Positions 1-31,094 of a stretch of DNA of 31,094 bases are shown one piece after another; the first letter of the stretch is position 1; each line of letters opens with the position of its first letter. A program made the position numbers and the translations under genes. The stretch covers positions 1 through 31,094 of IMG/VR virus record IMGVR_UViG_3300037488_001120. One strand, given 5' to 3'. Under the pieces are notes generated by a model. The model worked only from the letters and a program-made list of their open reading frames with translations, ran no database searches and had not been told where the DNA came from. The stretch comes from a virus.

Positions 1-223
1 GGCCAGCCAATGGAATTTGCCCAGTCATTCCAGTCACTCCACCTGCGGGCGGTGGCGGTGGCGGTGGCACCAATAAATGCCCCGACGGGTCAGATAGGCC
101 AGCCAATGGAATTTGCCCAGTCATTCCAGTCACTCCACCTGCGGGCGGTGGCGGTGGCGGTGGCACCAATAAATGCCCCGACGGGTCAGATAGGCCAGCC
201 AATGGAATTTGCCCAGTCATTCC
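1..223 (+). repeat. 96-bp in-frame tandem repeat, 2.3 copies, runs off the window edge
   Basis: Copies begin at 1, 97 and 193. The first two are identical at every base and the third breaks off after 223. The period is 32 codons, so copy number can change without shifting the frame. Complete identity, including silent positions, points to recent expansion. More copies may lie upstream. Confidence 0.95.
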
Positions 224-1349
224 GTCAACCTGCCCAGCAGGTCAAGAGAAGGTCAATGGCACATGTGTTGCCAGATGTTCAGCAGGCCAAGAGCGTAATG
301 CCCAAGGCGTCTGCGTCGTTCCACCAGTCAATCCTCCCCCCGGCACTACCACCATCGACCCCACCTTAATCCTCCCCATCCCTTCAAACCCTTTCACCAT
401 GTCAACTATAACAGCAGACCAACGGGATTTACCCGGCGAACTCGGCAGAACCGCTGACGCATTCAAACTCCGGCGCAACGCATTGAGGGATGTGTACGGA
501 GACGCCCTTGGGGACTACACCGATGCCGACATGGACGCCTACGAGAGGATCTCGGGGCGGATGCGTGGCACGAATGTCGCCAACACCGAGGCTGCCAGTG
601 CCCAGACCATCGCAGCCAACAGAGCGTTGCGGGATGCCAATCTGGCCGACGTGAACCGGCTGGGTGGCGCGGCACTACTCAACCGCCAGACCCTCAACTC
701 CCAGCTTTACGGCAACCTCAACCAGTACAGCAAGGAGGCTTCCTCCGCACTCGGTCGGGACATGGATGCCCTCCGTCTGGCAGAGGCCAAGCAGCTCTCG
801 CCAGAGGACATTCGCAATTCCCAGCAGGCGGCCCGTGAGGCGTGGTCTGCCCGTGGTCTGGTGAATAGCCGTGGTGCGGTGGGTGCGGAGATCCTCAACC
901 GCGACTCTCTGGCCCGTCAACGGGAGGCCGAGGCCCGGGCCAAGGTGCAACAGAGCTATGGCAATCTCCAACAGGCGACCGCCATGGAGATGGCCAACGT
1001 CTTTGACCCTCAGGCTGCCATACTGGGGGGCCAGTACGGCATGCAGACCCAGAACTACGGCACCAATGCGGCACTCTACGGCCAAGCGGCTAACCAAATG
1101 GCAGGCTCGCAGGACTATGTGCGGAAGGTCTTCAACCCCATGGGCGAATACCCCAACAACGTCTACGACTTCAACGCCAACGCGACAACGGCGGCCAGAA
1201 TTGCAGCGGCCAACAACGAGGCTGCTGTCGCGGCGGCAAAAGAGGCTGGCATGTACGGCCTTGCTGGGACAGCTCTTAAAAGCGGCTGGGTCCAAGACGC
1301 AGCAACAGGCACATGGAAATTCTTAAGAAGCGCACTTGGCGGATCATAA
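1..1349 (+). CDS. Cys-rich, Gly-repeat virion-type protein (5' partial)
   Basis: The frame with codons beginning at base 3 is open from the window edge to the TGA... stop ending at 1349, giving 448 residues with the N-terminus missing. Residues 1 to about 75 are two identical 32-residue repeats plus a part copy; each has a run of seven Gly and Cys-Pro motifs (CPDG, GICP). A Cys-rich stretch follows (CPAGQ..VNGTC, CSAGQ..AQGVC), then a Pro-rich linker, then about 315 Ala/Gln/Asn-rich helical residues. The C-terminal part resembles internal virion or tail-associated proteins of podoviruses; this is a resemblance from memory, not a search. The ATG at 399 lies in the same frame and could be an internal start, since its C-rich leader looks like those of the next genes. 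No in-frame stop separates it from the Cys-rich part, so one protein is the simplest reading. Confidence 0.75.
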   Translation, partial: PANGICPVIPVTPPAGGGGGGGTNKCPDGSDRPANGICPVIPVTPPAGGGGGGGTNKCPDGSDRPANGICPVIPSTCPAGQEKVNGTCVARCSAGQERNAQGVCVVPPVNPPPGTTTIDPTLILPIPSNPFTMSTITADQRDLPGELGRTADAFKLRRNALRDVYGDALGDYTDADMDAYERISGRMRGTNVANTEAASAQTIAANRALRDANLADVNRLGGAALLNRQTLNSQLYGNLNQYSKEASSALGRDMDALRLAEAKQLSPEDIRNSQQAAREAWSARGLVNSRGAVGAEILNRDSLARQREAEARAKVQQSYGNLQQATAMEMANVFDPQAAILGGQYGMQTQNYGTNAALYGQAANQMAGSQDYVRKVFNPMGEYPNNVYDFNANATTAARIAAANNEAAVAAAKEAGMYGLAGTALKSGWVQDAATGTWKFLRSALGGS

Positions 1350-1367
1350 CCCTCAACCACTATTACC

Positions 1368-2477
1368 ATGACACCACAAGAAGAAATCCAAGTTCGACAG
1401 ATGATAGCCAATCAAATGTCGGCCCCACGTCAGCCCATGTTTCGCGCCCAGATGCCCGACATGGACCCCACCCCGCGCATGACAATATCCACCCCCGAAG
1501 CGGAGCGAGATGAGTACCTTCGCCAACGGCAGGCTCTTGAAAATGCCGCACGTTTTAGTGGGCTCCTCGGCAACACCCCCAACCCATACGCAAGGGGCCT
1601 TCGTCCGCCAACGGACGCGGAGCGTGCGCGTCTTGACGCCAATTCTCAGGTGAATCCAGAGATGCCGCTGAACGATCTCGCCCGCGCTCGCCTAGAAGCT
1701 GAACGCCCCTTCAATCCCGGCAGCACTACTCTCTACACCCCCGATAACCCCAACTACTACACCGGAGGCACCCCCCTCCGCCCACCCGAGACGATGGAAG
1801 AAGCCCGCGCTCGCGCTCGCCTAGAAGCTGAACGTCCCTTCAATCCCGACGACGTATACGCCAGCTTCTCACCCAACACACGCTACAACCCCGACGGCAC
1901 TCCCCTCCCACCCATAGGCGGTGAAATGGCCGCCGATCCCGAACCCGAAGAATACGACGGCTTCGTCGACAGCGGTACCGGTAAACGCGGCTTCATGGGG
2001 GACAAGTACATGCCCACCCCCATGGACACCTCGGTCGCCATGGCCCAAGCCGCACCACCCGTAGCCAACACGGCCTACAACGCCCCGCCCGTAGCCAGCA
2101 CGGCCTACATGCCACCGCCCACCGCTGCACCGGTCAACACGGCCTACATGCCCCCGCCCACCGACGCACCGGTCAACACGGCGTACATGCCATCGCGCAG
2201 AACCGTGCCGGTCGACACGACCTACAGGCCACCCGCATCAGCCAACACGACCTACATGCCATCGCCCTCCCCGAGCTACGGCATGTCCACTACACCGACC
2301 TACAACATGTCTACCAGTACCACTCCGACCTACGGCACGTCCAACGGAGGGCAGATGAGGGAACCTAGCTTCTCGCCTAATCAGGCTGGCAAATACAAAG
2401 TCGATGGTCCACGACTTAGGAATACCGGTGGGCTGTTTAACGATCTCAACGCCTTCTTCGGTCGTCCACAAACCTAA
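1368..2477 (+). CDS. Pro/Tyr-rich repeat protein, probably virion-associated
   Basis: A protein of 369 residues that I do not recognise as a named family. The middle holds two copies of a module beginning ARARLEAERPFNP and ending in a GTPL.PP motif (around 1684-1780 and 1810-1910). Residues of roughly 225-300 are tandem Pro/Tyr repeats built on NTAYMPPPT and APVNTAYMP. The C-terminal 45 residues look more ordered. No membrane segment is seen. It lies 18 bases after the preceding gene and 6 bases before the next, between virion-type genes, so a structural or scaffold-like role is inferred from position. The start has no Shine-Dalgarno sequence but a C-rich leader ending in ACCATG, as do its neighbours. 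Confidence 0.72.
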   Translation: MTPQEEIQVRQMIANQMSAPRQPMFRAQMPDMDPTPRMTISTPEAERDEYLRQRQALENAARFSGLLGNTPNPYARGLRPPTDAERARLDANSQVNPEMPLNDLARARLEAERPFNPGSTTLYTPDNPNYYTGGTPLRPPETMEEARARARLEAERPFNPDDVYASFSPNTRYNPDGTPLPPIGGEMAADPEPEEYDGFVDSGTGKRGFMGDKYMPTPMDTSVAMAQAAPPVANTAYNAPPVASTAYMPPPTAAPVNTAYMPPPTDAPVNTAYMPSRRTVPVDTTYRPPASANTTYMPSPSPSYGMSTTPTYNMSTSTTPTYGTSNGGQMREPSFSPNQAGKYKVDGPRLRNTGGLFNDLNAFFGRPQT

Positions 2478-2483
2478 ACCACC

Positions 2484-3914
2484 ATGGCCTACAATCCCGG
2501 CGTATCCGATATTAGCGGACAGCTTCGTGCCCAAGGCATGACCAGAGGCATGAACAGCCTGCTCGAAGGCTTTGACGTCGGGATCAAGACGTATCAGCAG
2601 AACAAGCACATTGCCGATACCTCCATTGCCGATTTCGGTGCGGCAGTGTCCAACAGCGATGAGTTGAAGGCGTTGCTCACCGACGAGGAGCAACGGTCGA
2701 AACTGCCTTCCGACGTGGTCAAAGCCTACCTCAAGCTCAACAAGGAAGGCAGTCTGGGTGTGCGGGAGGCATCGCTGCTCGGGGGATTTGCCCGCAGCTT
2801 CCTAGAGAGCGCGAAAGCCAAGCAGCAGCAGGCGTATCAGGCCAAGATGATGCAGAATGTAGACCAGCAGATTGCAGCGTCCCAGCAAGCGGGCATCATC
2901 GCACAGGCACAGAATGCTCGCGATCAAGCGGCTGCCAACCGAATCGAAGGACAGTCCGCCAGAAACCTCAAAGCAGTCCAAGACTTGCAGAGCATCGTGA
3001 ATACCGCAGATACTCTCGGTGCGGGGTATCCTATTAAGTTTCCCGCCCGTCCAGTGCCGGGGCCTGCTTCGGTCGGCAGTTACAGAGATGCACTCGGCAC
3101 TGCCCCACTCTCAGCCCCACCCCCAGCCCGACCTGAAGACCCGTTCAGACCCTACGTCGCCCCCCAGATCCCCCAAGTCCCCAACAGTCCGTTACGCTCG
3201 GGCACCACGACTCCTACACCAAACGTCAACGTTTTGGAGGACTTCCGAAACAAGCGGGACTATGTTCCCGTGGCTGGCAACATGGGAGGGGCTGGCGTGT
3301 TGACGGTCCAAGCGGCAGACCGGTTTAAACGTAGGGCCGCAGATCTTGAGGGTACCAGTTTGGAGCAAATGATTAGAGCGGGTATCACCCCGACGGACGA
3401 TATGATAGGCAATTCCGTTTTGAAGGACTCGGCGAATCAGATCGCTGCTGCTAAGGCGGCCAATGCAGCCGAGAATCAGAGGGTTAGAAACGAACTTCAA
3501 GGTGTCTTGCTGGAAATACGAGCGGCCAAGCTTGGCTCTGATCCTAGTCCAGTTGTAGCGAGCATGCGGCGCGCTTACGACGAGGGAATAATCACTAGAG
3601 ATGAGCAAGTTAAATACATTAAGGACTTCTTTATCAAAGCTGGTACTCCACCGGAAAGCCAAGCAGCGGCATTTGAGAGATTGCTGACTGATAAGGCCGC
3701 AGCCGCCGCAGCCGGGAAGCCAAAGACTGAAGCTGCTTCCACGCAAACGCCCAAGACTGAAGCTGCTTCCACGCTCAAGCCTGTCGGCTCTTCAGAGGTC
3801 GAGAGACGCAGGATTCCGCTTGGTTCGGAGTTCATGACTAATGAGACCCCGCCTCGGCTGATGTACAAAGACAAGAATGGCAATTTTGGCTTCGGTCCTC
3901 TCCCAACTAAATAA
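2484..3914 (+). CDS. Ala/Gln-rich helical protein, putative internal virion protein
   Basis: A 476-residue protein. Residues 1-180 are helical and rich in Ala and Gln (for example AKAKQQQAYQAKMMQ). A Pro-rich linker spans about 185-260, a second helical region about 265-405, and then comes a short tandem repeat (KTEAAST.TP, two to three copies near 3721-3780) and a C-terminal tail with an NGNFGFGPLP motif. No enzyme motif is visible. Size, composition and the place directly upstream of the giant ejection-type protein fit an internal core or tail-tube protein of a podovirus; this is inference. The start lies 6 bases after the previous stop in the context ACCACCATGG, with no Shine-Dalgarno sequence. 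Confidence 0.72.
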   Translation: MAYNPGVSDISGQLRAQGMTRGMNSLLEGFDVGIKTYQQNKHIADTSIADFGAAVSNSDELKALLTDEEQRSKLPSDVVKAYLKLNKEGSLGVREASLLGGFARSFLESAKAKQQQAYQAKMMQNVDQQIAASQQAGIIAQAQNARDQAAANRIEGQSARNLKAVQDLQSIVNTADTLGAGYPIKFPARPVPGPASVGSYRDALGTAPLSAPPPARPEDPFRPYVAPQIPQVPNSPLRSGTTTPTPNVNVLEDFRNKRDYVPVAGNMGGAGVLTVQAADRFKRRAADLEGTSLEQMIRAGITPTDDMIGNSVLKDSANQIAAAKAANAAENQRVRNELQGVLLEIRAAKLGSDPSPVVASMRRAYDEGIITRDEQVKYIKDFFIKAGTPPESQAAAFERLLTDKAAAAAAGKPKTEAASTQTPKTEAASTLKPVGSSEVERRRIPLGSEFMTNETPPRLMYKDKNGNFGFGPLPTK

Positions 3915-3922
3915 CCCTCTCC

Positions 3923-6900
3923 ATGGCCGTCCAAGACCCATACCTCGTTCCGTTGAAAGATCCGACGCGGACGGATCTATCCAAAGAGGAACAGGCTGCG
4001 TTGGAAGCTTCGGACCCATATCTCACACCGCTCAAGGACCCAAAGCGGACGGAGCTGTCCGACGAAGAGCAGGCCAAGCTGACCGAGAGGGGCATTGAGA
4101 AGCTCCGAAAGCAGGGCTTCCCTGAAGCAGTCCTGTGGTCTCTCCATGCCCCCGGCGGGAGTTGGACGGACTTGGGTGTCAATGTGGGTGTGCCCATGGC
4201 TGGCAGTATTGGTGGCGGAGTACTTGGTGGACTCGCTGCTGCCCCTACTGGGCTGGGTGCAATCGCCGGAGCCGGTATAGGAGCGAAGGCCGGAGGTGCC
4301 ACGGGCGGCGGACTAGCGGACTATTGGACTCAACTGCGGGAATACGCCCGCGAGGGTGGAGGGGACAAAGACTTTGAGTTGAAGAAGGGTCGGTTCGGAG
4401 CGTCCACAATCCTTGGTGGCATTGTGCCTGCTTCGCCCAAGATGTTAAGGCCGGTCGCTGATCTCCCAAGCCGTACCGTACTGAAGAATATCCCCAACCC
4501 CAATGCTGCCCGAGACGTCCTTGGACCGGGGCTTCAAAGGACCCTAGCGGAAAAACTCCCCGGCGAGTTTGCGCAGGATGCAGCGAACTATGCAATGACC
4601 CGTGGTGCTCAAGGCGCAGTAATGGCAGCCGGGGCCAACGTGGCAGAACAGGTAATAGATCGCCCCGCAAACGAGGACTTCAGCTTTAAGGAATTGGGAC
4701 GTGCAGCCGCATTTGGCACACTGGCTGGTGGGGCTTTCGGAGTACTAGAAAAATCTGCTCCACAAGTTTGGGCCAAGATCCGAGGCAAGACTCCGGAGGA
4801 AGCTGTGGCTGTTTTGAAGGCGGAGCCGAGGAGCCCACTCATCGACGACGCCCTTGCAGCAGCCGAAAAACTTGAGAAGCCAGCTGTCGTCACCGTAAAA
4901 CCAGCCGCGCAAGTGGATCTGGAGAACGCCATGGCCGCTCAACGGTCTGCGGAGATCTTGGAGCAGAACATGCCTCCACAGCCTGTCTTACCTCCCGGCG
5001 GAGGTATGGAAGCGCAGAAGTATCCTGCTGGACCATCCAATGTTGGACTAGCCCGCGCCGAAGAATTTGGGCCAGTCATCGCTGAATCTGAAGAAGCACT
5101 ACGCCGTCAGGCTTCCCCCATTGGGGGTCGCAACGCTGAGTTCTCCGCACAGGCGTTTGAAGACCAAGCTGCCGTCCAGTCGGTGGCTCAAGGTGACTTG
5201 GAGCGGGCGATTGCTGCACGTCAGGGTGCAGCTCCCGAGCAGATCCCCGACCCTGCCCGCGTGCAGGCAGAGGCTTTCGCCCGTGAGCTTCCACCCGTCG
5301 AGCCACCATCCAACATAGAGCTGTCTGCGCAAGCGCAGCAGATGCAAGATGCCGACGGCTGGGCGGATGGCGTCATCCGGCGTGCCTTCAAAGGTGGCCG
5401 AGTCAGCTCAAATGCTTTCCTCGATCCAGAATTGGCTGCGGCTGTTGCAGTCAAAGGTGCCCAGCTGCTGGCCAAGGGGGTCAAGGACTACGACAACTGG
5501 GGCGGACTCATGTCCAAGGAGTTTGGCGAAGCCGTCAGGCCGCATCTGAAAGACCTGTGGGCCAAGTCCACCTCCGCGTCGGTGATGAAGACGCCGGAAG
5601 AATTTCTTCGCGCCTCCGTGGGAGACTCGGCGGGAAATTTACGGATGAAACTCGGGAAACGTCCCGGCACCGGCACCGCGAAAAATGCGCTTGTCGAGTT
5701 TGAAGATTTGCAGGGAAGGCCGATTGCGGTGGGTGCGGATAAGAATTTCGGCGGCAAACCGTTCGGGACATGGGCTTCCGAAACTGAGAAGTGGTTGAAC
5801 GACTCTGAGATCTCCACGTTCAGGAATTGGTATAATGAGTTGAATTCCAAATTCGTCTCCGAATTTGGCGAAGAGCGAGCCCCCACCATGATGATGGCTT
5901 GGCTTGCAGCGCAGCAGAATGTCAGCCCCGGAGGTGCGCTCGGCAATGTCTTCAAGGTGGAGGATCGCCTTGCTGGGATCGGCGTGGGCAAGAAGGGGGG
6001 ATTGGCTGACAAGAAAATTGAGGGCGTGCTCACTCAACAGGTGCAGAGCAAGGGGTTTGGGGCCAAACTCACCGACTTCGTGGACGCTGGTTTCATGCGG
6101 CGCGTGCGCTCATATATGGGCGGAGATGCCCGAGGTGGCGAACCTTTCGTAGCCGACGTCCACACTGGACGCGACTCTGGTCACGTCGATCACCAGACCC
6201 TTTCCCGCCTGAAGGATAAGGCCGACGAGGGTAACCTCTTTATCGCGGGCAATCCAGTCACGATAAAGGTTACCAAGACAAAAACGCTTCAACAGGGCAA
6301 GGAAATCTCTCAGGTCCCGACGCGAGTTTGGGTGACGGCAGAAGGCATGAAGCCATTCGGGCTTAACATCGACCAGACGAGCAGTCCTTCCGGCCCGCGT
6401 TACGAAGGGATTTCGGAATGGGGCAATGCCCTTACGAGGGACCTCAACGAGAAGCAGTGGAAGGGCGGCAACTGGACTCCTTCTGAGGTGCAGGCTGTCG
6501 GGTGGATGCGTATCTTGCGCCAGTACGGTCTCCCCGAGGAAAGCGTTGCAACCGCACTCGCGAAAAATACTGGGCGCGTCTACGCCGAGGTCAACTACAG
6601 CTTGGGTGCTGCGCTTCGGAATACCCTGCCGTCCTTTGGCCAACTCCCCTACGATACTCAGCAAGCGATCACAAAGGAAGTGCTTGAGCAAGCAGTGCCG
6701 ATGATTGCGGCCAAGATCGGCGGCTCTTTGCGAGTGCGGAGTATTTCCATGGGGGACGGCATGTTTGGCGGCCCAAAAGCACCCTCGGCTGCCGTAGAGG
6801 TTTCAGGAAGTACCGAAGCTATTGACCTCTTCACAGTCGCTCTGGCCCATGCCTCCGAGCAAGCAACCACGATGTCTGTTACGTTCGGCCTCGGCGGCAA

Positions 6901-9900
6901 AAACTCGCGATCTGTCCGTTTCAAGAAGGTTGACGGCTCCAAGTTCACCGGTGACGAAATCACTTCCCTAATCGACGACGCTAAACTCGGAGGATTTTCG
7001 GTGCATCAGCTCCCCGGAGGAACCGAGGCACTCATCACTGATGCAGGTGAGAATTTTAAGCCCAAAGCATTCTCCGAGAAAAAGGCGCAGCGGGTCTTCG
7101 ATCAAATCACCACTTGGGCCGACGTCCGCAAGGTCGACATTGACATCGACATCCCTACAACCAGAGTTACCGCGTATGAAAACGACTGGTCCAGTCATCC
7201 GAAAGGGCAAACATACCTTGAGATTCTTAACCGACGAGGAATCGGCTCAAAAGTATCCGACCTCGATGGTCTTCGTGGGGAGTACCGCACGCTCCTCGAA
7301 CAAAGCTTCGACCGCTACGCTCCCGGCGTCAGACAAGGACGAGGAGGAGTTCTATCGTCGCCCTCGGGGGTGGACGCTGGAACAGGCGCGAAAACTAGCA
7401 GCCGCCAACCCAACGAAGCGGTAAGGAGAATTGCCGACGACTATAACGCTCAGTCGGGTCAGGGTCCGATTGAGCATGGTCACTATGTCCCTCTAAGCGA
7501 GAGTCTGGCCCAGAGGATCGCCAAAGCATACGACGAGATGCCGGAAGTTAGTCGGTCTCCCGAGACCATAAAGGCGTATGAAGCTCTCGCAAAAGAGGTG
7601 GGAGACCAGTGGGATTTCGCTGTTAAAAACCTCGGCATTACGTTTGAGCCGTGGATTAAAGAGGGTCAGCCTTACGCCAACTCCCGCGAGATGGTAGCGG
7701 ACGTTCGCAACAACAAGCACCTTTACTTCTTCCAAGGCGGAGACCCGCATCCGTTTCTGGGCAAAGTAGACCCTAAAACTGGTTTCAACTCTAACGACAA
7801 ACTGCGTGCAGTTCACGACCTGTTTGGGCACGCTGCCGAAGACTATCAGTTCGGCCCGCGTGGCGAAGAGAACGCTTGGATCAAGCACAGTCAGATGTTC
7901 AGTCCCGAAGCTCAACGAGCTTTGTCTACTGAGACCCGTGGTCCAAACTCGTGGGTCAATTTTGGAGCCCAGAACTACGAGAACGGAGTCAACAAGAACA
8001 TCCCTGCCAAAGACCGTCCGTTCGCGGCTCAGAAGATGGCGTTGTTGCCCAAGGAGCTTACCGACTGGCGTTCTGCGCTCGGCAAACCTAACCCCAACAT
8101 CGCAGGATTCGCCTACAACCCACTCTTAACGAACCTTGGTGGTGCGGCGGGTGGGTTTGCCTATGGCTTTGGCGAAGACCCTAAAGCCTCCCCAGAAGAT
8201 CGCCTGATAAATGCACTGAAATTCGCAGCGGTTGGAGGGCTGGCACCGTCAGTAGCCCGTCGAGCAATTTCGGCTTTTGCCACAAGACCTAAGACGCCCA
8301 TTGGCCCAAGGTCGGCGCAGACCATCACATTGGAAGGTCAGAAGAAGATGTTCGAGCACGCTCCCGACGCCGTCACAACGGCTGAAGTCATCAAACGATT
8401 CCCGGGCAAGGTCATCTCAGAATTTCAGAACGCTCTTCACGAAATTACGCGAGTAGAAGAGAAACTCCGTGGTTCTCGGCCCGACCTCCCCATGGGCGAC
8501 CGCTTCAGTCTGATCGCGGGAGCAGCAGGCAAAGCTGAAGCAGCGTTTGAGCCACTCCTGAAGCTCCGCAACGACCTCCTGAAAGACATGGAGCCAGCGG
8601 ATCTGAACGTCTACCTGTTCAACAAGCGGACTATCGACCGGCTCACCACCCAAGCCAAGAACGAGGCCGCTGGTTTGGACAAGCCTTCCCGCGAAGTACT
8701 GGACTACGAGATCGCGGATGCGCAACGGCTGTTGCGGGATCAGGAAACTCAACTCGGACCCGATAAGTGGTCAAGATTGGAGGCTTTCTCCGATGCGTAT
8801 CAGAAAGATGCGGACGATAACCTGCGTCTGGTACTGGCATCGGGCCTGATGAACCAGAAGCAGTACGACCAGATCAAGGCCGACAACGGGTTCTACGCAC
8901 CGTTCAAAGTGATGAAGCACTTGTACGGTCGCGAAGGTATGGAAGGAGTGAATACGTCCACTTCAATGGGGTCTTCGACCCCGTTCACCAAAGCTGTGTC
9001 GGGGGTAACGGACCAAGAGCTGAAGCTGGGGGATATGATGATCGCGGCGGCAGAGAACAAACTCCGAGCACAGGTGTTGGCGGAGAAGAACATGATGATG
9101 GCGGACTTCGCCGGTCTGGTTCCGCTCGATACCAATGGGGCTTTCATCCGCAGGCTTGCCCCCAACGCCAAGGTTCCCGACGGATGGGAGAAGGTGTCGT
9201 ATGCCAAAGACGGACTCGTCCAAAATCTGGCAGTCACTCCGGAGATCGCGAAATCCCTCAAGGGGCTGAACCCTGCCCAGTTGGGGGTGTACACCGGGGC
9301 ACTCAAGACGTTGTCCACTGGATTGAGGGTGGGCGCGACGACAGCTCTCGTTGCATTCCAGACGTTCAACCATCTCCGAGATCAATTCCGGATGACCGTC
9401 ATGTCAAAGGCGGGGGTGCGTAGCGTAGACGACCTCGTCCAATTCCCGTTGGACTATTTGGAGGGATTGGGGTCGTCGTTGCTGAGGCCGTTTGGATACA
9501 ATACCAGCCTGACGAAGGAATACTTGGCGAGCGGGTCCGCTGGGGCTACCATGTCTTCCAATCTCAGGGACAATCCCTACATGAGAGCTGCCCAAGCAGG
9601 CAATCACGCTCCTATGGCTCGCCTCTTGGGGATTCCGGTGGAGTCAATCATCGACACTGCGGCCAAGATCGGCAACGTCTTGGAAGAAACCACCAAGATG
9701 ACGGGCTACCGCCGCGTGGCTCGGTCGGAGAACCTGAAAAACCTGACGGGTCAGGCCCAGAAGGAAGCACTGGAGCGCATTGCCTACGAAGTCCGAAACT
9801 ACGTCGGCAGTCCGGACTTCGCCAAGGCGGGCAACATCGGTCGCGAACTGAACGCGATCTTCATGTTCTACAACGCCCGTCTCCAAGGTCAGACCGCAGA

Positions 9901-11056
9901 CATGCGCAGGCTGATCGGACGTTCCGGAGGGCCAAAGGAAGCAGCCATTGCCGCAAGCAAGCTGACGCTGATGGTGGGCATCCCAACAACCTACATCTGG
10001 TTTATGAACCAGCGGCCTGAGAATGAGCAGGACTACAACTCCCTGTCCAAGTTCGAGAAGATGGCGTACCTGAACATCCCTCGCTACGACGACAACGGGC
10101 AGCCGTTCTATCGGGAGAACTCTAAGGGTGTCATGGTTCGCCAGTACTACCGAGCCCCGAAATTCGACATCTACTCCCAGATGGCCAATCTGGTAGAGGG
10201 CGGTCTGAATTTCTCGAAGACCAAAGATCCGATGGCATTGGCCAAAGCGGGTGAGAGCTTCTTGGAAGGTCTGAGCCCACTCCCGATCTCCGGAGATACT
10301 CTGGCGCAGAGGGCAGAGTCAGTGGTGTCGGGGATGAACCCAGCAGTGAAAACCTTGGTGGAGTTGGGGACGGGTAGGAACACCTTCAGGCATCAGCCGA
10401 TAGTTCCACGCAACTTGGAGAATACCTCACCGGAAAAGCAGTACACCGATGCCACACCGGAGTTTTTCAAGAGGGCAGCTGCGGCAGTTCCCAAGAGTTT
10501 TGGCCCAAGCTTCCGCAGCCCGCTGCAACTGGAGCGGATCACCGAGAACTTGACCGGCGGTGCTCTGACTCAGCTGATGAAGAAAACCCCCGAGGGAGTA
10601 GATCCGCGCAAATCGAACCCAATCCTGTCTCGGTTCTTCTCTGGTCCGAATGTTGCCAACGAGGAGACTTGGGACCTGCTTGACAAGCTCCGCACCAGTG
10701 ACGCTGACCTGTACATCGAACGGGACCGCAAGCTCAAGGATCTGGTCAAACGCAAAGGCAGCGAGAGCTGGCCCTCCGAGGTCCTGAACTTCATCAGAGA
10801 AGATCCGGAACCCAATGGCCGATCTGTCCTCCAAGCTTTGAAGGATGAAACCGCTGGGACCACTGATGCGGATCGGACAGCTCGCCGCCTATCTCAGGAG
10901 AGCAGGGCAGCTTACGCCAATGCAGCCATGGAGAAGATGAAAACTCCTGAAGGGAAAGCGAAAGTACTCAGGCAGCTGGTGGATCGTGGAGTGGTAGACA
11001 GGGGCACTCTGTTGGAGATGGAAGTCCACAGACGTCTGCTGGAGAAAAAGCCATGA
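3923..11056 (+). CDS. Giant polyvalent virion/ejection protein (2377 residues) with LPD38-like region
   Basis: The longest gene, of the 'large polyvalent protein' kind that phages pack in the virion and eject with DNA. A 26-residue module beginning DPYL.PLKDP is duplicated at residues 5-56. Residues about 87-131 are a Gly/Ala-rich hydrophobic stretch (GSIGGGVLGGLAAA) that could insert in or cross a membrane. Residues about 550-1130 hold a region with RNWYNELN and MAWLAAQQNVSPGGAL, which I associate with a domain of other giant phage proteins. Residues about 1170-1390 contain a His-rich conserved block (AVHDLFGHAA, FGPRGEENAW, ETRGPNSWVNF) that looks enzymatic. Residues about 1790-2000 (FNHLRDQFRMTVMS and following) resemble large polyvalent domain LPD38. 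The C-terminus is helical and charged. The stop overlaps the next start by 4 bases (ATGA). Confidence 0.85.
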   Translation: MAVQDPYLVPLKDPTRTDLSKEEQAALEASDPYLTPLKDPKRTELSDEEQAKLTERGIEKLRKQGFPEAVLWSLHAPGGSWTDLGVNVGVPMAGSIGGGVLGGLAAAPTGLGAIAGAGIGAKAGGATGGGLADYWTQLREYAREGGGDKDFELKKGRFGASTILGGIVPASPKMLRPVADLPSRTVLKNIPNPNAARDVLGPGLQRTLAEKLPGEFAQDAANYAMTRGAQGAVMAAGANVAEQVIDRPANEDFSFKELGRAAAFGTLAGGAFGVLEKSAPQVWAKIRGKTPEEAVAVLKAEPRSPLIDDALAAAEKLEKPAVVTVKPAAQVDLENAMAAQRSAEILEQNMPPQPVLPPGGGMEAQKYPAGPSNVGLARAEEFGPVIAESEEALRRQASPIGGRNAEFSAQAFEDQAAVQSVAQGDLERAIAARQGAAPEQIPDPARVQAEAFARELPPVEPPSNIELSAQAQQMQDADGWADGVIRRAFKGGRVSSNAFLDPELAAAVAVKGAQLLAKGVKDYDNWGGLMSKEFGEAVRPHLKDLWAKSTSASVMKTPEEFLRASVGDSAGNLRMKLGKRPGTGTAKNALVEFEDLQGRPIAVGADKNFGGKPFGTWASETEKWLNDSEISTFRNWYNELNSKFVSEFGEERAPTMMMAWLAAQQNVSPGGALGNVFKVEDRLAGIGVGKKGGLADKKIEGVLTQQVQSKGFGAKLTDFVDAGFMRRVRSYMGGDARGGEPFVADVHTGRDSGHVDHQTLSRLKDKADEGNLFIAGNPVTIKVTKTKTLQQGKEISQVPTRVWVTAEGMKPFGLNIDQTSSPSGPRYEGISEWGNALTRDLNEKQWKGGNWTPSEVQAVGWMRILRQYGLPEESVATALAKNTGRVYAEVNYSLGAALRNTLPSFGQLPYDTQQAITKEVLEQAVPMIAAKIGGSLRVRSISMGDGMFGGPKAPSAAVEVSGSTEAIDLFTVALAHASEQATTMSVTFGLGGKNSRSVRFKKVDGSKFTGDEITSLIDDAKLGGFSVHQLPGGTEALITDAGENFKPKAFSEKKAQRVFDQITTWADVRKVDIDIDIPTTRVTAYENDWSSHPKGQTYLEILNRRGIGSKVSDLDGLRGEYRTLLEQSFDRYAPGVRQGRGGVLSSPSGVDAGTGAKTSSRQPNEAVRRIADDYNAQSGQGPIEHGHYVPLSESLAQRIAKAYDEMPEVSRSPETIKAYEALAKEVGDQWDFAVKNLGITFEPWIKEGQPYANSREMVADVRNNKHLYFFQGGDPHPFLGKVDPKTGFNSNDKLRAVHDLFGHAAEDYQFGPRGEENAWIKHSQMFSPEAQRALSTETRGPNSWVNFGAQNYENGVNKNIPAKDRPFAAQKMALLPKELTDWRSALGKPNPNIAGFAYNPLLTNLGGAAGGFAYGFGEDPKASPEDRLINALKFAAVGGLAPSVARRAISAFATRPKTPIGPRSAQTITLEGQKKMFEHAPDAVTTAEVIKRFPGKVISEFQNALHEITRVEEKLRGSRPDLPMGDRFSLIAGAAGKAEAAFEPLLKLRNDLLKDMEPADLNVYLFNKRTIDRLTTQAKNEAAGLDKPSREVLDYEIADAQRLLRDQETQLGPDKWSRLEAFSDAYQKDADDNLRLVLASGLMNQKQYDQIKADNGFYAPFKVMKHLYGREGMEGVNTSTSMGSSTPFTKAVSGVTDQELKLGDMMIAAAENKLRAQVLAEKNMMMADFAGLVPLDTNGAFIRRLAPNAKVPDGWEKVSYAKDGLVQNLAVTPEIAKSLKGLNPAQLGVYTGALKTLSTGLRVGATTALVAFQTFNHLRDQFRMTVMSKAGVRSVDDLVQFPLDYLEGLGSSLLRPFGYNTSLTKEYLASGSAGATMSSNLRDNPYMRAAQAGNHAPMARLLGIPVESIIDTAAKIGNVLEETTKMTGYRRVARSENLKNLTGQAQKEALERIAYEVRNYVGSPDFAKAGNIGRELNAIFMFYNARLQGQTADMRRLIGRSGGPKEAAIAASKLTLMVGIPTTYIWFMNQRPENEQDYNSLSKFEKMAYLNIPRYDDNGQPFYRENSKGVMVRQYYRAPKFDIYSQMANLVEGGLNFSKTKDPMALAKAGESFLEGLSPLPISGDTLAQRAESVVSGMNPAVKTLVELGTGRNTFRHQPIVPRNLENTSPEKQYTDATPEFFKRAAAAVPKSFGPSFRSPLQLERITENLTGGALTQLMKKTPEGVDPRKSNPILSRFFSGPNVANEETWDLLDKLRTSDADLYIERDRKLKDLVKRKGSESWPSEVLNFIREDPEPNGRSVLQALKDETAGTTDADRTARRLSQESRAAYANAAMEKMKTPEGKAKVLRQLVDRGVVDRGTLLEMEVHRRLLEKKP
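3935..4090 (+). repeat. 78-bp duplicated module at the N-terminus of the giant protein
   Basis: Two adjacent in-frame copies of 26 codons (3935-4012 and 4013-4090). Both encode DPYL.PLKDP.RT.LS.EEQA.L. The copies have diverged at several positions, so this is older than the 96-bp repeat at the left edge. Confidence 0.85.
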
Positions 11057-11526
11057 ACTCCCGCACCCTACTCTTCGTATTGCTGGGCTTGGTGGCGATT
11101 GCCGCTGTGCTGTTCGTGGCCAGCAAGAACAGTCGGATGCTCAAAGCGGGTCTGCCGCTGCGCATCGTGGTCGCGTCAGAGGCCGAGGCGTGGAAGCTTG
11201 CTGGCCCCACTGCCGTCGTGGTGCTGGGGACTGGCAGCATGGTCCCCTATATCCCTGCTGCACCCAAGGGGGCGGACCCACTCAGGACGGTGTGCGCGTT
11301 GGTGGTCCTTGATCCGAATGCCCGCTACGCTGACATCACCACTGGTGCTCTCTGCATTTACGTCCCCGTCTGGGCTGGCCGTCATGTCTTGCACCAAGCT
11401 GCGCAGATTGACGGCAAGGGGTGGATTATGACGGGACTGGGGAACAAAGATTACGAAAACAAAGAGCGCGTGACTGCGGCCAACTTCATCGGCATCGTGG
11501 CGCGAACCTACGTCTGGGGGAAGTAA
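11053..11526 (+). CDS. Membrane-anchored S26-like (signal peptidase fold) protein
   Basis: A 157-residue protein with one hydrophobic segment at residues 6-23. The remainder follows the order of S24/S26 peptidases: GTGSMVPYIP (candidate nucleophile Ser62 in the GSM.P motif), a GAL.IYVP strand at about 98-105, His111 or His114 in RHVLHQ, then TGLGNKDYENK at 127-137 in the place of the TKGDNN..D box, and NFIGIV at 144-149. A Lys base is not evident, so if active it would be of the Ser-His (SipW/ER-like) kind; this is inference. It follows the giant protein by ATGA overlap, has a GGAG 12 bases upstream of ATG, and sits before holin-like genes, suggesting a role in lysis or processing of an envelope protein. 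A degenerate, inactive member is also possible. Confidence 0.65.
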   Translation: MNSRTLLFVLLGLVAIAAVLFVASKNSRMLKAGLPLRIVVASEAEAWKLAGPTAVVVLGTGSMVPYIPAAPKGADPLRTVCALVVLDPNARYADITTGALCIYVPVWAGRHVLHQAAQIDGKGWIMTGLGNKDYENKERVTAANFIGIVARTYVWGK

Positions 11527-11527
11527 C

Positions 11528-11965
11528 ATGAGCCTCACCGACATCCTCTTCAACGCAGCGTCGGGGGGTGTCGTAGGTTCGCTGTTACACCTCGGGACGA
11601 GCTTCTTTGAGACGTGGCGCAAGCGTAAGGACGCCGAGGTGGAGATCATGCTGCTCAACGCAAAGCTTCAAGCAGCGGAGAAAGAGGCGGCATGGACTGC
11701 ATTCACCGCATCGCAAAAAACGGGCGACAACACCCTCGTAATTCCTGTTGGGACGTGGCCATGGGTCGGTTCCATTTACGTTTTGGTCGACGCCTTTCGC
11801 CAGCTCACACGCCCCGGCCTGACGTGGGCTGGGTTCATTTTCTTGACCTCAGTCTACTTCTCCGCGTCCCCTGAAGTCCGCGCAACGATGTCACCAGAGA
11901 TTCAATTCGGGTCGTGGACTTTGATCTTCTGGTGGGTCGGCGCACGGTACAACAAATCAAAATGA
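11528..11965 (+). CDS. Holin-like membrane protein
   Basis: A 145-residue protein with a hydrophobic N-terminal stretch (about 7-25), a charged helical segment rich in Lys/Glu/Ala (FFETWRKRKDAEVEI, about 26-60), then two hydrophobic segments (about 82-112 and 125-138) and a basic tail. The layout fits three-membrane-segment holin-like phage proteins, and the place between the S26-like gene and a one-helix protein supports a lysis role. I cannot exclude another inner-membrane function. The start follows a strong purine run (GGGGGAAG) 6-7 bases upstream. The stop overlaps the next start (ATGA). Confidence 0.6.
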   Translation: MSLTDILFNAASGGVVGSLLHLGTSFFETWRKRKDAEVEIMLLNAKLQAAEKEAAWTAFTASQKTGDNTLVIPVGTWPWVGSIYVLVDAFRQLTRPGLTWAGFIFLTSVYFSASPEVRATMSPEIQFGSWTLIFWWVGARYNKSK

Positions 11966-12129
11966 CCCCCGACAACACGAAAGCCTTACTCACTGCTGCA
12001 ACGCCTGCCGTTGCGATGCTCTCGCTGTCACAAATCAACGAGGTCGCAGGGCTTGTCGGCACGCTTCTTGGCATCGCTTTCCTCCTCTGGCGTTGGCGCA
12101 AGCAATGGAAGTCTGGAGATCTTTCATGA
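11962..12129 (+). CDS. Small one-helix membrane protein (55 residues), holin-like or lysis-associated
   Basis: The start is taken at the ATG overlapping the TGA of the preceding gene; a longer in-frame ATG at 11914 would lie well inside that gene and is less likely. A hydrophobic helix spans about residues 28-43 (GLVGTLLGIAFLLWRW) and is followed by a basic tail (RKQWKSGD), predicting N-out, C-in topology. Size and place suggest a second holin-type or antiholin-type protein, with no family recognised. Its stop overlaps the start of the next gene. Confidence 0.65.
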   Translation: MTPDNTKALLTAATPAVAMLSLSQINEVAGLVGTLLGIAFLLWRWRKQWKSGDLS

Positions 12130-12383
12130 GCATCAACTACCGAGGCACGATCTTCGACGGGTACAATCAGCCGAAGCGCACTCCGACTGCGACGAAGAAG
12201 TCTGCGGTGTTGGCCAAGGTTGGGAACAAGGTAAAGCTGGTGCGTTTTGGCGACCCCAAGATGCCGATCAAGAAGGATAAGCCTGCCAACAAGGCGTCGT
12301 ACTGCGCCCGCAGCGGCGGGATCAAGGGCGGTGACGGCAAGTTGTCGGCCAACTACTGGTCGCGCAAAGCTTGGGGCTGCTGA
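12126..12383 (+). CDS. Small basic phage protein with SYCARSGGIKGG motif
   Basis: An 85-residue, Lys-rich protein. The C-terminal third carries a compact motif (KASYCARSGGIKGGDGK, then ANYWSRKAWGC) with two Cys residues. I recall the same motif at the end of small proteins in T7-like and other podoviruses (a DUF6321-like family), where the function is not known; the family name is from memory. The ATG overlaps the previous stop and has a GGAG 10 bases upstream. It is the last + strand gene and its stop is 2 bases from the stop of the convergent arm. Basic character would suit nucleic-acid binding, but this is not shown. Confidence 0.75.
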   Translation: MSINYRGTIFDGYNQPKRTPTATKKSAVLAKVGNKVKLVRFGDPKMPIKKDKPANKASYCARSGGIKGGDGKLSANYWSRKAWGC

Positions 12384-12385
12384 AG

Positions 12386-12523
12386 TTACGGGCTAGCCTT
12401 TGGCGGCAGCGAGATCCTCAGCGTGACGTCCATTGCCTTGGGCTGGCCCCATAGGTAGAGGCAGCCGATGAGGGTGGCACACACAATGAAGATGCGGAGG
12501 TTGAGGTGCGCGGCATGGCTCAT
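12386..12523 (-). CDS. Tiny membrane protein (45 residues)
   Basis: Found by reading the gap at the end of the - strand chain. The ATG at 12523 overlaps the TGA of the upstream coiled-coil gene (ATGA). Residues about 10-26 (RIFIVCATLIGCLYLWG) form one membrane helix; the remainder is short and polar. It is the last gene of the - strand chain and meets the + strand arm stop to stop. A longer reading on the same strand in another frame (12393-12701) has a His/Pro/Arg composition typical of a shadow. Function unknown. Confidence 0.55.
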   Translation of the reverse strand: MSHAAHLNLRIFIVCATLIGCLYLWGQPKAMDVTLRISLPPKASP

Positions 12524-12891
12524 GGAGACCTCCCCGAGATAGCCCACCATTGTTGGCAGCGTTTCCGCTCTTCCTCCGTGGGTGATGCAGGACAGGCCGA
12601 CAGGTATTTGGCAAGTTCGGCCTCGGCGCGTTCGGCGCGGGCGCGGAGTTGGTCGATAGTGGACAGCACAACATCGACGACTTTCTCGCTATTTTCCCCA
12701 AGTGTCCCCGTCGCTGCGGCGAGTCGATTGATGCACTCGTGGTTGTAGGTGCGGTCGGCGCGGAGTTGGTCGCGCTCGGCGGTGAGGGTGGCGAGTTCGG
12801 TTTCTAGGCCACGGGCGTGGTCGTAAAATCCGTCGGGAATTGCGGCAAAACCACTTTTGATTTTTGCCGCGTAGGTGCGGGGCGTGTTCAT
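12520..12891 (-). CDS. Coiled-coil protein, paralogue of the upstream gene
   Basis: A 123-residue protein starting at the ATG that overlaps the upstream stop (12888-12891); the open frame reaches further, but only into the upstream gene. It contains LETELATLTAERDQLRA and RARAERAEAELAKYL, both nearly repeated in the upstream 233-residue protein, so the two share a duplicated coiled-coil module. The C-terminus (PTEEERKRCQQWWAISG) is different. No enzyme motif is seen. Role unknown; small coiled-coil proteins of this kind are common at the end of phage early regions. Confidence 0.68.
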   Translation of the reverse strand: MNTPRTYAAKIKSGFAAIPDGFYDHARGLETELATLTAERDQLRADRTYNHECINRLAAATGTLGENSEKVVDVVLSTIDQLRARAERAEAELAKYLSACPASPTEEERKRCQQWWAISGRSP

Positions 12892-13589
12892 TTTGCACCC
12901 TCCTTTAGCGCGTACTGCCACGCCTCAATGCGTTCAGCGGTGACCAATTTGTCAGCTCCAAAATAAGTGGAGATTGCATCCGTGAGAGCGGTTGCAATTT
13001 GCTTTGTCCGCGCCCGCTCGGTGGCGAGTTCGGCCTCGGCGCGTTCGGCGCGGTCGTGCCAATTTTTTGTGAGCGCGTAAGCGTCAGACAGTAGCATGGT
13101 CACTTTCTCGCGCTCGGCGGCGAGTTCGGCGCGGAAATGATTGAGCTCTTTTAAGTCCAACTCTTGGTTGGCTCGCACTGTTCCTTGGCGACTCACAATC
13201 TCGTCGTGGAATCGTGCGGCTTGATCGGAGAGTTCGGCGCGGAGCTGGTCGCGCTCTGCGGTAAGCGTGGTGACAAGGCACACTGAGCACTCCGTCCGTT
13301 GCTTATCGTTGTGGTGGATGCAAGTATGCGCCCAACTGCCGAGTGCGTTCAACCGCTCCACCTCGGCGCGGAGTTCGGTAACTGCTTGCGCTGTTTCAAA
13401 AATACCCCCCGGGAGGTCAAAGCCAACCGGCGTGACCAGCACATACACCTTTTCCAGCTCGGCGCGGAGCCTGTCGCGCTCGGCGGTGAGCGTGGTAAGT
13501 TCGGTTTCGAGGCAGCGAGCGTGTCTGCGTCTCATGCCAGTGGCTTTAAGTGCGGGGCGGGGTGTGGGTGTTGGTGTGGGCGTGCTCAT
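12888..13589 (-). CDS. Coiled-coil protein with a Cys/His cluster
   Basis: A 233-residue protein. After a Thr-Pro repeat (residues 3-10) it is mostly heptad-like coiled coil with three TLTAER(D)-RLRAEL type modules. Around residues 88-105 the coil is interrupted by HTCIHHNDKQRTECSVC, a Cys/His cluster that could bind zinc. The last 50 residues (ATALTDAISTYFGADKL, AERIEAWQYALKEG) look like a separate small helical domain. It is chained to both neighbours by 4-base overlaps. Function not recognised; the mix of coiled coil and Cys/His knuckle suggests a scaffold or nucleic-acid-binding accessory factor. Confidence 0.68.
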   Translation of the reverse strand: MSTPTPTPTPRPALKATGMRRRHARCLETELTTLTAERDRLRAELEKVYVLVTPVGFDLPGGIFETAQAVTELRAEVERLNALGSWAHTCIHHNDKQRTECSVCLVTTLTAERDQLRAELSDQAARFHDEIVSRQGTVRANQELDLKELNHFRAELAAEREKVTMLLSDAYALTKNWHDRAERAEAELATERARTKQIATALTDAISTYFGADKLVTAERIEAWQYALKEGAK

Positions 13590-14191
13590 GTCTCTTTGAT
13601 TATCTTTGTTAGGTCTGCGTTGCGTCCAAGTTCAGCGTGCCATGTCTTTTCTGGCATCACTCGGTACTCTGAAATCTGTGCAGGGTTGGGTCGCACGAAG
13701 CTGTCGTCGCGCCACAGAATGCGGTTGTTCGGCTGCGCGGCGATCTGACCCGAGCCATCCTCCAACAGGAGCATGTGGTAGCACTTGTGCTCTGGTGGGT
13801 ACTGGCTGTAACCATTGTCCGTGTGGTCCAACGTAAACCAGTAGCTCGCGGGAACCATGACCCCGTCGCGCGTGCGGTACTGACAGCCCATCTCGCGCAG
13901 GTACTCGTACTGGGTGACGCAGAAATCCCAGCCGTGGCAGTCCCACGATTGCAGTTGCGGGAGATCGTGGACCAGCTTGGAGGTGGGCTGCTCATGCCGC
14001 AATTTATGCAGTGGTATGCGTGCCCACTGCGCTCCTGATTCGCATAGGATGGAAAAGTGCAGAGCGCGTGAAGGGATGGAAGTCACGCCGAAGATCACAC
14101 AGCGTTCGTACTCGCCAGTGTCTTTGGTCACGCCACGCAAAATACCTTGATCGACTAAGCCGTAGGTGTGTTGAGGGACGGACTTGTTCAT
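13586..14191 (-). CDS. Conserved phage protein of unknown function (201 residues)
   Basis: The sequence has conserved-looking blocks: GVTKDTGEYERCVIFGVTSIP, RIPLHKLRH, LQSWDCHGWDF, YWFTLDHTDN, and PNNRILWRDDSFV. I recall this pattern from uncharacterised phage proteins near helicase and polymerase genes, without a known activity. It is rich in Trp, Cys and His and has no membrane segment. The start overlaps the stop of the SNF2-like helicase (14188-14191), so it is probably co-translated with replication genes. Confidence 0.7.
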   Translation of the reverse strand: MNKSVPQHTYGLVDQGILRGVTKDTGEYERCVIFGVTSIPSRALHFSILCESGAQWARIPLHKLRHEQPTSKLVHDLPQLQSWDCHGWDFCVTQYEYLREMGCQYRTRDGVMVPASYWFTLDHTDNGYSQYPPEHKCYHMLLLEDGSGQIAAQPNNRILWRDDSFVRPNPAQISEYRVMPEKTWHAELGRNADLTKIIKET

Positions 14192-15501
14192 GGACGGAGG
14201 TTGAGGTAGTTGGACATGACGCGGGACATCTCATGCTGGGCATCTCCGCGTTCGCGCAGAGTGGTGACAATGGCCTCGTCAATGGTGTCGGTAGCGATGA
14301 TGCGGTAGAGAAGAGGCTGAGTGGCTTGGCCTTTGCGGGCCACGCGGGCGTTGAACTGGTCGTAGAGTTCTCGACTCCACGTCGGGCTGTACCAGATGAT
14401 TGTCCTCCCACCCTGTTGCAGGTTGAGACCATGGCCCAGTGAGCGTGGGTCGGCTACCAACATGGGGATATGTCCTGAGTTCCATGCCTGCTCGATGTCG
14501 CCCTTGAACTTGGCCGCGTTGGTCGCCTGCGGGAAGGCTTTGCAGACTCGCTCGCGTTCGTGGATGTATTGGCAGGCGACCAACACCCGCTCGGTAGGGG
14601 CGCGTTTAATCAATGCCTTCAAGGCAACAAGCTTGGCGTCGTGAACCTCCTCGGGCTCGCCCGCTTCGTTGTAGATGTTGCCCCCCGCAATCTGGTGCAG
14701 CTTGCCTGCGAGGGTGGCTGCGTTGCGGGCGATTACCTCCTTGCGGAGAACGACGAGGAACTCCTTCTCCAAAGTATCGTAAGCCTTCCGAGCCTTGGGT
14801 GGGAGCGAGACCTCGATGTCCTCCAAGATGGTGTCGGGCACGTCGAGGTGGTCGCTGCTGCGGAGTGTGATGGTGAGGTCGGCCAGCTTGGCGTAGACTC
14901 TCGCCTCTGACCCTGCCTTGGGCTCCCAGTTGTAGCGCATGTAGTCAGTCGGAAAAAAGTAACAGTCGCGGTACCCGCTGAACGCCTTGCCTAGTCTCAC
15001 ACCGTCGTCGAGCAGTCTCACTTGGGCAAACAGTTCCAGCAGGGAGTTGGGGCGTGGAGTTCCAGTTAGACCCCAACGGCGGTGATGCTTGAGCAGGGGG
15101 CGGATGGCCTTGATGCGGAGGCTGGCAGGGTTCTTGGCCTTGGTGATCTCGTCGAAGATGACCACGTCGCAGAACGCCAAAGACTTTAACTGGGCCAGCC
15201 GCTCGTAGTTGATGAGGTAGATCTGGGCTTTGCCTGAGGGTGGTCGGCCTGCGAGGATCTCGGACTTCATCCAACGGAACTGGCTCCACTTCTTGATCTC
15301 GTTGGGCCACGTCATGCGGGCCACGCGAAGGGGGGCTACGACCAACGCAGAACTGATAGCACCATCCATAAACAAGTGGTTGAGTGCATCCAACGTGGAT
15401 GCCGTCTTGCCCAACCCCAAGCCCACGTTGGTGTAGGCACGATCATGGGACAGCAGGAAGTCGCGCAGTTCGACTTGGTAGGGCTCAAGCTTTAGGATCA
15501 T
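14188..15501 (-). CDS. SNF2-like superfamily 2 DNA helicase
   Basis: A 437-residue two-domain SF2 ATPase. The first domain has Walker A (GLGLGKT, residues about 27-33), VVAPLRVA (motif Ia), FDEITKAKNP (DExx box, near 115) and LTGTPRPN (motif III). The second has GHGLNLQQGG (motif V) and YDQFNARVARKGQ (motif VI with Arg fingers). The compact form with no long insertions matches phage SNF2-type helicases that travel with family-A polymerase, VRR-NUC and DUF2800/DUF2815 genes. It probably remodels or unwinds DNA at replication or recombination intermediates. The start overlaps the stop of the VRR-NUC gene by 4 bases. Confidence 0.92.
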   Translation of the reverse strand: MILKLEPYQVELRDFLLSHDRAYTNVGLGLGKTASTLDALNHLFMDGAISSALVVAPLRVARMTWPNEIKKWSQFRWMKSEILAGRPPSGKAQIYLINYERLAQLKSLAFCDVVIFDEITKAKNPASLRIKAIRPLLKHHRRWGLTGTPRPNSLLELFAQVRLLDDGVRLGKAFSGYRDCYFFPTDYMRYNWEPKAGSEARVYAKLADLTITLRSSDHLDVPDTILEDIEVSLPPKARKAYDTLEKEFLVVLRKEVIARNAATLAGKLHQIAGGNIYNEAGEPEEVHDAKLVALKALIKRAPTERVLVACQYIHERERVCKAFPQATNAAKFKGDIEQAWNSGHIPMLVADPRSLGHGLNLQQGGRTIIWYSPTWSRELYDQFNARVARKGQATQPLLYRIIATDTIDEAIVTTLRERGDAQHEMSRVMSNYLNLRP

Positions 15502-15779
15502 ACCGAGACGGCAAATTTAAGGATGAGATTGCGGGCGGTCTCAAAGTTGTCAGTCCAATGGGCTGCGCAGCCTGATGCTCGCAGCTCTTCCAGTTCACGC
15601 TCTTGCAGCTTGGTGGGCTTCTTGCCGAGGCGTTTCAGTTCAAGGAAGAGGGCGCGACCATGGTAGAGGATGATGCGGTCGGGCACTCCACGATGGGCAG
15701 GGGAAGAGAACTTGTAGGTGAGAAGCTTATACTCTCGGCAGAACTCCACCACTTTGCGCTCTAATTGGGCCTCGGTCAT
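15498..15779 (-). CDS. VRR-NUC domain nuclease
   Basis: A 93-residue protein of the usual size for stand-alone phage VRR-NUC enzymes, which belong to the PD-(D/E)XK superfamily and cut branched DNA. The catalytic pattern is visible: Glu3 and Glu7 at the N-terminus, RGVPD at 30-34, ELK at 47-49 and Gln59. The start is set at 15779 because a GGAG lies about 10 bases upstream on the coding strand and because the longer open frame (to 15953) overlaps another small gene in a different frame. The ATG overlaps that small gene's TGA, and its own stop overlaps the helicase start. It likely resolves branched replication intermediates. Confidence 0.9.
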   Translation of the reverse strand: MTEAQLERKVVEFCREYKLLTYKFSSPAHRGVPDRIILYHGRALFLELKRLGKKPTKLQERELEELRASGCAAHWTDNFETARNLILKFAVSV

Positions 15780-15934
15780 GGCAGTTTTCTCCGTATGCCT
15801 TTTATCACCATGTTGACGTAGGGTGCGGACAGTCCAAACTTCTTGGCGATGGCCTTCTGATATCCCCGAGTAGGGTTTTGGGTGGCCAGTCGTCGGATCT
15901 CGTCGATGACGGAATCTGGGATGGTTGGTTTCAT
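15776..15934 (-). CDS. Small helix-turn-helix-like protein (52 residues)
   Basis: Found by reading the gap upstream of VRR-NUC. It starts at the ATG overlapping the upstream stop (15931-15934) and ends with a TGA overlapping the VRR-NUC ATG. Residues about 8-18 and 24-34 look like two helices, and LSAPYVNMVIKGIRR (35-49) looks like a recognition helix after a turn, as in small resolvase-type or Cro-like HTH proteins. The composition is basic. A DNA-binding role is inferred from fold resemblance only; it may regulate the replication operon or assist the nuclease. Confidence 0.7.
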   Translation of the reverse strand: MKPTIPDSVIDEIRRLATQNPTRGYQKAIAKKFGLSAPYVNMVIKGIRRKLP

Positions 15935-16203
15935 ATGTTGGTGACTTGGTCAATGCGGCGGAAGTAGCGTTGACGGTCCAGCTTGGCGAGACGGCCCATT
16001 AGGCGCACGATCAGGGAGTGGCGTTGCTTGCCCATGAGTTCCATGACGACGAGACGTTTGAGGTCGGGCTCATTGACGCTCCCCAACAGGAACAACTCAT
16101 GCAGTCGGTTCCATCCCCCGATGCAGGAGGACAGACGCTCGACGTCTTTGTCTTGAATTTCAACCGAGTCATCGAAGATCTGGTATTTGGTAGGTATTTT
16201 CAT
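15931..16203 (-). CDS. Small hypothetical protein in the replication operon (90 residues)
   Basis: No family recognised. The N-terminal half is acidic, and the C-terminal half is basic and helical (LKRLVVMELMGKQRHSLI, then RLMGRLAKLDRQRY). It is sandwiched between DNA polymerase and the small HTH-like gene, with 4-base overlaps on both sides, so it is translated with the replication proteins. A basic helical C-terminus would suit DNA or polymerase binding, but nothing in the sequence proves it. Confidence 0.68.
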   Translation of the reverse strand: MKIPTKYQIFDDSVEIQDKDVERLSSCIGGWNRLHELFLLGSVNEPDLKRLVVMELMGKQRHSLIVRLMGRLAKLDRQRYFRRIDQVTNI

Positions 16204-18167
16204 TTAGAATAATAGGGTGCGAAATGAGCCTCAACCTTGAGCGGCAAGCCGTCCGCCCATGGAGGCGAGGAGGCAAGGGCATTGGCGAAATCTTCTGGAG
16301 TTTGGTTGGGGAGTGAGACGGCCAACGCTTGGTCGTGGATCAAGGCGAACGGCAGCATCCACCTCGACTCCGCTACCCTCGCGCCATTGGACATGATGTC
16401 GGCTGCGATTGCTTGGCAAATGTTCTCGAATAGTTTTGCCCCATAAAGCTTCACTCTGCCCCATTGAGTAGAGCCAGAGATGGCACCCCAGTAGGTGAAC
16501 TGGGTACCAAACTTGGGGTCTGGCTGCATTAGCGGGTTGGGGTAGGCCAGCCTGCGACCGGAGGGCAAGCGGACAAAGAGGTAGGGACGTCCAGCAGTCG
16601 TCTCCTTCCAGACTTGGATCATGCCCCCATCTCCAGCGAGGAAAGCTGACCGACCTTCCACGGCGTATCTCATGGCCCGATCTAAAGCTTTCCAACATGA
16701 GACCATCTTCATGTGACTGTCTCGGAAAGCGTTCTTGGCGTCCTCGGCCACTTCGTCGGTGAGGGTTATGCCGTACAGGTCTCGGCAGGAACTCTGGAAT
16801 TTCTCCGTCCCCATGCCGTAGCCCAGCCCGAGGATCGCCCGCTTGCCTACCTCGCGCTGGTCCTTGGTGACTTGTGCGACTGGGACTGAGTAGATCCCTG
16901 CCGCCATGGTCAGGTAGCGGTCCACGCCACGACGATACTCGTCCAAGGCGACGGTCTCACCGGATACCCAGCAGGCGATGCGTGCCTCGATGGCATTGTA
17001 GTCCCCGTCCAACAACTGGTTCCCAGATGATTGGATGAACTGCCGAATGCAGGAGGAGAGTACCTCGATGGGCTCGCCATAGACTGCACGCAGACCCTCC
17101 GCCGTACCTCCCTTGGCGATGTAGGCAAAGGCATCGGCTACGATGGGGCGCATCTCCTTGGAGGGCTTCTTGGCGTTCTGCACTTGAGGACCGCCAGCAG
17201 TCCAACGTCCGGTGCCTGCGCCGTAGAACTTGAAGACTCCATGGAGCCGGTCATCGGGGCAGACCCAGTTCAACATGGCGGTGATCTTCTTGGTCGCAGC
17301 GTATGACAGTTGGCAGTACAGCTCCAGCACTCGACGGATGGAAGGAGCCACGGCTTGATGGGCAAGGGCCGTCTGCAACGTATCGCCCTGCATGTCGTCG
17401 AGGGCCAACCCCCCTGCCTGCAACAGCGCGAGGATCTTGGCACGCTGGGTGATGTTGAGCTTGGTCAACTGGAGAAACTCCGCCCCAGCCTCTGTCTCCA
17501 CCTCGGTGATAATGCGCTGCGCGTTTTGCAGGGCGGGTACGTTGACGGGTACTCCGGTGTCGTTGAGGCGGAGCGTGAATTGGAACGTGTCCAGATTGGT
17601 ACCGACCAAACTGAAACGAGTTTTCAGGATGTTGTGAATCTCCTTCTCCGCACGCACGTCTTGGCGGCAGTACTCACAGAACTGAGCCCACTTCTCACGG
17701 TTGTCGCGGGGCTCGTTGAAGGTGCCGTCCTCCTGTGGGATTGAGAAGAACTTGATGAGGTCTTTGCCCAGCTTGTCCTTCTTGTTGGGGATGTTGAGAG
17801 CCTCACCGCATTTCTCCAGTGACTCGGGCAGCGCGGCGATGCGTGCCATGGCCTGCGTGCAACGCCATTTGTCGAGGGTGATCTCGGGCAGCATTCGGGT
17901 GCCGCTGCAAATAGCCTGCTCAAAGGGCGCGTTGTGGGCATGGACCTCAGTCGCGGCACGAACCATGGGCAGGGCTTCGATGTCCGAGACCACGCCCGCG
18001 TCTTCAAACTTGGGGTTGATCCACAGGTAGACAGGCGCGTGTTCGTCTCCGAGGTCGGAGACCGCCGCCATGAATACCTCAGTGGATGGATCGCAGCCGT
18101 AGCGGTGAGCCCCCACGGATGGCAGGTCTGCACGGCTACGGGTCTCGAAATCTAGGCATACTTTCAT
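16200..18167 (-). CDS. Family-A DNA polymerase with 3'-5' exonuclease domain
   Basis: At 655 residues it has the size of phage family-A replicative polymerases that lack the 5'-3' exonuclease. Exo motifs are present: LDFET (residues 5-9), HNAPFEQ (Exo II-like, with Glu where Asp is usual) and YCRQD (Exo III). Polymerase motif A is DYNAIEAR (about 386-393), motif B is KRAILGLGYGMG (about 442-453), and motif C is IHDQ (about 610-613), where most family members have HDE. The metal-binding Asp is kept. It is the centre of the replication set, followed by overlapping small genes, VRR-NUC and helicase. The ATG stands 11 bases after an intergenic hairpin and lacks a clear Shine-Dalgarno sequence. 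Confidence 0.93.
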   Translation of the reverse strand: MKVCLDFETRSRADLPSVGAHRYGCDPSTEVFMAAVSDLGDEHAPVYLWINPKFEDAGVVSDIEALPMVRAATEVHAHNAPFEQAICSGTRMLPEITLDKWRCTQAMARIAALPESLEKCGEALNIPNKKDKLGKDLIKFFSIPQEDGTFNEPRDNREKWAQFCEYCRQDVRAEKEIHNILKTRFSLVGTNLDTFQFTLRLNDTGVPVNVPALQNAQRIITEVETEAGAEFLQLTKLNITQRAKILALLQAGGLALDDMQGDTLQTALAHQAVAPSIRRVLELYCQLSYAATKKITAMLNWVCPDDRLHGVFKFYGAGTGRWTAGGPQVQNAKKPSKEMRPIVADAFAYIAKGGTAEGLRAVYGEPIEVLSSCIRQFIQSSGNQLLDGDYNAIEARIACWVSGETVALDEYRRGVDRYLTMAAGIYSVPVAQVTKDQREVGKRAILGLGYGMGTEKFQSSCRDLYGITLTDEVAEDAKNAFRDSHMKMVSCWKALDRAMRYAVEGRSAFLAGDGGMIQVWKETTAGRPYLFVRLPSGRRLAYPNPLMQPDPKFGTQFTYWGAISGSTQWGRVKLYGAKLFENICQAIAADIMSNGARVAESRWMLPFALIHDQALAVSLPNQTPEDFANALASSPPWADGLPLKVEAHFAPYYSK

Positions 18168-18178
18168 TTGGAAATTGT

Positions 18179-18202
18179 GCCCCGTGTGTTACCACACGGG
18201 GC
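18179..18202 (-). promoter_or_regulatory. Intergenic hairpin upstream of the DNA polymerase
   Basis: A perfect 10-bp stem GCCCCGTGTG/CACACGGGGC with a 4-base loop. It lies in the 43-base spacer between the 61-residue gene's stop and the polymerase ATG. No T-run follows on the coding strand (ACAATTTCC), so it is not a normal Rho-independent terminator. It could be an mRNA processing or stabilising element. Confidence 0.75.
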
Positions 18203-18210
18203 TTGAGGGT

Positions 18211-18396
18211 TTAACTGTCTGTCTTTTCCTCGGGTGTCATTAGCTGCATCGCCTTCACAAGATCCCCCTCGGTGATCTCAAGAAGTTGCAGCAACCGGAT
18301 GACGGAGATGTGCTCCTTGATCTGGGATGTCGTGATGGGGTCGGACTCCAACACCTTGGCCAGTGCGCTGGCCGCAAGCATGGGATTGATCTTCAT
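18211..18396 (-). CDS. Small hypothetical protein (61 residues)
   Basis: No family recognised. Helical throughout (ASALAKVLESD, IKEHISVIRLLQLLE, DLVKAMQLM) with an acidic tail. I use the ATG at 18396, 2 bases after the stop of the DUF2815 gene; an in-frame TTG two codons upstream overlaps that stop and is a weaker choice. It is followed by a hairpin and the DNA polymerase. Position and size suggest a small partner of a replication protein; this is inference. Confidence 0.65.
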   Translation of the reverse strand: MKINPMLAASALAKVLESDPITTSQIKEHISVIRLLQLLEITEGDLVKAMQLMTPEEKTDS

Positions 18397-18398
18397 TG

Positions 18399-18932
18399 TC
18401 AAAGGACGTCGTCGTCGGAGATGACGCTGAACTCCTGCTCGATGTCGATTGGTGCCTCGCCGAAGGTCGCGCCGTCCTTGTAGAACTGCACGCAGCGGAG
18501 CTTGGCGTTGATGCGCTTCCCATACTGGTTGTCCTGTCCCCAGATTTGGATGGTGGCGTTGATGTAGCAGCCCGCGTAGGGCTTGCCGTCCTCCTCGGTA
18601 AGGGGCGCAAGGTCACGACCCACCACCTGAGGACGCTTGTCGCTGCGTGCCGAGATGAACATGACGCCGTCGCCATACCCGTCGGTGTCCGACTTCTCCG
18701 CGCCGTCGCGAAGGCAGGTCTTGGTGGGGGCCTTACCCTTGAAGTCGGTCGCTACGACCGAGGCGATAGCAGCTTTGACGGCAGCGATATCGCGGGCGTT
18801 GACCTTCTTGTCGAGGATCAGCGCGGCTGAGAACGAACCCTTGGCATCCGTCGGCGCGAACTTGCGGGCGGAGAACAGGGACGGGAACGAAAGCCGCACG
18901 TTGGTGAGCTTGACATTAGTATTAGTATCCAT
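18399..18932 (-). CDS. DUF2815 family ssDNA-binding-type protein
   Basis: A 177-residue protein that I recognise as the DUF2815 family from the opening LTNVRLSFPSLF, the GSFSAALILDK strand, the central GYINA-like box (YAGCYINATIQIWGQDN), GKRINAKLRCVQFYKDG, and an acidic C-terminal tail (SVISDDDVL). Members are thought to be phage ssDNA-binding proteins of the OB-fold gp2.5 kind, and the acidic tail would suit contacts with polymerase or nuclease partners. It lies between DUF2800 (2-base gap) and DNA polymerase, the common arrangement for this set. Confidence 0.9.
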   Translation of the reverse strand: MDTNTNVKLTNVRLSFPSLFSARKFAPTDAKGSFSAALILDKKVNARDIAAVKAAIASVVATDFKGKAPTKTCLRDGAEKSDTDGYGDGVMFISARSDKRPQVVGRDLAPLTEEDGKPYAGCYINATIQIWGQDNQYGKRINAKLRCVQFYKDGATFGEAPIDIEQEFSVISDDDVL

Positions 18933-18934
18933 GG

Positions 18935-20071
18935 TTATATTACGTCGAGGTTATCGAACGTGGTTTCTAGCAGTAGTGCCGGACGCGGGTCGGTTTCAGC
19001 GACCAACGTAGGTTTCCCTTCCGGCTTTGTTATGAGCGAGCGAAGGCGCGTCTGGAAACGCTCCGACAACTCTTTGTTTTTGAGAGCTTGTTCCGCCTTG
19101 TGGGGCGAAATGAGGTCTGCTCTCGGCCTCGTAATATCTAGCGGGAGGTGTCGGGATAGTAGCTTCTGGGCGGCGTCGGTGTCCGACCACGCGCGGTTGC
19201 TCTTGCCCGTGACCAGCTTGAACCCCTGCGGGTCTGCGCCAGCCATTAACTCCGAAACCTCTTGGTCTTCGACTGCTTCCAGCCAGCCGATGAGAACCTT
19301 CTTGGCGGCCAAGACTTTGACCCGCTCGGAGCGGGGGAGTGTGCTTGCCTCTGGCAACTCGATGACCCTCGCTGCCTCGGGCAGTGCGACCAGACCTTGG
19401 TTTGCGTAGGCAGAGCAGAGCCCTTTGGCTTTGCAGAACCGACACCCCTTGTCCGAGACCTTGAACACTCCGTTGCCCGACATGACCTCAGCCGCCTGCC
19501 CCTCGATCCATCCAGCCAGCTCCGCCAACTCACGACGAGTCAGCACCCATGTGCGGACAGGTTCTGGGTTGTTGCGATCACGGGGCTGGTAGATGGTGAG
19601 GTGAATGGGATGGTCAGGCTTGAACGAGACCGCTTGCTCCCACTGGCGGACGATTGACTCGCCATAGATGGCGAGCTGCTCGTTGTCCTGTGCATCCACC
19701 GACACCCCGACCCCGTACTTGAGGTCGTCGATGTAGATGGCGTCAGGCGTGGAGCTGGCCGCGTCGATGATGCCGTTGCGATCAGGCATGTAGAACAGGG
19801 GCAGCTTGGTCTCCACCGCCAGCTTGCCACCGTGGGACTGGACGTGGGCGACGTAGCCGTTGACGTAGCCGACAAGCTCGTCCGACAGACCCGTTGGGAT
19901 GGGCTGGTTGAGGAGGATGTTGGCGGCTACGGCGTGGGCGAGAGTGCCCTCGTCGGCATAGCTTGTCCGGTCCGATGGCAGGTCCGCCTCATGGTCGAGG
20001 ATGAACTGCGGCGATGCGGTGCAGACCGTCCACCGATGGGCCGACGATGCCCCGACGTCGATCTTACCCAT
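18935..20071 (-). CDS. DUF2800 family Cas4/RecB-like nuclease
   Basis: A 378-residue PD-(D/E)XK protein. It opens with SSAHRW.VCTASP (Cys17), followed by DEGTLAHAVA (His46), GIIDAAS and DDLKYGVGV (the Asp...Asp-x-Lys catalytic series), then QLAIYG. A three-Cys cluster GCRFCKAKGLC lies at about 208-218; with Cys17 it gives the one-plus-three arrangement of Fe-S nucleases such as Cas4 and AddB. Such proteins probably process DNA ends for phage recombination or replication, acting with the DUF2815 ssDNA-binding protein downstream. All catalytic positions appear intact. The ATG lies inside the end of the 130-residue gene (8-base overlap). Confidence 0.9.
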   Translation of the reverse strand: MGKIDVGASSAHRWTVCTASPQFILDHEADLPSDRTSYADEGTLAHAVAANILLNQPIPTGLSDELVGYVNGYVAHVQSHGGKLAVETKLPLFYMPDRNGIIDAASSTPDAIYIDDLKYGVGVSVDAQDNEQLAIYGESIVRQWEQAVSFKPDHPIHLTIYQPRDRNNPEPVRTWVLTRRELAELAGWIEGQAAEVMSGNGVFKVSDKGCRFCKAKGLCSAYANQGLVALPEAARVIELPEASTLPRSERVKVLAAKKVLIGWLEAVEDQEVSELMAGADPQGFKLVTGKSNRAWSDTDAAQKLLSRHLPLDITRPRADLISPHKAEQALKNKELSERFQTRLRSLITKPEGKPTLVAETDPRPALLLETTFDNLDVI

Positions 20072-20456
20072 GGACGAGAGTGGTCAGGCGGGCGATGATC
20101 TCGGCGAACTTGTCCTCAGTAGCCTCGGAGATTTTCTTGAGGCCGAACTCCTTGTTGATGGCTACGACTCCCGCCAGCTTGCCTTCGTCCAATGCTTTCT
20201 GGGCCAACTGACGGATGTCCTGCACCGTGTATTTACGGGCGGGCTCGGGCTCAGGCGTAGGCTCAGGCGTAGGCTCGGGCGTGGGGGCTTCGACCTTGAC
20301 GGGCTTGGCCTTGACGGGCTTGGCGACCTTGACTGGTTCTGGTTGGGCTTGCCCGAGGTCAGCCTCAACGTAGGTAGGCGGAGGAGTGGAGGCGAGGGCT
20401 TTGGTGAGAGCCTGCACCGCGAGGGTGAGGCTAGCGATTTCAGTTTCTAGTGACAT
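20064..20456 (-). CDS. Small phage protein with a Pro/Glu/Lys linker (130 residues)
   Basis: An N-terminal helix (residues 1-22, ETEIASLTLAVQALTKAL) is followed by a Pro-rich spacer with repeats of VKxxKPVKAK and PTPEP (about 35-75), then a C-terminal domain of about 55 residues (YTVQDIRQLAQKALDEGK, KEFGLKKISE, DKFAEIIARL). I recall this three-part layout in small phage proteins next to DUF2800 genes, sometimes loosely named after Rrp5; no activity is known. It overlaps the nuclease start by 8 bases, which suggests coupled synthesis. Confidence 0.75.
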   Translation of the reverse strand: MSLETEIASLTLAVQALTKALASTPPPTYVEADLGQAQPEPVKVAKPVKAKPVKVEAPTPEPTPEPTPEPEPARKYTVQDIRQLAQKALDEGKLAGVVAINKEFGLKKISEATEDKFAEIIARLTTLVHG

Positions 20457-20480
20457 GTGTATTCTTATTTATGGTTGATG

Positions 20481-20636
20481 TTACGGACAAAACAGATTGC
20501 GTAGGGCGAGCATGGTGCGTTTGCAACGACCCATGCCGTAGCCTCTGGCAAGGAGGTCACACCGCATTGCTCTCACAATGCGAGGAGGCAGGAGGAACAC
20601 CGCAACGATGGCGGCTATGACAATGATCGTGTTCAC
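20481..20636 (-). CDS. Tiny membrane protein (51 residues, GTG start)
   Basis: Found in the gap between the 130-residue gene and the primase-helicase. The GTG at 20636 overlaps the TGA of the preceding tiny gene (GTGA). Residues 2-16 (NTIIVIAAIVAVFLL) form a membrane helix, and the remainder is strongly basic with Cys and Arg (RCKRTMLALRN). Predicted topology is a short N-terminal anchor with a cytoplasmic basic tail. No family recognised. Confidence 0.5.
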   Translation of the reverse strand: MNTIIVIAAIVAVFLLPPRIVRAMRCDLLARGYGMGRCKRTMLALRNLFCP

Positions 20637-20773
20637 AGCGACATGATTATCAGCATGATCCCCAGCCCGAAGACCACGCCCACGATGAGGGCGATCAAGA
20701 TGGTCTGGGTGGGGAGTTTGGCAGGGGCGGCGGGTTCAGCGAGGGGGAGACGGCAGTAGGGTTGTTTTTTCAT
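20633..20773 (-). CDS. Tiny one-helix membrane protein (46 residues)
   Basis: Read from the same gap. It begins MKKQPYC, has a Pro/Ala-rich stretch, then a strong helix at about 22-45 (LPTQTILIALIVGVVFG and on to the C-terminus). It is 50 bases downstream of the primase-helicase stop and coupled to the next tiny gene by GTGA. Two consecutive small membrane proteins inside a replication operon is unusual; possible roles are membrane anchoring of replication, superinfection exclusion or host-membrane modulation, none shown. Confidence 0.58.
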   Translation of the reverse strand: MKKQPYCRLPLAEPAAPAKLPTQTILIALIVGVVFGLGIMLIIMSL

Positions 20774-20823
20774 TGGGTTGTGGAGTACTGAAACAGTTAG
20801 CGTTGATTCGTCAAGCCGTTAAT

Positions 20824-23259
20824 TTAGAAAAGATCCAGTCGGGCCTGCGCGTGACCGAGGGTAGTGGCCAAGGGTTCTTCCCGCGTTGTCCACAGGGAGT
20901 GACGTTCGCCGCTGAGGATCTGCCGCCCGAGGTCGGTGAACCCCTTGTCTCTCAGGATGCCTGACAACCCTTGGTCGGTGAAGGCGGGCAGTCGGTGAGA
21001 GGGCAGGGCTTGGCGCAGCTCGGTCAAGGACACGATGTCACGTCGCACCAGTGGAGTCGGCTCGTCTTCCAAGGCTTCGGCCACGGCACGGGCGAGGGGC
21101 GAGGCCGTCTGCTTGGCGAGGGCTCCAAGGAACGGGGTGACGGGTGCCCGACCCTCGGGCTTGAACGAAGGGGAGATCTTCCAGTTCTCGAAGAAGTGTC
21201 GCAGCCCGCCCGCGTTGGCCGCGAAGGTGGAATACATCCGCTCGAAGTAGTCGGCACCCAGCTTGGCGATACTGGCCGCGTCCTTGAGGGGGCTGTTGAT
21301 GACCCAGTAGCGACGGTCTTCACCATGCACCGCGAGTGCGTCGAAGTGGTTAGTGAAGATGATGTAGTTCGTGTTGTTGGGGGCCGTCACCACAGGCTCG
21401 TAGAGCTGGCGCACCGAGACGAAGTCGTCAGAGATGAGCGGCTTAACTTTGTCGGCCACACCGTGCCTGTTCACCCCTACGTTGTGGGCCTCGTCGATGA
21501 CGCTGAGTTGGTAGCCCACTGCCCATCCGTTGTGAGTGCTGCCCAAGACATGCTCGGCGGCGAGCCGTTGCACGTTGGAGTTGCCGAGCACAAGGGTCGC
21601 GACGTAGGCGGCGAGACCTTTGCCACCACCCATGGCCGACTGGATGATGGGTGCCCAGCGGATCTTCTTCCCTGAGAACTGAGCTTGGTAGGCCAGCCAG
21701 TCGGTGAGCGTTATCCAATAGTCTTTACCCATGAGGTTAATCGCATGCTCCTTCCAATGGTCACCCGCCAAGGCCGACTGACTGGCGTTGGGCGAGACGA
21801 ATGATGGGAAGTAGGTGTTGAGATAGGGCACTCCACCAGAGGAGAACAGACGCCGCTTCTCTGACGGTTCGTAGCGCAGGTTCTCCACGACGGGTATGCC
21901 CACGTCGTGGACGAGGTATTGTCGGGCCATCTGAGTGGGGTCGGGGCTGCGATAGATGAGATCCACCACGTCGCCCCGCATTTTACGACGGTCAAGGTAG
22001 CGGTAAAACAGGTTGGGAGCAGTGAGGAAGGCGATGCCCACTGTCCATGGCGGGGCACTACTGGCGGCACGGTTGGCAGTCTGGGTCAGACGCTGCACCT
22101 CACGCGACAGGTCTTGCACGGTTGGCCCGCGCAAGCCACGGGCCTTGGTCGCAGAGTGGAGATCAGAGAGGAGGACTTTGCGCTCGATGGCTCCGATCAT
22201 TGTATCTAATTTAGCGATACGTTTGCCACCTTGGTCGAGCAGTTCTTCCGATGAGCGTTGGTCTGACTTGATCCATTCGCGAGTGGTCTCGAAGAGGCGA
22301 GAGGTGAGGGCGCGATTGTCCCAGCCGTTCTCAGTAGCGGCGTGGATAACACTGCGAATGGTGACGGGCACGCGCCCCGCTGGAGAAACCGCAAAAGAGT
22401 CCCAGCGTTTCTCCAACTCCTCTCGGCTGGGGTATTTGTTAGAGGTAGAAGACCACTCGTCCCATAGGGCAAGACCAGCGGGGCCAAACTGATGCTTGAG
22501 ACCCATGCCAATTTCAACCCATGCCTGCATTGAACAGGAGGCGTCGAGCTTGGTGAGGGCTTCGGTAATTTCCTCGATGGTGATGTCATCCACGGGGGCA
22601 CGGAGGTACTCGATGTCGCCCACGTCGGCGTCCTCAGGCGGGGCGGGTGGGCGCAGGTTGTCGAGTGCGGCGAGGGTAGCGTGATCGAAGGAGGTGCCCT
22701 TGGGGTTGTCGTAGACCACGGGCGTGGCAGTGTCGCCGATGTATTGCACGGGTGCATACATGGGTTGTACTGCGACCTTGGATTCGTGGGTGACCGAACG
22801 CATGCCGAGCAGTCCAGCCAGTGCGGTGACTGCGCGGGAGTACTGGGGTACTGGTAGGTCTTCGGTGGATACCATGATGCGGAGGCGTGGCTTGTCGGGG
22901 GTCGAGCGAGCGGTGTGCCAGACCACGGCGGCGAGATCCCCCAGCAGGGTGGAGGGGCCGACGTCTAGGATGCGCTGCGCCTCTACTCCATCGTCGATGT
23001 CAACGAACAACAGGTTGCAGTGAGTCGCGGCGTCGGTCTGGCGGGGTGATGGGTCGGTCTTGAAGACGGCGGGCACAAGGTAGGTGGTGCGCTTGGCTTC
23101 GTTCTGCGCCTTGTCGGGCAGTGCGAACATGGCTGCGCGTGTAAGGGGTATGGATACGGGATGCCCGATGAACTGCTCGACCAGTTCGTCGAAGGTGGTG
23201 GCCGTCGTCCCTTGGACTACGCCCATCTTGGTTCCCGAGAAATAGCGTGCGGTACTCAT
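20824..23259 (-). CDS. Primase-helicase (AEP-like primase, PriCT-2-like domain, D5/VirE-like ATPase)
   Basis: An 811-residue fusion. The N-terminal part resembles archaeo-eukaryotic-type primases: LLFVDIDDG (acidic metal site, about 84-92) and KPRLRIMVST. Residues about 228-310 (ITEALTKLDASCSMQ, WVEIGMGLKHQFG, LWDEWSS) match the primase C-terminal 2 pattern. The C-terminal part is an SF3/D5-like ATPase with GGGKG (Walker A, about 540), LSVIDEAHN (Walker B, about 587), a DFVSVRQLYEP box and NYIIFTNHFDA (sensor). It should synthesise primers and unwind the template for the family-A polymerase. The start is the ATG at 23259, since a GGAGG stands 5 bases upstream; the GTG two codons earlier lies inside that GGAGG. 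Confidence 0.9.
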   Translation of the reverse strand: MSTARYFSGTKMGVVQGTTATTFDELVEQFIGHPVSIPLTRAAMFALPDKAQNEAKRTTYLVPAVFKTDPSPRQTDAATHCNLLFVDIDDGVEAQRILDVGPSTLLGDLAAVVWHTARSTPDKPRLRIMVSTEDLPVPQYSRAVTALAGLLGMRSVTHESKVAVQPMYAPVQYIGDTATPVVYDNPKGTSFDHATLAALDNLRPPAPPEDADVGDIEYLRAPVDDITIEEITEALTKLDASCSMQAWVEIGMGLKHQFGPAGLALWDEWSSTSNKYPSREELEKRWDSFAVSPAGRVPVTIRSVIHAATENGWDNRALTSRLFETTREWIKSDQRSSEELLDQGGKRIAKLDTMIGAIERKVLLSDLHSATKARGLRGPTVQDLSREVQRLTQTANRAASSAPPWTVGIAFLTAPNLFYRYLDRRKMRGDVVDLIYRSPDPTQMARQYLVHDVGIPVVENLRYEPSEKRRLFSSGGVPYLNTYFPSFVSPNASQSALAGDHWKEHAINLMGKDYWITLTDWLAYQAQFSGKKIRWAPIIQSAMGGGKGLAAYVATLVLGNSNVQRLAAEHVLGSTHNGWAVGYQLSVIDEAHNVGVNRHGVADKVKPLISDDFVSVRQLYEPVVTAPNNTNYIIFTNHFDALAVHGEDRRYWVINSPLKDAASIAKLGADYFERMYSTFAANAGGLRHFFENWKISPSFKPEGRAPVTPFLGALAKQTASPLARAVAEALEDEPTPLVRRDIVSLTELRQALPSHRLPAFTDQGLSGILRDKGFTDLGRQILSGERHSLWTTREEPLATTLGHAQARLDLF

Positions 23260-23393
23260 AGCCACCTCCGTTTGCGTGCCTCTGCTAGGCTCTTGGCTCG
23301 GCGGATTCTTTCTTTCAGGGTCAGGGTCTTCGGCGTCCCCTTGGAACGTCGTCCCATGGCTGCGGCCATTTGTGAGAGTGTCATTTTTTTCAT
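23256..23393 (-). CDS. Tiny basic protein (45 residues) coupled to the primase-helicase
   Basis: Too short for usual gene calls. It starts MKKMTLSQMAAAMG, which could be a short helix, and continues as a very basic helix (LKERIRRAKSLAEARKRRW). The stop TGA overlaps the primase-helicase ATG, and its last codons contain the GGAGG used by that gene. It could be a nucleic-acid-binding partner of the primase or mainly a translation leader peptide. No family recognised. Confidence 0.6.
   Translation of the reverse strand: MKKMTLSQMAAAMGRRSKGTPKTLTLKERIRRAKSLAEARKRRWL
23265..23269 (-). promoter_or_regulatory. Shine-Dalgarno GGAGG that sets the primase-helicase start
   Basis: GGAGG on the - strand, 5 bases before the ATG at 23259. 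It overlaps the alternative GTG at 23263-23265, ruling that start out. It lies inside the end of the tiny basic gene, whose TGA overlaps the primase ATG. Confidence 0.8.
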
Positions 23394-23467
23394 GGTTTAG
23401 AGAGCGACAGCAGCGACAGGAAAACGTGATGCTGTCAATGGGGATATGTTGCGGGTGGGGCAGTGGA

Positions 23468-23785
23468 TCAGGACGGGACGACGGGCGAAGGCGAGGTTGT
23501 AGTTATCATGGCAAGTGCGACGAGCGGGTCGTCGGTGATGAGGGGGTAGTTGCCGTCGACGTAGCCATAGCCATAGCCATAGCCGTTGCCGTAGCCGTGG
23601 CCATTGCCGTCGCCGTCGCCGTAGCCATAGCCGTCGCCGTAGCCGTAGCCGTCGACGTAGCCATAGCCATAGCCGTTGCCGTCGACGTAGCCATAGCCAT
23701 AGCCGTTGCCGTCGCCGTAGCCGTCGCCGTAGCCGTCGCCGTAGCCGTGGCCGTGGCCGTGGCCGTCCGTCCGCAGTGTGGTCAT
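23468..23785 (-). CDS. GYD-1: Gly-Tyr/Asp/Asn/His repeat protein
   Basis: A 105-residue protein. After MTTLRTD it consists of about 70 residues alternating Gly with Tyr, Asp, Asn or His, with four GYVDG breaks, and then the tail NYPLITDDPLVAL. The repeat is a hexanucleotide GGC-NAC in which essentially only the first base of the second codon changes. Unlike its two paralogues, the tail does not end in LQH.SP but runs into AMITTTSPSPVVPS, which resembles the start of the third paralogue. No membrane segment or enzyme motif. Alternating Gly/Tyr/Asp would suit a disordered or phase-separating chain, or metal binding; both are guesses. ATGA overlap with GYD-2 upstream. Confidence 0.65.
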   Translation of the reverse strand: MTTLRTDGHGHGHGYGDGYGDGYGDGNGYGYGYVDGNGYGYGYVDGYGYGDGYGYGDGDGNGHGYGNGYGYGYGYVDGNYPLITDDPLVALAMITTTSPSPVVPS

Positions 23786-24076
23786 GGTGAGACGTGTTGT
23801 AGTGCGACGAGCGGGTCGTCAGTGATGAGGGGGTAGATCTCGAAGCCCTCGCCATAGCCGCTGCCGTCGCCGTCGCCGTAGCCGTAGCCGTAGCCGTAGC
23901 CGTAGCCGTCGCCGTCGCCGTAGCCGTAGCCGTCGCCGTTGCCGTAGCCGTAGCCGTCGCCGTAGCCGTCGCCGTAGCCGTCGCCGTCGCCGTTGCCGTT
24001 GCCGTAGCCGTCGCCGTCGCCGTAGCCGTAGCCTTGGCCGTCGCCGTAGCCGTAGCCGTCGCCGTAGCCTTGGCCA
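23550..24076 (-). repeat. Hexanucleotide arrays (GGC-NAC) inside GYD-1 and GYD-2
   Basis: On the + strand these read as runs of GCCGTA, GCCGTC, GCCGTT and GCCGTG (about 23556-23763 and 23848-24075), interrupted by GYD-2's tail and GYD-1's start. Units are mixed rather than pure, so simple slippage alone does not explain the order. Long open frames on both strands here are consequences of the repeat. Confidence 0.9.
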
Positions 24077-24102
24077 TCGTCGTCTGTCAGTAGTGTGGTC
24101 AC
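23782..24102 (-). CDS. GYD-2: Gly-Tyr/Asp repeat protein
   Basis: A 106-residue paralogue of GYD-1. It begins at a GTG (TTLLTDDDGQGYG) with no alternative ATG in frame before a TAG. About 80 residues of GYGDG-type repeats are followed by the tail IYPLITDDPLVALQHVSP. The conserved tail and the matching TTL.TD start show that the reading frame is selected, even though other frames through the repeat are also open. Stop and GYD-1 start overlap (ATGA). A perfect 12-bp hairpin stands just upstream. Confidence 0.65.
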   Translation of the reverse strand: MTTLLTDDDGQGYGDGYGYGDGQGYGYGDGDGYGNGNGDGDGYGDGYGDGYGYGNGDGYGYGDGDGYGYGYGYGYGDGDGSGYGEGFEIYPLITDDPLVALQHVSP

Positions 24103-24112
24103 AAGGGAAGTG

Positions 24113-24138
24113 GGCTACCATGTCGGGACATGGTAGCC
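24113..24138 (-). promoter_or_regulatory. Intergenic hairpin upstream of GYD-2
   Basis: A perfect 12-bp inverted repeat GGCTACCATGTC/GACATGGTAGCC with a 2-base centre. It fills the 45-base spacer between the stop at 24148 and the GTG at 24102. No T-run follows. Confidence 0.75.
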
Positions 24139-24147
24139 GTTGAGGGA

Positions 24148-24402
24148 TCACTTCCATCCAGTCGCGGAGGCGGGGAGGGCGAAGATCAGTCGTGCCTTGG
24201 GCACGATGAGCACGCCCACGGGGTCAGCCGCTGTCTCCTTGGTCGGGCCCTTCGTGATCTGGCCGAGGCCAGCGGTGGTGCCCCACTTGCGGAGCTGCTT
24301 GGTGTGTTGAACGAGGAGGGTGTCCTCCACTAGGGTAACGTCGCCGACAAAGACGAAGCCATTGTCGAGCGCGAGGATATGCCAGCCATTGATGTTTTTC
24401 AT
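24148..24402 (-). CDS. Small conserved phage protein, RKWGTTAGLGQ family
   Basis: An 84-residue protein with a recognisable pattern: INGWHILALDNGFVFVGDV at the N-terminus, LRKWGTTAGLGQITKGPTKET in the middle and a hydrophobic VPKARLIFAL strand near the end. I recall many short phage and metagenomic proteins with the same WGTT..GLG..GPT layout and no known function; this is memory, not a search. The ATG overlaps the stop of the upstream gene (ATGA). Confidence 0.78.
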   Translation of the reverse strand: MKNINGWHILALDNGFVFVGDVTLVEDTLLVQHTKQLRKWGTTAGLGQITKGPTKETAADPVGVLIVPKARLIFALPASATGWK

Positions 24403-24968
24403 TTTGTGATGAGCCCTTCGGCCTTTAGGTAGTTGAGGAGTTTGGTGATCTTGTTGCGTTGCTCGTCGAGCGAGAGTGGTGTGAGATTGCTGGTGATGTG
24501 GCTCCCTATGGAGTGGGGAATTAGGAACCCGACCAATGCGCCCGTCTCGTAGTCGGTTCGTGCCGATACGAGGTCGGGGTGGAGGCTAGTGGCCTCCGCA
24601 AATGCCGCCTGTTGGCGATCCTTTTTGAGCCTGCGTTCATGGTCACGCTGGCAGTTCTTGGCCGCGAGGTCGGTCAGCTTGAAGGTCGCCGCCATGTCCC
24701 ACTTGAATATCTTTTTCTCCCAGTTGGGTTGGGCGGTGTCGATGGTGACGGAACGTATGGTGTCGCCGCCGATGGCGTCGTAGTGGTCGCAGCCGAGGAC
24801 GATCTTGGTGTCGTGGACGAAGTATCGTCCAGCCCTGACCGCCCGAAAGTACTTCGAGTTCTCGGTGGTGGAGCGGATGCGGGCATCTTGGCGTAGGTTT
24901 TGGTCGACGTTTTCAGGCGACCAACCGAGTCTTACGAATAGCTGTTGCACGTTGATTGGAATAGTCAT
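24399..24968 (-). CDS. Hypothetical protein (189 residues)
   Basis: The start is set at the ATG overlapping the upstream stop (24965-24968), giving a protein beginning MTIPINVQQLFVRLGWSP; the open frame extends further but only as a shadow of the upstream gene. The middle has YFRAVRAGRYFVHDTKIVLG and DAIGGDTIRSVTID, strand-rich. The stretch CQRDHERRLKKDRQQAAFAEA is a basic helix, and the C-terminus is helical (QRNKITKLLNYLKAEGL). No family recognised. It belongs to the early chain between small unknown genes. Confidence 0.65.
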   Translation of the reverse strand: MTIPINVQQLFVRLGWSPENVDQNLRQDARIRSTTENSKYFRAVRAGRYFVHDTKIVLGCDHYDAIGGDTIRSVTIDTAQPNWEKKIFKWDMAATFKLTDLAAKNCQRDHERRLKKDRQQAAFAEATSLHPDLVSARTDYETGALVGFLIPHSIGSHITSNLTPLSLDEQRNKITKLLNYLKAEGLITK

Positions 24969-25219
24969 TTTGAGAATACTTTCTGAGGTTGGCATTGAGT
25001 GGTGGTCGAGGCGACCGACCAGAGGGTGTCTTCGAGGATGAAGAAGGGGTGCATGACCCCTCCGGATTGAACCACCTTCCACCCGTTCCGATGGGAGAGG
25101 AGGGTGGGCGGGGTGGTGCTGTCGTCCCACTTTAAGTGGGGCAGATTGACGATGCGGCGGTTGCCGTTGATGGTCTTGCAGACCTTAGCCTTGGGTGGGA
25201 TGTAGTGCGTGGTTATCAT
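24965..25219 (-). CDS. Hypothetical protein (84 residues)
   Basis: The start is the ATG overlapping the GYD-3 stop (25216-25219); the longer open frame upstream is an Arg/Leu-rich shadow of the GYD-3 repeat. It contains INGNRRIVNLPHLKWDD and LLSHRNGWKVVQSGG, with FFILEDTLWSV near the C-terminus, and is probably a small beta-rich domain. No family recognised. Its MITTHY start resembles that of GYD-3 (MITTTT), hinting that the junction sequence was copied along with the GYD genes. Confidence 0.62.
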   Translation of the reverse strand: MITTHYIPPKAKVCKTINGNRRIVNLPHLKWDDSTTPPTLLSHRNGWKVVQSGGVMHPFFILEDTLWSVASTTTQCQPQKVFSK

Positions 25220-25500
25220 GGGGAGATGTGTTGCAGTGCGACGAGTGCGTCGTCGCAGGTGAGGAAGTTGCCGTGGTCGTCGCCGTAGCCGCTGCCGTCG
25301 CCGTCGCCGCTGCCGTAGCCGTTGTAGCCATCGTAGCCGTCGGTGTAATGGTAGCTGTGCTCGTCGGCGTAGCCGTCGCCGCTGCTGCCATGGCCGTAGC
25401 CGTAGCCCCAGCCGTAGCCTCTGCATCCGTTGCCATCCCCGACGCCGAGGCCGTCGCCGTCGCCGTCGTCATAGTTGGTGAATGTTGTGGTGGTTATCAT
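25216..25500 (-). CDS. GYD-3: degenerate Gly-Tyr/Asp repeat protein
   Basis: A 94-residue paralogue. The start is taken at 25500 (MITTTTFTNYDDGDGDG); the longer frame runs back into the VWA gene and is Arg/Gly-rich shadow. The Gly-alternating stretch is more varied than in GYD-1/2 (GCRGYGWGYGYGHGSSGDGY, DEHSYHYTDGYDGYNGYG), suggesting it is the oldest copy. The tail GNFLTCDDALVALQHISP matches GYD-2's tail. It is the first gene after the VWA-metallopeptidase, behind an intergenic hairpin. Confidence 0.65.
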   Translation of the reverse strand: MITTTTFTNYDDGDGDGLGVGDGNGCRGYGWGYGYGHGSSGDGYADEHSYHYTDGYDGYNGYGSGDGDGSGYGDDHGNFLTCDDALVALQHISP

Positions 25501-25512
25501 GGGAAAACAGGT

Positions 25513-25541
25513 GGGCAGGAGGTGCTCGGCACCCCCTGCCC
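25513..25541 (-). promoter_or_regulatory. Intergenic hairpin upstream of GYD-3
   Basis: A 13-bp inverted repeat with one mismatch, GGGCAGGAGGTGC/GCACCCCCTGCCC, around a 3-base loop. It lies in the 46-base gap between the VWA-protein stop and GYD-3. Four Ts occur 5 bases after it on the - strand (CTGTTTTCCC), so weak termination is possible. Confidence 0.7.
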
Positions 25542-25546
25542 TGCGC

Positions 25547-26875
25547 TCACTCGACCGCGATGGTCCGCCCGATGGGCATGGGGGCCGTCCGCCCGCCACA
25601 GACTCCCCAGAGCACGGGGTAGTCTGTCTCTGTCACGCTCACGTCGCCGTCGCCGTCGGTCAGATAGACCAGACCCGCGATGTGCTCGCCGCCTTCAATC
25701 AACTGCGCCACCCGTGCGAACACGGGGTCGAACGAGGTGCCGCCTCCGCCCTTGGCATCCAGCGGTGCCTCGTCGCCGTGGCCGACGCGGTACTCGGCGC
25801 AGATCTCGGTGTCGCAGTCGATCACGATAGCCTCGCAGCCTACCTCTGCACAGAGGAGGTTGATCTGTGCCGTGAACTCGGCGCACAGAGTGCGGTCGAT
25901 GCTGCCCGAGGTGTCGCGACCGACCACCAGCAGGCCGATGCCGTCCCGCTTGCGGCGGGGGTAGATGACAGGTGCGAGAGCCATGCGTCGGGCCGACCGC
26001 GACCAGTCATTGCGCGTGGAGATTGCTGACCGCACGAAGTCCGCCGTCTCCTGTCGCCAATCGACCTTTGCCGTGGCCGTCAGTCGGTCAAGCTCGGCTT
26101 GCAGATTGGCCGACACCGTGCCCCGCCCTGCCTGCCTGCGTGCCATGTCGGCACCGATCAGGGCGCGTTCCCACTTCTCCTTCAACGTGGGCGGCGGGGT
26201 CTTGCCCAGTGCGGCGGGTGGCGGTGCCGTGGGGGTGATGAAGGTGCCGCATCCGCCGACGTCGGGCTGGCCGTTGGGGTCGGGCTGGGGTTGGCCCTGC
26301 TGGGGTTGGCCCTGACCCTGCTGGGGTTGGCCCTGCTGGGGTTGGCCCTGACCCTGCTGGGGTTGGCCCTGACCCTGACCCTGCTGGGGTTGGCCCTGAC
26401 CCTGACCCTGCTGGGGTTGGCCCTGACCCTGACCCTGCTGGGGTTGGCCCTGACCCTGCTGGGGCTTGGGTTGCTTGCGGATGGCGGTGAGGATCTCCTC
26501 CTCCGCCATGTCGTCATAGCGTTGGTCACGCAGGCCGCCCTTGGGCATGGTGATGCCTGCGATCTTCTCAAGGGTGGCGTTGATTGCGTAGTCGCCTGCG
26601 ACGTTGCCCTCCTCCGTGTGGGGCAGGCGGTCGAAGTGATTGTGGGCACAGTGCAGGGTTTCGTGGAGGAGGACGAACCGCACCTCCTGCTCGGTCAGGG
26701 TGGCGACCCATGTCGGGTTCCAGAGGATGCGCGTGCCGTCGGTGGCGGCGGTGGGGATGGACTCGTCGATGACGTCGGTGAGGTTGCCCGCCAAGCTGCC
26801 ATAGAAAGCAGCGGTGGGGGTGGTGAGTGCCCAGTAGCGGGCGCGGTCGATGGCGATGGGTGTGTCGAGTTTCAT
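25547..26875 (-). CDS. HExxH metallopeptidase-like / VWA protein (DUF2201-type)
   Basis: A 442-residue protein in three parts. The N-terminal domain carries LLHETLHCAHNH (His71, Glu72, His75, His80), a zinc-metallopeptidase motif as in the DUF2201 N-terminal domain. Residues about 136-198 are a flexible linker of Gln-Gly-Pro repeats. The C-terminal domain is VWA-like, with the MIDAS motif DTSGS at about 319-323, GGGGTSFDPVF and LVYLTDGDGDV. Proteins of this kind pair with MoxR AAA+ ATPases; here the ATPase gene is two genes upstream. The pair probably remodels or matures a protein target. The ATG overlaps the 260-residue gene's stop. Confidence 0.88.
   Translation of the reverse strand: MKLDTPIAIDRARYWALTTPTAAFYGSLAGNLTDVIDESIPTAATDGTRILWNPTWVATLTEQEVRFVLLHETLHCAHNHFDRLPHTEEGNVAGDYAINATLEKIAGITMPKGGLRDQRYDDMAEEEILTAIRKQPKPQQGQGQPQQGQGQGQPQQGQGQGQPQQGQGQGQPQQGQGQPQQGQPQQGQGQPQQGQPQPDPNGQPDVGGCGTFITPTAPPPAALGKTPPPTLKEKWERALIGADMARRQAGRGTVSANLQAELDRLTATAKVDWRQETADFVRSAISTRNDWSRSARRMALAPVIYPRRKRDGIGLLVVGRDTSGSIDRTLCAEFTAQINLLCAEVGCEAIVIDCDTEICAEYRVGHGDEAPLDAKGGGGTSFDPVFARVAQLIEGGEHIAGLVYLTDGDGDVSVTETDYPVLWGVCGGRTAPMPIGRTIAVE
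26283..26470 (-). repeat. In-frame Gln/Gly/Pro linker repeat in the VWA protein
   Basis: Alternating 15- and 21-base units (on the + strand CCCTGCTGGGGTTGG with or without an extra CCCTGA) encode QPQQGQ and GQGQ blocks. Unit order varies, so the linker length can change in frame. The + strand is G-rich with repeated GGGGTTGG. Confidence 0.88.
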
Positions 26876-27654
26876 AGGGAAAAGAGGGAGCAGATCTCGT
26901 CGGCTCGGGAGGCAGTGTTGGCGCGGGCGATGGGGTCGTCGCGCAGGGTCTCGGCGTCGTGTTCGACGAGGTCGCCCGCTTGGCGGGCAAGGTCGGCGAT
27001 GACTGGGTCGTCGGCGAGGTTGAGGTCGGGGACAAGGGCGAGGATCTCGGTCAGGTTGCTGACGAGGGTGTCTCGGAAGATTGCCTTGGGATCGCGCAGC
27101 TTGACGGCGACCTTGCGGATCGCGTCGGACAGGCGGTCACGCAACTCCTCCTGAGCGCAGGCCGACGCCTCAGCGAACCACTCGGCCCACTGCCCCACGT
27201 CGGGCACGGGGAGGTAGCGGGTGGTGAAGGAGAACTTGGATGCGACCACGTTGTGGGTCGGCCAGTGGGCGGCGACGTAAAGACCGTTGAGTCTCGCTGG
27301 CGCGTCGGTGCGGACGGTGTCATAGTCGGCGAGGAAGATCGTCACCAACTGTTGGATACGCGACCCGAAATCCTTCATGATTTCGCTGTGCTCGAACTGA
27401 CGAGCGGCGGGCAAGAGGCGAAGCCCTTTGTCGGCGCAGGGGAGGGTGAGTCGGTAGTGTTCAAGCCGTGCCTGCGAATGCAGCTCGGCGATGGATTCGA
27501 GGGCGTGGTGGGCGCAGATCTTTACGTCGACGCGGGCCTCGTTGGTGAGACCGTGTCGAGCGTTCTCGACTGCGGTCTCGGCGGCGTGGCGTTTGACGAC
27601 GCGCCATGCGCCGACGTTGAGGACTGCGATAACTGCTCGGGAGCTGAGTTTCAT
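26872..27654 (-). CDS. Conserved partner protein between MoxR and VWA genes (260 residues)
   Basis: Not firmly recognised. It is helical with an aromatic central box (LNGLYVAAHWPTHN, SKFSFTTRYLPVPDVGQWAEWF) and a C-terminal FRDTLVSNLTEILALVPDLNL stretch. In other phages a protein of this size and look (DUF3150-like, as I recall) lies between the ATPase and the VWA gene, so it is likely part of the same complex. The ATG at 27654 follows a conserved leader (CGTAACAACAAAACCAATAC). The stop overlaps the VWA start by 4 bases. The family link is tentative. Confidence 0.68.
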   Translation of the reverse strand: MKLSSRAVIAVLNVGAWRVVKRHAAETAVENARHGLTNEARVDVKICAHHALESIAELHSQARLEHYRLTLPCADKGLRLLPAARQFEHSEIMKDFGSRIQQLVTIFLADYDTVRTDAPARLNGLYVAAHWPTHNVVASKFSFTTRYLPVPDVGQWAEWFAEASACAQEELRDRLSDAIRKVAVKLRDPKAIFRDTLVSNLTEILALVPDLNLADDPVIADLARQAGDLVEHDAETLRDDPIARANTASRADEICSLFSL

Positions 27655-27655
27655 A

Positions 27656-27678
27656 TGTGTATTGGTTTTGTTGTTACG
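27656..27678 (-). promoter_or_regulatory. Conserved 5' leader motif
   Basis: On the + strand TGTGTATTGGTTTT-GT-TGTTACG. It matches 30231-30253 at 20 of 23 positions, and a shorter form (TGTGTATT...TGTTACG) occurs at 20456-20485. On the coding strand it lies directly before the ATG at 27654. It could be an A-rich translation-enhancing leader or a protein site. Confidence 0.5.
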
Positions 27679-27694
27679 ATGCGAGAACTGATTA

Positions 27695-27721
27695 GACTCC
27701 CCTCGTCCGACGAGGGGAGTC
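27695..27721 (-). promoter_or_regulatory. Intergenic hairpin after the MoxR ATPase gene
   Basis: Perfect 13-base arms GACTCCCCTCGTC/GACGAGGGGAGTC around one base, so about 11 bp of stem. It lies 14 bases after the MoxR stop and 40 bases before the next ATG. No T-run follows (TAATCAG). Confidence 0.78.
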
Positions 27722-27735
27722 CGGTGAGGTCTCGG

Positions 27736-28779
27736 TCAGGTGGTGGAGGTCGCGAACAGGGCGGAGTTCTTCACCCACCACTTCTGCCACTCGGCATTGG
27801 CGACGAGCTTGGCACCGAGGCGGGCGAAGGCGTCTTTCGCGCAGTAGGCACCCATCACTCGCGGGAGGCGGTCAATGTAAGTGACGAGCTGGGCGGCATA
27901 CTTGGCTTCGACTGCCCGACCCAGCATGGTCGCGATGAGGTATTGCGCGGCGGGATCGGTCGGCACTGGTGCCCCATGCGGGTCCATCCACACCTGTTGT
28001 GGGGTGGGGAGTTGGTCGGCGAGTTGAGCGAAGGCCAAGAACTCAGCGGCTGCACCCTTGCCAATGGCTGCGGCCACGCTGTCGAAGTCCCGCAACCCTG
28101 CGTCCCAGAGGCGACCGACCACCGCCCATGAGCGGAAGTCCGCCATGCGAAGGGCGGGGTCGGCGGAGGGCTTCCACTGGTACAGGCTGCGCCCCGTGGT
28201 GGAGCGGTGCCATGCCACGATCTCAGGGGCGAACCCCTGCTCCGAGGCCCACCGTGTCCAGCTATCCACCTCCTCTCTCCAGCTGGAGAGGATGGTGGGG
28301 CCGTCGGCCTTGGCCTCGGTGGTCGGGGTGGCGACGGAGAACGCGACGTGGAACCGACTGCGGAGTGGTTCGCAAAGGGCCGACACCCCAGCCTTGTCGG
28401 CGGGGCGGTTGGTGGCACCCCAGATCAGGACGAAGGGCGAGAGCGCACCGTCGTCGAACAGTGCCATGATGGACGCTTGCACGTCCATTGGTGCTTGGCC
28501 GAGGTCGTCGAGGAACAGGAGCGTGGGCACCTTGGCGGTGCGGAGTTGCAGGAGCAACTCCAGCGGGAGGGCACGGGTCACGCCCGCCGCAAGGTCGGGG
28601 ACGTAGCAACCGCCGAGGTCGACTCGCTCGGCGAGGGATGCGCGGAAGACGACGACCTTGTAACCTGCGTCGGTCGCGGCTTCGATGATGCGGGCAGTCT
28701 TGCCAGTCCCGGGCGGGCCGACGAGGAGGACGCGCAGTTTGGCGCGGAGATAAGAGGCGAGGCGTTGTGCTGAGTTCAT
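27736..28779 (-). CDS. MoxR-type AAA+ ATPase
   Basis: A 347-residue ATPase with GPPGTGKT (Walker A, 21-28), FLDDLGQAP (Walker B, 89-97), WGATNRP (sensor 1, 120-126) and EPLRSRF (Arg finger region, 137-143). The C-terminal half (about 150-347) is a helical lid-type extension with TTGRSLYQWKPSADP and DFRSWAVVGR. MoxR ATPases act as chaperones with VWA-domain partners; the partner here is the HExxH/VWA protein two genes downstream. AGGA stands about 7 bases before the ATG. A long hairpin lies in its leader. Confidence 0.9.
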   Translation of the reverse strand: MNSAQRLASYLRAKLRVLLVGPPGTGKTARIIEAATDAGYKVVVFRASLAERVDLGGCYVPDLAAGVTRALPLELLLQLRTAKVPTLLFLDDLGQAPMDVQASIMALFDDGALSPFVLIWGATNRPADKAGVSALCEPLRSRFHVAFSVATPTTEAKADGPTILSSWREEVDSWTRWASEQGFAPEIVAWHRSTTGRSLYQWKPSADPALRMADFRSWAVVGRLWDAGLRDFDSVAAAIGKGAAAEFLAFAQLADQLPTPQQVWMDPHGAPVPTDPAAQYLIATMLGRAVEAKYAAQLVTYIDRLPRVMGAYCAKDAFARLGAKLVANAEWQKWWVKNSALFATSTT

Positions 28780-28807
28780 GGGATTCCTGTTTATGGGTGT
28801 TGTGCTG

Positions 28808-28854
28808 ACAGACCCTTGCCCCCCACGGCGTGACCGTAGGGGGCAAGGGTCTGT
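28808..28854 (-). promoter_or_regulatory. Long perfect hairpin in the MoxR gene leader
   Basis: Arms of 16 bases (ACAGACCCTTGCCCCC/GGGGGCAAGGGTCTGT) with an inner ACGG/CCGT stem and a 5-base loop: about 20 bp in all with one mismatched pair. It ends 28 bases before the MoxR ATG. No T-run on either side. The strongest hairpin in the window. Confidence 0.85.
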
Positions 28855-28871
28855 CCCCTGCTGGGCAGGGG
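28855..28871 (-). promoter_or_regulatory. Second hairpin abutting the long one
   Basis: CCCCTGC/GCAGGGG, 7 bp with a 3-base loop, touching the 28808-28854 hairpin with no base between. The two together occupy most of the spacer between 28779 and 28880. Confidence 0.65.
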
Positions 28872-28879
28872 ATCAGAGG

Positions 28880-29110
28880 TTAGCGGTGGCGGTGGTCGTA
28901 TTCGTCGTCGTCGAGCCATGCCTTGGCAACCGACGCCGTGCCGTTGGTGGTGGGGAGTAAGACGACCTCTCCGGTGGCCGTGAGGACGACCATGGCGGGG
29001 TGGTACTTCTCGGCGGCGTAGGCCGCGTCATCGAACAGGTCGGCGGTGGCGACGACCTCCTCGTGACGGTTGCGGATCTCGTATCGGGGGACGTAGGTGG
29101 TGGATTTCAT
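28880..29110 (-). CDS. Small hypothetical protein (76 residues)
   Basis: The start is set at 29110 (MKSTTYVPRYEIRNRHEEVV); the longer frame is an Arg/Pro-rich shadow of the upstream gene. The sequence is acidic toward the end (KAWLDDDEYDHRHR), with a probable beta-strand pair MVVLTATGEVVLL. No family recognised. It is the last gene before the paired hairpins and the MoxR gene. Confidence 0.55.
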   Translation of the reverse strand: MKSTTYVPRYEIRNRHEEVVATADLFDDAAYAAEKYHPAMVVLTATGEVVLLPTTNGTASVAKAWLDDDEYDHRHR

Positions 29111-29121
29111 GGCGGCGGGTA

Positions 29122-29424
29122 TCAGAGGTTGGCGGCAGCGCGGGCGGCTTGGCGGGCGTCGTGCTCGTCGCAGGCGTGTCCTTCCATGGCGTCGAGGGCG
29201 GCGATCACGTTGCCGAGGGCAGCGCACCGTGCGAAGTGCTGGGCACGGGCTTCGCGGTGCTTGTCGATGCCGTGCTGGTAGTAGTCGCGGTCGTGGTAGC
29301 TCACGCTGAGGAGGCGCAGGGCTTCTTCCAACGCCAAGCGGGCGGCGGAGTAGTCTTCCATCAGGGTGACGGGCGAGGTGCCACCGAGGTGGATTAGGGG
29401 GAGGATGAGTTTGGATGATGACAT
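29122..29424 (-). CDS. Hypothetical helical protein (100 residues)
   Basis: Begins MSSSKLILPLIHLGGTSP, followed by helices rich in Ala/Leu/His (AARLALEEALRLLSV, YYQHGIDKHREARAQH, ALGNVIAALDAMEGHACDEHDARQAAR). The open frame reaches to 29706 but is a Pro/Ser-rich shadow of the upstream gene before the ATG at 29424. The His and acidic content of the C-terminus could bind metal. No Shine-Dalgarno sequence is evident; the gene starts 10 bases after the upstream stop. Confidence 0.58.
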   Translation of the reverse strand: MSSSKLILPLIHLGGTSPVTLMEDYSAARLALEEALRLLSVSYHDRDYYQHGIDKHREARAQHFARCAALGNVIAALDAMEGHACDEHDARQAARAAANL

Positions 29425-29434
29425 GTGAGGAGAG

Positions 29435-29737
29435 TTAGGAGCGGAGCAGGTTGAGGTGGTTGACGGCATAGCCGTGGATTGAGCTGGCGTACTGGCGGAA
29501 GGAGGCTGGCAGCGGGTCTTCGGCGTGAGGCTGGACCCAGAGGGCGAGGGCGAGGGCGAGGGCGGCGCGGTCGAGCTGACCGACGCGGATGGTGTGTTCG
29601 CGCTTCCACTTGGCCCGATTGCGTGGTCCGATCTGGACCGCGAGTTGAGCGAGGGAGGCGGAGGCGTTGACGCTTGCGCTATCGCAGCGTGCGCAGAGCG
29701 AGGCAATGTGATCGGCGGACATGGGGAGGTGATTCAT
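29435..29737 (-). CDS. Hypothetical protein, first gene of the - strand arm (100 residues)
   Basis: The start is chosen at the ATG at 29737 because AAGGA stands about 8 bases upstream and because the longer frame (to 29800) would run through a strong hairpin. It contains HIASLCARCDSASV (two Cys) and an Ala/Leu-rich stretch (LDRAALALALALWVQPH) that is only moderately hydrophobic. No family recognised. As first gene of the leftward arm it is probably among the earliest expressed. Confidence 0.58.
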   Translation of the reverse strand: MNHLPMSADHIASLCARCDSASVNASASLAQLAVQIGPRNRAKWKREHTIRVGQLDRAALALALALWVQPHAEDPLPASFRQYASSIHGYAVNHLNLLRS

Positions 29738-29754
29738 GGGTATTCCTTGAAGCG

Positions 29755-29803
29755 TGAGTGCTTCCTCCAGCCGCTGCGGTGCGGTGGCTGGAGGAAACAC
29801 TCA
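29755..29803 (-). promoter_or_regulatory. Hairpin in the leader of the - strand arm
   Basis: Arms of 18 bases with one mismatch (TGAGTGCTTCCTCCAGCC/GGCTGGAGGAAACACTCA) and a 13-base loop. A competing smaller stem (AACACT/AGTGTT) overlaps its right arm (about 29795-29811), so two exclusive folds are possible. Confidence 0.75.
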
Positions 29804-30260
29804 CTGAGTGTTCCTGCCCGAGGGTCCTCCGCGTCGGTTAGGATCGTGGTTTCGTCGGGCGATGCACGGCTGGCGGGGGATGACCAGTGTGTCCCTCGGT
29901 GCGCTGGTTGGAGCGCGGTTGCCGAGGGCAGCTATTACGGCCATGTGAAGGGCCGAGGCGGGGGAGATAGGCCAGTCGGGCGGAGTTACCCACCCCGTCG
30001 GCCACTTCCTTTACGCTTGGCTCACCATCCCCCATCGCGACTTAGCGCGACTTTCGGAGCCCTTGGAGCGGGAGTGAGGGGGGAAGCGTTTGGTTCGTCG
30101 AACCGCTCGCTTTCTACCGTCCTCGCTGCCACTGACAACAAGCTGGAACAGATATTACCGTGTTACAAGTACATAATCTGTACTTATGTGTAAGTCGTTG
30201 CCGCGCAGGCAATTAAAGTTTTTCCATTCGTGCGTATTGGTTTTACTGTTACGGTTTGCG
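29804..30260 (+). other. Non-coding stretch, probable control region
   Basis: No convincing gene on either strand: the open frames are short and Pro/Arg/Ser-rich. It holds an AT-rich island (about 30150-30190) with the palindrome AAGTACA-TAATC-TGTACTT (30167-30185) and a copy of the leader motif (30231-30253). It is the expected place for the leftward early promoter, but I could not identify convincing -35 and -10 boxes. Confidence 0.5.
30167..30185 (+). promoter_or_regulatory. AT-rich palindrome, possible operator
   Basis: AAGTACA and TGTACTT arms (7 bp) around TAATC, in the AT-rich island upstream of the - strand arm. TAAGTCGTTG follows at 30191-30200 and recurs after the other palindrome near 30715. 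Confidence 0.45.
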
Positions 30261-30380
30261 GTGCTGGGGTGCTGGGGTGCTGGGGTGCTGGGGTGCTGGG
30301 GTGCTGGGGTGCTGGGGTGCTGGGGTGATGCGGCGATGCGGTGATGTGGTGATGCGGTGATGTGGTGATGCGGTGATGCG
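30261..30380 (+). repeat. Octamer array I: GTGCTGGG x8, then GTGATGCG-type x7
   Basis: Eight perfect GTGCTGGG units (30261-30324) pass in the same 8-base register into seven GTGATGCG/GTGATGTG/GCGATGCG units. All fit GTGNTGNG with two variable positions. The first block has G4 runs every 8 bases and should be able to form G-quadruplex DNA. Confidence 0.92.
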
Positions 30381-30768
30381 GGCCTGATCCGTCGCCCTAT
30401 TAACTAGTGGCGAGGTGGGGTGTGTAAAGTGATGCGTAATAACGACTTAGGATGAAATCGTTTCTAAGGGGCATTGCGTGCCATTCTCGGGGGGTCGGGC
30501 GGCTTGAGGCGGTATGGGTAGCGGGTTGCAGTGTCATAAATGCGTAAGTCTGTGATGGGTGAATGAGTTAGGTGGGTTTCGGTGAAGTGACGGAATCTGT
30601 TTAATCGGGGGCTTAAAAGGGCAGGAAACACCGACGCTAAGGTGTTGCACCGCACGGAGTTCTGTAACTACGTTGCGTAAGTCTCTGCGATGCAAGGTGG
30701 TTATGTAAGTTACATAAGTCGTTGGTGTTGTGGGTTTCGGTGGTGTCCTGCGGTGTCGGGGCGGTTTT
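30381..30768 (+). other. Non-coding stretch between arrays
   Basis: No supported gene. It contains TGCGTAAGT at 30541 and 30674, a 17-base palindrome TTATGTAA-G-TTACATAA at 30701-30717, and scattered short G-rich words. A 63-codon open frame on the - strand (30464-30655) has no ribosome site and unbiased composition, and I do not call it. Confidence 0.5.
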
Positions 30769-30997
30769 GGGATCGGGATCGGGATCGGGATCGGGATCGG
30801 GATCGGGATCGGGATCGGGATCGGGATCGGGGTGCTGCGGTGCTGGGGTGCTGGGGTGCTGCGGTGCTGCGGTTGCGTAAGTGCTGGGGTGCTGGGGTGC
30901 TGGGGTTGCGTAAGTGCTGGGGTTGCGTAAGTGCTGGGGTGCTGGGGTGCTGGGGTGCTGGGGTGCTGCGGTGCTGCGGTGCTGGGGTTGCGTAAGT
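30541..30997 (+). repeat. Iteron-like element TGCGTAAGT, six exact copies
   Basis: Exact copies at 30541, 30674, 30874, 30907, 30924 and 30989, all in the same direction. Near-copies include GTGTAAGT near 30188 and ATGTAAGT inside the palindrome at 30701. The last four are embedded between octamer units. Repeated direct sites of 9 bases are typical of initiator or regulator binding sites; the protein is unknown. Confidence 0.7.
30769..30828 (+). repeat. GGGATC hexamer, ten perfect copies
   Basis: Ten uninterrupted GGGATC units followed by GGGG. It contains ten GATC sites at 6-base spacing, and three-G runs with 3-base loops, which can form G-quadruplexes. The apparent coding of alternating Asp-Arg in this stretch is a by-product. 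Confidence 0.97.
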
Positions 30998-31094
30998 GCT
31001 GCGGTGCTGCGGTGCTGCGGTGCTGCGGTGCTGCGGTGCTGCGGTGCTGCGGTGCTGCGGTGCTGCGGTGCTGCGGTGCTGCGGTGCTGCGGTG
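30829..31094 (+). repeat. Octamer array II: GTGCTGGG/GTGCTGCG, runs to the window end
   Basis: Mixed GTGCTGGG and GTGCTGCG units, broken four times by a GTTGCGTAA insert. It ends in twelve perfect GTGCTGCG units from 30996 to the last base. Probably longer in the real genome. Confidence 0.92.

Follow-up and report, generated by a model that had tools for sequence, protein, structure and literature searches.

The virus-derived DNA analyzed here, positions 1 to 31,094 of IMG/VR record IMGVR_UViG_3300037488_001120 (hereafter the window), carries a three-gene module for a MoxR-type AAA+ ATPase, a DUF3150-like partner, and a DUF2201 metallopeptidase-VWA protein. The MoxR and metallopeptidase-VWA pair is of an already known phage kind; the partner is the less known component of the module. 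Since the three genes remain linked across viral loci despite reordering, sequence comparisons provide good evidence that they encode one three-part machine. We lean slightly towards an overall explanation in which this is a single three-subunit remodelling/peptidase machine with replication-stage expression. It seems fairly likely that the partner serves as a functional third subunit of a remodelling or processing machine, and the chances appear even that the client belongs to the replication stage or to host takeover.

A preliminary description of this DNA placed the module at 25547-28779, and all three open reading frames were found there on the minus strand:

28779-27736, minus strand: MoxR-type AAA+ ATPase gene (347 aa; Pfam and PHROG match)
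27654-26872, minus strand: partner gene (260 aa), distant DUF3150 relative and third component
26875-25547, minus strand: DUF2201 metallopeptidase-VWA gene (442 aa; Pfam, conserved residues)
26872..26875, minus strand: overlap of partner stop and VWA start (4 bp, from coordinates)

The overlap makes translational coupling of the partner and VWA genes possible. The module was also described as a complete three-gene unit, which holds for the window; in many phages, among them N4, it occurs as two genes with no partner.

The ATPase matches Pfam AAA (7e-8) and AAA_5 (1e-5), as well as the PHROG ATPase family phrog_1297 (3e-43), and has an AAA+ fold with Walker A/B, sensor 1, and Arg finger. Its motifs had been reported as intact, and an alignment of 34 sequences shows four of their residues to be invariant: K27, the lysine of the Walker A motif GPPGTGKT; D91 of Walker B; N124 of the sensor; and R142, a candidate Arg finger. 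Walker B has D92 as its second acid, where E is usual. When the MoxR profile was compared with the PDB, midasin chains matched best (4e-26), with other AAA+ proteins at 5e-9 or weaker. Midasin is a member of the MoxR branch of AAA+ proteins and, by profile comparison, the window ATPase is closest to this MoxR/midasin branch among AAA+ proteins.

The DUF2201 protein matches the Pfam families DUF2201_N (‘Putative metallopeptidase domain’, 8e-27) and DUF2201 (‘VWA-like domain’, 4e-15), with PF13203 and PF09967 both exceeding curated cut-offs. It comprises an N-terminal HExxH metallopeptidase domain, a Q/G/P-rich linker containing repeats (about residues 140-210), and a C-terminal VWA domain with full MIDAS. 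The HExxH (H71, E72, H75) and MIDAS (D321, S323, S325, T380, D407) residues are invariant in 42 aligned sequences. H71, E72, and H75 are kept in all 57 compared lineages that have the partner and in 23 of the 24 uncut ones that lack it; D95 and the five MIDAS residues are kept in 81/81. As HExxH and D95 are retained together in 80 of the 81 lineages, the peptidase is probably active. Gluzincins combine HExxH with a distal acidic third zinc ligand; D95 lies 20 residues past H75. The sequence match to MJ1213 is weak (0.008). The C-terminal part of the predicted structure resembles VWA domains (best Z 12.9, 2.4 A, 131 residues, in matches dominated by the VWA part).

For the partner, 159 viral relatives were recovered and 80 loci kept. 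Pfam DUF3150 (PF11348) is matched by 6 of 38 aligned members (best 6.4e-4), and the window partner itself gave no match to this family at 0.01. Its AlphaFold2 model has a mean pLDDT of 92.6 and resembles the predicted structure of a phage DUF3150 protein (E 1e-15, TM 0.85). We take the partner to be a distant relative of DUF3150 whose fold is predicted with confidence. No match of this fold was found in the PDB at E 0.001. In VIA-align, the C-terminal half, which is helical, gives rows up to Z 8.0 (3.5 A over 91 residues); as these may reflect no more than a common arrangement, no family is claimed. A protein search of 50,697 phage records matched the partner in only 3, which share one length. 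A genome scan for one exact peptide, a pattern that would miss distant cellular relatives, gave nine matches. One of them is a relative; its 7.4-kb contig, from an actinobacterial MAG, encodes MoxR and VWA as well.

The preliminary description called for a survey of constant neighbours and tied the module to conserved adjacency outside this genome. Such adjacency is found. In partner-seeded viral loci with room, many of which are close relatives of each other, MoxR lies upstream in 66/66 and VWA downstream in 73/73; both flank the partner in 59/59, none on the other strand. These loci supply 15 rows of the non-redundant set. A VWA-seeded set of 75 new loci, 48 of them uncut, contains the partner in 34/48 uncut loci (28/41 non-redundant), or 32/46 if three of the 75 loci on contigs already sampled (L091, L092, L125) are excluded. 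The partner stays linked in three gene orders among these 34 loci: MoxR-partner-VWA (20), partner-MoxR-VWA (11), and MoxR-VWA-partner (3). When 171 loci were examined with no strand filter, all 138 partner matches within 4.5 kb and all 164 MoxR matches within 6.5 kb were on the VWA strand. This count covers 171 of the 176 loci with a VWA match, leaving out a piece of the window (L001) and four loci with VWA matches below 80% of the model; one excluded cut locus with such a short match (L153) has a MoxR match on the opposite strand, 4.4 kb off. A quick tree was built from 87 non-redundant VWA proteins. Counted on 81 of these rows (six cut loci with no visible partner uncounted), it needs a minimum of 13 changes to explain the order and presence states, and a minimum of 8 for partner presence.

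The divergence of the three proteins is correlated (Mantel 0.61-0.78, 54 loci). This mirror-tree signal is hardly specific, since in 13 loci with a polymerase the values are 0.75-0.83 among the three proteins and 0.60-0.80 with the polymerase. The partner is absent from 14 of the 48 uncut VWA-seeded loci and from the fetched stretches of 12 of 13 annotated phage records. Because many phages do without it, the partner is, judged by gene content, not essential to the MoxR-VWA pair.

Two annotated phages illustrate both forms. N4 gp24/gp25, listed as core genes of N4-like phages (Schitoviridae) (PMC4193335), match the iterated models at 2e-88 and 3e-92. As in the window, the N4 gene for a MoxR-family ATPase is followed by that for a DUF2201-type HExxH/VWA protein, upstream of replication genes; unlike the window, no DUF3150 partner was found within the 30 kb fetched. 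Planktothrix phage Pag-Yong1 shares the order MoxR, partner, VWA on one strand (UMO76053, UMO76051, UMO76047), but has small genes between the three and a partner that is 28.7% identical.

Gene context suggests the timing of the module rather than its target. In the window, the module shares the minus strand with the primase, exonuclease, single-strand DNA-binding protein, polymerase, endonuclease, and SNF2 helicase genes. Its downstream genes are:

25216..25500, minus strand: small GYD-rich protein gene with C-terminal motif DDALVALQHISP, a neighbour whose module membership is only putative
24399..25130, minus strand: gene with no assigned function and an uncertain start, found downstream of the module in the near clade (matches in 14 of 88 sources, that is, 87 loci plus the window)
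24148..24402, minus strand: 84-aa gene with no assigned function (matches in 9/88 sources)
23782..24102, minus strand: second GYD-rich ORF, C-terminus DDPLVALQHVSP, within a hexamer repeat array (23552-24069)
20824..23265, minus strand, as the module: primase-type protein (PriCT-2, DUF5906; Pfam, PHROG)
18935..20071, minus strand: DUF2800 exonuclease (Pfam, PHROG)
18399..18932, minus strand: Gp2.5-like single-strand DNA-binding protein (phrog_112, 5e-40)
16200..18167, minus strand: family A DNA polymerase (Pfam, PHROG)
15498..15953, minus strand: endonuclease family phrog_93
14188..15501, minus strand: SNF2-type helicase (Pfam, PHROG)

Flanking genes were surveyed in 22 of 56 eligible loci, taken in random order (146 proteins). 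DNA polymerase, nucleotide-kinase-type, exonuclease, primase, ParB, and methyltransferase families are most frequent, and no head or tail family is among the best 25 of 161 families. Across 38 sources, the polymerase is downstream of the module on the same strand in 17/17 ORFs, and the terminase is on the opposite strand in 20/20 ORFs from 19 loci (identity checked on one member). The module is placed among replication and nucleotide genes, not virion genes.

This placement speaks against a role in virion assembly or maturation in this lineage, in which the MoxR-VWA pair would build part of the tail or head, with the peptidase trimming structural proteins. Such a role is unlikely here, and published accounts can be cited on both sides. 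A pair with both domain architectures equal to those of the window was reported in group 2.2 jumbo phages in 2021; virion assembly was proposed there, and the passages on the pair describe it without a third gene (PMC7824862). Like the window, the archaeal virus ATV has a MoxR-VWA pair, of which the MoxR protein p618 is reported as a major virion component interacting strongly with the VWA protein p892; unlike the window, the account of this pair includes no peptidase or DUF3150 component (PMC4124505). Roseophage RPP1 encodes four virion proteins near its gp24/25 homologues, whereas the gp24/25 transcripts of N4 itself are given as middle, not late (PMC4193335). The pair of cyanophage S-TIM5 adjoins Hsp20 and is near genes labelled virion structural.

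In the three-subunit machine that we favor, the genes would be expressed alongside those for phage DNA replication. The MoxR protein, going by its family, would form an AAA+ ring onto which the DUF2201 protein would dock via its VWA/MIDAS domain, presenting its zinc peptidase domain on the flexible linker. RavA-ViaA and other cellular MoxR-VWA pairs likewise combine an AAA+ ring with a VWA co-chaperone, though to our knowledge their VWA proteins lack a metallopeptidase domain and they have no DUF3150 subunit. From linkage, we place the DUF3150-like partner as third subunit; its most probable role is that of an adaptor bringing the client, or of the client itself. Powered by ATP, remodelling would open a specific client of early infection, either a replication factor of the phage or a protein of the host. 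The zincin would either cut this client or become activated through docking. We infer complex formation, protease activity, expression timing, and client alike, and our literature search found no report on the target or activity of the MoxR/VWA-peptidase pair. The third subunit, by staying linked through reordering, is a practical starting point for finding the client; from the conserved catalytic residues, a proteolytic activity that can be tested is predicted.

A special case of this machine would dismantle a host defence or regulatory complex. The location of the module away from virion genes is compatible with such counter-defence or host takeover, as are the MoxR-VWA cores noted in bacterial conflict systems (PMC7159879) and a Pag-Yong1 gene annotated AcrVA2 two genes downstream. 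We nevertheless regard it as rather unlikely, as the data point to no defence target and PADLOC gave no convincing defence-system match. A reading of the module as a defence system was itself rejected, since PADLOC returned only marginal P-loop matches to IetA, MkoA, mad8, and BrxF models.

The GYD proteins had been named as candidates for co-purification with the module and as the immediate downstream genes. The latter is true of the first, whose ATG at 25500 lies 46 bp past the VWA stop; between it and the next GYD ORF come two genes not rich in GYD (25130-24399 and 24402-24148). That the machine unfolds and cuts these small repeat proteins, docking on or cleaving at their conserved ends, is improbable. 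Of 87 non-redundant module loci, 4 contain small GYD ORFs, versus 0 of 125 control loci (Fisher 0.027), but three of the four belong to one clade. GYD genes are downstream of the VWA gene in several near relatives, whereas six others (L007, L008, L009, L083, L085, L087) have no GYD ORF. A distant locus (L123) has five GYD ORFs interleaved with all three module genes, GYD genes lie between partner and MoxR in locus L288, and within any given phage the ends of GYD proteins are conserved while the repeats vary. A cellular parallel has been described in which a zincin accompanies small variable proteins (PMC7159879). Against this, 83/87 module lineages have no GYD ORF and 141/148 GYD loci show no module, both counts being from partial loci.

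The latter set derives from 201 GYD-seeded loci, 53 of which were excluded as having no small GYD ORF. MoxR or VWA genes are near a small GYD ORF in 7/148 loci versus 2/125 controls (Fisher 0.19), or in 8/201 of all GYD-seeded loci versus the same controls (Fisher 0.33); neither is a significant enrichment. A RecE-like exonuclease family neighbors GYD in 9 of the 148 loci, compared with 4 for MoxR. The largest GYD-neighbour ‘family’ (75 loci) looks, by eye, like an out-of-frame repeat and was set aside. Tested from both sides with control loci, GYD as target or obligate module partner is unsupported as a general rule, and its link to the module is weak. It would be a long shot to suppose that, in some lineages, families of GYD dipeptide-repeat microproteins are clients of a replication-stage, three-subunit phage AAA+ protease-chaperone with a DUF3150 client adaptor, their conserved ends serving as docking or cleavage tags.

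None of the three proteins matched a cobalt-chelatase model in NCBIfam at E 0.1, a library that presumably includes CobS/CobT models, and this reading of the module was rejected. It is very improbable that a CobS/CobT-like pair takes over the CobN of the host to increase cobalamin, a role proposed for the cobST clusters of archaeal tailed viruses in an account that also describes cobT as usually annotated peptidase in cyanophages (PMC8651126), given that the porphyrin family phrog_249 scores 0.099 versus 3e-43 for phrog_1297 and that the N-terminal domain of the DUF2201 protein keeps HExxH and D95.

The PHROG/RefSeq label of phrog_1314, HNH endonuclease, was also rejected for the window DUF2201 protein, in which a Pfam scan found DUF2201_N/DUF2201 and, even with E as high as 1, no HNH family. 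RefSeq records apply the name ‘HNH endonuclease’ to the protease subunit of the MoxR/VWA-peptidase pair, N4 gp25 included.

In the window, whose 31,094 bases make up the virus record, the module genes lie on the minus strand, followed downstream by genes for small GYD-rich proteins (GYD proteins).

28779-27736, minus strand: MoxR-type ATPase, first in transcription order
27654-26872, minus strand: partner protein of 260 aa, second in transcription order
26875-25547, minus strand: 442-aa protein, its HExxH domain N-terminal and its VWA domain C-terminal, third in transcription order
25216-25500 and 23552-24102: GYD ORFs/array

The partner and VWA genes share 4 bp. The motifs that the preliminary description had called intact are present and invariant across alignments of 34 MoxR and 42 VWA sequences, except that the second acid of the MoxR Walker B motif is D92 rather than the usual E. 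The VWA gene is followed on the same strand by a gene for a small GYD-rich protein, two uncharacterized genes, and a second GYD array, then by genes for a primase, exonuclease, gp2.5-like SSB, family A polymerase, endonuclease, and SNF2 helicase, with small genes interspersed. Short tandem repeats occupy positions 1-227 (96-bp unit) and 30257-31094 (6- and 8-bp units); as they lie at both contig ends, the record is probably a fragment ending in repeats. A plus-strand 2377-aa protein (3923-11056) has matches to two PHROG families, neither with an assigned function.

The three genes are consistently linked in other viruses. A scan of viral contigs seeded with the partner found 159 relatives, and 80 loci were retained. 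Wherever the contig extended far enough, MoxR was upstream (66/66), the VWA gene was downstream (73/73), and both flanked the partner (59/59); the adjacency sought by the neighborhood survey that the preliminary description suggested is thus conserved beyond the window. No opposite-strand matches to any module gene were found in these loci. Many of them are closely related to each other, and they account for 15 rows in the non-redundant set used later. Since these loci had been picked by the partner, the survey was redone from the VWA side. This retrieved at least 567 relatives, the best 80 of which represent 79 loci, 75 of them new. Among these best matches, 48 of the new loci are uncut and 34 of the 48 encode the partner, arranged as MoxR-partner-VWA (20), partner-MoxR-VWA (11), and MoxR-VWA-partner (3); the remaining uncut loci among the best 80 carry MoxR and VWA only (13) or VWA only (1). 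Three of the 75 loci are on contigs already in earlier sets, without which the partner is present in 32/46 uncut loci; the non-redundant figure is 28/41. All 52 partner matches in the 75 loci also score against a profile built without iterating on them, at 7e-18 or better.

Across 171 loci, with no strand filter, the VWA strand carries all 138 partner matches within 4.5 kb and all 164 MoxR matches within 6.5 kb; a cut locus outside this count (L153) has a MoxR match on the opposite strand. A quick maximum-likelihood tree was built from 87 non-redundant VWA proteins, with SH-aLRT as the only support measure and seven long end branches. On this tree, partner presence changes at least eight times, and order and presence states change at least 13 times versus a shuffled mean of 38. 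As the genes are still linked despite repeated reordering, gain, and loss, they have probably been selected to stay together. The only relative from a genome collection (L088, CAKZRW010000107.1) carries the three genes together on a contig of 7.4 kb, which is binned into an actinobacterial MAG and may be a phage contig.

A phage-borne MoxR pair had been noted as early as 2007 (PMC2147016), and the module is therefore a variant of a known phage pair. We compared 13 annotated or public phage records, namely N4, Pag-Yong1, and 11 hand-picked for diversity from the VWA matches (Thermus phiFa, Bacillus phage G, Roseobacter CRP-7, Rhizobium RHph_TM27B, cyanophage S-TIM5, Vibrio SBP1, SonariX, MIJ3, SCTP-2, EcP1, and one uncultured 462-kb phage). 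In the stretches fetched, MoxR and the VWA protein were found in 13/13 and the partner in 1/13, Pag-Yong1. The partner is likewise rare in a protein search of annotated phage records (3/50,697). Pag-Yong1 (L090) also carries a gene annotated as anti-CRISPR AcrVA2 (12048-13088), two genes downstream of the VWA gene. The accessible part of a jumbo-phage paper (PMC7824862) does not mention the third gene. Literature searches covering few subscription papers found no paper on DUF3150 and, by title or abstract start, none on the three-gene phage form.

The partner was named a distant DUF3150 relative on the basis of predicted structure and Pfam. Its AlphaFold2 model (mean pLDDT 92.6, pTM 0.83) matches no PDB chain at E 0.001; in a viral predicted-structure library, eight models reach E 0.001 or better, led by a phage 'DUF3150 domain-containing protein' (1e-15, TM 0.85). 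Pfam DUF3150 is matched by 6/38 family members (best 6.4e-4), the window protein having no match. One arginine, R244, is invariant across 57 partner lineages.

Pfam labels the N-terminal domain of the VWA protein a putative metallopeptidase. Its residues were compared in 57 lineages with the partner and 24 uncut lineages without, all from the 87-row set. H71, E72, and H75 are kept in 57/57 and 23/24 respectively, the VWA protein of two-gene locus L097 having the only broken HExxH among the 81 (E-Q-x-x-H). Retention of the catalytic glutamate favors enzymatic activity over a structural role for the zinc site. H80 is kept in 77/81 lineages and D95, 20 residues past H75, in 81/81; the latter is a candidate third zinc ligand. 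The linker joining the two domains is a Q/G/P repeat run in the window, modeled at pLDDT <50. A GYD-type repeat pattern at L180 1-80, on the VWA strand inside VWA ORF 3-653, may likewise be VWA linker. Many records label the VWA protein 'HNH endonuclease' (the PHROG and RefSeq label for members of phrog_1314, e.g. N4 gp25, L089 4165-5307); the window member is DUF2201_N plus DUF2201 in Pfam, and no HNH domain was found.

We favor reading the module as an AAA+ remodeling machine in which the three proteins would form a complex, a putatively active zinc peptidase would be docked through VWA, and the DUF3150-like partner would be adaptor or client. A virion-assembly role, as proposed for the MoxR/metallopeptidase-vWA pair of jumbo phages in PMC7824862, is a less likely alternative, and the gene context in S-TIM5 differs from the replication-type one. 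In the present lineage, the gene surroundings argue for a replication-stage role. The polymerase is downstream of the module on the same strand in 17/17 ORFs (38 sources), and the terminase is on the opposite strand in 20/20 ORFs at 19 loci (38 sources; identity checked on one member). The families most often matched by the 146 flanking genes at 22 loci are DNA polymerase, nucleotide-kinase-type, exonuclease, primase, ParB, and methyltransferase. The 25 families shown, of 161 matched in all, include none for heads or tails, although each of the 25 was hit by only 2 to 4 members. The N4 MoxR and VWA proteins, gp24 and gp25, are given in PMC4193335 among 14 N4-like core genes and as middle transcripts. 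A frequent downstream neighbor of ~211 aa (L069 10190-10828 and relatives, 19/38 sources) gave, for the member scanned, a match of 7e-4 to Pfam Nmad5 (nucleotide modification associated), which falls short of the curated cut-off.

GYD proteins are small, with glycine dipeptide runs (GY, GD, GN, GS) between ends conserved within a phage, and are encoded in the window by hexamer repeats. They often occur as tandem copies, their short N- or C-terminal motifs alike within a phage and differing between phages; such loci also include L006, L003, L123, L181, L184, L225, and L252. In L123, a distant relative, five GYD ORFs lie before, between, and beside the MoxR, partner, and VWA genes (3051-8074), all with an N-terminal motif close to LWPLFSSGYLATLD; L288 has two between partner and MoxR. 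The link was tested with 201 viral loci drawn from GYD codon patterns, of which 148 contain a small GYD ORF, against 125 control loci from arbitrary words. At E 1e-10, MoxR/VWA was near GYD patterns in 8/201 versus 2/125 controls (Fisher 0.33, not significant), and near small GYD ORFs in 7/148 versus 2/125 (Fisher 0.19, not significant). Conversely, small GYD ORFs occur in 4/87 module loci versus 0/125 controls (Fisher 0.027), three of the four being one clade. The preliminary description had pointed to the GYD genes as immediately downstream; as a general module target their products are unsupported, given this clustering in one clade and the lack of significant MoxR/VWA enrichment near GYD. 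Six near relatives have no GYD ORFs, and GYD neighbors include a RecE-like exonuclease family in nine loci versus MoxR in four. The link is real in places and may reflect shared residence in early regions. One 59-kb contig (IMGVR_UViG_3300033148_009015) holds both a VWA-seeded locus (L101) and a GYD-pattern locus (L485), tens of kb apart.
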